Source of the DNA: Zygnema cylindricum
Lineage: Eukaryota > Streptophyta > Zygnematophyceae > Zygnematales > Zygnemataceae
NCBI GenBank assembly: GCA_037447655.1
Contig: JBBHKE010000176.1
Location: forward strand, 1 to 64,000
DNA length: 64,000 nucleotides
Direction: 5' to 3'
Of the stretch, positions 1 through 64,000 are shown piece after piece. Both the position numbers and the translations under genes were made by a program. The first letter of the stretch is position 1; each line of letters opens with the position of its first letter. The notes beneath the pieces were generated by a model. That model was not told where the DNA came from. It saw only the letters and a program-made list of their open reading frames with translations, and did not search any database.

Positions 1-830
1 TCCGGATTAGTAGTATGGGGAAGAAAGAAAAGCACACAGTAATTGCACGAAGGCAACAGTGTGCTTTTAGAGGTATAAGAGAAGTAAAGAGAGAGGAGGT
101 ACTTGAGGATGTCGAGGAGTGTAGAGTGTATGACTTAGAAATGAGAAATTCAGTTCTAGGATCCATAAGTGAAAACAGGAAAGATAAAATTAATCAAGAT
201 AATTTTATAGATAATAGGGAACCAGAAAACTGGTCAGAAAGGGAGACTTCAACGGATTCCGAGGAAAGGGGAGAAGTGAAACTCGAAGAGGTTTCAAAGG
301 ATAGGGGAGAAAAGAAATATTTATTGGGAATTAAATTAGAAAGTATTAGTGGAAAGAATTCCATGGGAGAGAGTGAGGGAAGTTCAGAAAATGGGGTAAC
401 TATCATGGATAAAAATATGAGTACGAAAGATGTAGATCTTATGAGGAACTTATTGGGGACTAGTGTTTTTTGGGAATATTTGGGGGTGGATGGATTTGAC
501 ATCACTACTTGGTGTGATGTCGCTTCTAAAGATGTTTCATTCAGGTATGTGTTGCAGGTTGGGGATGGGGTTAACTGTTGGAAATGTAAAAGGGAAAGTA
601 GATTCGGGTTGGATGAAAAAGGGAGGAGGTGGATAAAACCTTTGATCGGATTTATGATAAGTGGGGTATTTAATGAAATGTGTGATGCAATTATCATTTC
701 ACTTCATCTAATGCATTGTTTTAAATACGAGAGTATTTTTCTTAAGTTTTTTAAAAGAAAAAAGAAAAAGAAAAATGAAATAGGGGAAGGAGTGTTAGAT
801 TATTTGTTTGTAAGAGTTGAAAGGAAGTAG
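1..830 (+). CDS. Gag C-terminus fused to RNase H remnant (partial)
   Basis: The frame is open from the window start to the stop at 828-830. The N-terminal half matches the acidic, lysine-rich Gag tail of element H (58112-59893), downstream of the zinc knuckle. The last third, from about residue 140 (DLMRNLLGTS) onward, resembles the copia RNase H region of element E (40133-40759). It has counterparts of RYLIETRDLW, of ITTWSDA with the first catalytic Asp (TTWCD), of the YVLYVGDGACCW block, and of the CDN-type Asp (MCDAIII). The segment that should hold the catalytic Glu (EAEYMA) is missing, so enzyme activity is unlikely. The tail is very basic. The role is unknown; I infer a Gag variant with a degenerate, still translated tail. 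Confidence 0.7.
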   Translation, partial: RISSMGKKEKHTVIARRQQCAFRGIREVKREEVLEDVEECRVYDLEMRNSVLGSISENRKDKINQDNFIDNREPENWSERETSTDSEERGEVKLEEVSKDRGEKKYLLGIKLESISGKNSMGESEGSSENGVTIMDKNMSTKDVDLMRNLLGTSVFWEYLGVDGFDITTWCDVASKDVSFRYVLQVGDGVNCWKCKRESRFGLDEKGRRWIKPLIGFMISGVFNEMCDAIIISLHLMHCFKYESIFLKFFKRKKKKKNEIGEGVLDYLFVRVERK

Positions 831-848
831 ACTAGAAAATAAAGGGAG

Positions 849-2021
849 TGTTGATATTTGAGAATTTTCTAGGTCTTTATAGAAAAAGAGCAAAGGCAGT
901 CTGTCCCTGACTCCCTTCTCCAAGCCCCCACACTTGTTCTAGTCAATAGAGGCTTGATAGAGAGCTAGAGCCATGGCTGCCTAAGCTCACTAGAGAAGAC
1001 AGCGGGTGGATTAGGTAGATTTACCAAAAGGTACTTGACGGACCCTGGAATTGATCTTAGTACCTGCCGTCCGTCAAGTTACCGTAGCCGTTAGCTCTAA
1101 CCGTTAAGTCTTGGACTCATATTACGATATATAAGGTTTGATAAATATATAAATTGTTACACGTAGATTAATTCATTTAACAGAGAATAGATACTAAGTG
1201 CATCGATACAGTTTGATTTAGTACGAAGTACGGTATAGGGAAGAAACGGATGTCGCGCATTTATTTCGATAGCAAAACAAATACCGCGCGTCGAATTTCA
1301 GCAGCTAGGATTATTGCTGGTTTTGATCAGACGGCCGCGATAGGCGCCGCTATCACGGAAAAGGTACTTTTGGCGTTTTACGGTCTTTTCCACGTCAGTT
1401 GACACGTGGCGTGATAACATTGGATTACAGGAACTCTAGAGATTACAGGAACAAATCCTAATTTGACACGTGTTGACATTTTGGCCATGTTGTACAATGG
1501 CCGTACAAAAAGTACATCGGCACCTGTACTTTTCTGTATGACACACTAATTTGATTGGTGCCGTACATCAGTAGATAGAGTTTAAGAGGGGGAATAGGAC
1601 TTAGAAAATTTTGGGTAGGTAGCTGCCTCTCCCAAAGAGCATCTTGTATAAATGGCAAACTTTGGCCAGCCATAACGTTCAATTTACTTGACCATTTTCA
1701 CCAATTCTTTTTCCTGCGGACTCACGCGAGTCCAAGCTACACAAGGGTGTAGTCGGTCAGTGTTTTTGCTTGCCAGGGTGGCTGCATTTCTAAGGGAAAT
1801 TCAAAGTGGGTGAATGAGTCCAAAACTCATATTCTAACTTTGCATTCTAAGGTGAAACTAAGCAAACAAAAAGTCTTATTTCACAGGGCTGAAGCTATAC
1901 AGGGTTTGTGATTGTCAAGGGGTTAGTCATTTGGGTTTATATTAACTTGGAGTCGGCACTATCTAGATAAGCTTCTTTTGTATCTGCGATTTCAGTGGGC
2001 AATTGAGCACACAGAGTTTCA
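849..2021 (+). repeat. LTR, family A (3' LTR of element 1)
   Basis: It begins TGTTGATATTTGAG after a polypurine tract and ends GAGTTTCA, giving TG...CA termini and 1173 bp. In order it holds a foldback near 900-975, the antisense tRNA-like module near 1035-1110, paired ACGT boxes (GACACGTGGC at 1401-1410 and GACACGTG near 1464), several GTAC motifs near 1495-1565, and a TATAAA at about 1647-1652. The TATA position implies a long U3 of about 800 bp and an R-U5 of about 340 bp. Confidence 0.9.
1647..1652 (+). promoter_or_regulatory. LTR TATA box
   Basis: TATAAA lies at the point where the LTR changes from a GTAC- and ACGT-rich part to a part shared with the 5' leader. The same position in the element H LTR (57756-57761) also has TATAAA. 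Transcription would start roughly 30 bp downstream. This is a sequence match only. Confidence 0.55.
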
Positions 2022-3346
2022 AATATTCCTTTTCTCACTTATCTTTTAGAGCCCACTTTAGATTTACTTCTCCCCTTTCCTTGGAATCCGTTGAAGTCTC
2101 CCTTTCCGACCAGTTTTTTGTTTCCAAATATCAATGAAACTATCCTCAATAATTTGAACTCCCTCAAGTTTCTCCTCTCTCTTTAATTCCCTTATACCTC
2201 CAAAAGCACACTGTTGCTTTCGTGAAATTTCTGTGTGCTTTTCTTTCTTCCCCATATTAATGATGCGGAGAAAGCTCCAAAATATCTTCATCCTCGTTCT
2301 CCTCTTCCCGATGTTCCTCCTCATCAACATTCCAACTTCTAATTTCTTCAAGACAAGGACACCCCTCTATATAGTGACTGGCTCGCTACAAAAGAAGCAA
2401 ACCCCTATTTTCAAAGCTCCCATTTCTTTTCCTCTCCCTCTCTTTCCACCAAAATCCCAATGAAATTTACCTTTGTCTTTCTTCCTCTCATCACGCTTCC
2501 GCTCGTCACCGCCGTTCCTCTCATCATGCTTCTGGCACTCACCACCAGCTGTTAATGCATTCACCCTGTTACTTCCCCTACGAAACTCCAAAGTGCTTTC
2601 CCTCACAAGAATTATCCCTATGGTAATGCTCCGAGTCCATGAGGAGCTATCCATTTCCTGCATACAGTTAATGATGTTTTTGTACTCATTTGAGAGTTTC
2701 ATAATTAGTGTGTTAATCTTTCTCTCCTTAGATTCTACATATCCCGCACTAGCAAAGCTCAACATTTAACGTAGCAATATCATTGCAAAACTCGTTCATG
2801 CTACCGTCTTTATAAACATAGGCCCCTAATTCATGTTTTACTAACAGCTGCCTCTGCATAGTTTCACTCTAATAAATTTTCCTTGGTGATTCCTAGATTT
2901 TTTGAAGACTTCGTTAGATTTAAAAAAGTGATAGCTATGGACTTAGACACATTTCTAAGTACAAGATGTTTTGCTATACTATTTTTATACTCCCAAATTC
3001 TACTGTTAGTTTCTTCAATTTTAGTTATAACCCCTACAAGTGGGACCATAGCCGAGAGCCTAACTCCCCTCATCATAGGTCTTCCTTTTCCTTTCTCCCC
3101 TTTTCCCCTTTCCATAGCAATGATATTCCTATCACCTTTCGTTTTATTTGAAATCCAGTTGGTTTTTTGGGAAGCCCAAATGAATCTCCATAGTGAGCTC
3201 CACCAAAGCCCGGTCGCTGACACCTCACTTGTCCCGAAACAATTCCCAATAAGTGCTTTTTGAAAAGCAATCCTTCTATCGTAAACTCCCTATAAGTGAA
3301 GTCTTTTCCATCAAACAAACGCACCCTAGATGTTGGGCCCATAACC
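2022..3346 (-). pseudogene. Gag, array unit 2 (broken)
   Basis: The minus-strand frame begins at the primer site (3346-3332) and reads the MGP(T/P)SRVRLFDG start of Gag. Open pieces lie at 3342-3073, 3223-2864, 2765-2367 and 2351-2064. They match, in order, the N-terminus, middle, basic Arg/Lys/Asp repeat region and acidic tail of the element H Gag. The zinc knuckle keeps CFFCSEP but is disrupted after it by a frameshift near 2365. The unit is truncated at 2022 by element 1. Confidence 0.82.
3332..3346 (-). other. Half-tRNA primer-binding site
   Basis: The minus strand reads GGTTATGGGCCCAAC directly after the LTR, two bases off the standard form seen in elements G and I. It would pair with the anticodon-side half of initiator tRNA-Met. 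Confidence 0.75.
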
Positions 3347-4221
3347 TAAAACTCCGAGACCTCTATTGGTCCTCAGAGTAAGTAGCTCTCAAGAAGCTTA
3401 TCTAGTTAGTGCCGACTCCAAGTTGATATAAACCCAAATGATTGACCCCTTGACAATCAAAACCCCAGTATAACTTCACTCTTGTGAAATAAGATTTTCT
3501 GTGTGCTTAGTTCCACCACAGAATGCAAAGTTAGAATATGAGTTTTGGACACATTCACCCACTTTGACTTTCTCTTAGAAGTGAAGCTACCCTGGCAGGC
3601 AAAAACTCTTACCGACTAAACCTTTGTGTAGCCTAGACTTTCCTGAGTCTGGAGCAAAAAGAATCACTGAATTTGGTCAACCGAGTGAGTTATAATTAAA
3701 TGGCAAAGAGTGCCTATTTATACAGATGCTCTTTGGGAGAGAGGCGACTACCTACCAAAATATTCTAAGTCGTATTTCCTCTCTAAAACCCCTTCTACTA
3801 AATTACGGTCCAATCATAGGACTACACCGTACAAAAAGTACAAGTACTGGAGTACTTTATGCACGGTAACTGTACTACATGGCCAAAACAGTGACATTTG
3901 TCACATCCGAATTTGTTGTCTTGCTCTCCGAAGATACCGAAAACCCGTACGATGCTGCCACGTGTTATCCGGAGTGGCGGCTTTCGGAAAACTCCAAAAT
4001 GCCCTTTCCGCGATATCGGCTCCTAACACGGCCGTTCGATGAAGTCCGGATTGAATATTTGCCATTGAAATAAATGTTCGCAGCATTTATTTCGTGCGGT
4101 ACTATAGTACACAACTTGTTTTATGTTCTACCTTACTATTTATTAGTTAAACGAAATATCCTATTTGTAAACGTTTATATAACTATCAAACCCTATATAA
4201 TTCATCAATAGTCTAAGACTT

Positions 4222-4289
4222 AACGGACAAAGCTAACGGCTACTAGGTTTGACAACCGTAGGTACCACGATCAAGTCTTGGGTCCGTTA
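4222..4289 (+). other. tRNA-like module antisense to the LTR
   Basis: A 68-nt stretch has a perfect 7-bp acceptor-like stem (AACGGAC 4222-4228 with GTCCGTT 4282-4288) and a T-arm-like hairpin of 5+7+5 nt (4265-4281, loop ATCAAGT, one mismatch in the stem). The T-arm is followed directly by the 3' acceptor strand and an A, as in tRNA. The B-box-like core is an approximate match to GGTTCGANTCC. The D-arm is very short and the middle hairpin is not a normal anticodon arm, so this is not a functional tRNA gene. Related modules occur in all A, B and F LTRs. Confidence 0.6.
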
Positions 4290-4294
4290 GACTC

Positions 4295-4300
4295 TTTTTT
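4295..4300 (+). terminator. Possible Pol III terminator
   Basis: A run of six T lies five bases after the end of the tRNA-like module, the usual kind and distance of RNA polymerase III terminator. Equivalent T4-T6 runs follow the module in the other A, B and F LTRs. Confidence 0.45.
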
Positions 4301-4482
4301 GGTAAATCTACTAGTTTCTACCCCAGTTTCTCTAGAAGACCTACGCAGCCATGACTCTAACTCCCTATCCAAGCCTTCAGTGACTACAACAAGTGTGGGG
4401 GCTTAGAGAAGGGAGTTAGAGGCAGACTGCCTATTCCCTTTTGTATTCTTAAACAGACCCAGAAAATACACAGATGTCAACG

Positions 4483-6391
4483 CTCCCCTTTATTTTCTAG
4501 TCTTGTTTTCTTGTCAGTTAAAAAAAAAACAAAACAAAAATCCCTTTTTTTTTCTTTTTCTTAATCTTTTTCTTTTCCTCTCATAAAACTTTAAGTGAAT
4601 ACCCCGTGTTTAAAGAATTAATTTAGACTAGCCAAAACAAACCTTGCATCTTGTTTATCATTTATTTTATTTAGCATCCCATTTATCATAAATCCGAACA
4701 AAGATTTTATCCACCTCATCTCTTTTCCATCCACACAAAATCCATTTTTCTTCTTGCAATTCAAATAGCCAGCCCCATCTCCAATGTGCAACACACACGT
4801 AGATGCTAACCCTTTTACAGGTACAACTTCATAGATGGCATCACTCCCATTAGTGATGTAAAAACCATTACCCCCCAAATTTATCCTTAAATCAAGAGTC
4901 CCCACTAAGTTCCTCATAAAATCTACATCTTCCGAAACTCATATTTTTATCCATGATAATTACCCCATTTTTTGAACTTTCCTCACTCTCTCCCACATAA
5001 TTCTTTCCACTATCACTTTCTATTTTTGTTCATAAAATATATTTCTCCTCCCTTAAACATTTAATCAAATATTCCTCTTCTCCCTTTTCTTTTAAAGCCA
5101 CCTTTAGATTTACTTCTCCCCTTTCCTCAAAATCCGTTGAAGTCTCCATTTCCGACCAGTTTTTTGTTTCCAAATATCTATGAAACTATCTTCAATAATT
5201 TGAACTCCCTCAAGTTTCTCCTCTCTCTTTAATTCCCTTATACCTCCAAAAGCACACTGTTGCTTTCGTGAAATTTCTGTGTGCTTTTCTTTCTTCCCCA
5301 TATTAATGATGGGGAGAAGCTCCAAAATATCTTCATCCCTCGTTCTCCTCTTCCCCATGTTCCTCCTCATCAACATTCCAACTTCTAATTTCTTCCTGAC
5401 AAGGACACTCCCCCATATAGTGAATGGCTCCCTACAAAAGAAGCAAACCCCCATTTTCAAAGCTCCCATTTCTTTTCCTCTCCCTCTCTTTCCACCAAAA
5501 TTTCGATAAGGTTTACCTTTGTCTTTCTTCCTCTCATCACGCTTCCGCTCGTCACCGCCGTTCCTCTCATCATGCTTCTGGCACTCACCACCAGCTGTTA
5601 ATGCATTCACCCTGTTACTTCCCCTACGAAACTCCAAAGTGCTTTCCCTCACAGAATTATCCCTATGGTAATGCTCCGAGTCCATGAGGAGCTATCCATT
5701 TCCTGCATACAGTTAATGATGTTTTTGTACTCATTTGAGAGTTTCATAATTAGTGTGTTAATCTTTCTCTCCTTAGATTCTACATATCCCGCACTAGCAA
5801 AGCTCAACATTTAACGTAGCAATATCATTGCAAAACTCGTTCATGCTACCGTCTTTATAAACATAGGCCCCTAATTCATGTTTTACTAACAGCTGCCTCT
5901 GCATAGTTTCACTCTAATAAATTTTCCTTGGTGATTCCTAGATTTTTTGAAGACTTCGTTAGATTTAAAAAAGTGATAGCTATGGACTTAGACACATTTC
6001 TAAGTACAAGATGTTTTGCTATACTATTTTTATACTCCCAAATTCTACTGTTAGTTTCTTCAATTTTAGTTATAACCCCTACAAGTGGGACCATAGCCGA
6101 GAGCCTAACTCCCCTCATCATAGGTCTTCCTTTTCCTTTCTCCCCTTTTCCCCTTTCCATAGCAATGATATTCCTATCACCTTTCGTTTTATTTGAAATC
6201 CAGTTGGTTTTTTGGGAAGCCCAAATGAATCTCCATAGTGAGCTCCACCAAAGCCCGGTCGCTGACACCTCACTTGTCCCGAAACAATTCCCAATAAGTG
6301 CTTTTTGAAAAGCAATCCTTCTATCGTAAACTCCCTATAAGTGAAGTCTTTTCCATCAAACAAACGCACCCTAGATGTTGGGCCCATAACC
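4483..6391 (-). pseudogene. Gag with RNase H remnant, array unit 1 (broken)
   Basis: This is the most complete internal region of the array. The minus-strand pieces are 6387-6118 and 6268-5909 (N-terminal and middle Gag), 5685-5110 (basic region, zinc knuckle CFFCREP and acidic tail) and 4917-4618 (RNase H-like tail with MRNLVGTLDL, ITNGSDA and VLHIGDGAGYL). Frameshifts separate them. Protease, integrase and reverse transcriptase are absent, as in elements H and K. A polypurine tract (plus-strand ctcccctttatttt at 4483-4496) joins it to the shared LTR. Confidence 0.82.
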
Positions 6392-7528
6392 TAAAACTCC
6401 GAGACCTCTATTGGTCCTCAGAGTAAGTAGCTCTCAAGAAGCTTATCTAGTTAGTGCCGACTCCAAGTTGATATAAACCCAAATGATTGACCCCTTGACA
6501 ATCAAAACCCCAGTATAACTTCACTCTTGTGAAATAAGATTTTCTGTGTGCTTAGTTCCACCACAGAATGCAAAGTTAGAATATGAGTTTTGGACACATT
6601 CACCCACTTTGACTTTCTCTTAGAAGTGAAGCTACCCTGGCAGGCAAAAACTCTTACCGACTGAACCTTTGTGTAGCCTAGACTTTCCTGAGTCTGGAGC
6701 AAAAAGAATCACTGAATTTGGTCAACCGAGTGAGTTATAATTAAATGGCAAAAAGTGCCTATTTATACAGATGCTCTTTGGGAGAGAGGCGACTACCTAC
6801 CAAAATATTCTAAGTCGTATTTCCTCTCTAAAACTCCTTCTACTGAATTACGGTCCAATCATAGGATGACACCGTACAAAAAGTACAAGTACCGGAGTAC
6901 TTTATGCACGGTAACTGTACTACATGGCCAAAACAGTGACATTTGTCACATCCGAATTTGTTGTCTTGCTCTCCGAAGATACCGAAAACCCGTACGATGC
7001 TGCCACGTGTTATCCGGAGTGGCGGCTTTCGGAAAACTCCAAAATGCCCTTTCCGCGATATCGGCTCCTAACACGGCCGTTCGATGAAGTCCGGATTGAA
7101 TATTTTCCGTTGAAATAGATATTCGCATCATTTATTTCGTGCGGTACTATAGTACACAACTTTTTATATGTTCTACCGTACTATTTATTAGTTAAATGAA
7201 ATATCCTATTTGTAAAGGTTTATATAACTATTAAACCCTATATAATTCATCATTAGTCTAAGACTTAACGGACAAAGCTAACGGCTACTAGGTTTGACAA
7301 ACCGTAGGTACCAGGATCAAGTCTTGGGTCCATTAGACTCTTTTTTGGTAAATCTACTAGTTTCTACCCCAGTTTCTCTAGAAGACCTACGCAGCCATGA
7401 CTCTAACTCCCTATCCAAGCCTTCAGTGACTACAACAAGTGTGGGGGCTTAGAGAAGGGAGTTAGATGCAGACAGCCTATTCCTTTTTCTATTCTAAAAC
7501 AGACCTAGAAAATACACAGATATCAACA
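6392..7528 (-). repeat. LTR, family A (5' LTR of the array)
   Basis: It is a near copy of 3347-4482 shifted by 3045 bp. The TG end reads correctly here (TGTTGATATC on the minus strand at 7528). Block X follows immediately at 7529. A tRNA-like module sits at 7267-7335 on the plus strand with T6 at 7341-7346. Confidence 0.88.
7267..7335 (+). other. tRNA-like module antisense to the LTR
   Basis: This is the copy of 4222-4289. The T-arm-like stem here pairs over all five positions (CCAGG with CTTGG, one G-U), with loop ATCAAGT. The acceptor-like stem has one mismatch (AACGGAC with GTCCATT). The middle hairpin GGTTTGACAAACC is a perfect inverted repeat. Six T follow at 7341-7346. Confidence 0.55.
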
Positions 7529-8801
7529 TAGATTTAGCTTGAGGGGAGGAGTAAAGGGTAATTTAGAGTTATTCCCTCGTTTGGTTATGTTTTTATGCAT
7601 TCGGTTTCTTTAAATTTAAATATGACAAAGTGTTCACTCACAATGATTCTAGCTGTGTGAGGTTGCCAATCTTTGGTGCAATGGATCCCCCCAGTCCTCT
7701 CGAGCCTAGCCCCTTGCACTTCCTTCTTATTGGTCGTTAAAATACTCTCCCTCACATTGGTCATTAAAAGAACTCTCCCTCCCATTTGTCGTTAAAAGTC
7801 ACTCCTCATTGGTTATTAAAGAAATCTCCCACCCATTGGTCGTTTAAAAACTCTCACTCCTATTGGTCATTAAAGAATTCTCCCTCCCATCGATCGTTAA
7901 AATAACTCTCCCTCCCATTAGTTTTTGAATGAGTTCCTTCAAACTCCTCCACCCCTCTCATAGATAAACGAAGAACTATCTCCACCCTTATTGAGCAAGT
8001 CCCCCCATTATTTTTCCCCATACACCTATTTTTCCTTTATGCACAAAGAGGTATCCTCACTCCCTTGGGTTTGTTGTCTTAGATTCATTTTATCACTCTC
8101 CCCCCTCCATGACCCTTCCTTGTGTCCCCCCCCAATCGCCCCTTTAACCCTTCAACGCCCAAGCATTAGCCTATAAGCGCATCACAACAAAGGGTACATG
8201 CAACATATGATCACAATTTAGTGCGAAATTTAGTGCGATTCATGACAGTAAAGAGTGCGCGCAACAATAGTTACTCACGCATAAGTCACGCGATGGGTAC
8301 CATCGCAAAAAAAAATTCTTCATCACATCGAATTGTGGGAAATTTCTTATTGTTTATGATGGCCGCTTTCACCGCCTTAAGTGTTGACTCAACGTCAACA
8401 GTAACGACAATCGAAATCAAGTTCACCCATAAAAATTAGTTTGGTAGGAAACGTAAAGGTCAACCACATAACCGCAATCTAGATCCATAACCATTACCCA
8501 TATTACAAGAATCTCTTAGGTGTTCCATGAACAGGACCAATAAAGAATATAAAACAGCACAAGGTCATGTATCGACGTAACAAAATCTTGAAAAATGGAT
8601 GTCTTTTACAAGATTGTAAATCTGGTCATGCCCTTATCTAGGAATATATATTTACTAATGGCTTTGATTTTCCACTGTTGTAAGGGATATATCACATACT
8701 ACAAAATGGTTGTTGTTAAGCAATGACTCTTGTAATGTTTTTTTTTAATCCTCCTTCCAACAAAGTTGCAATTCTATAAGAAAATAATCTCTTCTCAATG
8801 C
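7529..8801. repeat. Block X, copy 1
   Basis: This 1.27 kb block recurs at 12013-13285, offset 4484, almost base for base; I saw only a few differences near its right end (around 8751 and 8775). Both copies lie directly right of the TG end of a minus-strand family A LTR. It contains a roughly 30-bp tandem repeat, a C-rich pyrimidine stretch near 8095-8160 and short ORFs without recognisable products. What X is remains unknown: captured host DNA or part of an unrecognised element. Confidence 0.85.
7722..7930. repeat. ~30-bp minisatellite with ATTGG core
   Basis: About seven degenerate units of roughly 28-32 bp, each with a version of ATTGGTCGTTAAA followed by ACTCTCCCTCCC. Each unit carries a CCAAT-type core in reverse (ATTGG or a one-base variant). 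The same array occurs in copy 2 at about 12206-12414. Confidence 0.8.
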
Positions 8802-9848
8802 TGTAGAAATTAATCGTTTTAAGTATTTTCTAGGTCTGAATAGAAAGAAAGAAGCCGAGGCAGTCTACCTCTAACTTCTCTCTCCAACTCTCAAACTTGT
8901 CGCAGTCACTGAGAAATTGGAGAGGGAGCTAGAGCCATGGCTACCTAGGCTATCCAGAGGTTTACGGGAAATATATATTAGTTAGGGGTTTATTTACTAA
9001 AAGGTATGTGCCGGTCACAGGATTTGATCCTGGTACCTACCGGCCGGCAGACAGCCGGTAGACGGTAGCCTTAGCCGTTAACTCTAGAACTAGTGTTACG
9101 TACTATGAAGTTTGATATTTACTTAAACATTATCAGGTAGGATAATTCATTTAACTGTATCTGTTTACGGGATACATAGATCCAGTAATGTAAAAGTACG
9201 GATTACTGTACGGATAAGAAACTAATACCGCGCATTTATTTCCTTAATGAAACGAATATCGTGCATGTATTTATTACAGCTACGATTAAATGTGAATTTA
9301 ATCGGACGGCCGGAATTAACGTCGATATCGCGGAAGAGGATTTCGGCGGTTTGTGGTCATCGCCACATCGGATGACATGTGGCGGAATGACATTGGATCG
9401 CGGCATCTCCGAGGATTAAGGTAGCGAATCCGGACGTACCACGTGTCGACATTTAGGCCATGTCGTACGGTGTCCGTACAGAAAGTACACCGGCAACTGT
9501 ACTTTTGAGTATGGAACTGTAATCTGATTGGTTCCGTACATCAGTAGATAGATTCTGTGAGAGAGATAGGACTTAGAAGAATTAGGAGATAGGACACTCT
9601 CTCCCACAGAGCTTCGGAACAAAAAGTCAACTTTGACCCTCCATAACTTCTTGCTCAGGGGAGCAAATTCAGAGAATCTTTTTGCTATCGACTTAGGGGA
9701 GTCTTGCCTTCACAAGGGTGAAGTTGGTCAAAGATATTGTTTTCCAGGGTGGCAGTTATTTTTGCTGAAACACAAAGGGGTTAGGGTTATGTTAGAGGCT
9801 TCTTGGAAGCTGTCCACTCTGAGGAATTATGGAGGTCTCAGAGTTTCA
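8802..9848 (+). repeat. LTR, family B (no internal region attached)
   Basis: It starts TGTAGAAATTAATCG and ends GAGTTTCA (1047 bp), matching the 5' LTR of element I (54735-55791). It has the foldback (about 8870-8945), the antisense tRNA-like module (about 9005-9085) and ACGT boxes. No primer site or gag follows; a C-rich sequence begins at 9849. The left flank (aatgc) does not match the right flank (ccgcc), so it is not a simple solo LTR. Confidence 0.85.
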
Positions 9849-10877
9849 CCGCCCCCACCGCCCGCTTTCTTCGCGCGACCGTATGTTTAAGGTTTTTTAT
9901 TTGTTTTTGTTTTTTCATAATAAATAAAAAAATTGACCCTAAACATCTAAACCCTTTTTTAGATACCTGATTACACATTTTGTTTAGTAGTGCAGGACGG
10001 GTCCCGCAAGGTGCTGAAGGTCCCGCAAATGTATGGTGGCTTGCTCGATACCCATACTGTACGTCGCACGAAACTTGTAACGAACCTAGTCTGTACCGGA
10101 GTTATCCCCGCCCAAATCTTGGCGCGTCGATGGCGTTTATGTTTGGCGAAGTAGGTGTGGTCCGACGTGTCACGAGAAAATTTGTCAAATTATAAATCAA
10201 TGCCCGCATGGACCGTGTCCTATTTTATCATGCCCATTTTTCATGCCCGTTTATCATGCCCGTTTTTCATGCACGTTTATCATGCCTGTTTATCATGCCT
10301 GTTTATCATGCCCGTTTTTCATGCCTGTTTATCCTACCCGTTTTTCATAGGCGTTTATCATGCCCGTTTTTTATGCCCGTGTTTCATGCCCGTTACACGC
10401 ATAAGGTAATTATAAAATCACACCCTAAAAAATCAATGTAGTTACACGGGCATAATCTGTCTTCTATTTCCTAAAACCCGCATTTCAAACTTTGCGCCAC
10501 ATTTTACGAACCACACGTGCTTTTAAAGTTACTGATCAGTGCGGTTTTGTAACTATATTGTCAGTGCATGTAAACGCCGAGTTTTTTGTAACATTGTAAA
10601 TGTATAGGGTTTTGTGACATTGCAAAGTCATGCTACCTTGTGACGTCATTAGTATGTAAAATCTTCTTTTCCACATGTTGCTGTATCATTATTTTTTATG
10701 GTTTCTATTTTTATTCGTGTGACGAAATATCGTGGCCAAAAATAGTGTGGCGAAAGAGCGGTGCTAGAAAAAACTTGATGATACAGCGTTATGAGATTAC
10801 TTTTACATTTTCGGTTGTATTCAAAAGTCTTTATTGGAAAAATTGCGATGGCAAAACCATCTGTGTACAAAAGGGGT
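9849..10877. other. Unassigned spacer between LTRs
   Basis: About 1 kb with no recognisable coding region. It holds a C-rich start, a T-rich stretch near 9891-9960 and the 12-bp minisatellite listed separately. Short ORFs through the minisatellite are by-products of the repeat. Confidence 0.6.
10226..10395. repeat. 12-bp minisatellite
   Basis: Imperfect tandem units of about 12 bp alternate between forms close to CATGCCCGTTTA and CATGCCCGTTTTT (about 14 units). In one frame it reads a repetitive peptide with FHARLSC-like units, but the lack of context and the variation between units argue against a gene. Confidence 0.8.
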
Positions 10878-12012
10878 ATAAACTCTGAGACCTCCATTGG
10901 TCCTCATAGTAGGCAGCTCTCAAGAAGCTTATCTAGTTAGTGCCGACTCCAAGTTGATACAAACCCAAATGATTGACCCTTTGACAATCAGAACCCCAAT
11001 ACAACTTCACCCCTGTGAAATATGACTTTCTGTGTGCTAAGTTCCACCACAGAATGCAAAGTTAGAATATGAGTTTAGGACATATTCATCCACTTTGAAT
11101 TTCCCTTAGAAATGCAGTCACCTTGGCAGGCAAAAACTCTAACCGAATACACCCCTGTGTAGCGTGGACTCCTCGAGTCCGCAGCAAAAAGAATCACTGA
11201 ATTTGGTCAACCGAGTGATTTTGAATTAAATGGCAAAGTTTGCCTATTTATACAGATGCTCTCTGGGAGAGAGGCGACTACCTACCAACAAATTCTAAGT
11301 CCTATTTCCTCTCTAAAACCCCTTCTACTAAATTACGGTCCAATCATGGCACTGTACCGTACAAGAAGTACAAGTACCGGAGTACTATATGTACGGTAAA
11401 TATACCACATGGCCAAAACAGTAACATTTGTCACATCCAGATTTGTTGTCTTGCTCTCCGAAGATTCCGAAAACCCGTACAATGCTGCCACGTGTTATCC
11501 GGAGTGGCGACTTCCGGAAAACGCAAAAATGTCCTTTCTGCGATATCGGCTCTTATCACGACCGTTCGATGAAGTCCGGATTGAATATTTGCCGTTGAAA
11601 TACATGTTCGCAGCATTTATTTCATGCGGTACTATAGTACACAACTTGTTCTATGTTCTACCGTACTATTTATTAGTTAAACGAAATATCCTATTTGTAA
11701 ACGTTTATATAACTATTAAACCCTATATAATTCATCAATAGTCTAAGACTTAACGGACAAAGCTAACGGCTACTAGGTTTGACAAACCGTAGGTACGAGG
11801 ATCAAGTCTTAGGTCCATTAGACTCTTTTTTGGTAAATCTACTAGTTTATACCCCTGTTTCTCTAGAAGATCTACGCAGCCATGACTTCAACTCCCTATC
11901 CAAGCCTTTAGTGACTACAACAAGTGTGGGGGCTTGGAGAAGGGAGTTAGATATAGACCGCCTATTCCTTTTTCTATTCTAAACAGACCTAGAAAATACA
12001 CAGATATCAACA
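10878..12012 (-). repeat. LTR, family A (second X-linked copy)
   Basis: On the minus strand it runs from TGTTGATATC at 12012 to a decayed end near 10878. It matches 6392-7528 but with clearly more differences than the adjacent X block shows against its own copy. There is no gag to the left; unassigned spacer abuts. The tRNA-like module lies at about 11751-11820 on the plus strand with a T6 run about five bases after it. Confidence 0.85.
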
Positions 12013-13285
12013 TAGATTTAGCTTGAGGGGAGGAGTAAAGGGTAATTTAGAGTTATTCCCTCGTTTGGTTATGTTTTTATGCATTCGGTTTCTTTAAATT
12101 TAAATATGACAAAGTGTTCACTCACAATGATTCTAGCTGTGTGAGGTTGCCAATCTTTGGTGCAATGGATCCCCCCAGTCCTCTCGAGCCTAGCCCCTTG
12201 CACTTCCTTCTTATTGGTCGTTAAAATACTCTCCCTCACATTGGTCATTAAAAGAACTCTCCCTCCCATTTGTCGTTAAAAGTCACTCCTCATTGGTTAT
12301 TAAAGAAATCTCCCACCCATTGGTCGTTTAAAAACTCTCACTCCTATTGGTCATTAAAGAATTCTCCCTCCCATCGATCGTTAAAATAACTCTCCCTCCC
12401 ATTAGTTTTTGAATGAGTTCCTTCAAACTCCTCCACCCCTCTCATAGATAAACGAAGAACTATCTCCACCCTTATTGAGCAAGTCCCCCCATTATTTTTC
12501 CCCATACACCTATTTTTCCTTTATGCACAAAGAGGTATCCTCACTCCCTTGGGTTTGTTGTCTTAGATTCATTTTATCACTCTCCCCCCTCCATGACCCT
12601 TCCTTGTGTCCCCCCCCAATCGCCCCTTTAACCCTTCAACGCCCAAGCATTAGCCTATAAGCGCATCACAACAAAGGGTACATGCAACATATGATCACAA
12701 TTTAGTGCGAAATTTAGTGCGATTCATGACAGTAAAGAGTGCGCGCAACAATAGTTACTCACGCATAAGTCACGCGATGGGTACCATCGCAAAAAAAAAT
12801 TCTTCATCACATCGAATTGTGGGAAATTTCTTATTGTTTATGATGGCCGCTTTCACCGCCTTAAGTGTTGACTCAACGTCAACAGTAACGACAATCGAAA
12901 TCAAGTTCACCCATAAAAATTAGTTTGGTAGGAAACGTAAAGGTCAACCACATAACCGCAATCTAGATCCATAACCATTACCCATATTACAAGAATCTCT
13001 TAGGTGTTCCATGAACAGGACCAATAAAGAATATAAAACAGCACAAGGTCATGTATCGACGTAACAAAATCTTGAAAAATGGATGTCTTTTACAAGATTG
13101 TAAATCTGGTCATGCCCTTATCTAGGAATATATATTTACTAATGGCTTTGATTTTCCACTGTTGTAAGGGATATATCACATACTACAAAATGGTTGTTGT
13201 TAAGCAATGACTCTTGTAATGTTTTTTTTTAATCCTCCTTTCAACAAAGTTGCAATTTTATAAGAAAATAATCTCTTCTCAATGC
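12013..13285. repeat. Block X, copy 2
   Basis: Near-identical copy of 7529-8801, including the ATTGG minisatellite (about 12206-12414). The identity stops at 13285, exactly where copy 1 is interrupted by the family B LTR at 8802. Confidence 0.85.
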
Positions 13286-14831
13286 CTCCTCCAATTCATG
13301 AAGTCTCACGTGACATGCTTGCCAACCTAGTGAACAATGATAACCTAACACATGAAAAATGACAAGTGCAATGCTATGCTAACTTGGCTAACATCAAACT
13401 GTCCGAATATAAGACGTAGATGTAACACATGATGTTTTATCACACTATATACCAATTGCTCAAAGTTTATACTACAAGGAGGTTATAATTCACACTAGGA
13501 TCGTTGTACTTGTCATTTATGATCTCAAAAATATTTTATGGCAATCTGCAATAAAATGGCTCGTTTTTGGCAAGATTGACACTTCTATTCCTTTCTATAT
13601 TTATTAGATGATGCAAATGCTGTTCTTTTAGGCTGAACGTCTTGGCTCATGTGGGTTTGTGAATTTTTGCTTGTCCTGCTTAGCTTTATTAATGTCATTA
13701 CTAGATGGTGCAATCCTTCAAAGTGACTGTCTTCGCCTATACCATTTTACAAATTTTTGGGTTCAATCTAATAACTCGCAATTTTATCGAAATTTCTCTG
13801 TGGAGAGTCTTCCTACATGCTGCAAAATCTTGTAGATTATGGTGTAACTATGCCCAAAGGATCTATCTCTAGAAGCGAATAATTAACTTTAATGGGATAT
13901 TCCTCAATAGGTTCTAAAATATTCAATGATTAAACTTATCTTTTTTAGTAAAAGAATCGCAACAGTATGTGAGAAATCCATGAACTGTAGCTGCGAAGCA
14001 TATCGAGAGCAATGTAGAGTCGTCGCATCCTAGACAATTGATTCCGAGCTAAAGCATTCACAATAATATATTTGGCTTCTTTATCTTTTTCATTCCATCC
14101 CTCACGGTTTTTCCTATAATGTTGTATGCTTATGAGGGTCGAATTTGTGAGGGTCATGTGGGTCAAAAAGAACGAGCTATCTTTTGTACCTGCATGTCAT
14201 GTACACTATACATTTCTTGTCTTTACAACAATAATTGTTATCCTCACTTTCACTTGTCATCCTAAATAGAAGTCACTAGGTGAACGCACATGAGTTGCGC
14301 AAAATAGTGGCACTCAAGCACCATAAAAACCATCACAATGAGATGACAGGAAGATAGAATACGACTCTGAATTGAAGAATCTTTTGTATTTTGATTAGTG
14401 CAAATCAAGGCTTGTGACATTATGTCACTTAAAAGCTTCACTCCGTTAATGTTCCCTCAATCTATCCTACACAATACTATTTAGACTACACTTGCATATG
14501 TTGCAAACAATCGAACCAAATCGTACTATATTACACATATTTCATACGCACTGAATCGAATCTGACCGTCAAATTCAACCTTTTACAAGATTATGAAAAT
14601 TTGGTATTGGAGGTAGGAAGGTTTCTTCAATGACTTGTTTTCTTTTCTGTACTGCAATATATGCAAATGTACGGATCATACAGAGCTAGGTGAGTTCGGA
14701 TGAAGTGGCGTTGCTCAATGGAATGACTCTTACAGTACTCATTATATTTTCATATTTTGGGTAACTGCCGAGTCGTACTGTTGTCATGTGTTTGTCAGCT
14801 GCTAAGCTGTCATTTTAACCTTTGCAAATTT
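13286..14831. other. Unassigned AT-rich spacer
   Basis: No ORF with recognisable content, no LTR signature and no clear repeat shared with the rest of the window was seen. It could be old host intergenic DNA or strongly decayed transposon sequence. Confidence 0.5.
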
Positions 14832-16030
14832 TGTAATGACAAGTTCACACAATGATAGAAAATGAAAGAATATAGTGCGTAAGCAAAAGACTGCAAGAAG
14901 AGGACACTCCAGCAAAAAATAAAGTATATTTCACCGGAATTTTTCCCCTTTTACAAAGAAGATGTTTTCCCCCAAATGACTAAAGGTGAGGTTCCATTAG
15001 GAGAAAAATGTCGTTGTTTACTCAAAGTTATACTGTTTCGTACAGTGCTTTACAAAAAAAAAAAAATGTTAGAAAAACAAGCTTACTAAATAAGGAATTT
15101 GATTCTCCACTTTTATGGGCGTAAACGTGGACTGTCGTATGCACAATTGGATACGCCATCATCCAACACTTTCAATTCGCAACAAGTGACTCGGAGTATG
15201 TCAATTCTTAGCGCCTGAAGGAATAACATCGTGCCTTGTGGAAAAGTGAACAAATATCCACAACGACCGCGCGACGAAGTGGGTACACGTCGCGTGTGAC
15301 ATGTGCCTTTTGCCAAGGAGGATGCAAGGCCACGTAAAGCCGCAAGAAAATATTTGATGGAGGATATTGTTTCACGCTTCTATTGTCATCTACTAACCAT
15401 TCAAAGATATTCGTACACTTTTACAAATCATAAGTTTCGTCCGCCCATACAGATTTTATTCAATATGTCGTACGAGTCACTTTTTACCTTCGCTAGTACG
15501 AATATATGGTCACAATTTGCTCTCAGAGATTCTTTGAATATTTCTAAAATCTTATTCATCTATTATGTGGACAAATCAAAGTGTGCTATGCAAAAATAAT
15601 CTTGTAACTGACCCGACACAATGGAATGATGGCTTCAGTAAACCAATTTTTAACGTTCACTGAGACCGCCTAATGGAACAACGCTCATAGTCCTAAATAC
15701 TCCAAAATCCTACCAAACAAGGTACTTCTCTATGCACGTCCTACAAAAGTACGCGCGCGAGCCAATCAAAGCAAAGTACCAACGGAAACGACATACTGTA
15801 CGTGGTACTATATGAAAACTTAAGATTGTTGTACATATAGATGTACCAAACAAAAACATACGACTGCCGTACATATCTAAAGTACTAGGCACGCAAAACC
15901 AGACCAAACAATATTTAAACTAAACTAGCCACACCACGCTAAACAAAACCACACGCTAACTACATAAATTACATTACGGCGATCAACAAAACTGAGACAC
16001 CGTTTCACAATGAACCTAACAAAGTTATTC
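14832..16030 (-). repeat. LTR, family C (3' LTR, interrupted)
   Basis: Homology to 18849-19153 covers 14832-14983 and then, after the MITE, 15690-15735 and 15950-16026. A stretch at about 15740-15950 has no counterpart in the right LTR, so one copy has an insertion or the other a deletion. The outer boundary toward integrase could not be fixed. Confidence 0.65.
14985..15687. mobile_element. MITE nested in the family C LTR
   Basis: The ends are inverted: GGTGAGGTTCCATTAGG at the left and CCTAATGGAAC...GCTCA at the right. The left end differs by one base from that of the element at 19311-20078. It splits the LTR sequence gactaa / gtcctaaatactcc. The flanks taa and tag could be a decayed 3-bp target duplication. 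No transposase is present. Confidence 0.7.
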
Positions 16031-16139
16031 CCCCAGTATAAACTCCTTTTATAACTATACCCGAAAAAAATTATTGACCAACTACGAGAAGAAAATTTAT
16101 CTCGTCGTTTTACGGATTTGATATACACCGTCGCGCGAC

Positions 16140-16894
16140 ATCCACAAATTCGTAAATGATGTAACGAGGGCTTTCGACCATATTGAATGTCGTGAGGAGC
16201 CTTATCGCCCGAAATAAAGGTAAGTCAAAGATTACAAATATAATTGACCGTTAAGATTGCATCTCCCCATAATTACTCCCTTCATCTCGATCCGCCAATC
16301 ATCGAGCGTACCATTTCTTAAAGGGTTTGATTTTTGTCCTCAGCAATTCCATACGATTCCGGTGAATATGATGCTGTAAATTCTTGCCAAATCCCCCATT
16401 TCGTGCAATAAGAATAAAATGCATTAAACTCCCCGTCGTTATCGGATCGAACCACCTTTAATTTTGGTTCACATTGTAGTCCGACCCTAACATGGCACTC
16501 CTAAAATTTTGGAGATGTCTCGGATTTATTTTTAAGGAGATATACCCAGGTGAATCTTGAATAATTGTCGACAATAACTATCATATATTTATTCCCCCCA
16601 AAATTTCAGGCTTCACGTCACCACAAAGATCCACGTGTACTTTTTCAAATGGATGAGTGGACGGAAAGGTAATGTCTTTCGAATGATGTCGTTTTCGGAT
16701 CTGACGACCTTGCCTTGGTTAATTTTTTCACTTGACGTCAGATGAAAGCTGTGGGTGCAACCAGCTTTTATCATATGATTCAAATTTTGTTATGACGTAT
16801 GGCACATTCTATGGTGCCAAAGTGCCAAATCTCCCTTAATTTCGGCGATCTATCCAATGATGTCATCATGATGACGTTTTGACTTTGGACGCTT
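16140..16894 (-). pseudogene. Integrase core fragment, family C
   Basis: The minus strand around 16600-16550 reads a GGNKYMIVIVDNYSR-type copia integrase motif with the first catalytic Asp. Around 16470-16440 it reads VVRSDNDGEFNAF, holding the second Asp. Frameshifts break it up. The Glu-containing region and reverse transcriptase are not found before the LTR. Confidence 0.65.
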
Positions 16895-17362
16895 TTATAA
16901 ATTACGACTGTGGAATGCGTCAGATACTACTCCCACACCAATTGTAACACCAGTAGATTGTACAATTTTGATTGTAGAATCTCCCAAGGCGTACACGCTT
17001 GTGCCAGATCTTTGGATTTGGGGTAAGCTCAAAAGTTTCGCTGAGCCACCTGGAATATAAAGCACGTTCAAAATTTGGATCTCCAAGATTCGCTCACATC
17101 CATTTGGATCCAGCAAAATCAAGTCAAGTCGTACGGTACCAACTGTACTAAGGTAAATAACTTGACCACAGGCGACCTTAATAATTTTTGGTACGGTCAA
17201 AGCGCATAATTTTTTGAAAAGTATGTCGTCTGTACATACGTGATGCGAAGCGCCAGAGTCAATAATCCACTCTTTGTTGTTTTGCATTTCGAAGGACGAA
17301 GATTCGTTGGTGACACTTAGCGTGGAAAAAGTAATCGGACTTTCGTTCCTCTCATCATTCAC
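16895..17362 (-). pseudogene. Retropepsin domain, family C
   Basis: The 155-residue open frame contains WIDSGASHHVC (about residues 33-43), the aspartic protease active site, followed by beta-strand-like segments (LSTVGTVRL, ILNVLYIPGG) typical of copia protease. It lies downstream of the Gag zinc knuckle region, as in Gag-Pol, but a frameshift separates them. Confidence 0.8.
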
Positions 17363-17485
17363 CCCAACGAAGTGTTTATGACTGCCGAATCGGCCGCCAC
17401 GTCCACCACGCCCCCGTCTATCAAATCGGCCCCCGCCACGTCCACCAAATTTGAAGTTGCCGCCACCCTCAGATCTCGCGTAGAA

Positions 17486-18806
17486 TTAGGGACTAATATG
17501 TCCCCATTTCCCACAATAATGGTATTGTTTCTCCTTATCCGGGCATGAGGAGGACATATGGCAAGCTTTGTTACATTCAAAGCATGTGATTGCAGACAGG
17601 TCTTGGAAAAGAGGTTGACAGGGAAAGTTTCCCCTCCTTTCAATGCTTGTTCCCCTTCCCGTAGATCCACCTCCTCTCCATCTTCCCCCTTTTCCCCCAC
17701 GGAGAAAATTTAGATCCGCAGGTTCTTTAGAGGATGCGTTCAGAGATCCACCCAAGGCCAAAGATTTTGGAGGACCTCCACGATTTCTCGCGGTGGTCTT
17801 AAGATAATTCACAATTTAATTCATTACTGAGATTCCTTTGCGCCCAAAGAATTTTCATGAGGTAAGTGAGATTATCTGGTAATGCATTGATGAGACCAAT
17901 CACCTTATCTTCCTTGATAATAATCCTGCCGTAATTTAAGAGTTGCTCGATAATAATATTGAATCGCTTGACCCCATCATCGATTGATTCGTTAGACTTT
18001 ATCATCAATGGAATAAAGTTTGTGTAAGCATATTGCCCCTTATTTTGAAGTCCTTTCTCAAAGTAGCCTTCGAGCGCCTTCCATCACTCATGCGCCGTAT
18101 CTCGGGTAAGGATATAACCATGCACTGAAGCGCTGCAAGATTGCATGAGACCGGTGATGGCGGCAAGATTTTTCTTCTTCCAAAAGGGGCCAGCCTTCGA
18201 ATTGTCGATCGACATCTTCTCCTCTCCGTTTAAGATCTTCCAAACGTGACGAAGGATAAGTTGTGCATCAATATATTTTTTCAATATTTGATAGGTAGAT
18301 CCGTTGAAGAAGATGATCTTCTCTGGCATGGAAGGGATCGCTAACTCATCATCAGATTAATAATCTAGATCCGAGCCGTTCTCGATCACAAACTTCCTGT
18401 TGCAGAGAATCTCCCTCAAAGCATCATCATTCTTGACCCCTCCATCCGAAGCAATCTCAAGAGTATTCAAGATCGGATCCTTCTCATCCACCTTAAACTT
18501 CCACTTCCAATTGGCATCCGTGATATGTTGATCTAAAAAAGTGAGAAAACTGTCAAACAACTCATTGAGACGATCTTCAGTCAACACCACCCCTTTTTGT
18601 TTCTCTTCCTCCTCTTTTGGAAGTGGGTTGGAGGGAGAAGCCTTTTCAAACGCCTCTCCACCGAAGCCGAAATATTTCACACTCTGATCTGGAGATGAAT
18701 CGGCCAGATCCGGCAGATCTGGTAGATCCGGATTAGTAGCCGCAATAGGAGAAGGTGTAGATGAGGACTTCTTCTTCTTTTCCCCTATGGCGGCAAGACT
18801 TGCCAC
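17486..18806 (-). pseudogene. Gag, family C (broken)
   Basis: The start at 18806 (MASLAAIGEKKKK) opens a Ser/Pro-rich N-terminus with a repeated LPDLPDL stretch. One in-frame stop (18357-18359) precedes the UBN2-type Gag core (18329-18084, then 18008-17799, same frame). After a frameshift, 17812-17486 carries a zinc knuckle CFECNKACHMSSSC (C-X2-C-X4-H-X4-C, with the usual Gly replaced by Cys). A second knuckle lacks its first Cys (YHYCGKWGH). The product would have packaged element RNA; this copy is dead. Confidence 0.8.
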
Positions 18807-18833
18807 CTTGAAATCCTATTGATAGAGCACATT

Positions 18834-18846
18834 GGCTTTGATACCA
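18834..18846 (-). other. Primer-binding site, canonical tRNA-Met 3' end
   Basis: The minus strand reads TGGTATCAAAGCC two bases after the LTR end. The usual plant copia site is TGGTATCAGAGC, complementary to the 3' end of initiator tRNA-Met. This is the common priming mode and contrasts with the other families here. Confidence 0.8.
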
Positions 18847-18848
18847 AT

Positions 18849-19156
18849 TGTAATGACAACTTCAAAAAATGATAGAAGAAAGAAAGAATATAGTACGGAA
18901 GAAAAAGATTGCAAGAAAAGGACACTCTAACAAAAGACGAAATATATTTCACCAAAATTTTCCCCTCTTACAAAGAAGATGTTTTCCCCCAAACGACTAA
19001 GTTCTAAATACTCCAAACTACTACCAAACAAGGTACTACTCTATGCACGTCGTACAAAAGTTACATTACATTACGACGCTAACTACATAAATTACATTAC
19101 GATGCTCATCAAAACTGAGAAGTCGTTTGACAATGAACTTAACATAGTTATTCTTT
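18849..19156 (-). repeat. LTR, family C (5' LTR, truncated)
   Basis: On the minus strand it ends GTTGTCATTACA at 18849. Rightward, homology with the left LTR is lost after gttattc near 19153, so the outer part is deleted or replaced. Confidence 0.7.
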
Positions 19157-19310
19157 GCATTTAACTTCTGCAAAGTAATTTGTGCTTGGTGCATCCTCAA
19201 CCATAAATGTATGATGACCTAGAACTCTTTGAGGTGGCATGAGTGCTAGTCTACTGACCAATTAAAATATGCCACGTGCCACATGTCATGTGCAATGCTC
19301 GGTTGCCTCA

Positions 19311-20078
19311 GGGTGAAGTTCCATTAGGCGCTCCCAATAAATGTACGAACAAGTCTAGTAGCAGCGTTTACAGGAATTTTTCTCCATAACTTCCTCCATT
19401 ATGTCAGGCCAGTAACAATCTTTCCTCAATTATGATTGGTGCCACTAGGTTAGAGTCTAGATTTTAAAAATCTTGAAAATAATCTACAAATGGAATATGT
19501 GTATAGAAATTCTCTACCTCCGGAGGTATTTAATGATTCATACATAAAGTTTTTGGCTAGATTTTTATTTTGAAAATAGAAATCAAAATTTCGAAACAGA
19601 ATGGCAAAAAGAAGCGACAAACTTTGAAGGTCGTGGCAAACTTTGAATGTCGGTCGATGTCAGACGCAGCGTGCGAGGATATTTTCACATGACCTGCATT
19701 CAACGTGACAACGTGGTAGGAGGCACATGGCATGCACGACGTGTACGCCTCTGATCGCTTGTACAACGTAGATTTTTTTTTTCCTTTTCACGTGTACCAA
19801 TGGTAATGAATGGCAATCGTCTAGTGGGCCCCAACTCTCCTCGCCGAGGAGAGTTGGGGCCCACTGGATGATGTGCTTGATTGCTTCGCGGATCTTAAAA
19901 AATGAGATATCCAACGGTCAAGAATTATGCCTACATCATTGGAGCTTTTCGAGAGATTTCCAGTAACGATGTTTCGTCCGACGAAAAAAAAAATACGGTA
20001 CGGCTCTGTACTATGCTGTACGAAAACGTACGACGTCCTGTAACGAACCCCACTTTTCGTCTAATGGAACTTCACCCT
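19311..20078. mobile_element. MITE with 17-18-bp terminal inverted repeats
   Basis: The left end GGGTGAAGTTCCATTAG (19311) and the right end CTAATGGAACTTCACCC are perfect inverted repeats, extended by A/T outside. The direct flanks are tca on both sides. GGG-type ends with a 3-bp duplication recall PIF/Harbinger elements, but the usual TWA target is not seen, so the superfamily is tentative. There is no transposase, so it depends on another element. A 47-bp palindrome lies inside. Confidence 0.75.
19821..19867. repeat. 47-bp near-perfect palindrome
   Basis: Arms 19821-19843 and 19845-19867 pair around a single C with one imperfect position (T-G at 19822/19866). The core reads GTGGGCCCCAACTCTCC and its complement. 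It would form a long, loop-less hairpin. Confidence 0.9.
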
Positions 20079-20868
20079 CATCCAACACCTAGATGTCTAA
20101 GTGTACGGCTTACATGTAATAAGTGACGTCTCGTCACACAAAAATGTTGCAATGTGATAAACACACATTATTTAATAATGTAGGAAATGAGAGTCAAATG
20201 AGAGGGGAACTTACTGTCTGGCGCCACCATGGGTCTTTTGTAGTCTCCCATAATGATTGCCACGTGGCACGCTAATATCACCACCGTCGCAATGGCTGAT
20301 GTGGCGCCATGGCTACGAAGTTGTCACGTCACACGGATAAAAAAAAAAAAAAAACAAAAGCCAGGTTGCAAGTTTTGTTCATGGAGATAGAAACTCTTCC
20401 CAACAGATCGATTAGGGTTTTGATGTATTAGGGTTTAAACTTCCGAATTTGGAGAGGCACGAGGCCCTAAGGCTAGGATCGCCACAAGACTTCGAACTTT
20501 GTATGTTAGAAATTGGTCACGCTGACAAAAAAGACCGTACATTATTTGTTGCCGAACGGTCAAGATTTGTTTGTTACATGCTAAATTTGTGCCACATCGT
20601 CAAATCTTGATGGGACACTCACGATTGCTTTTAAGCACTTTTCCCGCATCTATTAACTTTTATGGGGCGATAAGCTTCCGCAGACAAGCTCATGCGCCAT
20701 TTATAATTGTACACGTAGGGTTTTGGGAAGGGCGCTGCGAATTTTCCGATGTTCCTCAAATTTGATGATTCTGAGATGATCTAATGATTTAATGAAACGG
20801 CAATTCCAACGGTATTTCCAGGCTTTTTTTTTTTTAACTGTACACTACGTCGTGTATAGTTATTATTG
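20079..20868. other. Unassigned spacer
   Basis: It contains an A-run near 20340 and two TTAGGGTTT motifs (about 20411-20434), the plant telo-box, which often lies upstream of translation-related genes. No such gene follows. An inverted pair GGTCAAGATTTG / CAAATCTTGA sits at about 20560-20610. Confidence 0.5.
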
Positions 20869-21047
20869 TTAATTAATATTTCGCCACTTAAAAAATATTT
20901 TATCCATAAACACTAGTCCGATTTTCAACTTGAGACCGCTAGTCGGAAGCTGAGAATCCTACCTTTTAATCGCAACCGTCAGATCCACAATCCGAAAATT
21001 GTGTACGAAGAGATGTTTTTAAGTGGCAAAAAAAATATTAAAATTAA
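20869..21047. mobile_element. Foldback MITE, copy 1
   Basis: The left arm TTAATTAATATTTCGCCACTTAAAAA and the right arm (complement of aagtggcaaaaaaaatattaaaattaa) form an inverted repeat about 180 bp apart. A similar unit lies at 22754-22928, sharing the TAATATTT start, the TCC.TAAACAC segment and an inner GATC(T)GACGGTT-like motif. Confidence 0.6.
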
Positions 21048-21059
21048 GGGTAATTTCGC

Positions 21060-21320
21060 AGGTGCTAAAGTTACAGCTATTTCCTGTCGTTTTCTTCGAA
21101 ACTTAGAAAATAACAAGAAAATCCGCAGCCGTACCAAAAAATAGAAATTAACACCGTACAATTTGCGTTACCTTGAAACTTTATGCGTACAATAGTTTTT
21201 CATCTAGCGCGATGCAATTTGTCATCTAGCGCATTTTGACCCACTTTCGCGTCTTTTCAGCACATGTTCAAAATTTACATCAAATCACCTCGCGAGGTGA
21301 TTCGAAATAAAGTCTAGTAA
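21060..21320. repeat. Dispersed repeat R1, copy 1
   Basis: Homologous to about 24480-24690: both contain an aaaatccgcagccgtac-like stretch, ttgcgtta and atcaaatcac.tcgcga. It ends with a perfect 20-bp palindrome AATCACCTCGCGAGGTGATT at 21283-21302, just before the D' LTR. Confidence 0.65.
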
Positions 21321-22030
21321 GTGTTGTTTTGAAAAGTCAGTTTCGTGCGTAACTGCTAATTAGATTTAATATGGAGGTTTGAATACATTCACGGATTGGG
21401 GGAGCGAACGGATTGATAATTAAAGTTACGTAAAATACTCGTTGAGTGGTGGGAACAAGCAATGACAAATGGACGGCGGATCGCGAAGCGATCCGATGTA
21501 AAATAAACGGAATGTTGAAATAGGCGCCGCCGGTACGGAGCAGCTGCGACGCAGTTAAGTCAACGCAGTTGCGGCTATTTTTATGATACGTACGGAAAGC
21601 GCAGCCAGCGCAACTAGCGTAGCTACGGATAATATGAATAGGATAGATTTGAAGTAATAATGATTAAACGATAGTGGTAGCTTAGTAGTTGCTTAGTGGT
21701 AGCTTAGTTTCTGACATACGAAGAGTACGGTGTAAATATTATGTACAACAGAGGTTTGTCCTTTTGACTAGTTAGGTTATTAGAGTAGATACAATACGGA
21801 TGGTATGCCTCCGTACTCTGAGTATAACTTGCAGGACTTAGATTATTTTATGTATCGCAGTCAAGTTAATCAAAGCTATGGCAGACTGTTTTCTGCATCT
21901 TTGACCTGTTGGTGTGATCACTCTGATTGGTGCTTTCATGTGAAACTTTGTGGAGTTATTCTATGATATAGAATCTATATGTGTGTGAAGTTTCATTGTA
22001 TTCCAGTATCTAATAGGCAGATGTTGTTGC
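21321..22030 (+). repeat. LTR, family D' (partial)
   Basis: It starts TGTTGTTTTGAAAAGTC and resembles the D LTR (42801) and the solo D' LTR (36292-37400, opposite strand). It has a GGATCGCGAAGCGATCC palindrome near 21479 and GCAGCTGCGACGCAG-type repeats near 21540-21620. Homology is lost near 22030, before the primer site. Confidence 0.7.
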
Positions 22031-22753
22031 ACATGTTTGAAGTTCTTTACATTTTTGGTGCGTGGAGTACCCAAAAAAAAACACACTGCACGTTTCCAGC
22101 CTGTGCGTACTGATTTCCGTGTAGGGGCCGCGTCTCTCTCAAACACACGTGTCTTCACACATACGGCGTAGGAAAAACATTGGCCATCTGTCGAGAAGTG
22201 GGAAGACGAAAAAATGAAACCATATGTATGTGCGACAGGGAAAGGTATTTTAGACTTTCGACATGTTGACAATTTGGCGTACGACATTACGAATTCACAA
22301 AAATTGTACACCGTGCGGAGAAACGCCTCAAATTGAAGCCGAGTGGAAGTTTCGCCTCATTTTGATAACCACTTCATCTGTCACATTGTTTCGTACACAA
22401 CTACTTACGTCCTTTTTTTAAGTGACAAGTTATTTGCGTTTACTTGTGAATGCTTTGAAAGTTATACGGAGAATATTTGCTAAATAACAAGGTAACAAGA
22501 CTAAGTTTTGGTTACATGCGAAAGTACCCAAATAGCTTTTCACGGTGTAGCCTCGATTTGATAGATGTACGGTTTTGAAGGAAAACGGCTCGCAACAGCG
22601 GGTAAAAAAAATTCGCCATGGGAGTACGAGTGACACAAAAAACATGGCACACTATTTATAGATTGTATGGTAGTTGTATTTGCTATTGGGTGCCCGTGGT
22701 TCTAGGCAGCAAAAAACGGACGTCTGTATACTATAGCGAGAATCGCTACAAGT
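22031..22753. other. Unassigned spacer
   Basis: No recognisable coding region or LTR feature was seen. Short ORFs on the minus strand look incidental. Confidence 0.45.
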
Positions 22754-22928
22754 GTTAATATTTTTTCGTTTGTTAAAACATATTTTCTCCGTAAACACAC
22801 GTCTTATTTGGATCTGACGGTTGTGATTGAAATTAAAATTTCCGTCTTCTTATTGACGCTTTTAAAATTGAAAATCGAACAAGTGTACACGGAGAAAAAA
22901 CGTTTTAAGTTGCAAAAACTATTTACTG
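22754..22928. mobile_element. Foldback MITE, copy 2
   Basis: Inverted arms: TGTTAATATTTTTTCGTTTG at the left against the complement of cgttttaagttgcaaaaact at the right, with TTTTCTCCGT(A/G)(A/T)ACAC inside both. Homologous to 20869-21047. Confidence 0.6.
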
Positions 22929-24479
22929 TAATAGCGATATACGGTGTACCCTTAATGTCGGTGCAAAGCGTAAAATCTCGGAAAGGATCTTCAAACTCCC
23001 AGTACTCGACAACAAGGTTATGCGGACCAGCAGGTTCAAAAATTCAAATATACGAATAGGAAAGGGCAAATAAAAACACCATACATGCTTATAAAACAAA
23101 AGTGTGCATACGTAGGGGTGACAAAAAAAAATAAAATGGTCTAGGCACTGTACCTTTGAATAAAATCTTGTTTTTTCCTTTGAATCTGGAAGGGACCACA
23201 GAGGCAACAACTACAAATCAAACGTAAGCACGTGAAAAAAAAAAAAACCCAATTTTCTTATCAATTCATCCATAGTTCAAAAGTAGGTGAATATAGGCCC
23301 ATACAATATGCCTATTGTATTCAAAACATAAAATATGACCTTAAGTCCCATATTGTATTCGGACCTATTCAGACCAATTAAAACATTCAGACCGAAATTT
23401 GTTATTTACACCATCAAATTCGGACGATCGGACAATAGCTAATCATAGTAGCAATCTAAGTAGATCACATGAAAATCCCATAACACAACTTATGATAAAG
23501 GCGCCGAATAAAGGCCTACCATAAAACCACCTACTTTTGAACAATTTAATCATCTAACAATGTTAGTGACAAAGAAATGCTGAGGTGGCCTATGAAAGTA
23601 ACAAGAGACGAAAAATGTGCATGTAGACTTTCCAACATTAGATGTGATATCTAATGTCACACCTAATGACAACATCATGGTCATGGTGGTGTTAATTAAT
23701 TTTTGACCATATGAAGGTATATGCCCATGTGCTTAGGGTTATTTGTCTTTTTCTTTAAAAACTGCATGTTGCACCTAAAAAATATTTTGCCGAATGAAAT
23801 AAAGGTGAGTGCACATCTCTATACAAATAATAGACCTTTAGTCGTCCATTTGAAAACCTTTAAATAGGCCGAGTTTTTTTTTGTCAGCAGCCGTAAACTG
23901 CGTGTCCCTCGACCAACGTCAACAAACGGGTAACTCTGTCTCTCAGCCTAAATCAGCGATCGAGTAACTTTGTCGTTAGGCCGACGTCAACGATCGGGCA
24001 ACTTCCAATGTACCCTCTAAGCAGTCATTTTTGACCGTCAAGTCGTGGCTACTCAATCGCATCAATGAATATAAATAAAACCGTCACGTGCATTAATAAC
24101 TATTCTGTCGTTTATCCTTTGTTCGTGTTGTCTGATCATAAAATGCTCAGTTCAAAAGCTAACCGTCCTGATGAAGCAGTATGATTTTGTGTCGTTACTT
24201 CTTTACTCGATTTTGCATTCATCATTGTGTTGTTTTCGGTCACGTCTACAAAAGTCCGCAAGAACGTCCACAAAGCTACAATAATACTTAGATGTTTAGA
24301 TTTGTAACGGGCATGATAAAAGGTACACAGTCCATGCATGTTTAAGGGGCATTGATTTACTAGTGTGTTAAAACAAGGCTCATTTTTGTCATATTTTTTC
24401 CAAAAATGGATGTTGCAGAGAGAAAATCTTCTCCCGCTCGAATAAGGGAATTTTCCCATGTGATAAAGTAAGGGTTTTT
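22929..24479. other. Unassigned spacer
   Basis: About 1.5 kb of AT-rich DNA with several homopolymer runs. I see no coding region, LTR or clear terminal repeat. A short inverted pair around ATTAGAT/ATCTAAT lies near 23640. Confidence 0.45.
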
Positions 24480-24690
24480 TTTATGTCTTTTTCCTCCAAA
24501 ACTTAGGTTGAAACGACAAAATCCACAGCCGTACAAAAAAAATAAATTACCACAACATAATTTGCGTTAATTTCAAACCTAAAGCGCGTTTTTACGTGCT
24601 TTCGAGTCCCTCCAACTAACCTTCAAACTTCTAATCAAATCACATCGCGAAAAGATTTTAACTAAAGTTTCATCAAGTGAACAAATAGCT
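24480..24690. repeat. Dispersed repeat R1, copy 2
   Basis: A diverged copy of 21060-21320, in the same orientation and again immediately beside an LTR (24700). The palindrome seen in copy 1 has decayed here (aatcacatcgcgaaaagatt). Confidence 0.6.
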
Positions 24691-24699
24691 AGACGTCGT

Positions 24700-25488
24700 T
24701 GAAATTCTGAGACCTCCATAGGTCCTCAAAATGGGCAGCTCACATGAAACCCCTAGGATAACCCTGACCCCTTTGTGTTTGGACAAGAATAACTTCCACC
24801 TTGACAGAAAAAAACACTGACCAACTTCACCCTAGTGAAGAGAAGACTCTTTTGAGTAGATAGCAAATAGAATCTCGGCATTTTCTCCCCTAAGCAATAA
24901 GTTATGAAGGGTCAAAGTTGACTTTTTATAGAGAAGCACTCTGGGAGAGAGGCGCTTACCTACAAAATTTTCTAAGTCCTATATCCCTCTCTAAACCATC
25001 TACTACTAGAGTACGGCACCAATCAAAAGAATGTGTCGTATTGAGTAATTTCTGTAGGGCGATCGTACAGAATTGTTGAAATGTAAACGCTTGCCATATC
25101 CGGATTTGTTCCCAAATTCTCCGGAGATGCCGCAAGCCAATGATGTCTTGCCACGTGGTGCTGGACATGGCGGTGAGAGAAAACTGGCAAAATGCCTACT
25201 CCGCTATCTTGGCACCTATCGTGGTCATTTGATCAAAACCGGCTTTTGATTCTAGCCGTCGAAAATCAATGCGCGTTATTTGTAACGTCGTCAAAACAAA
25301 TGCGCGATATTCGTTTCGTGAAGTACCGTAAGCCGTAGGTATAATCTAACTATGTCTATGTTACAGGTTTATTGGCGTGGTTAAAGGAATTTATGTATAC
25401 GTCATCTTTAAATACTTTTCAATCCCTATATAACTCATCACTGATCCTACACTATAGGATAAAGCTAATAGCTACTGCTGATATGACA
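24700..25488 (-). repeat. LTR, family B-like (truncated)
   Basis: It begins on the plus strand with tgaaattctgagacctcc, the reversed LTR 3' end, and runs through the U5, TATA and ACGT parts to the tRNA-like module near 25440-25488. There it is cut off; the U3 start with its foldback is missing. Confidence 0.75.
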
Positions 25489-25489
25489 G

Positions 25490-26637
25490 ACGAAGTTGTA
25501 AATTGAAATCTTTATTTCTGTAGATAGGTTGTAAAAGGGGACTAACGATTAGAATATTTTCTAAGTAGTTTTGTTGTAATACGTACCTTTATAAGTGTTA
25601 CAATAGGAGAAATACAATAGAGTGTATTGAACTTCTACAAGGACGGGCGTCGCCAAAAGAAGCCTATGCATGCTTTACACATAAGCGCCGACAACCAGTT
25701 ACACACATCACGCATTAGACAAGCGGATTTGCCAGATCAGACGAACATAATTTTAACGGATATTTCAGAAATGAATGGTACGGTACTGTACTTCTGTAGG
25801 GACACGTGTCAACAATTAAATATGATCCAAATATTCCGGAGTGACGACCGACACCCACATACACGTGTCACAAATCATACAGGCATATCATCGAATCGGA
25901 CGGACGAAGACTAATCCAAACATCTGGGATATAATTGTGAGAGATCAAAAGCAGGTCATCGATACAAACCAATTCGACGGACACAATTAAACTGGGGACC
26001 ATAATGACTGAGTGCGCCGAACGCACTCAAGATATTGGTACCACGAGATCAACATTTATGTGGACTTTTTGATTAAAGCTGACTAATCAATCAACAACAT
26101 TAAGTGTACAAAAGATATTTGTAAATATTTGGAAAATAAATGGTTGGCATTTAGTGTATTAGAATTTAGTGTTACAGTGTTCATTTAGCGACAAGTTGTA
26201 ATTAGGGTTTCAGAACTACTTACGCTACAATGATGTACAGGTAGGACACTTTGTCGTAAGTCAAGATAGTATTGTAGTACGGTCACCCGAATTAGTGTGA
26301 CAAATCGATACTCATTGTGAGTATATAATTTAAGACTTAGCCAATTTTGATTCATCCAGTTTTGGGATTAGGATAATTTAAGGGCAGTTTTTCGGAAACC
26401 TTTAGACTTCCTATCTTTTGGTTTACTAGATCATTTGGGCTGCAATTTTAGGAATTGCCAGTTTATTGTGATTTGTATCAATGTTGGAAGTTTGAGTCAT
26501 ATTGGCCTTTTGAGTCATATTTTGTGTTAGTTGAAAGTTGGCTTTTGAGTAGGTGCTTGATAGTTTTTGTTGTTTTTCATGTCTACTTCCACTACTAATG
26601 CCGGTTCTCCTCCTGCAACGGTGGTTGTGGAACAACA
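25490..26637 (+). repeat. LTR, family J (5' end slightly truncated)
   Basis: It matches the solo J LTR at 29862-30796, ending GGTTGTGGAACAACA, but is about 200 bp longer. The first few bases of the LTR are missing at the junction with the B-like LTR. A gag fragment follows. Confidence 0.75.
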
Positions 26638-27091
26638 ACTTATGGGCCTTTCGTAAAGAATTCCTATATTCAATGGCCAAAAGTATGCGTACTAGGCGGC
26701 GATGGTTGAATCTTCAATTGAATTTGTTTACTTATTGGGGGTCTTTGATGGCTCCCTTCATGAAACAGATCCGAGTTGGGCGAAAAAGAATTTAATGACA
26801 AGGAACAATCTTAATCTTCGTATTTCAAATAATCTAATCATGTCTCGACAGAAAATGAAGAAGGCGATGGAGATTTGGACATCACTGAAATCTGCTTTTG
26901 AGAAAGCGAATGTCAAAGAGGAGCTCTTGGTGGCTAGAAAAACTTGGGGATACAAATACTTGGGGGGAACCATGGTCGAGTATTGTGACAATTTTCGTGC
27001 ACTTATTGATGCACACTCCTTTGCTGAGGGTCATTTCTTGAGTTATAGAATTTGGACAGGAGAAAAACTTGATGTTCTGACTCATTTCTGA
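26638..27091 (+). pseudogene. Family J Gag fragment joined to integrase scrap
   Basis: The primer site region is degenerate (cttatgggcc) and early stops follow. The open part from 26702 reads UBN2-type Gag (MVESSIEFVYLLGVFDG, then YKYLGGTMVEYCDNFRALID). About residue 112 the homology shifts to a copia integrase C-terminal motif (YRIWTGEKLDVLTHF, compare YEIWKGRKPDVSHF in element L). Gag and Pol pieces have thus been joined by a deletion. Confidence 0.65.
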
Positions 27092-27170
27092 TTTTGACTT
27101 TCTTTGTATGCTTAAATGGATCTGACTTTCTTTGTATGCCTAAATGGATCTATAGATTTCCCTTCAAATT
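27085..27170 (-). pseudogene. Inverted scrap of copia pol with short tandem duplication
   Basis: The minus strand matches the post-integrase segment of element E near 42005-42060 (KSIDPFKHTKTVKIRF region). A unit of about 29 bp (tctgactttctttgtatgc.taaatgga) is repeated in tandem. Its orientation is opposite to the gag fragment before it. Confidence 0.6.
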
Positions 27171-28271
27171 AGCGTGGGAAAATCATCAATTTGAGGGTGA
27201 AAACAACGCGATTTTTTGTATTTTTTTTTATCGTTTCTATGTATTTTTATTTTTTGTTTTTTGTTTACAAAAGAAGTTGGAGAGAAAAGAGATTGTATAA
27301 TACTTCCCTATGTGATTGGAGAATTGTATCAGTAGGTGTTTACGAGAAGTCACAATGAGGGACTACATTCAAATGCTACCCATAATTTTCTATGTTTTTT
27401 TAGTTTAGTTTTTTATTTTCCCCTTGCATTCTAAATAAACTTCTATTTGGTTTTTTTTGTGGTTATTCGACTTTGATAATGGAAAACTGAATATGAGAAG
27501 ATGGGACATGGCATCACCAATCTTGGGTTTGACACGTGTGTTCGTTCCTAAATTATATAAAAAAAACACAAACGTAGAATAGAAGTTTTCGATGGCTTTG
27601 TTGTTTACGGTAGTTCCCACAAAATTCGAATTTTGTAGGAAATTAAGTTAATGGATAACTTTGCATGAGGTATCAAAAGATTCATCTAAAGAAGGTTTGT
27701 GAAAGGAAATAATTTGTGTTTAATAGAAAAATCTACAGTGAAACAACAAAACTTAGTTCTTGTTTAGATTGAAGTCAATCGCTAAATCCTGTTCATATTG
27801 TTTTTTAAGGGAACAGGTGTACAATGTGGGTGAATGATTATCAAAATTACAAAACTCAATTAATTCTATTTTGTTTGGATATCTCTCACAAATTCGTTCA
27901 CCTAATTTATAGAAATTAGGTTCAATTCACTAATGTTATAATCGCCAATTACTAGTGCAACCAAATCTCTATCGTTGCCATAAATTATTCACTTGAACAG
28001 TTTTAGGTTAATCAATATAATTTTTTTGACGTCTAAGTCAATAAAATTAAAACATTTTGTACTTAAAAGCTTTCACACTAAATGAAGCATGCCAATAGCA
28101 ATGAGGTTTAAATTTCTCTCTCTAAGTTGAAAACCTTCACTTCCCTCATCGGCTCCTTCTAGCCCATATGCAAAAACAATTGAAAGCAAAAATAAAGGAA
28201 AACGTGTGAAACGGGTAACATGTAGTAAAGACTAAAGAGAAGAATATTTCTTCCTTTACAGTAGCTTTATC
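27171..28271. other. Unassigned AT-rich spacer
   Basis: No coding region, LTR or repeat shared with the rest of the window could be recognised. Confidence 0.5.
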
Positions 28272-29228
28272 TGTATAAACTAAAGGTTTTATTTATTTTT
28301 CCTAGGTTTAAAACATCTAAAGATAAAGAGCAGAAAAGAAGCAGAGGCAGTGTGCCTCTAATTCCTCTCTCCAACTCCCACACTTGTCGCAATCACTAAA
28401 GTTTGGAGAGGAAGCTAGAGCCATGGCTACCCATGCTATACAAAAATAGATAAGTAGTAGTTTGGTAGGTTTACCAAAAGAAACTTCACGAACCCAGGAT
28501 TTGATCCAGGTACCTACTGTGCGTCAAGTCAACCAGTAGCCGATAGCTTTATCATATTAGTCTAGGATCTGTGTTAAGATATATAGGGTCTCATAAATAT
28601 TTATAGACGTATACATAAACGATTTCATTTAGCAGCGCGAACAGTTTTTAGACATAGATAGAGTTTTTGTAAACATACGGTGTACGATACTAATGCTAGT
28701 ACTCCACGAAACTAATACGGCACATTTGTTTTGAGGGCGAAACAAATACCACGCATCTATTTTCAACGGCTAAAATTAAATGCCAATCTAGATTGAATGG
28801 TCGGGGTAGATGGCGAGATCACCAAATAGGCACTTTGGCAATTTTCGGTCATCGCCACGTCAATTGACACGTGGCAGCATCACATTGGCTTGCCGCATCT
28901 CCGGAAAATACGGGAGCGAATCTGGATATGGCATGCGTCAACATTTTGGCAATGTCGTACGATGGTTGTACAATAAGTACTTCGCCACTCTTATTTTTCT
29001 GTACGACAGAATAATCTGATTGGTGTCGTACTCTAGTAGTATATGGTTTAGAGAGGGATTTAGGACTTTGAAAATTTGGTAGGTAGACCCCTCTCTCTCA
29101 AAGAGCACTTGTACAAAAGGTCATTTTTGACCATCTATAACTTACAGCTCAAGGGAGAAAATTCAAAGATTCTTTTTGATATCGACTCAAGGGAGTCTTG
29201 TCTTCACAAGGGTGAAGTTGGTCAGGTT
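28272..29228 (+). repeat. LTR, family B-like (3' end missing)
   Basis: It begins near TGTATAAACTAAAGG and carries the foldback (about 28365-28425), the antisense tRNA-like module (about 28485-28560) and ACGT boxes near 28865. It stops at gttggtcagg, about 130 bp short of the LTR end, where the L LTR begins. L therefore inserted here or a deletion joined the two. Confidence 0.75.
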
Positions 29229-29233
29229 TTTAT

Positions 29234-30988
29234 TGTTGTTCTACAACCACCGGTGCAGGTGGAGGAGCAAGAGTAGTTGTAGAAGTAGACATGATACACT
29301 CTCGGAAGCTATCAAGAATCCTTCCAAACAATTTTTTTAAGTAGTCACCAAATCTTATACAAGCAACCAAACTTCACAATGCTTTATCAAATTATAAAAC
29401 AGCAAAAACACTAACAACTCCCAAATTCTTAGCACAATTGACCCGACAACACTCAAGATATAACACTCAGAAGTTTCTGAAAAACTGTTTGCAGTTTTAC
29501 TACTTAGAAGTTTGGATACATGATGTGTTTCTAAGTCCTAAGTCTTATACTTCTGTTGTAGCGGCGATACCACTAAACCTAGGAGGTACGTCAAACCACC
29601 AAGCTAACACTAATTTGTCAAGCTACCACTAAGCTACCACTAAGCTATCAGTGAGCTACCCACTGAGTTGACTAGAATTATATCTATCACCCACTGAGTT
29701 TACTAGAATCGTATCTATCGCAGTTGCTCTGTACAGTACAGAATCACATTAAAAATATCGAACGATGCATTGTCCGTACAGACCATATCAAACGTAATCG
29801 CACTTGCGTTGTCTTAACTTAGTCGCTGCTGGTTTGTTCTGACTACGACGCAGCTGCGTTGTGGTGTAATTTATAAATCTTTATTTCAGTAAATAGGGGT
29901 AAAAATAACTTAGGACATTTTCCTAGTAGTCTACTGCAATACTTACCTTTATTAGCGTTGCAGTAGCAAATAGTACAGTAGAGTGTATCGTACCTTTGCA
30001 GGGACACGCGTCGGTGAAAGAACGTATGCAGGTTTTTCGGAGTGGCGCGGACAGTCAGCCATACGTGTCAAACTGTTGACGATTCGATTCACATGATCGG
30101 ACGAACGCGATCTGACCCGGGTATTCCAGAAACATATGGTACAGTTCGACGGTACCATCGTCGATTGAATTTGATCCAACGGACGCGATTCACCCAAGAC
30201 CACAAGCGTGATTCACAAGGGACCATAAGCGTGATTGGAACGTTTTGTGTACTGTTAGAACGTTTTGTGTAAGGTTGAATATCTGTAAATATCAGAATAA
30301 CATTGGTTTGTAGTTTAGCGTAATAAAAAATAGTGTTCCATTAATCAGGTTTTTAGAAAATAATAATCAGGGTTTTTAAGGTAAAGTGACGTACAGGCAG
30401 GATGCTTTGTCGTTAGTCAAGATAATAATTTTAGTAACGGCTACCCAAATTAGTGTAGATCAGTAGATACACATTGTGAGTATATAACTTAGGACTTAGC
30501 CAATTTTGTAGTATCCAATTTTGGGAATATGATTTTATGAGGGCAATATTTGGGAAACTTCCAAATATCATATCTTATCGTTTACTAAGTCATTTGGGCT
30601 GCAATATTGGGAATTGTCATTTTACTTTACTTTGTGATACTGTGGGAAATTTGAGCCATATTGGCTTTTTGAGTCATATTTTGTGTCAGTTCAAAGTTGG
30701 CTGTTGATTAGGTACTTTGATAGTTCTGTTGGTGTTCATGTCTACTTCCACTGCTACTGTTGGTTCTCCTCCCGCAACAATGGTTGTAGAACAACACGTT
30801 GCTACATCGCAGTTGCGTTGCTGCTTCAGAGCTGCGTTGTCTCCCCTCAATGTGTGACATGTATATGTGGATGTAAGTGCCAATCCAAGATACCAGTAAT
30901 GTGTTTTAAATGACAACGCGTGTTTCGTAGATTTGTCTTCTTGTCATCACACTAATTAACTTAGACTTAAAGTTTGCCAAAATCAACA
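29234..30988 (-). repeat. LTR of element L with nested solo LTR
   Basis: The plus-strand start TGTTGTTCTACAACC is the reverse of an LTR end of J type. The other end reads TGTTGATTTTGG on the minus strand at 30988. Excluding the nested LTR it is about 820 bp. It is rich in GCTGCGTTG-like motifs. Confidence 0.68.
29862..30796 (+). repeat. Solo LTR, family J
   Basis: The 935-bp LTR starts TGGTGTAATTTATAAATC and ends GTAGAACAACA. It is flanked by cgttg at 29857-29861 and 30797-30801, a perfect 5-bp target duplication. No internal region remains, so it arose by recombination between the two LTRs of an inserted element. Confidence 0.82.
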
Positions 30989-31184
30989 CTCCGCTAAAGC
31001 TTTAGACTCAATGTATCAATGCAGTTGCGATGTCACACTTAGCGCACCATGGCAGCATAGCAGCGCAACATGGCAACATAGCAGCGCAGCAAACCAACTA
31101 ATCACTTCGTTCCACTGCACCCTTATTTCAAGCTAGCGCACCATGGCAATATCGCAGTGCAACAACTTATCTATTCACCCAATC

Positions 31185-32664
31185 CTACTGCATCCTTACA
31201 ATACTTCAGCTTGGGAGTAAGAACAGCTTTTGTAAGCATATCAGCAATCATTCTTGCGTTTAGCAGATAACATAATTTGATCGCCCTAGAGAACATTTTT
31301 TCTCTTACAAAGTGTATCTTACATCCATGTGATTACTCTGGAAATGGTGACTTGGGTTAGAGGCAATGGCAGTGGCAACGTGGTCATCACACCACATCAC
31401 CTGTGGCCCAACCTGCATGTATCCTAGTTCTTGCAACATGGATTTTACCCATAAGAGTTTTTTAAGGGCCAAGCTTGCTGCCATATATTCTGACTCCATT
31501 GTTGACTATGATGTATTCTCTTGAAGTTTGCTGCTCCAGCAGCAAGTTCCGTTCCCAATTTGTTGAACAAATAACGTGGTGGATTTCCGGCTAGGCATGT
31601 CGCTGTAGCTTGCATCACTCCACGTTTGCAGCTTCACTTCTCCTCCGCCTAGTGTGAGTTGAAAGTCTTTAGTCCCTGCCAAATATCTTAAGACTCTCCT
31701 GGGTGCATCAAGAACAGATTTTCTCGAATTCTTTTACACATCTGCTCAGCACCCCAACTGCTGCAACAATGTCAGGACGGGTACAGTTCATGAAACATAT
31801 TATGCTTCCCACTATCTGTCTATAATGTTTTAGTGTTATAAGATCATTCTCCCCTGACTATAAATACTCCCTAACAATGACACCCAGTTCTGTCTCTTCT
31901 CCCTCTAACTTCTACTGAAACTCCATTCGAGTTAGGCATCCTTTTGCCCCCCGCATTCTGTACTCGTCTAACATGTTTCCAATGGCCTCTTTTTGAGTCA
32001 ACTTTATTACCTTCTTATTTCTATCCCTCTCAACCTCGATACCCAAAATATATTTTGCCTAACTGAGGTCTTTCATCTCGAACCGTGAATTTAGAGCAGT
32101 TTTGATTTTGTTAATTTCAGCCATTGATATGCTAATTAACATCAATTTATCTACATACACCGCTATATATACTATCCCATCCTCACCCTTTAGAACATAG
32201 ATAGAGTGATTAGAACATATCTTTTGAAATCCTTGGTTATTTAAGAATTTATCAAGCTTCAAATTCCATTGCCTAGGGGCCTGTTTTAGGCCGTACAAAG
32301 ATTTTAACAATTTGCATAGTAAGTGTTCTTTTCCTGGTTTTGCATAAATTTTAGGCTGTTGCATGTAAATGGTCTCCTCTAGTTCTCCATGCAGAAAGGT
32401 TGTTTTCACATCCATCTGATGTATTTCCATATCTTCTATAGCAGCTAAAGATAGCAAAATCCTAACTGTTGGATATCTTACAACTAGAGAAAATGTTTTT
32501 CAAAATCAATTCCCTCCTTTTGATTATACCCTTTTGCCACAAGTCAAGCCTTATATCGTTCAATGGCATTATCAATATTTAACTTCACCTTGAATACCCA
32601 TTTGTTGTTGATCACTTTTCGGTCCGGAGGAAGGTCCACAAGCTCCCATGTCTAAGCTTCTATG
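31185..32664 (-). pseudogene. Reverse transcriptase and RNase H of element L (broken)
   Basis: Minus-strand order: RT from about 32660 with MDVKTTFLHGELEE (near 32410), SLYGLKQAPRQW (near 32285) and the catalytic box, which reads YVDK (near 32145) instead of YVDD. RNase H follows, with MESEYMAASLALKKLLWVKS (31499-31440) and a C-terminal DMLTKAVLTPKLKYC near 31200. Stops and frameshifts occur throughout. Loss of the second Asp alone would abolish polymerase activity. Confidence 0.82.
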
Positions 32665-32755
32665 ATCGACTTCATTTCATCGTTTGCTGCCTCGATCTAG
32701 TGGTTTCGCTCTGGTGATGAGGAGGCCTCTCGAATGGTTAGAGGCTCCCTTGACG

Positions 32756-34032
32756 CTACCGAGTAGGCAAAGTGAGGGCTTGCTTGCATGCAGCTGCTAG
32801 ATCTTCTTCCCCTCGGAAATTTTGAGGTTGAAATTGAGAGATCCCTTGCATAGCGGTTATTGCGCTGGTTGCAATGACTAGGCATTGATTGTAGTGGTCT
32901 GGTTGGAACTGAACTTGTGAAGGAACATGGAAAATTTTAGACTCCCATGTTCCCATCGGTGAAGTTCGTATCTGTGGGACAATTTCATAGATGCAATCTA
33001 GAATAACATATTCCTGTACTTTTTGCTGCTTTTCCTTCTCTGTCATTTCAAATGAATTTATCAAGTCTAGCTCATCCTTAACAATGATTTTTCTTGCTTC
33101 AAACACAAAAACTCTATAACACCTTGAGTGATCATCATATCCTAACAGAATACACAGTAATCCTTTCGGTTCCATCTTCCATCTATCATTAGATGTATCC
33201 TAGATAAAGCATTTACTACCAAACACTTTGAAATGACTCACATCTGGTTTTCTACCTTTCCAAATCTCATAAAGAGTAGTCTCTACCGATCTTGATCCTA
33301 TCCTATTCTTAATATTAACCGCACAATTTAGAGCCTCAGCCCATAATTTCGGATCCACATTTTTATGTGTAAGCATCGACTTAGAGCTCTTTGTGAGGGT
33401 TCTGTTTAATCTCTCCAAAACCCCATTTTGTTCTAGTGAATACAGAACAGTCAAAAGATGAAAGGCTTCAAATTCCTTCGAAGTATACTCTCCACTATTG
33501 TCCGATCTAAACTCCAAAATTGGTAAGTTATAGTGTTTTTCGTCCCATGCTTTATAATGTTTGAAGTGACTAAACAATTCGCTTTTTTCTTTCGTGAAGT
33601 AAACTTTTGTAAACCTTGAAAAATCATTTGTGAAGGTGACCATATATTTCCTCCCCCAGGCAGATGGTACGTTCGCAGGTTCAAAAACATTAGAATGAAT
33701 TTGTTGTAAGAGTGTAGTTGGCCGATGTTCAAACTCTTTAGGGAATGGCAGTTTGTGGATCTTGCCTAAAGAACAACCATCACTTGTTTTAACCGGCTGA
33801 TTGTGATTGATACACCATCTATTTTTCCAGCAACTACCATTTTTTTCAAACTATCATAATTTACATGACCTAATCTTTTATGCCATAACTCATCTGAATG
33901 AAAAACACCGAAATACATAACATCATTCTCCTTGGTATTAGCCATATCCATGCGATACATTTTGCTATTATCTCTAGTACCAGTAACTGCAACCTTGCCA
34001 TTCTTGCTAACAACCTGCCGACCATTTTTCAA
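32756..34032 (-). pseudogene. Integrase of element L (broken)
   Basis: A GAG-pre-integrase zinc region is visible (LWHKRLGHVNYDSLKKM in 34032-33766). The core keeps D (TFTNDFSRFTKVYF, 33643), D (FRSDNSGEYTS) and E (NGVLERLNRT), the D,D-35-E triad, in 33643-33200. The C-terminal part (33175-32756) starts GLLCILLGYDDHSRCYRV. Frameshifts separate the pieces. Confidence 0.82.
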
Positions 34033-34134
34033 ATTGACCTCAAAGCCTTTATTTTCTTAAAGTCATGAACAAAAAAGACATTGTGAAGGGTCCTTTCAAT
34101 TGCTTTTGCTTCTACATCAACTAGGAGAGATACA

Positions 34135-34855
34135 TCACCCACAGAATGTGTTTGGACACTCATCCCACAAGCATAATAAATTTTTTTCTCCGACGTTGTT
34201 TTTAGATTTTTGAATATAGCTTTGTTCTAGCACATATGAGCTAACGCCATCCTTATCCATTATCCATCCAGTGTCCATCGAGCCATGCAATGCTGCTACC
34301 ATAACAAATAGATCCGTTTCATCTTCTTCAGAAAACGTCAAAGTCTTGTGTTGGAGAGACGAAGGAGCTGAAAATAATGCATTTCCACGAGGTGTAGGCC
34401 CCGTGAAGCTTTTGTAGAACTAACTTTGTTGCCATCTTAGTCTGTATAAACCAATTTCGTTAGCCTTTTTTAGCTTAGGATAGAACTTATATCTATAACC
34501 TCTCTCGCTACAATATAACCATGCATTGTTGGACTATCTATTTCTTCCTTGATTAAACTGGTTAAACTGATTTTGTGAAGTAAACTCATTTCTTTGCAGA
34601 TTAAACAGTCCTTTTCTCTCAAAGTTTGAATTAAAAGCCTATACTTGCTAAACAATGAGAATATTAGATGTAGCTTCCTCTTCTAGTAAAATATTGATTG
34701 CCAACTGTAAAGTCCAGCTGGCCTTATCTTTCTGTTTGAGCATATGAGACGCTCCTTTCATACTACAAAGGAGACCCTTCATTAGTAATTTTGCTTGCTC
34801 AAACTGAGGGAACACGCCTCCTGCACAAGCATGTGCATCTACAAGGATGTGAAAT
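34135..34855 (-). pseudogene. Gag C-terminus and protease region of element L (broken)
   Basis: At 34855-34660 the frame matches the Gag segment ALIDAHACAGGVF seen in the J fragment. Downstream, 34341-34135 has a degenerate protease site (WIMDKDGVSSYV in place of the normal WIIDSGA-type motif). The start of gag is lost at the element K insertion. Confidence 0.65.
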
Positions 34856-36028
34856 TATTGAAATTTAAGTATTTTATAGGTCTAGGGATTGCAAAATAAA
34901 AGCTAAAACAATGACAGCTTGCCTTTAACTCTTCACTCAAGTCCCCACACTTGTCGCAGTCACTGAAGACTTGAAGAGGAGTTAGATCCATGGCTGCCTA
35001 TGCTGTCCAAAGAGGACACGAAGGCAAATCTTGATAGAGTTACCTAAAATATTTGACGGACCCGGGATTTTATCCGGGTACCAGCCGTTTGTCAAATTAG
35101 CAGGTAGCCTTAACCTACAAGTCTAAGAATAATGATAGGATATATGAGGTTTGATAAATATTTATTATGTTACACGTAGACTATTTCATTTAACAGGATA
35201 TAGATACGTAATGCATAGATACAGTTTTTTTACGATTTTAATGTACTATAAAAACGGAAACCTCGCATTTGTTTCGAACACAAAATAAATACCGCGCACG
35301 TATTTATAACGGCTACGATCGAAACCTGATTTCAATCGGACAGCCGGAAAGGATGGCGAGATCCCGGAAGAAGATTTCGGTGGTTTGCGTTCATCGCCAT
35401 ATAGGATGACACGTGGCAAAATGACATTGGATCGCGACATCTCCGGGGATTACATGAACGAATTTGGAGATGACATATGTCGACATTTTGGCCATGTCGT
35501 ACAATGGCCGTACAAAAAGTACAACGACACCTGTACTTTTCTATACCACACAGTAATTTGATTGGTGCCGTACGTTAGTAGATAGAGTTTTAGAGAGAGA
35601 TAGGATTTAGAAAAATTTAGTAGGTAGCAGCCTCTCTCCGAGAGAGCTCTTATACAAAAGGGTCATTTTTGACCATTTATATCTATCAATTTACTTAACC
35701 ATTTTAAGTGATTCTTTTTGCTGCAGACTCCGGGTAGTCCACGCTACACAAGAGTGTAGTGAGTCAAAGTTTTTGCCAGCCAGGGTGGCTGCATTTCTAA
35801 GGGAAAGTCAAAATGGGTGAATGTGTCCAAAACTCATATTCTAACTTTGCATTCTGTGGTGGAACTGAGCACACAGATAGTCTTATTTCACAAGGGTGAA
35901 GCTATAATGGGTTTGTTATTTTCAAGGGGTCAGTCAATTGGGTTTATATCAACTTGGAGTCGGCACTTTCTAGAGAAGCTTCTTTTGGATCTGCGATTTT
36001 CGTGGGTAATAGAGCACACAGAGTTTCA
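34856..36028 (+). repeat. LTR, family A (5' LTR of K)
   Basis: It starts TATTGAAATTTAAG (TG mutated to TA) and ends GAGTTTCA, 1173 bp. The foldback is clear at about 34925-34990 (ctaactcttcactcaagtc against gacttgaagaggagttag). The antisense tRNA-like module lies at about 35055-35130. Confidence 0.87.
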
Positions 36029-36043
36029 GGTTATGGGCCCACC
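36029..36043 (+). other. Half-tRNA primer-binding site
   Basis: GGTTATGGGCCCACC follows the LTR with no gap and matches the predicted complement of initiator tRNA-Met nt 25-39 at all 15 positions. Confidence 0.82.
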
Positions 36044-36291
36044 ATCTAGGGTGCCTATGTTTGATGGAACAAGCTTCAATTATTAAGGATTTATGATGGA
36101 GGGATTGCTTTTCGAGAAGCACTTATGGGGAATTATTTCGGGACAGTGAGGTGTCCTCCACCGGGCTTTGGAGGAAATCACTATGGAGAATTATGTAGGG
36201 CTGCCGAGAAAATCAACCGCAGTTCAGATACAAAAGAAGGTGAAGGGAAATTCATTGCCATGGAAGGAGAAAAATGGGAGAAGGGAAAAGG
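36029..36291 (+). pseudogene. Gag N-terminus of element K (split)
   Basis: It reads MGPPSRVPMFDGTSFNY, then a stop in place of a Trp-type codon, then MEGLLFEKHLWG and a frameshift. The continuation after the solo LTR starts at 37406; the text on either side joins as in element H (aaagg/gacacc). Confidence 0.78.
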
Positions 36292-37400
36292 TGTTGTCCA
36301 TAGCCTATTTTAGCCATGGACTACTCTCGGAAGCACCACAGACTACCCTCAAACAGCTGTGTTTCAGACAGCACAGATTGCTCCACAATAAATAAAATCT
36401 CCTTTAATTGCTCCAATTTGCAGCTTGCTATAGACACTGTAAACTCTCAAAGTTACAGCCAAATCTACCAAGGAACTTGGAAGATATAAGCTTCAGAGTT
36501 TCCCAAAAACATCTGACTGCTTTACAAACTAACCACTTTGACTTCTCATAGAATCTTACACAAAGAACAGAATAGACTGAAACTTCGCACACATACATAT
36601 TCTAAACCATAGAATAACTTCAAAAAGTATCACATGAAAAAAACAAACAAAGTGATCACATAAACAGGTCAAAGATGCAGAAAACAGTTTGCCATAGCTT
36701 TGATATATATGATTGTGATACTCAAAATATTGTAAGTCCTACAAGTTATACTTAGAGTGTTCACTACTGAATGTACGGAGGCATACAAGCCGTACGGTAT
36801 CTACCATCTACCTAAATTACTGTATGTATACCCGAATAGTTCGAGGTATGTCAGACTGAACAGATCTACACTGATAAACAAACTAGCAAAAAGACAAACC
36901 TGTGTTGTACATAATGTTTACACCGACATCTCCACAATCTTCGTACGTCAAAAACCAAGCTACCACTAAGTAACCACTAAAAAAATATCATTAATCACAA
37001 TTTATACTAGTTATATTATCCGTTGCTGCGTCAGCTGCTTTGTCCGTACGGATCTTATCAAAGTAACCCCAGCTGCGTTGACTTGTCTGCGTCGCAGCTG
37101 CTCTGTATCAACGACGCATATTCATCCAAAATAATTGTAGCTGCGTTGTCCTGTCTGCATCGCAATTGCGCCGTACTAGCGGTGCCTGTTTCAACATTTC
37201 GTTTATTCTACATCGGATCGCTTCGCGATCCGCCGTCTATTTGTCAATGCTTATACACGCCACTGAATGAGTCTGTTTCATCACTTAAATTATATCCATT
37301 TGTTCGCTCCCCCAATCCATAAATATATTCCAACCTCCACATTGAATTCCATGGCAAACAAACTATCGCGTACGCACGAAACAAACATTTAAAAACAACA
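36292..37400 (-). repeat. Solo LTR, family D'
   Basis: The plus-strand start TGTTGTCCATAGCC is the reverse of the D LTR end, and the right end is AACAACA. The flanks aaagg at 36287-36291 and 37401-37405 are a perfect 5-bp target duplication. At 1109 bp it is longer than the D LTR (919 bp), largely through GCAGCTGCGTTG-containing repeats (about 37020-37180). It carries GGATCGCTTCGCGATCC near 37206. Confidence 0.85.
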
Positions 37401-37405
37401 AAAGG

Positions 37406-38777
37406 GACACCAATGGTGAGGGGAGCTAAGCTCTCGACTATGGTTCCACTTTTATGGATTAAAATTAAAGAAAATGACAGAAAAATATGGGAATACACAA
37501 ACACTATAGCAAAGCATCTCATACTTAGAAAAGTGTCTAAGTCTATAGCTATCTTTCTTATAAAATTAACGAAGTCTTCAAAGATATGGGAAGCACTAAG
37601 TCAGATTTTTAAGATGATTATTCAAAGGCAACAATTAGTAAAACAAGAAATAGATGCCTATATTTATAAAGGCGATAGCATGATAGAGTTTTGCAATGAT
37701 ATTGCAGCGCTATATGTTGAGCTTGCTAGTGCGAGATATGTAGAATCTGAGGAGAGGAAGATTAATACACTATTTATGAAACTCCCAAATGTGTACAAAA
37801 ACATCATTTGTCGTATGCAAGCAATGGATGTCTCCTCATGGACTTGGAGCTTTACCATGGAGATAATTCTTGTGAGGGAAAGCACTTTGGAGCTTCGTAC
37901 CGGAAGTGACAGGATGAATGCATTTACAGCTGGTGGTGATTGGCGGAAGCGTGATGAGAGGAACAGCGCTGACGAACGGAAGCGTGATGAGAGGAAGAAA
38001 GACAAACGTAAACCTTATCGGAACTTTGGTAGAAAGAGAGGGAAAGGAAAAGAAACGAGAGCTTTGAAAAAGGGGGTTTGCTTCTTTTGTAGGGAACCAG
38101 GTCATTATATAGAGGAATGCCCTTGTTTGGAAAAACTTAGAAGTTGGAATGTGGATGAGGAGGAAGAAGGGGAAGAGGAGAAAGAGGATGAAGATATGTT
38201 GGAGCTTCTCTGCATCGGTAGTATGGAGAAGAGAGAAAAGCACACAGAAATTCCACGTAAGCAACAATGTGTGTTAAGAGGTATAACGGAAGTAAAGAGA
38301 GAGGAGATACTTGAGGGAGTTCAAAATATTGAGGATAGTTTCATAGATATTTTGGAAACAGAAAACTGGTCGGGAAAGGAGACTTCAACGGATTCCGTGG
38401 AAAGGGGAGAATTATATTTGGGGGGTAATGGTTTTGACATCACTAATGTGAGTGATGCCATCTATGAAGGTGTTCTTGTAAAAGGGTTAGCATCTGAGTA
38501 TGTGTTGCAAATTGGGGATGGGGCTAACTGTTGGAAATGCAAAAAGGAAAGTGGATTTTGGTTGGATGAAAAGAGGAGGAGGTGGATAAAATCTTTGCTC
38601 GCATTTATGAAAAGTGACATGCAAAATATAATGTATGATCGACAAGATGAAATTATTTTTGGTCATCTAATACACTTTCTTAAATATAATGGTATTCGCT
38701 TAAACCTTCATGAAGGAAAAAAGAAAAACGAAAGGAAAATATATGTAAATGTATTTGTTGTTTTTGAAGGGAGTTGA
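37406..38777 (+). CDS. Gag with RNase H remnant tail, element K
   Basis: The open frame (454 residues from Met 37413) holds the Gag core with the KQEIDAYIYKGDSMIEFCND segment, a basic RDERKRDERKKD region, and a zinc knuckle CFFCREPGHYIEEC (C-X2-C-X4-H-X4-C, near 38080-38125). An acidic stretch follows (DEEEEGEEEKEDED). The tail then matches degenerate RNase H (FDITNVSDAIYEG, EYVLQIGDGANCWKC, RRRWIKSLLAF). The Gag part would bind and package RNA; the tail lacks the catalytic Glu segment. The frame stays open despite the disrupted N-terminus. Confidence 0.75.
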
Positions 38778-38806
38778 AAGTAAAGTGGACTAGAAAATAA
38801 AGGGAG

Positions 38807-39176
38807 TGTTGAAATTTAAGTATTTTCTAGGTTTAGAGATTGTAAAATAAAAGACAAAAATGAGACATGGACAACTTGCCTCTAACTCTTCACTCAAGTC
38901 CCCACACTTGTCGCTGTCACTAAAGACTTGAGGAGGAGTTAGATCCATAGCTGCCTAGGCTGTCCAAAGAGGATAGGAAGGCAAATCTTGATAGAGTTAC
39001 CTAAAAGGTTTGACGGACCCAAGATTTGATATGGGTACCTGTCGTCCGTCAAATTACATGTTAGCTTTAACCTATAAGTATAGGATTAGTGGTAGGATAT
39101 AATAGGTTGACAAATATTTAATTTGTCACACGTAGACTAGTTCATTTAACGGGAAATAGATACGAAATGCATAGAT
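38807..39176 (+). repeat. LTR, family A (3' LTR of K, truncated)
   Basis: It begins TGTTGAAATTTAAG and includes the foldback and the antisense tRNA-like module (about 39010-39085). It breaks off after atgcatagat, where the 5' LTR continues with acagttt. A minus-strand B LTR follows with no spacer. Confidence 0.82.
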
Positions 39177-40119
39177 TTTGACCACCTTCACCCCTTTGAA
39201 GGGAAGACTCCCTTGTGTCGATAGCAAAAATTATCTCTAAATTTGCTCCCATGAGAAGTCAGTTATGAAGGGTCAAAGTTGACCTTTTGTACAAAGCACT
39301 CTAGGAGATAGGCGCATAGCTACCAGATTTTCTATGTTCTAAATCCCTCTTTTAACCCTCTACTCGTAGATTACGACACCAATCATAATATCGTGTCGTA
39401 CAGAAATCTACAGGTGCCAAAGTAATTTCTGTACGACCATCGTACGGCATAGCCAAAATATCGACGTCTGCCATATCCGGATTCGTTCCCATATTCTGCG
39501 GAGATGTCGCAAGCAAATGAGGTTGTGCCACGTGTCACTTAACTTGGCGGTGACCAAAAACCGCCAAAATGTATTCCGCGATCTCGGCATCTATCGTGGC
39601 CGTTCAATCAAAACCGGCTTTCAACTCTAGCCGTCGAAAATAAATGTGCGGTATTTGTTTCGCCGTCGAAACAAATGCGCGGTATTTGTTTTGCGAAGTA
39701 ACGTAATCCGTTTTTATACTCTAATTGTGTTTTTGTGCCACAAGTTTATTCGCGCCGTTAAATGAATTTATCTATGTATACATTTTAAAATATTTAACGA
39801 ATATTATATACCTCAACACTGGTCCTAGACTATAGGACAAAGCTAACGACTACTGTTGACTTTGACGGATGGTGGGTACTAAGATCAAATCGCGGGTCTG
39901 TCACGTAACTTTTGGTAAATCTACCAAAAACTACTACCTGTCTCTCTTTGTGGACAACATAGGCAGCTATGGCTCAAGCTCCCTCTCTAACGTTCAGTGA
40001 CTGCGACAAGTGTGGGAGTTGAATAGAGGAGTTAGAGGCAAACTGCCTCTATTTCTTTTGTGCATTTTATTTTACATGTCCAGACCTAGAAAATACTAAA
40101 AGAACCATTAATTTCTACA
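39177..40119 (-). repeat. LTR, family B (3' LTR of E, truncated)
   Basis: On the minus strand it starts TGTAGAAATTAATGG at 40119, next to a polypurine tract (plus strand ctccctttatttt at 40120). About 130 bp of the LTR end are missing at the junction with K. It carries the foldback (about 39965-40045) and a tRNA-like module (about 39825-39905, plus strand) with TTTT at about 39911. Confidence 0.82.
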
Positions 40120-41640
40120 CTCCCTTTATTTTCTAGTCCCTCTTCAATTTAAGACCACACTTCTCTTTGCAGAAAATTAGTTTAGGTGAAGTCACAAGTT
40201 TGGTCATCATACCTGCTACCATTTCACTATCTGGTCTATACTCTAAACCGATTATATTGTCTTCTACCTTTTCCCTAACTAAGCTAAGTCTAATGTCCAT
40301 ATGTTTGGCTTTAAAAAGGTGTTTAGGATTGGTAGAAATGGCAATGGCTGCTTGATTACCACAAAACACTTTCTGGACACCACTTTTAAGATGACCAAGT
40401 TCACTAAGCAAGGACTTGACCCACATTAATTCTTTTACAGCAGAGCAAGAGGCCATGTACCCAACCTCCGTGGTGGACTGAGCAATGACCTTTTGCTGCT
40501 TGCTGCTCCAGCAGCAAGCCCCATCACCCACATACAATACATACCCAGACGTGCATTTCCTCATAGAAGCATCCCCATATCTGGCATCACTCCAAGTGGT
40601 GATGTTTGTATTGTTCCCACCCAAATCCAACCATAGATCTCTAGTCTCTATGAGATATCGAAAGACTCTTTTATGCGCCTCCTTATCTTTCTTAGTGGGA
40701 GCATTTAGACTCCTACTTAGTACTCCTACAACTGCGGCTATATATCTGGCCGGGTACAATTCATAAAATATATTAGGCTGCCCACTACTTGTCTATAAGG
40801 GATGGTCTACATAAATATTTTCTCTTCCGTGCCTACCTCATCATCCAAGATTATAACTCTCTCTTCCACACTCCCTTCACTTCCCTGCTTTAGTTCTATA
40901 GGAGTGGTACAACTATTAGCCTTGTCCATTTGGAATTTTTCTAACAATCTTCCAATGGCCTCTCTAATTATCTTTCTATCTCTGTCGCTTCTACCTGAAT
41001 TCCCAAAATATATCTTGCTTCTCCCATATCCTTCATCTCAAATCTTCCTTTTAGATCCGTTTTCAACTTATTAATTTTATCCATAGATTTACTTAAAACA
41101 AGGAAATCATCAAAATAAATTGAAATGAAGTTAATTCATTCCTCATACTCAAACAAATAAATTGAGTGATATGAGGTGATCTGAATATATCCCAAACTCG
41201 TAAGAAACTCATCGAGCTACTTATTCCATTGCAAGGGCGCCTGTTTTAGCCCATAAGAAGAATTGATCAATCGACATACCTTGCTCTCCTCCCTTTGCTC
41301 CACAAATCCTTCGGGCTGTTGCACAAAAATCACCTTTTCTAACTCTCAATGTAGAAAGGTCCTCTTGATGTTCATTTGATGTACTTCCATGTCTTGTGCT
41401 TGTGCCTGACTAAGAAGTATTCGGACGGAGGGAAACTTGACGACCGGGGCAAATTTCTCCTCGTAGTCATTTTCCTTATTTTGAGTGAATCATTTAGCCA
41501 CTAACCGAGCCTTGTAGCGCTCAATGGTGTTATCCGGGTTGAGTTTAATTTAAATACTTTTTCCCAATTCGCTTTCTGTCAGGAGGATAGTCCACCATCT
41601 CCCATGTATTGGTTGCCATAATTGAGGCCATCTCCTCATT
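40120..41640 (-). pseudogene. Reverse transcriptase and RNase H of element E (broken)
   Basis: RT is visible from about 41640 with LLSQAQAQD..EVHQMNIKRTFLH-type text near 41400, SYGLKQAPLQW near 41250 and the catalytic box YFDD (near 41120; YVDD is normal). The RNase H frame 40759-40133 is open: it reads RSLNAPTKKDKEAHKRVFRY, ITTWSDA (first Asp), STTEVGYMAS where EAEYMAS is normal (the Tyr-preceding Glu reads Gly), FCGNQAAIAI (CDN Asp replaced by Gly), and HMDIRLSLVREKV. Several catalytic positions are lost, so the enzyme is dead. Confidence 0.8.
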
Positions 41641-41645
41641 AATGG

Positions 41646-42800
41646 CTATCTTTTCTTAGGACAATTCATTGCCTCATTATAAATTTGAGGTTCATCGTGG
41701 TGAGATAGTTTGGATACTTTGTTGTAAACTTGTCTCTCTTGCAGTCTTTTGCTGCTTCTTCTTCCTCTTTCAAAGTCTGTTGCCGGAATAAATGGCTCCC
41801 GTGGATTATTCCGAACAGTTTCCACTTTTCCCCTATCCCTCAATTGCGGGTTTATTTCCACCACGTACTCCGCTTCGGTTGGAGTTGATACTAGGGGTTC
41901 CACGGTTGAGTCCTTCTCGATCTGATCTATACCTGTAAGATCATTATCATCTCGGGAACCTCGATAGTCAGGAAGCTCAAAGTCATCAAAATTTTCTGAC
42001 TCAAATCTGATTTTGACTGTCTTTGTATGCTTAAAGGGATCGATAGATTTCCCTTCATTCATAACCACTAGATGCTTCACTAAGATTATATCTTCTCTTT
42101 TGAGATCATAGACTCTATATCCTTTTACATCTTCATCATATCCTAGCGGATATATTGGTTTTCCTTTTGGATCTAACTTCGAATTTGACCGATCTGTGTC
42201 TAGATTGAACACTTGACTAACGAAAACCTTTAAGTGTGAAACATCTATTTTTCGGCCGGTCCATCCTTCATAAGGTGTTTGGCCTTTTAGTACCAAAGTA
42301 AGAACTCTATTCTTTAGATAATTTGAATAGTTCATTGCTTCGGCCCAAAATCTCTTTCCTATCTTCTTATCCATATCATACTACTGGCATTATCACTGAG
42401 TGTTCTATTTAACCTCTTAGCTACACCATTTTGCTCAGGATTTTCAAGATATGTCTTTTGGTGTTTCACTTGATCTTCTCTCGGAAAATCCTCAAACTGA
42501 TTGGAGGTATAGTCTCCCCCATTATCACTCTTTAGTTCATAATAGCGGTTTCATGGAGTTTCTCACTCCACGCTTTATATTCTTTATAAATCTGTGGGGC
42601 CTGTGATATATTCTTCAAAAAATACACTCTGGAATACCGAGACCAATCATCAGTAATTGTCATCATAAACCTCTTACCCTTGGGTGAAGGCACTTTGGCC
42701 GGTTCTCAAGTATCAGTGTGTGCCAAGTCCAACACTTTTTCTCCTTTATAACTAGCTTTTTTGGAAAGGGCAACCTGGGTGCCTTACCTTGGGCACAACC
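41646..42800 (-). pseudogene. Integrase of element E (broken)
   Basis: 42374-41646 is open and carries KKIGKRFWAEAMNYSNYLKN, YEGWTGRKIDVSHLKVF and the variable C-terminal region. Upstream, 42800-42380 contains the core with ITDDWSRYSRVYFL (first Asp, near 42650) and GDYTSNQFE-type text (near 42510), with stops and frameshifts. The N-terminal end is cut at 42800 by element D and resumes at 46203. Confidence 0.8.
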
Positions 42801-43719
42801 TGTTGTTTTTGAAATGTTAGTTTCGTACTTACGCCACATTTTGTGCGCACGCGACGGTTCGTGCGTAGATTATTACCAGAAATATTGTGGTGGTACAAAT
42901 GGAGGTTCGAATGGATTTGTGGATTGGGGGAGTAATTGTACAATTGAAGTTAAAGGATTGTATTTTGATAATGTGGTATCAAGTGGACCGTACGTATGTG
43001 ATGTCGGTTCATGACGTGGTTTCATCCTCAAGTGACTAATCAAGTTGATACTCATTACGCGAATTTTACGGAAGCGTCGATGTAAATATTTGGTTGAACA
43101 TTGATGTGTCTTTTTGTGAATTAATTATTAGTGTAGATTTACTCACTTTGACATACCTTGAAGTATTCATGTATACCGACATTAATAGAGGTAGCTGGTA
43201 GATAGCGTACCGCTGATATGCCTCCGTACATTCAGCAGTAAGCTCTTGTATATATTTGTAGGACTTCGTCATTTTAGGACATAGGAACTTTTTGGACCAA
43301 AAACTGTTTATGGTTATTTTTGGTAATTTTATCTGAGGATTACTCTCAGATCTGATAGCGGAACTATCTGAAATTCTGCATGTTTGTTCCTATTTATATT
43401 TTTAATATTGTCACAGATTTTCAGGTCTATGGTGTGCCTGGTCTGTGTTTTACTTCATTGTGAAGTTAGCCTGTCTGATCAAAGTTCTGGCAGACTGTTT
43501 TTCTGCAACTTTGACTAGATGATGTGATCAATCTGTTTATTATTTTTGTCTGAAACTTTGTGAGGTCATTTTATATCCTAGATAATATCTGTAAATGTAG
43601 TTTCAGCTTGTTTTGTTAATTCTGTTGAATTCTGTGTGTATCCAAAGTACGCTGTTTTTTAGGGTAGTCTGTGGTGCTTCCTAGGGTGAATCCATGGCTA
43701 GAAATGGCTATGGACAACA
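42801..43719 (+). repeat. LTR, family D (5' LTR)
   Basis: Starts TGTTGTTTTTGAAATG, ends TATGGACAACA. Unlike A, B and F LTRs I see no tRNA-like module or foldback in it. The gag start codon lies inside its last 26 bp. Confidence 0.92.
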
Positions 43720-44971
43720 GGTTATGGGCCCACGCCCATGGCTACCCATATTGGATGAATCGTACTTACCCATATTTGATGGAACTGAATATTATTGTTG
43801 GAGGAGTATTATGAAGAGCTACTTCAAGTTGAGGGAGCTTATGGATGTGGTGGATGGGATATGTGTCGAAACATCGGCTGAATGGGAGGAGAAAAACCTG
43901 GAGTGCTTGAGGATTATCAAGCTATCTATGACTAAGGAATTTGTAATGATGTACCTTGATGTGAAGAGTGCAGCTGAATTGTGGAAGTGTTTAGAATGCA
44001 CTTACCAAAAGACTTCTGTGTATCATTGGATGATTAGTGCTACAAAAATATTTGAATATAAATATGCTGGAGGTAGCATGTTGAAATATTGCCTTAGTTT
44101 GCAAAGATTGTTTGCAGAAAATGATATTGCAGGAGGAAACTTTACAAATGTTCAAAAGGTTCTCTTGTTAATGAAAGGATTACCTAAAGAATATAGGTGT
44201 GCTTTAGATAGATTAAAACAAGTTGATAAAAAGGATTGGAGCTTACCTTTAGCAATCAGATTTGTTTTAGATGAAGAAGATGATAAAGAGGCTTTAAAGA
44301 ATAGGGGGAATTTTCAGGGTGTGAGATCACAATTTCAGAAAAATAGGAAAAATGGTAAATCAGAAAATTGTTTTTATTGTAATGATTTAGGACATACTTT
44401 TAGAGTATGTCCACTTTATAAAAGTGCATGTGTCACAGGAAATTTTCGAAATGGATGGGATGACTATCGGGTTCTACCCCCTAGACGAAAGGCTACACTT
44501 CACGTTGATGAATTTGTATACTTGCCGACTGTTATTTTTCTAAATATGGAAAATGAGGAAGGAAGGGAAACATGTGCTGTCACCGAAAATGGAGTGGAGA
44601 ATGAGGTGACAGAAAAGGATTTGGTTTTTGTCAATTTTTCCGATGACAGATTGGTGAGTGATAAAGATTTACAGGAGGAAGAGGTTAATGTAGTGAGGAT
44701 AGCTGGAGAGAGTGAAGGTCAATTAGAAATGGAAACTGAAAATAATTTGCATGAAGAGATTACTGTACTTAAAGAGGGAAAGAGAAAAAGTGTTCAAAAA
44801 ATTGAAGTAGGAGAGGAAGTTTATATTATTGGAAAAGAAAACAAAAGTTCAAAAATTGAGAAAATACCAAAATTTATTAAGAAAACAAAGAAAATAGGTA
44901 GAAGTAAAAAGATAATCCGTAGAAGAAAACATGTTCAGAAAATGGTCAAAAGAAAGCATCGTGGAAAATAA
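43694..44971 (+). CDS. Gag of element D
   Basis: This 425-residue intact ORF starts in the LTR (MARNGYGQQ) and runs through the primer site, which encodes VMGPRPW. The UBN2-type Gag core spans about residues 30-200 (YYCWRSIMKSYFKLRELMDVVDG, AGGSMLKYCLSLQRLFAEND; each is a short excerpt). The zinc knuckle CFYCNDLGHTFRVC (about residues 225-238) fits C-X2-C-X4-H-X4-C. The C-terminal half is acidic and ends in a strongly basic tail (KRKSVQKIE, RSKKIIRRRKHVQK). It would form particles and bind RNA. The intact frame in a non-autonomous element suggests either recent insertion or selection to supply Gag. Confidence 0.85.
   Translation: MARNGYGQQVMGPRPWLPILDESYLPIFDGTEYYCWRSIMKSYFKLRELMDVVDGICVETSAEWEEKNLECLRIIKLSMTKEFVMMYLDVKSAAELWKCLECTYQKTSVYHWMISATKIFEYKYAGGSMLKYCLSLQRLFAENDIAGGNFTNVQKVLLLMKGLPKEYRCALDRLKQVDKKDWSLPLAIRFVLDEEDDKEALKNRGNFQGVRSQFQKNRKNGKSENCFYCNDLGHTFRVCPLYKSACVTGNFRNGWDDYRVLPPRRKATLHVDEFVYLPTVIFLNMENEEGRETCAVTENGVENEVTEKDLVFVNFSDDRLVSDKDLQEEEVNVVRIAGESEGQLEMETENNLHEEITVLKEGKRKSVQKIEVGEEVYIIGKENKSSKIEKIPKFIKKTKKIGRSKKIIRRRKHVQKMVKRKHRGK
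43720..43734 (+). other. Half-tRNA primer-binding site
   Basis: GGTTATGGGCCCACG follows the LTR directly; 14 of 15 positions match the form in G and I. Although the D LTR is otherwise unlike A and B, the primer site is the same. Confidence 0.8.
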
Positions 44972-45283
44972 TTTTAGGGAAAGTAATTATCTTTTACATT
45001 TAATAATTTTTTGACGAATTTCTGATTTAAAACTTTGAATTTTGAAATTGTGTGAGAAGGAAAATTTTTACTTTGAAGACCTAGAAAGAGGTAGTGGAAG
45101 CAATGGTGTGTTTAGGAAGGAAGGATTTTGGAAGACATGGCAGCAGGCAGTTGGAGCAGTGGCGACGTCGGAAGCAGTGGTGATGTCAGCGGAAGCAGTG
45201 GTGATATTTGAACGAAAGGTACAGTTTCATTTGACACGCGGCATACTTTATTATGGGTGCACGAAACTAAAATTTCGGGGGAG
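44972..45283 (+). other. 3' untranslated part of element D
   Basis: It contains a short degenerate repeat (ggaagcagtggtgat units near 45165-45212) and ends in the polypurine tract before the 3' LTR. A short ORF runs from here into the LTR and is not considered coding. Confidence 0.6.
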
Positions 45284-46202
45284 TGTTGTTTTTGAAATGT
45301 TAGTTTCGTACTTACGCCACATTTTGTGCGCACGCGACGGTTCGTGCGTAGATTATTACCAGAAATATTGTGGTGGTACAAATGGAGGTTCGAATGGATT
45401 TGTGGATTGGGGGAGTAATTGTACAATTGAAGTTAAAGGATTGTATTTTGATAATGTGGTATCAAGTGGACCGTACGTATGTGATGTCGGTTCATGACGT
45501 GGTTTCATCCTCAAGTGACTAATCAAGTTGATACTCATTACGCGAATTTTACGGAAGCGTCGATGTAAATATTTGGTTGAACATTGATGTGTCTTTTTGT
45601 GAATTAATTATTAGTGTAGATTTACTCACTTTGACATACCTTGAAGTATTCATGTATACCGACATTAATAGAGGTAGCTGGTAGATAGCGTACCGCTGAT
45701 ATGCCTCCGTACATTCAGCAGTAAGCTCTTGTATATATTTGTAGGACTTCGTCATTTTAGGACATAGGAACTTTTTGGACCAAAAACTGTTTATGGTTAT
45801 TTTTGGTAATTTTATCTGAGGATTACTCTCAGATCTGATAGCGGAACTATCTGAAATTCTGCATGTTTGTTCCTATTTATATTTTTAATATTGTCACAGA
45901 TTTTCAGGTCTATGGTGTGCCTGGTCTGTGTTTTACTTCATTGTGAAGTTAGCCTGTCTGATCAAAGTTCTGGCAGACTGTTTTTCTGCAACTTTGACTA
46001 GATGATGTGATCAATCTGTTTATTATTTTTGTCTGAAACTTTGTGAGGTCATTTTATATCCTAGATAATATCTGTAAATGTAGTTTCAGCTTGTTTTGTT
46101 AATTCTGTTGAATTCTGTGTGTATCCAAAGTACGCTGTTTTTTAGGGTAGTCTGTGGTGCTTCCTAGGGTGAATCCATGGCTAGAAATGGCTATGGACAA
46201 CA
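45284..46202 (+). repeat. LTR, family D (3' LTR)
   Basis: Copy of 42801-43719 at offset 2483, the same length and apparently without differences. Confidence 0.92.
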
Positions 46203-47315
46203 CAACCACTAGAATCAATTAGGTTTACACTTTCTCCAAAATGAATACCTTCCACTATTTTCATTTTTTTCATGTCTTTCAACTTATCTAAATGCACATG
46301 TCAAAGCTTCTTGTGCCACAACATAATATCATGAACACAAGCTTACTTAAGTTTTTTCTTTTCATTGTTTAAAATCAACCTAAACATCCTCTGGCTACCT
46401 TTTTCATCAGTGAAATAAACTTCCTCCTCAAAGCTAACTGTAAAGATTCCCTTCCTAGTGCTAGTTTCAAAACTTTTATCATCCAACACAGACGTTGAGA
46501 TGAGGTTTTTGTTTAACTCTGGAATAAACAACACATTAGAGAATGTCACTATGAGTGTCTTCGCATCCACTAAGACTTTCAGATGTACCGATCCTACCAA
46601 AGTAGTAGTGACTACCCTCCCATCCCCATACTCTATCTCTACGGTGGGAATCTTTCCCATCTTAGTGAATAAGTGTTTGTCCTTACACATGTGCATGGAG
46701 GCACCAGAATCCACAATCTAACCTCCTTCACCTTTTAATCCTCTGAAAGCACGTTTATGCTTTCAAGGAATTTTGACCTAAGTCTTCTCCTCCAACTCCT
46801 CATCAACAAGAGTTCATCGTCCTTGTCCTCGGATTTCTCCTCATGTACTTGTGTCACAAAAGCCATTTTTTTTCCTCTTATAGGTCCACCGATCTGCCCC
46901 TCCTTTAACCAAAGTTCGGTTTTGTTAGTGCACTCTGCCATATAGTGCCCTGGTTTCTTACAAAAAGGACACAAAACCTTGGGATCCCTCGGTCCGAACT
47001 CATCGGTGTGATTTTTTTGTCCCCCCCCTCCATAATTTCCTGCTGGTTTTCTGGAATCCTTGTTCCCCCAATTGGTCCCAGCTGCCAAGGCTTGCCCAAT
47101 CTTTCCTCCCCTTCGAATCTCTATTGTATTCTCTCGAACGAGAATCATCCCTACCACTCAATTCCATATCCACCTTGAGGTTGGCAAGTCCTGCACACGG
47201 TTGACTATATTCTCGAACTCATCTGGTAACTTCATGAGCAAACAATTAACCTTTTCCTTTTCAATTTCTACTTTTTGAGCACTATGTAGCTCTATAAAAA
47301 GTGTTGCGAGCTCAT
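46203..47315 (-). pseudogene. Gag C-terminus and protease of element E (broken)
   Basis: 47157-46735 reads the end of the Gag core (MILVRENTIEIRRGG), a zinc knuckle CPFCKKPGHYMAEC (C-X2-C-X4-H-X4-C) and an acidic linker. After a short break, 46714-46343 begins MDSGASMHMCKD, the aspartic protease active site, and continues through IEYGDGRVVTT and VLFIPELNKNLIS to EKGSQRMFRL. The GAG-pre-integrase part continues to 46203 and is then cut by element D. Confidence 0.83.
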
Positions 47316-48317
47316 TGCAATTCTGTGTCCTCCATTGGACTACAGAATACAGAAAGCCTCTAGATAGTATTTAACTAACCCACTTCAAGCCATAACCACC
47401 GCTGCCCAAAAAGTCACACGGACAATTTGACTTCACCCTTGTGTAGCGTGAACTCCCCTGAGTGCGTAGCACAAAGAATCACTGAAAACGGCCAACCAAC
47501 CGATAAGTTATGAGTCGGCAAAAATGCCAAGTTTATACAAACTCTCAAAGGGAGAGAGGTTCCTATCTACCAATATTCTCTAAGTCCTAAATCCCTCTCA
47601 CAACCCCTATCGATTGAAGTACGAACCAATCATATCATTGTAGGGTAAAGAAAAGTACTATTGCCGATGTACTTTCTGTACGGCCCATGTACGGCAACGC
47701 CATTAAGTGGACGTGTGTCCACTTTTCACTTGTCCTTATGTACGCCGAAATTCCTGGACCAAATGTCATCCCTCCGCGTTGCGCCACGTCATGCCACGTC
47801 CATAAACGCCAAAAGTGACCATTCCGTGATCGCGGCATTGATGTACGCCGTCGGATCAGATTCAATATTAAATGTTCGCCGTCAAAACAAATGTCCGATT
47901 CATTTGTTTTCGTGCGAGATAATGTTCGCACTATATAATACTTGGTTCCATGTTCGTCCGTTTGTTATTCCGTTAATTTAATTAATGCACGTAACATTGT
48001 ATTAATAATAATCAAACCTAATGTATCTCATCGGACTCCTACGACAGACTGGTTAGACCTAACGGCTAAGTTGTGCTCTGCCGGTCGGAGGTTCGAGTCC
48101 TGCCGGACTCAACCTTTTGTTGAGAGTGACATAAGTCACTCTTTAGCCCTGCCTGCTTAAGTTAGGACAGCCATGGCTCAACCACCCTCTCTATCCCTCA
48201 GTGACTACGACAAGTATGGTGAGAAGGGAGAGAAGGCGGATGCAGGCTGTCCTTCTATTATATTTTTGTACTAAATTCAGACCTAGAAAATACCAAATAA
48301 AACTACTAATTTCAACA
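47316..48317 (-). repeat. Solo LTR, family F
   Basis: It is 1002 bp. The plus-strand left end TGCAATTCTGTG and right end TTTCAACA correspond to TGTTGAAA...GAATTGCA on the minus strand. The flanks ctcat at 47311-47315 and 48318-48322 are a perfect target duplication. It interrupts the gag of E. It carries the best B-box of the window (48090-48100). Confidence 0.9.
48090..48100 (+). promoter_or_regulatory. Consensus Pol III B-box in LTR
   Basis: GGTTCGAGTCC is a perfect match to the tRNA B-box GGTTCGANTCC and sits in a 5+7+5 T-arm-like hairpin (48086-48105, one mismatch). An A-box-like GACTGGTTAGACC lies about 40 bp upstream (about 48041-48053), and TTTT at 48115-48118 lies downstream. It is antisense to the LTR. 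Confidence 0.6.
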
Positions 48318-48840
48318 CTCATTACAAAAATCCAATATCTTCCCCCCTTTGTATACACATGCATTTATTTTCTGGTCAACTAACTGCTGTTGCTTGATCG
48401 TACCACTTCGGTACATCTCTATGAGAGCCATTCAAATATCGGATGCTTTCTACTTGCAAATGAGGAGATGCAAGTTTTTGAGTAAGATGACAGAGGATGA
48501 ATTGCTTTGCCACCATATTGTTATAGTCCTAGGTATCAATATCATTCTTCTCATTCCTCGAAATAGATGAAATGAATGCCGAAGTGGTTGCTATAGGTGT
48601 GATTGTCTCCTTCTCCTTTCCTTTGTCCACCACCTCCCTTTCGTTTGTCGTCTTCGTTGGAGATGGATCTGCATCTCTAGTGAATTTGCTTCCTCCAAAC
48701 CATGGAGGGATGCCTAGACCGGATGGACGCCTCACCCGTCCATTCACTATTCCCCAAAACCTTTTCTCACAAAGAGCTCTTGTCATCATACTCTCCCTGT
48801 ATAAGAAGCCAGTTCAATTAAAGATGGGCACCCTAGAGGG
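48318..48840 (-). pseudogene. Gag N-terminus of element E
   Basis: The minus frame 48789-48529 reads MMTRALCEKRFWGIVNG and GIPPWFGGSKFTRDADPSP, matching the Gag start of element I. The first codons near 48840 encode the PPSRVPIFN-type text, but the primer site itself is lost at a deletion junction. Confidence 0.78.
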
Positions 48841-49360
48841 TGGTACTCTAGGAGAGAGGCGGCTACCTATAAAATTTTTAAAGTCCTTAATCCCTCTCTA
48901 AACCCTCTACTCCTACAGTACGGCACCAATCAAAATACTGTGTTGTACAGAAAGGTACAGGTGCCCAATTACTTTCTGTATGGCCATCGTACGGTATGGC
49001 CAAAATAATAATGTGTTGTACAGAAAGGTACAGGTGCCGGAGTACTTTTTGTGTGGCCATCGTACGGCATGGCCAAAATATCGACGTCTGCCATATCTGG
49101 ATTCGTTCCTATATTCTTTCGGAGATGTCGCAAGCCAATGAGGTTGTGCCACGTGTCACTTAACGTGGCGGTGACCAAAAACTACCAAAATGCCTATTCC
49201 GCGATCTCCGCACCTATCATGGTTGTTCGATCAAAACCGACTTTCAACTCTAGCTGTCGAAAATAACTTTCTCAGTATTTGATTCGCCGTCGAAACAAAT
49301 GCGTAAAATTTGTTTCAAGAAGTACCGTAAGCTGTACTAATACTCTAACTGTTTTTGTAA
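48841..49360 (-). repeat. LTR, family B (5' LTR of E, internal fragment)
   Basis: Only the middle of the LTR remains, from the tactctaggagagagg segment next to the TATA region to the gaagtaccgtaagctg segment. Both the primer-site end and the U3 start are deleted. A stretch of about 60 bp (aatactgtgttgtacagaaaggtacaggtgcc type) is repeated near 48940 and 49010. Confidence 0.72.
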
Positions 49361-50347
49361 TTCTGTGTCCTCCATTTGATGACACAATTCCCCTTTGTAT
49401 ATGAAGCCTCTAGTGAATTTTCAACGACCTCCCTTGTTTAGGAATACTTGCCACTTTGGCAAGCAAAGTATATTAATGACTACACCCATGTGTAGTCTTG
49501 GCTCCACTGAGTCCACAGCCAAAAAAATCTCTGAAAACAGGCGATTTGTTATGAAGTGGCAAAAATGCCTATTTGTACCGAACAACTCTGGGAGAGAGGC
49601 GACTACCTACAAAATTGCTAAGTCCTAAAACTCCTCTCTAAAAACCTTATCTGCTGCTGTAGAGCACCAATCACAAAACTGTACCGTAGAAGAGGGTACA
49701 GGTCCCGTGGTACCTTCAGTACCGTTAAGTTACGCCATGGCCATGGTGAGGACGTTTGTCACACTCACACTTGTCCTGATGCTTCTCGAAAATTCTGCTT
49801 TCCATTGATGCTGCGCCATGTGTCATCTGGTGACGTATTGTCCATAAACCACCAAAACAACCATTCCATGATATCATCTTTAATGACACGCGTCCGATCC
49901 AACTGATGTATTAACGTGCGGCGTCCAAATAATTTTCGATCAATTTGTTTAGTGCGATATCGGAGTACATACGAAATTCGCACCTTTTCTATGTGAGATT
50001 TCTCGCAGATCTAGTTAATCGGCTTTTAAATAACTATCGAGCCCTATATTTCCCATTACACGTCCTAGACTATATGACAACGTTGCTGGTTATTCCGACA
50101 AACCATACGGACCAAGATCAATTCCTAGCTGGTCCATATGTTTTTGGTATAGTTTTCTGAGACAGTCCTCTGCCCTCTCTTGGTGCTTAGGATCTGGATC
50201 TATCTCTCTCTCTCTCTCCGGTCATCATTGACTACAACAAGTATGGAGACCAGGGAGAGAGAGGCTAGAGCCTAGCTAAGACTTTTTTATTTTGTTCCTT
50301 TAGAAATGACTTAGAAAATACAAATAAGAAAGACACATATTTCAACA
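49361..50347 (-). repeat. LTR, family F (3' LTR of M)
   Basis: It starts aattctgtgtcctcc, lacking the terminal TGC, and ends TTTCAACA at 50347 beside a polypurine tract (ctctttatttt at 50348). The tRNA-like module lies near 50080-50130 (plus strand) with TTTTT at about 50139, and a foldback near 50165-50270. Confidence 0.82.
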
Positions 50348-51079
50348 CTCTTTATTTTCTAGTCATTTTTTAATTTGAGTGCACACTGTTCTCTGCAAAA
50401 TTTAAGTTTGGGAGATGAGACTGGCTTTGTCATCATATCTGCCACCATCTCTCCATCTGGCCTTTACTCCAGGCTGACAATTTTGTTTTTAACTTTCTCT
50501 CTCACAAAACTCAGTCATATGTCCATATGTTTTGCCTTAAATTGGTGTTTTGGGTTGGCTGCAATTTCAATTGCAGCCTTATTATCACAAAACACTTTTT
50601 GCACACCAACCTTGATGAATGGAAGTTCTTGTAGCAAAGACTTCACCCACATCAACTCTTTGACAGCAAAACAAGAGGCCATGTACTCAGCCTCTATAGT
50701 GGACTGAACAACCACGATATGTTGCTTACTTCTCCAACAGCAAGCACCACTCCCAACATACAAAACATACACAGAGGTACACCTTCTCATAGAAGCATCC
50801 CCATAGCTAGCATCACACCAAGTAATGATGTGAGTGTTCTCCCCTTCCAGATGTAACCAAAGATCCCTAGTTCCTATCAGATATCTCATCACCCTCTAGG
50901 CTTTCTCCTAATCTCTCTTTTTAGGTTCATTAAGACTTCTAAGCATTGACTTCATGAACTATCTCTCTTCTAAGCTCATTTTCATCAAAAATGATTACAC
51001 CTCCTTCTACACTCCTATCACAAACTTTCTTCCAGTCCATGGGAGTGGTACAACTGTTTGCCTTTGTAACTCTAAGACC
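50348..51079 (-). pseudogene. RNase H and C-terminal Pol of element M
   Basis: The minus frame 50892-50515 reads MRYLIGTRDLWLHLEGENT, ITWCDASYGD (first Asp), QSTIEAEYMASCFAVKELMW (Glu), and VFCDNKAAIEIAANPKHQF (Asp): all three catalytic RNase H acidic residues are kept. The C-terminus continues to a DMMTKPVSSPKLKFC segment near 50400. The upstream end is cut at 51079 by element G. Stops occur outside the open frame. Confidence 0.85.
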
Positions 51080-51393
51080 TGTTGAAATTTATAGATTTCT
51101 AGAGTATTTCTAGGTTTAAATATGTTAGTATAAAAGGAAAAGAAAAGGACGGACAGCCTGCCTCCACCTCCTCTCTCTAGCCCACATACTTGTTGTAGTC
51201 ATTGAAGGAAAGAGAGGGTGGTTGATCCATGGCTGCCTTAGTTCAAACAGGCAATTATTTTTACTAGGTTACTAAAAATATACCTGACGGACACGGGATT
51301 TGATCCCGGTACCTACTGTTCGCCAAGTTGGCCGGTAGCGGTCAGCTTTATCCTATTAGACTAAGACCAATAATAAATACTACAGTATGTGAT

Positions 51394-51446
<53 letters not shown>

Positions 51447-52151
51447 GAGAGGAACAAATTCATTTACCTAAAACTGTATACGGCATGCATAAATACAGTT
51501 TTATGAAAGTACGAAGTACGATACTATTTCCAAACAGATACCACGCATTTTGTTCCGACAGCGAAACAAATGGCGCGCAAGTATTTATAACGGCTAAGAT
51601 TGCATCTCGATGCAAAACCAACGGCGCACATCTTGCCGAAATCCCGGAGTGGTCACTTTGGCGTTTTGTGACGTGGATGCCCTAGAGCCACGTGAAATGA
51701 TGACATTTGGTCATGAGAATTCCGAGGAATGTACGGACGAGTGAAAAGTAGACACGCGTCCGATAAATAGCCTTGTCGTACATAAGCCGTACAAATGGTA
51801 CACCGGCAGTAGTACTTTTTGGTACGGTACAGTAATCTGATTGGTCTGTACTTTAGTAGATAGAAGTTATTAGAGGAAATTATGACTTAGAAAATTTTGG
51901 TAGGTAGTCACCTCTCCCTTTGTGAGCTTGTACAAATTGGCATTTTTGTTGCCTCATAACTTATCGGCTGGTTGACCTTTTTCACTGATTATTTTTGCTA
52001 CGGACTCAAGGGAGTCCATGCTAAATAAGGGTGCAGTCAAACTGTCATTTTGACTTCCTAGACAGCAGTGGTTGTGGCTTGAAGTGGGTTAGTTAAATAC
52101 TATCTAGAGGCTTCCTTTATTCTGTGGTCCAATGGAGGACACAGAATTGCA
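51080..52151 (+). repeat. LTR, family F (5' LTR of G)
   Basis: Starts TGTTGAAATTTATAG, ends GGACACAGAATTGCA, 1072 bp. It holds the foldback (about 51160-51230), antisense tRNA-like module (about 51285-51365), a (TA)n tract at 51396-51443 absent from other LTRs, and ACGT boxes. Confidence 0.88.
51396..51443. repeat. (TA)n microsatellite
   Basis: About 24 uninterrupted TA units inside the LTR, just after the tRNA-like module. Confidence 0.95.
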
Positions 52152-53110
52152 GGTTATGGGCCCACCCTCTAGGGTGCCCACCTTCAATGGATCTGGGTTT
52201 CTCTATTTGGAAGCCATGATGATGGGAGCTTTGTGCGAAAAACGATATTGGGGTATCGTCAGTGGACAAGTGAAACGTCCACCTTCGGGAACTCCACTAG
52301 GATTTAGAGGAGTAAGGTTTCCTGCAGCAACGGGTGCCTCAGCGGAGGAGGCAGATGATAGGGAAAGCAGTGTGTCCGAAAAGGGGAAAGGGAAGGAGGC
52401 ACCCCTCACTCCTATTGCCACAGTCTCGCGAGCGACGACCGTGAAGATCGCGGAGAACGATACTCAAATATGGGAGGATGTAAACATGGCTTCCAAGAAC
52501 TTCATTCTGAGGCACCTCACTCAAGCTTTGGTCACTCCTCATCTTCACATTTACAAGGCCGAGGAGTTGTGGGTGAGTTTGGTGGAGATTTATAGAGCTT
52601 GAACTATTCAGGAGCTCTAGTTGGCTGAGCAAAAGCTAGTGCGTTACACTTACAAAGGAGGAAAGATGTTAGATTACTGTAATGATCTTTCTTGTTTGTA
52701 TATGGAGATGGAAAGTGCCGATGGATAGATACAATGAAAATGAAAGTTAACACCCTTATCATTAAGTTACTAGATGAGTACGAGAACATAGTGTACGTTG
52801 TACAGGAAATGCTGATAGTTCATGGAAATGGAACACAGTGGTCAGGATGATACTTGTGCACAAAAACAAAATGGAGATTAGGGGAGGAGGAAAGAGCATT
52901 TAAGCTCTAGCAACATGAGGAGACCGATAGGGGAAGGACCCGAAAAATTTGTGCTAAGGGGAAAGAGATCATTGTAGAGGACTGAGGCCCCCAAAGGGTC
53001 TTTGTCATTTTTGCAAAAAGCCGGGACACTTCATCGCAGATTGTGTCAAGATGTCGTAGCTGAGACTCCAAGAGAACCATGGAGGGGGTTCTTCTGGAGG
53101 GAAGAAAAAG
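52132..53110 (+). pseudogene. Gag of element G (broken)
   Basis: The start in the LTR (MEDTELQ) leads into VMGPPSRVPTFNGSGF, where the primer site is coding. The first 156 residues are open and then stop (52600-52602); downstream text in shifted frames contains the KMLDYCNDLS segment and a zinc knuckle CHFCKKPGHFIADC near 53000-53045. Product function as for other copia Gag proteins; this copy is disabled. Confidence 0.82.
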
Positions 53111-53116
53111 GCACTT

Positions 53117-53744
53117 GTGGTTACAAAAGTGACAGGAGAAACCGAGGATGAGTCTTCTGAGAAGGATGGGGAGCTTTTTCTTGACGAGAATCTGGAGGAG
53201 AAAGAGATCCCTCGTAGACAAAAATGTGCCCTTGGAGCAATTCGGGAGGCTCTTGAGGAAGGATGGATCATCGACTCAGGTGCATCCATGCATATGTGTC
53301 GTGATAAGGAACTCTTCACTAAGCTAAGAAAGATCCCTACTGTAGAGATAGAGTATGGGGATGGGAGAGTGGTTACTACAGATCTAGTGGGATCAGTAGA
53401 TCTGAAAGTCTTAGTGGAGGGTAAGACTTCTATACTTACATTCTCAGATGTACTTTACAATTCCTCAGGTGAGTAAAAATCTTGTCTCTACGTCTGTGCT
53501 AGATGACAAAGAGTTTGATACCTTCACTAGAAAGGGAGTCTTTACAACTAAGTATGGGGATGAAGTTTACATCACCGCAGATAAGGGTAGCCAAGGAATG
53601 TTTAGGCTTAATTTGAGTAATGAAATGAAGAATGCTTACTATGTTGGTGTTCCTAAGTTGATGATTTGGCATAAGCCGTTGGGGCATGTACATTTTGATA
53701 GGTTGAGCGAAATGAAAAAGCTTGGGGTAGTAGAAGGAATTTAG
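53117..53744 (+). pseudogene. Protease and GAG-pre-integrase region of element G
   Basis: 53117-53476 reads an acidic linker, then WIIDSGASMHMCRDKELF with the catalytic Asp, and VEIEYGDGRVVTT. A frameshift near 53455 moves to 53448-53744, with VSKNLVSTSVLDDKEF and the LIWH-type zinc region (MIWHKPLGHVHFDRLSEM). Confidence 0.84.
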
Positions 53745-54734
53745 TTTGGGGATAGTGAAATTGTGGATGATTCTAGTGGTTGTGCTCAAGGTAAGGCTCA
53801 CAAACTTCCCTTTCCCAAAGCCGCCACATATATAGGTGATAAATTATTAGATTTGGTCCACACATATATTTGGGGACCTGCAAAAGTACCTTCGGTTGGA
53901 GGAAAGAGGTTTATGATGACAATAACCGATGACTGGTCTAGATACTCTAGAGTATACTTTCTAAAAACAAAGTCTGAAGCATCAACTTACTTCGAAGAAT
54001 ATAAAGGATGGAGTGAGAAGTTGCATGAAACCCCCATTAAGAGGATAAGTAGTGATAATGGGGGGGAATATACCTTTAATCAGTTTGAAGAATATTTGAG
54101 ATATGAGGGAGTACAGCACAAGAAAACTGTACCATATAACCCATAACAAAATGGGGTAGCTGAGAGGTTGAATCGAACACAAAGAGATAGTGCATGCAGT
54201 ATGTTGGCCGAAAAAAAAATAGGAAAGAGATTTTGGGCAGAGGCAATGAACTGTGCCAACTACATTAAGAATTGAGTCATTACCTCAACTGTAAAGGGAG
54301 TGGACACCTTATGAGAGATGAGTTGGAAGGAAACCAGGTATTTCACACCTTAAAGTGTTTGGTAGCCAAGTTTACACTCTTAACACCGATAGAAAGAACT
54401 GGAAACTAGATGCTAAGGGAAAACCTGGATACTTTGTGGGATATGATTAGGATGTTAAGGTGTATAGAGTCTATGACTTAGCAAAGAAAGATTTCATCGT
54501 GGTCAAACACATAGTTGTCATGGATGAACGAGAGTCATTTCATCCCTTCAAATATACAAAGAAGATAAAAATCAGATTCGAGTCCGAAAGTGAGGAGAAA
54601 TCGGTCGCTCCCAAAAGAGACATGAGTGAAACCGTGATTGCAAATTCAGGGGAGATCCGAGATACAGAAGACTCACCAGAAACCTCACATACTCTTATGG
54701 ACCTCGAGGAGATAGAAGAAACGAGACTAGAACT
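53745..54734 (+). pseudogene. Integrase of element G (broken)
   Basis: GCAQGKAHKLPFPK completes the zinc region. The core keeps the first Asp (TITDDWSRYSRVYFLK) and the second (RISSDNGGEYTF). The Glu region GVAERLNRT lies just after a stop at 54145. Further stops precede the C-terminal part (54460-54780, YRVYDLAKKDFIVVKH). It ends at the element I insertion. Confidence 0.83.
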
Positions 54735-55791
54735 TGTAGAAATTAATGGTCTTTTTAAAGTATTTTCTAGGTCTGAATAGAAATAAGAAAAAAGCCGAGG
54801 CAGTCTATCTCTAACTTCTCTCTCCAACTTCTCAAACTTGTCGCAGTCACTGAGAAATTGGAGAAGGAGCTAGAGCCATGGCTACCTAGGCTATCTAGAG
54901 GTTTACGAGAAAATATATTTTAGTTAGGGGTTTAATTTACTAAAAGATATGTGCCGGCCACAGGATTTGATCCTGGTACCTGCCGGCCGGCAGACAGCCA
55001 GTAGCCGGTAGCCTTAGCCGTTAAGTCTAGGAGTAGTGGTATGTACTATATGGTTTGATAATTACTTAAACATTTATACGTAGGATAGTTCATTTAACTG
55101 TAACTGTTTACGAGAGACATATATCCAATAAATGTAAAAGTACGGATTTCGGTACGGATAAGAAACGAATACCGCGCATTTAATTCTTTAGTGAAACGAA
55201 TACCGCGCATGTATTTATTACGGCTATGATTATATGTGAATATAATCGGACGTCCGGAATTAACACCGAGATCGCGGAAGAGGATTTCGGCGGTTTGTGG
55301 TCATCGCCACATCGGATGACACGTGGCGGAATCACATTGGATCGCGGCATCTTCGAGGATAAAGGGAGCGAATCCGGACATACCACGTGTCGACATTTAA
55401 GCCATGTCGTACAATGGCCCTGCATAAAGTACATCGGCAGTTGTACTTTTGTGTAGGAAACTGAAATCTGATTGGCTCCGTACATCAGTAGATACAGTCT
55501 GTGAGAGAGATAGGACTTAGAAAAATTAGAAGATAGGACCCTCTCTCCCAAAGAGCTTCTTTACAAAAGGTCAACTTTGACCCTCCATAACTTACTGCTC
55601 AGGGGAGAAAATTCAGAGATTCTTTTTGCTATCGACTCGAGGAGTCTTGTATTCACAAGGGTGAAGTTGGTCAGAGTTTTTGTCTGCCAGGGTGGCAGTT
55701 ATTTTTGCTGAAACACAAAGGGGTCAGGGTTATCCTACAGGCTTCTTGGAAGCTGTCCACTCTGAGGACTTATGGAGGTCTCAGAGTTTCA
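54735..55791 (+). repeat. LTR, family B (5' LTR of I)
   Basis: Starts TGTAGAAATTAATGG, ends GAGTTTCA, 1057 bp. The tRNA-like module lies at about 54950-55030 (minus strand): the T-arm loop is ATCAAAT and an 8-bp stem TGCCGGCC/GGCCGGCA encloses it. ACGT boxes are at 55320-55327 and 55385-55392. Confidence 0.9.
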
Positions 55792-55806
55792 GGTTATGGG
55801 CCCACC
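55792..55806 (+). other. Half-tRNA primer-binding site
   Basis: GGTTATGGGCCCACC directly after the LTR; all 15 positions fit the predicted complement of plant initiator tRNA-Met nt 25-39. Confidence 0.82.
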
Positions 55807-56937
55807 CTCTAAGGTACCAATCTTTAATTGAACTGGCTTCATATACTGGGAAAGTATGATGATAGGAGCTCTATGCGAAAAAGTTTTTGGGGGATAGTGA
55901 GTGGACGGTTGGGGCATCCATCAAGTCTTGTAATTCCTCCAGGGTTTGGAGGAAGCAGATTCACCAGAAAAGAGGATCAACCTTCAACGGAGGAAACAAA
56001 AGAAGGAGAGGTGGTGGACAAATGGAAGGAGAAGGAGGCGACCACACCAATAACAACTGGTTCGACATTCATGTCACCTATTCCGAGGAACGAGAAGAAT
56101 GATACTAAAACCTGGAACTTCAACAATATGGCGGCAAAGCACTTCATCCTACGCCATCTCACTTAAGGACTTGCATGTCCTCATTTGCAGGTAGAAAGGG
56201 CATCCGATCTTTGGATGGCTCTCATAGAGATGTACCGAAGTGGTACGATTCAGCAACAACAGTTGGCTGATCAGAAAGTTTAGGAGTATGTATACAAAGG
56301 GGGGAAGATGTTGGATTTTTGCAACGAGCTTGCTACACTCTTCATGGAGCTAGAGAGTGCGGGAAAAGATTTTAGTGAAAAAAAAAAGGTTAACTGTTTA
56401 TTGATGAAGTTACCCGATGAGTTCGAGAACATAGTCAATCGTGTGCAGGACTTGCCGGACTCAAGGTGGATATGTAACTCAGTGGTAAGGATGATTCTCG
56501 TTCGGGAGAATACGATAGAGATCCGAAGAGGAGGAAAGAGTGGCCAAGCCTTGGCAACTGCGACCGATTGGAGGAACAAGGATTCCCGGAAACCGGTCGG
56601 AAACTATGGGGGGAGGGAGCAGAAAAATCATACCGACGAGTTATGACCAAGGGCTCGCTAAGGTTTATGTCATTTTTGTAAGAAACCTGGGCACTATATA
56701 GCAGAGTGTACTAAGCTAACCGAGCTTCGGTTAAAAGAGGGGCAGACCGGTGGTACCCCGAGAAGAAAGAAAAAGGCCCTTGTGACAGAGGTACATGAGG
56801 TGGAATCCGAGGACGAGGACGATGAGCTCCTTTTAGATGAGGAGTTGGAGGCGAAAAACAAGGTCGAAATACCACGAAGGCAGAAATGTGCTTACGGTGG
56901 ATTGAAAGGTGAAGCAGGCTGGATTGTAGATTCAGGT
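55792..56937 (+). pseudogene. Gag and protease start of element I (broken)
   Basis: The text follows VMGPPSKVPIFN, stop, TGFIYW, then FGGSRFTRKEDQPS, the Gag core (56308-56646, MLDFCNELATLFMELESAG) and a zinc knuckle CHFCKKPGHYIAEC (near 56669-56710). An acidic linker leads to GWIVDSG at 56917-56937, the first half of the protease active site. Element H interrupts between the Gly and Ala codons of D-S-G-A. Confidence 0.84.
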
Positions 56938-57510
56938 TGTTGGAATTCAAGTATTTTCTAGGTCTAGAGATTGCAAAATAAAAAGCAAAATAGTAGATAT
57001 TGACAGCCTGCCTCTAACTCCTCCTCAAGTCCCCACACTTGTCGCAGTCACTGAAGACTGAAGGAGGAGTTAGCCATGGCTGCCTGTGCTGTCTAGAGGG
57101 AGACAGACAGTTGTTTTATAGGGGGTTTTCTCTAAAAGATAGTTTTGCCAGGTGCAGGATTTGATCCTGGTACCTGCCACTTGTCACACCCGCAATAGCC
57201 GGTAGTCTTATCCAGATAGTCTAAATTGTATTAGATATTATGAGGTATGATATTTATTTAAATAAATACAATAAGAATAATTCATTTAACTAGAACTATA
57301 TGCATACTGCATAGAAACAGTTGTGGAAAGTACGACGTACGGTACGATTACGAAATAAATACCGCGCGGTTTGTTTGACGCCGGAAAGAATACCGCGCAG
57401 GTATTTATGACGGCCACGATTGAAATCCAAATTTGATCGGACGGCCGCGAAGGATGCCGAGATCGCGGCGTACGATTTTGGCGGTTTGCGATCACCGCCA
57501 CATTAAGTGA

Positions 57511-57580
57511 CACGTGGTAACACTACATTGGATTGCGGCAACTCCGGAGATTACGGGAACAAATCCGGATATGACACGTG
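57511..57580 (+). promoter_or_regulatory. Paired G-box/ABRE-like sites in LTR
   Basis: GACACGTGG (57511-57516 core CACGTG) and GACACGTGTC (core 57575-57580) lie about 64 bp apart, about 180-250 bp upstream of the TATA box. G-box/ABRE cores bind plant bZIP and bHLH factors. Equivalent pairs are present in the other A and B LTRs. Confidence 0.5.
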
Positions 57581-57755
57581 TCGACATTTTTGCCATGTCG
57601 TACAATGGCCATACATAAAGTACACCAGCACCTGTACTTTTATGTACGATACAGTAATTTGATTGGTGCCGTACTTCAGTAGATAGAGTTTTAGAGAGGG
57701 AATAGGACTTAGATAAATTTTGGGTAGGCAGCTGCCTCTCCCAGAGAGCACCCTG

Positions 57756-57761
57756 TATAAA
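57756..57761 (+). promoter_or_regulatory. LTR TATA box (element H)
   Basis: TATAAA in the same LTR position as in element 1; it predicts the R region to start near 57790. Confidence 0.55.
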
Positions 57762-58111
57762 TGGCAAACTTTGGCCAGCCATAACTATCAATTTACTTGA
57801 CCATTTTCAGTGATTCTTTTTGCTGCGGACTCAGGGGAGTCTAGGCTACACAGAGGTGTAGTCGGTCAGAGTTTTTGTCTGCCAGGGTGGCTGTATTTCT
57901 AAGGGAAAGTCAAAGTGGGTGAATGTGTCCAAATCTCATATTCTAACTTTGCATTCTGTGGTGGAACTGAGCACACAAAAAGTGTTATTTCACAGGGGTG
58001 AATCTATATTGGGGTTCTGACTGTCAAGGGGTCAGTCACTTGGGTTTATATTAACTTGGAGTCGGCACTATCTAGATTAGCTTCTTTTGGATCTGCATAC
58101 TCTGAGGGCTA

Positions 58112-59893
58112 ATGGAGGTCTCAGAGTTTCACGTTATGGGCCCACCATCTAGGGTGCCTATGTTTGATGGAACAGGCTTCACGTATTGGGCGTTTACAAT
58201 GGAGGGATTGCTTTTCGAGAAGCACTTATGGGGAATTGTTGCGGGACAAGTGAGATGTCCGCCACCTAGTTTTGGAGGAGCTTACTACGGAGAATCATCT
58301 GAGACTGTCCAGAATATCACCCGGAGTTTAGATGCAACGGAAGGTGAAGGGAAAAACCTTTCCGTGGATGGGGAAATAAGGGAGAAGGAAAAAGGGACAC
58401 TTATGGTGAGGGGAGCTAGTCTCTCAGCTATGGTACCACATGTAGGGATTAAAACTGAAGAAAATGACAGGAAAATATGGGAATACAAAAATACTATAGC
58501 AAAACATCTCATACTTAGATATGTGTCTAAGTCGATAGCTATCACTCTTTTAAGTCTAACCAAGTATTCAGAGATATGGGAAGCACTAACTCAGATTTAT
58601 AAGAGTGAGACTATTCAGAGGCAGCAATTAGTAAAACAAGAAATAGATGCCTACGTTTATAAAGGCGGTAGCATGATAGAGTTTTGTAATGATATTGCTG
58701 CGTTATATGTTGAGCTTACTAGTGCGGGATATGTAGAATCTGAGGAGAGTAAGATTAATACACTAATTATGAAACTCCCAGATGAGTACGAAAACATAAT
58801 TTGTCGTATGCAGGCAATGGATGGCTCCTCATGGACTTGGAGCTTTACCATGGGGATAATTCTTGTGAGGGAAAGCACTTTGGAGCTTCGTAGGGGAAAG
58901 GACAGGATCAATGCATTTTCAGCTGGTGGTGATTGGCGGAATCGTGATGAGAGGAACGGCGGTGACGAGCGGAAGCGTGATGAGAAGAACGGTGGTGACG
59001 AGCGGAAGCGTGATGAGAGAAAGAAAGACAAAGGTAAACCTTATCGGAACTTTGGTGGAAAGAGAGGGAGAGGAAAAGGCACGGGAGCTTTGAAAAAAGG
59101 GGTTTGCTTCTTTTGTAGGGAACCGGGTCATTATATGGAGGAATGCCCTTGTTTGGAAAAACTTAGAAGTTGGAATGTGGATGAGGAGGACGAAGATGAA
59201 GAGGAGAAAGAGGATGAAGAAAAATTGGAGCTTCTTCACATCGGTAGAATGGGGAAGGGAGAAAAGTACACAGAAATTGCTCGAAGGCAACAGTGTGCTT
59301 TTGGAGGTATAAGGGAAGTAAAGAGAGAAGAGGTACTTGAGGATGTCAAGGAGTGTAGAGTATATGCTTTAGAAATGAGAAAGTCAGATCTAGGATCCAT
59401 AAGTGAAAACGGGAAAGATAAAATTAATGAGGATAATTTTATACACAATAGGGAAACAGAAAACTGGTCGGAAAGGGAGACTTCAACGGATTCCGAGGAA
59501 AGGGGAGAAGTGAAACTCGAAGAGGTTTTAAAGGATAGGGGAGAAGAGAAATATTTGATTAAAGGTTTAGGGGAGAAGAAATATTTATTGGGAACTAAAT
59601 TAGAAAGTAATAGTGGAAAGAATTCCATGGGAGAGAGTGAGGGAAGTTCAGAAAATGGGGTAATTATCATGGATAAAAATATGAGTACGAAAGATAAAGA
59701 TCTTATGAGGAACTTAGTGGGGACTAGTGGTTTTTGGGAATATTTGGGGGTGGATGGATTTGACATCACTACTTGGTGTGACGAAGATGTGCCTGTAAAA
59801 GGGTTAGCATCTAGGTGTATGTTGCAGATTGGAAATGGGCTGGCTATTTGGATCGCAAGAGGGAAATCGGTTTGTGTGTGGATGAAAGAGTGA
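58112..59893 (+). CDS. Gag with RNase H remnant tail, element H
   Basis: This 593-residue open frame starts in the LTR (MEVSEFHVMGPP); the second Met lies in the primer site and is an alternative start. Order: N-terminal SRVPMFDGTGFTYW and EGLLFEKHLWGIVAGQV, the UBN2-type core (IQRQQLVKQEIDAYVYKGG, MIEFCNDIAALY), an Arg/Asp/Lys repeat region with a duplicated GGDERKRDE unit (about residues 275-310), zinc knuckle CFFCREPGHYMEEC (about residues 335-348), and an acidic tail. The last 70 residues resemble RNase H (MRNLVGTSGFWEYLGVDGF, TTWCDEDVPVKG). A frameshift near 59840 ends the frame early compared with elements 1 and K. It would form particles and package RNA. Confidence 0.85.
   Translation: MEVSEFHVMGPPSRVPMFDGTGFTYWAFTMEGLLFEKHLWGIVAGQVRCPPPSFGGAYYGESSETVQNITRSLDATEGEGKNLSVDGEIREKEKGTLMVRGASLSAMVPHVGIKTEENDRKIWEYKNTIAKHLILRYVSKSIAITLLSLTKYSEIWEALTQIYKSETIQRQQLVKQEIDAYVYKGGSMIEFCNDIAALYVELTSAGYVESEESKINTLIMKLPDEYENIICRMQAMDGSSWTWSFTMGIILVRESTLELRRGKDRINAFSAGGDWRNRDERNGGDERKRDEKNGGDERKRDERKKDKGKPYRNFGGKRGRGKGTGALKKGVCFFCREPGHYMEECPCLEKLRSWNVDEEDEDEEEKEDEEKLELLHIGRMGKGEKYTEIARRQQCAFGGIREVKREEVLEDVKECRVYALEMRKSDLGSISENGKDKINEDNFIHNRETENWSERETSTDSEERGEVKLEEVLKDRGEEKYLIKGLGEKKYLLGTKLESNSGKNSMGESEGSSENGVIIMDKNMSTKDKDLMRNLVGTSGFWEYLGVDGFDITTWCDEDVPVKGLASRCMLQIGNGLAIWIARGKSVCVWMKE
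58132..58146 (+). other. Half-tRNA primer-binding site (element H)
   Basis: CGTTATGGGCCCACC, one base different from the standard at the first position. This would mispair at the 3' end of the half-tRNA primer. Confidence 0.78.
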
Positions 59894-60093
59894 TGAAGTG
59901 GATAAAATCTTTGCTTGAATTTAAGAAAAATGGGATGTTAAATAAAATGTGTGATATAATTATCATTTCAGTTCATTTAATGCAATGTGTTAAATACTTA
60001 AGTTTTATGAAAGGAAAAGGAAAAAGGAAAAAGAAAAGGAAAAAGGGGAGGGGATGTTTGTTTACTTGTTTGTGGGAGTTGAAAGAAAAATAG
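59815..60093 (+). pseudogene. Continuation of RNase H remnant, shifted frame
   Basis: The frame reads DERVMKWIKSLLEF, MCDIIIISVHLMQCVKYLSF and a Lys-rich tail (KGKGKRKKKRKK), the counterpart of the last third of the element 1 ORF (1-830). It lies +1 relative to the gag frame, so a one-base change separated it. Confidence 0.7.
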
Positions 60094-60097
60094 ACTA

Positions 60098-60111
60098 GAA
60101 AATAAGGGGAG
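60098..60111 (+). other. Polypurine tract of element H
   Basis: GAAAATAAGGGGAG directly before the 3' LTR; primes plus-strand DNA synthesis. Confidence 0.8.
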
Positions 60112-61305
60112 TGTTGGAATTCAAGTATTTTCTAGGTCTAGAGATTGCAAAATAAAAAGCAAAATAGTAGATATTGACAGCCTGCCTCTAACTCCTCCTC
60201 AAGTCCCCACACTTGTCGCAGTCACTGAAGACTGAAGGAGGAGTTAGCCATGGCTGCCTGTGCTGTCTAGAGGGAGACAGACAGTTGTTTTATAGGGGGT
60301 TTTCTCTAAAAGATAGTTTTGCCAGGTGCAGGATTTGATCCTGGTACCTGCCACTTGTCACACCCGCAATAGCCGGTAGTCTTATCCAGATAGTCTAAAT
60401 TGTATTAGATATTATGAGGTATGATATTTATTTAAATAAATACAATAAGAATAATTCATTTAACTAGAACTATATGCATACTGCATAGAAACAGTTGTGG
60501 AAAGTACGACGTACGGTACGATTACGAAATAAATACCGCGCGGTTTGTTTGACGCCGGAAAGAATACCGCGCAGGTATTTATGACGGCCACGATTGAAAT
60601 CCAAATTTGATCGGACGGCCGCGAAGGATGCCGAGATCGCGGCGTACGATTTTGGCGGTTTGCGATCACCGCCACATTAAGTGACACGTGGTAACACTAC
60701 ATTGGATTGCGGCAACTCCGGAGATTACGGGAACAAATCCGGATATGACACGTGTCGACATTTTTGCCATGTCGTACAATGGCCGTACATAAAGTACACC
60801 GGCACCTGTACTTTTATGTACGATACAGTAATTTGATTGGTGCCGTACTTCAGTAGATAGAGTTTTAGAGAGGGAATAGGACTTAGATAAATTTTGGGTA
60901 GGCAGCTGCCTCTCCCAGAGAGCACCCTGTATAAATCGCAAACTTTGGCCAGCCATAACTATCAATTTACTTGACCATTTTCAGTGATTCTTTTTGCTGC
61001 GGACTCAGGGGAGTCTAGGCTACACAGAGGTGTAGTCGGTCAGAGTTTTTGTCTGCCAGGGTGGCTGTATTTCTAAGGGAAAGTCAAAGTGGGTGAATGT
61101 GTCCAAATCTCATATTCTAACTTTGCATTCTGTGGTGGAACTGAGCACACAGAAAGTGTTATTTCACAAGGGTGAATCTATATTGGGGTTCTGACTGTCA
61201 AGGGGTCAATCACTTGGGTTTATATTAACTTGGAGTCGGCACTATCTAGATTAGCTTCTTTTGGATCTGCATACTCTGAGGGCTAATGGAGGTCTCAGAG
61301 TTTCA
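60112..61305 (+). repeat. LTR, family A (3' LTR of H)
   Basis: Copy of 56938-58131 at offset 3174, same length with a few substitutions. Confidence 0.93.
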
Positions 61306-62020
61306 CAGGTGCCTCCATGCACATGTGTAAGGATAGGCACCTGTTCACTAAGATAAGAAATATTCCCACTGTAGAGAAAGAGTACGGGGATGGGAGGATA
61401 GTCACCCTTACTCTTGTAGGATCGGTAGATTTGAAAGTGTTAGTAGAAGGAAAGACATCCATAGTAACATTCTCCGATGTATTGTTTATTCCGGAGCTGA
61501 ACAAAAACCTCATCTCTACATCCATATTAGATGATAAGGGTTTTTTTACTAGAACTAGGGAAGGAGTCTTTACTGCTAGTTTTGAGGAGGATGTCTATTT
61601 CATTGCTGAGAAAGGTAGCCATGGGATGTTTAGGCTGGTTTTAAGTAATGAAAAGAAGAAACTTTATTATGCTGGTGTTCATGATATTATGATGTGGCAT
61701 AAGAGGCTTGGGCATGTGAATCTAGACAAGTTAAAAGAGATGAAAAAGATGGGAGTGGTGGAAGGGATTAAGTTTAGTGAGAATGATAATATAAGTGATT
61801 GTAGTGGATGTGCTCAAGGTAAAACACACAGATTACCCTTTCCTAAAACAACCACCTATAAGGGAGAAAAAATTCTAGATCTAGTACACACAGATATTTG
61901 GGGACCAGCTAAAGTGCCCTCACCGGGGGGGAAGAGATTTATGATGACTATCACTGATGATTGGTCTCGGTATTCCCGAGTGTATTTTTTGAAAAACAAG
62001 TCCGAAGCTTAGGATTGTTT
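61306..62020 (+). pseudogene. Protease and integrase N-part of element I
   Basis: It resumes the protease at GASMHMCKDRHLFTK after element H. Then come EYGDGRIVTLTLVGS, VLFIPELNKNLIST, the zinc region MMWHKRLGHVNLDKLKEM with GCAQGKTHRLPFPK, and the integrase core start with the first Asp (TITDDWSRYSRVYFLK). The open frame 61317-62012 ends at a stop after KNKSEA. Confidence 0.86.
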
Positions 62021-63018
62021 TAGACAATATAAAGCATGGAGCGAATAACTTCATGAAACCCCAATCAAAAGAATAAGGAGTGACGATGGTGGAGAGTATA
62101 CTTCTAACCAGTTTGAGGATTTTCTGAGGGAAGATGGGGTTCAACACCAAAAGACAGTTCCAGAAAACCTGGAACAGAATGGGGTAGCTGAAAGGTTAAA
62201 TAGAACACTAAGTGATAGTGCTAGAAGTATGTTGTCAGATAAGAAGATAGGAAAAAGGTTTTGGGCAGAAGCAATGAACTGTGCTAATTACTTCAAAAAT
62301 AGAGTTCTTACTTCAGCTATAAAAGATCAAACACCTTATGAGAGATGGACAGGTCGGAAACCAGACTTATCTCACTTAAAGGTTTTTCGGGAGTCAAGTA
62401 TTCAGTCTAGATACAGATCGGTCTAATTCGAAGCTTGATCCTAAAGGAAAACCGGGATATTTATTAGGATATGATGAGGATGTTAAAGGATAAAGAGTTT
62501 ATGATCTAAAAAGAGAAGATATAATCTTAGTAAAGCATCTAGTAGTTATGGATGTAGGAAAGTCTGTGGATCCCTTCAAATATACAAAGTCAGTAAAAAT
62601 CAGATTTGAGTCAGAAAATTCCGATGACTTTGAGCTCCCTAACTATCTGGGTTTTAGAGAAGATGAGATTCTTGCAGATACAAATTAGACCGAAAATGAC
62701 TCGGCTGTGGAAACTCCAGTGACAACTCTACCCGAAGCGGAAGACGTGGTGGAAATCGATTTGGAATCAAGGGATAGGGGAGAAGCCGAGTTTGTTCGAA
62801 AGAATCCACGAGAACCATCTATTCCGGCCTCAAATTTTGTGGGGGGAAGGAGAAGTAGCAAAAGACTACAAGAAAAACAAGTTAATAACAAGGTAACTAA
62901 ACTATCTCATCAAGATGAACCTCAAACTTATGGAGAGGCGATGACATGTCCAGAAAGAAACCGGTGGAAGACATCCATCAATGAGGAGATGGCCTCAATT
63001 ATGGCAGCCGATACTTAG
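62021..63018 (+). pseudogene. Integrase C-part of element I
   Basis: After two stops, RSDDGGEYTSNQFED (second Asp, near 62085) and NGVAERLNRTLSDS (Glu, near 62185) complete the D,D-35-E triad. 62229-62426 reads KKIGKRFWAEAMNCANYFKN; a frameshift near 62390 follows. 62707-63018 is the acidic/basic linker before RT (SKRLQEKQVNNK, NRWKTSINEEMAS). Confidence 0.83.
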
Positions 63019-64000
63019 GAGCTGGTGGATTGTCCACCTAACCGAAAACCAATCGGTTGTAAGTCGGTTTTCAAATTAAAACTGAACCCAGATAACACAA
63101 TCGAGCGCTACAAAGCCTGATTAGTGGCAAAGGGATTTACACAAAAAGAGGGAATTGACTACGAGGAAACCTTTGCCCCGGTGGTCAAATTTCCCTCCGT
63201 CCGCATACTTCTCAGCTTGGCAGCAGCGGAAGACATGGAAGTGCACCAGATGGACATCAAGACAACCTTTTTGCATGGAGAATTGGAAGAGGAGATCTTC
63301 ATGCGATAACCCGAAGGGTTTGTGGAGGAAGGAGAGGAGAGTAAGGTATGGCGGCTGATTAAATCTCTTTATGGTTTGAAACAGGCGCCTCGACAGTGGA
63401 ATAAGAAGCTTCATGAGTTTCTTACCGGTCTGGGATATATCTGGATCAGCTCAGATTAATCAATCTATGTTTTCGAAGATGAGGAAGGTTTTATATTTAT
63501 TGCAATTTATGTTGATGATTTGCTTGTCTTAAGTAAATCAATGGAAAAAATTAATAAACTGAAAACCGATCTTAAGGGGAGATTTGAAATGAAGGATATG
63601 GGGGAAGCAAAATATATTTTGGGAATTCAAGTAGAGAGAGACCGAAAAACAAAAATTATAAGATTGACTCAAAAGGAAGCAATAGGGAACATGCTTGAAA
63701 AATTTCAAATGGATAAAGCTAATAGTTGTACAACTCCAATGGAGTTGAAGAAGGGAAGTGAGGGGAGTGAGGAAGAAGGAGTCATAGTTTTAGACGAGGA
63801 ATTATCTCCTGAAGAACAGAAGTTCATGCAGACTATTCCTTAAAGGCTAGTAGTGGGAAGTCTAATCTATTTTATGAATTGTACCCGGCCGGATTTAGCT
63901 GCAGCTTTAGGAGTGCTGAGTAGAAGTCTAAATGCTCCCACTAAGAGGGATTGGGAGGCAGCTAAGAGAGTCCTTAGATATTTGATAGAAACTAGGGATC
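63019..64000 (+). pseudogene. Reverse transcriptase and RNase H start of element I
   Basis: RT motifs in order: KGFTQKEGIDYEETFAPVVK, HQMDIKTTFLHGELEEEI (first catalytic Asp), a stop in place of a Gln at 63307-63309, LIKSLYGLKQAPRQWNKKL, a stop at 63457-63459, and the catalytic box IAIYVDDLLVLSKS (63499-63540) with both Asp kept. GRFEMKDMGEAKYILG follows. A stop at 63841 precedes NCTRPDLAAALGVLSRS and the start of RNase H (LRYLIETRD), cut by the window end. Confidence 0.88.

Follow-up and report, generated by a model that had tools for sequence, protein, structure and literature searches.

The window, by which is meant the whole 64-kb stretch of DNA analysed, is a nest of copia-type LTR elements, and Pfam domains (copia gag, zinc knuckle, Pol_BBD, gag_pre-integrase and SH3_retrovirus) were found in five of its seven ORFs. 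The unit considered here lies antisense within one of these LTRs (LTR A1), and a related unit is carried by element B.

3343–4490 (ends approximate), − strand: LTR A1, element sense −, holding the studied unit
3334, − strand: primer-binding site (PBS) GTTATGGGCCCA of the LTR A1 element
56938–61305, + strand: element B, 4.37 kb, with LTRs at 56938–58131 and about 60112–61305 and the target-site duplication CAGGT
58112–59893, + strand: gag ORF of element B
58133–58144, + strand: PBS GTTATGGGCCCA of element B, complementary to the anticodon arm of iMet, the host's initiator tRNA

The LTRs of element B (1.19 kb) are 99.5% alike, and because they are near-identical and the target duplications match, the element must have moved recently, probably with a borrowed pol; we take it to be TR-GAG-like. 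Its gag is the sole ORF of at least 200 aa. A homologue search with gag gave no match, and a search with pol gave 17, of which the best (61%) is unnamed and the named ones all belong to one flowering plant (27–32%). An origin in a rust fungus, an idea taken from work on the TRIM family Helenus, was rejected, since the host's Lys, Gln and Arg tRNAs and a mitochondrial-type tRNA-Phe are of plant-like appearance. The E element (42801–46202), whose 919-bp LTRs are 100% identical, likewise has the iMet anticodon-arm primer site; its LTR shows no similarity to other LTRs in a self-comparison of the window. Across 3349–12012, A-family LTRs (3349–4481, 6394–7527 and 10880–12012) alternate with internal parts, and the long near-identical stretches that they share suggest recombination or a tandem element structure.

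The studied unit is made up as follows, and its position, near the LTR start and with a TATA-like stretch downstream, leads us to infer that it lies in U3.

4221–4300, + strand: studied unit, antisense within LTR A1 (stem, T-arm-like hairpin and T6)
4221–4228 and 4282–4289: 8-bp stem, TAACGGAC with GTCCGTTA, perfectly paired
4265–4281: T-arm-like hairpin CCACG-ATCAAGT-CTTGG, the 3' stem strand GTCCGTTA following directly
4295–4300: T6, beginning 5 nt past the stem

A sequence-only reading of this DNA had described a perfect 7-bp acceptor-like stem, a T-arm-like 5+7+5 hairpin followed at once by the 3' strand of that stem, and a T6 five bases on. The last two relations were seen as described at 4265–4300, and the perfect pairing is present as well, over 8 bp instead of 7; the hairpin has its ATCAAGT loop and four of the five stem pairs, the fifth being a mismatch (4268 C / 4278 T). 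The 69-nt fold of this copy beats its shuffles only modestly, with z −1.65 antisense and −2.11 sense. The stem common to many families pairs TTTGACGGAC with GTCCGTCAAA and is damaged in this copy (TTTGACAACC), whose perfect 4221–4228/4282–4289 stem takes a different, upstream 5' strand; near relatives, read off the alignment, pair at most 7 of 8 positions there. The exact fold noted at 4221–4300 is special to that copy and modest.

Searching the window for the core with up to four mismatches gave 22 matches, 14 of which are LTR units; apart from the copy described above, these and a homologous unit from another LTR family are listed below.

1033–1080, − strand: covarying stem copy TTGACGGAC/GTCCGTCAA, core 1047–1064, z −4.32
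7307–7324, + strand: core in LTR A2 (fuzzy match, alignment)
9020–9037, − strand: core of a unit, 0 mismatches
11792–11809, + strand: core in LTR A3 (fuzzy match)
28497–28514, − strand: core of a unit, 0 mismatches
35065–35082, − strand: core of a unit (fuzzy match)
39022–39039, − strand: core of a unit (fuzzy match)
39875–39892, + strand: core of a unit (fuzzy match)
48020–48120, + strand: homologous unit of another LTR family, B box GGTTCGAGTCC at 48090–48100, relatives L129–L134
Within 48020–48120, + strand: possible hairpin GTTCGAGTCC-TGCC-GGACTCAAC, one base before TTTT
50108–50125, + strand: diverged core of a unit (fuzzy match)
51282–51329, − strand: minihelix with a T-stem G-C replacing A-T, core 51296–51313, z −2.52
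54949–54996, − strand: stem TGCCGGCC/GGCCGGCA, core 54963–54980, z −3.26
57143–57190, − strand: unit in LTR B1, core 57157–57174, z −1.86, outer pairs in another register
60331–60348, − strand: core in LTR B2 (fuzzy match)

That such units always lie antisense to their element holds for all 14 LTR units; since the LTRs are homologous, this constancy is no independent evidence. In the LTR at 24700–25490 the unit's core is broken by another repeat (25491–26638, related to 29233–30796); the idea that the unit is an insertion hot spot was dropped, as one case proves nothing.

The module is real: it is conserved in LTRs throughout the genome. The exact core GGTACCNGGATCAAATCC occurs 2,511 times (1258 + 1253) in the 353-Mb genome, against 4 times (2 + 2) for the reversed pattern. 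LTR-like sequence flanks 65 of the 70 sampled core loci on both sides and four (L030, L069, L077 and L081) on the downstream side only, L034 likewise with N upstream; 14 flank queries of this comparison also matched in the opposite orientation, and no stand-alone, SINE-like copy of the unit was seen among the 70. Removal of ten loci with N or near-duplicates left 60 copies, in which conservation extends from about −50 to +39 and drops just past the T run. A T4 run lies at +30 to +39 from the core in 51 of the 60, and the stretch from +70 to +149 is also nearly without T4 runs (2 of 60 copies), so that a T4-poor stretch is nothing special. In 37 copies not picked by the core (12 from the window and 25 of the A family, hence leaning to one family), T stands at +36 to +39 in 35–37, and AGGTAC, GATCAA, TC and TTTT are nearly invariant (33–37 of 37); in tRNA numbering, G53-A54-T55-C56-A57-A58, T60 and C61 are kept in 33–37 of these copies, and the T-stem positions 50–52/62–64 are variable. 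The unit was also considered as an island of conservation and rejected as such: the LTR is conserved throughout, and the core, one of about ten conserved LTR blocks, ranks 80 of 1040 windows. Several blocks exceed the unit in a comparison of ten in-window LTRs, for example TGACTGCGACAAGTTTGA, about +131 from the core in the 54735–55792 LTR.

The stem was assessed in an alignment of 97 rows and 96 distinct units (alignment A1), in which L001 and L002 are window copies and L007 was placed by hand at 2353–2460; it excludes L011 (unit deleted past the core, no T run), the copies at 48090 and 24700–25490, and the window copies A3 (present as L003) and B2. For the structure named beforehand, 81.0% of cells are paired vs 76.0% in shuffles, 77 cells are doubly changed vs 42.0, and covariation amounts to 0.198 vs 0.137 in shuffles and 0.046–0.069 in six slides, with 0 of 500 shuffles reaching any of the three values; on two weaker measures, pairs with a double change (12 vs 9.6) and pair types (32 vs 28.8), 11 and 45 of 500 shuffles reach the observed value. 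Three of the five measures, then, lie above all 500 shuffles and the six slides. Because this structure had been chosen by hand, every 8-bp stem in the 328 columns around the unit was scanned as well (16,830 stems). By covariation, a score that does not remove relatedness, the unit's register takes ranks 1, 2, 3, 4, 6, 7, 9, 13 and 15; by pairing alone it takes ranks 3, 6, 7, 8 and 10, with little-varying stems first. As the register ranks first to third of 16,830 by covariation, the claim that the enclosing stem changes yet stays paired holds, and it can be read directly from TTGACGGAC/GTCCGTCAA in 1033–1080 and TGCCGGCC/GGCCGGCA in 54949–54996.

Read antisense, the structure opens with an outer stem of at most 12 bp, followed by a one-sided bulge of 8 nt (GGYAGGTA) and a 7-bp inner stem capped by a CAA loop; counted in the manner of a tRNA, the inner hairpin is 5+7+5 with a loop like that of the initiator tRNA, and the conserved T4 run follows. 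The order of hairpin and then T run exists on the antisense strand only. RNAalifold found 0 consensus pairs on the 97-row alignment, and on the 60 copies essentially the inner hairpin, at −6.28 sense vs −3.81 antisense. Five antisense minihelices gave z of −4.32, −3.26, −4.12, −1.86 and −2.52, the inner hairpin being present in the best fold of three (L065, 51282–51329 and 57143–57190) and absent from that of 1033–1080 and 54949–54996; the two folded on both strands are about equal (−3.26/−2.86 and −4.12/−4.18). On a tree, double changes in the enclosing stem are 5.6 kept vs 3.0 broken on internal branches and 4.0 vs 7.5 on terminal ones, a small contrast, of the sign expected if active lineages are under selection. 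A first, shorter tree gave 8.6 kept vs 3.4 broken for this stem, and 0–4.8 kept vs 1.4–6.0 broken for slides. In the inner stem, double changes are mostly broken (1.0 kept vs 5.0 broken), and compensation in this T-arm-like stem is thus not borne out on the tree. Counts of G-U vs A-C are 78 vs 85 in the enclosing and 23 vs 23 in the inner stem, 52 vs 57 and 51 vs 54 in the 37 copies not picked by the core, and, on the tree, 20.3 vs 15.1 (internal) and 30.0 vs 31.0 (terminal) for the enclosing and 3.0 vs 5.3 (internal) and 6.0 vs 13.0 (terminal) for the inner stem; as G-U about equals A-C, wobble favours neither strand. In sum, a stem that is conserved and covaries encloses a T-arm-like core in the LTRs of these half-tRNA-primed copia-type elements.

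The unit itself is no tRNA. Searches of 15 loci and two window stretches with the Rfam tRNA model found nothing at E values of 10 or below, nor did the model match at gathering score within the 64-kb window, where ARAGORN found 0 tRNAs; a real tRNA gene was rejected on these grounds. The D-stem is 54.7% paired and loses to a slide by one column (+1, 67.6%), and a cloverleaf with a D-arm was rejected accordingly. The upstream part scores 9.60 vs 8.40 in shuffles against host tRNA D-arms, and since only 15% of copies exceed the shuffled 95th percentile, this likeness was dropped as evidence. A tRNA-like cloverleaf is therefore not supported; the B-box- or T-arm-like core of the sequence-only reading, with a conserved T run on the antisense strand, stands, as does its covarying stem. 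What is present of a tRNA gene is a T-arm with conserved loop and stem, followed directly by the stem strand, with A54 as in the host iMet. Of Pol III traits, a terminator-like run of at least four T at a fixed place is present (51 of 60 copies, as given above); given that 19 of the 39 listed ARAGORN tRNA hits of the host, repeats included, have no T4 within 40 nt, T4 is no strong mark in this host. The A box is weak, barely above shuffles (6.37 vs 6.03, of 8; 8.3% vs 1.0% perfect), with its best places at −50 to −48 in 34 of 60 copies. The B box of the main families reads GGATC instead of GGTTC, a departure from the consensus at a single near-invariant site (T54 to A). Antisense Pol III transcription of the unit is plausible.

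The tRNA most resembled is also the primer. The segment AGGTACCAGGATCAAATCCTGG matches AGGTCCCAGGATCGAAACCTGG of the host iMet at 19 of 22 nt, keeping A54, and one further position could pair G-U. In 59 of 60 copies, which had been chosen by the core, iMet is the best of eight host tRNA sequences; in whole-LTR scans the iMet match of the unit never scored above 16, and LTRs shuffled and scanned on one strand average 12.3–12.9 and reach 15–20, so that iMet likeness alone is not decisive. The PBS complements, without a mismatch, a part of the iMet anticodon arm of the host; an anticodon-arm pattern retrieved 20 stretches, five of which (L136, L140, L141, L142 and L145) are iMet genes with one T-arm, and the others include primer-site regions. 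In the unit at 48020–48120 the B box, at the homologous place and on the same strand, fits the consensus exactly, and three of six fetched relatives keep it; TTTT is present in all six, as is a D-arm-like TGGTTAGAGC, for which the window copy has TGGTTAGACC. This family diverges from the iMet T-arm, and its stretches presumably resemble elongator tRNAs, tRNA-Asn among them. Four fetched relatives still have the iMet PBS, three exactly and one with one change, and the unit thus does not follow the primer tRNA.

The leading reading, held tentatively and at less than even chances, is that of a degenerate, SINE-type Pol III unit on the antisense strand; it leads because it alone explains the T run after the hairpin together with the exact B box of the sister family. 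Ranking close behind, and itself a serious possibility short of even, is a hairpin with a role in the sense transcript (in the 3' untranslated part of the genomic RNA: packaging, dimerisation or stability) or as a DNA palindrome (GGTACC plus inverted TGACG half-sites) bound by host factors, the tRNA and B-box likeness being partly fortuitous. The stem pairs equally well on either strand, the two minihelices folded both ways and the more stable sense fold of the alignment agree with this, the core is just one among the conserved LTR blocks, and similar-scoring tRNA matches arise by chance in the whole-LTR scan; such a hairpin, however, leaves unexplained the conserved one-strand T4 run directly after it and the exact B box at 48090, and the palindrome has the further difficulty that GCCGGC families, as read off the alignment, have lost the inverted TGACG sites yet remain paired. 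That the unit has no function of its own, being what is left of an ancient tRNA-derived insertion, its palindrome preserved through conservation of the LTR as a whole, would suit the general conservation of the LTR and the degenerate A box and D-arm; covariation focused in one register and a T run in 35–37 of 37 copies are not expected of a relic, which we consider the least probable of the explanations.

A second primer-docking site is only slightly less improbable: the sense U3 RNA would complement the T-arm and variable loop of iMet, as in Ty3, in an element with an anticodon-arm site of the Ty5/copia type. The 19 matches of 22, the PBS complementary to the anticodon arm of the same tRNA, and a place and strand like those of the Ty3 3' PBS segment as described in PMC5371799 all speak for such docking. 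Selected complementarity to the primer tRNA was nevertheless not found: core positions that do not complement iMet are no less conserved than the others (A at +3 in 37 of 37 copies, T at +15 in 33 of 37), the 48090 family has diverged from the iMet arm though its relatives carry the iMet PBS, and the E element shares the PBS with an LTR in which no unit was found at up to five substitutions. Under the favoured Pol III reading, the B-box/T-arm would recruit TFIIIC, the weak A-box-like stretch lies about 50 nt upstream of the core, and the hairpin with its T run would form the RNA 3' end; the product might be an antisense RNA directed against U3, short at about 100 nt, or the unit might be merely a TFIIIC-bound boundary, and either could damp or insulate the element's Pol II promoter. 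The fullest version of this proposal we regard as doubtful, namely that thousands of copia-type LTR copies bear an antisense Pol III small-RNA unit, composed of an iMet T-arm minihelix and a hairpin-plus-T-run 3' end, as a self-encoded regulator opposing U3, in elements for which the same tRNA serves as primer.

LTRs with tRNA-like sequences are of a known kind. Cassandra shares a Pol III-type sequence in its LTR, which in Cassandra is 5S-derived; no Rfam match to a Cassandra-type 5S rRNA was found at gathering score in the 64-kb window. The Pol III microRNAs of foamy-virus LTRs are read in the sense direction. Foamy viruses, likened here by description, are animal retroviruses, unlike the present copia-type elements, and their small RNAs are described as LTR-encoded or Pol III-made (PMC7104284; PMC7693620). 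Yeast Ty3 carries the 3' segment of its PBS within U3, where it base-pairs to the TPsiC arm of the same tRNA (PMC5371799), and what it has in common with the present unit is a complement of the initiator tRNA T-arm in U3; Ty3 primes from the tRNA 3' end, whereas the PBS here is of the anticodon arm and the conserved mismatches oppose docking. Half-tRNA-Met sites are reported for the copia lineages Osser, Bryco and part of Gymco-II (Neumann, 2019; PMC6317226), which share with the present elements a half-tRNA-Met PBS and the copia type, in agreement with a plant-like host; the passages of that paper considered here mention no tRNA-like U3 unit. Among the full-text literature matches listed, a set with most subscription journals outside it, none describes a gag-coding copia element whose LTR bears a tRNA-like unit in antisense.

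The nearest relative in kind is Helenus/TRIMp3, non-coding TRIMs of 311–1263 bp with tRNA-like LTR sequence containing boxes A and B and presumed to be a Pol III promoter; its fungal families have a PBS for the iMet anticodon loop and 5-bp target-site duplications (Kojima, 2024; PMC10886601). The elements here likewise combine a tRNA-like LTR sequence with the iMet anticodon PBS GTTATGGGCCCA and a 5-bp duplication, CAGGT. Unlike the short non-coding Helenus elements, element B measures 4.37 kb, has LTRs of 1.19 kb and codes for gag, and the unit lies antisense in the about 1.2-kb LTRs of a gag-coding copia-type element; Helenus has TRGCY..YGG and GGTTC as its boxes, and here box A is weak and box B reads GGATC in the main families and GGTTC at 48090. 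The same paper considers it unlikely that autonomous partners, which in its view rely on Pol II promoters, have long LTR stretches in common with TRIMs of this sort, and in its main text the word "antisense" occurs 0 times and orientation once, in a figure legend on PBS drawings (PMC10886601). Should the primer dock at the unit instead, a half-tRNA-primed copia element would have a Ty3-like bipartite site. If, on the other hand, transcription of the unit does take place, an antisense Pol III RNA would be encoded by a long gag-coding LTR family itself, which could account for self-limitation or for Pol II/Pol III interference at LTRs, and tRNA-like LTR sequence would here be used otherwise than in the TRIM promoters described by Kojima (2024; PMC10886601).
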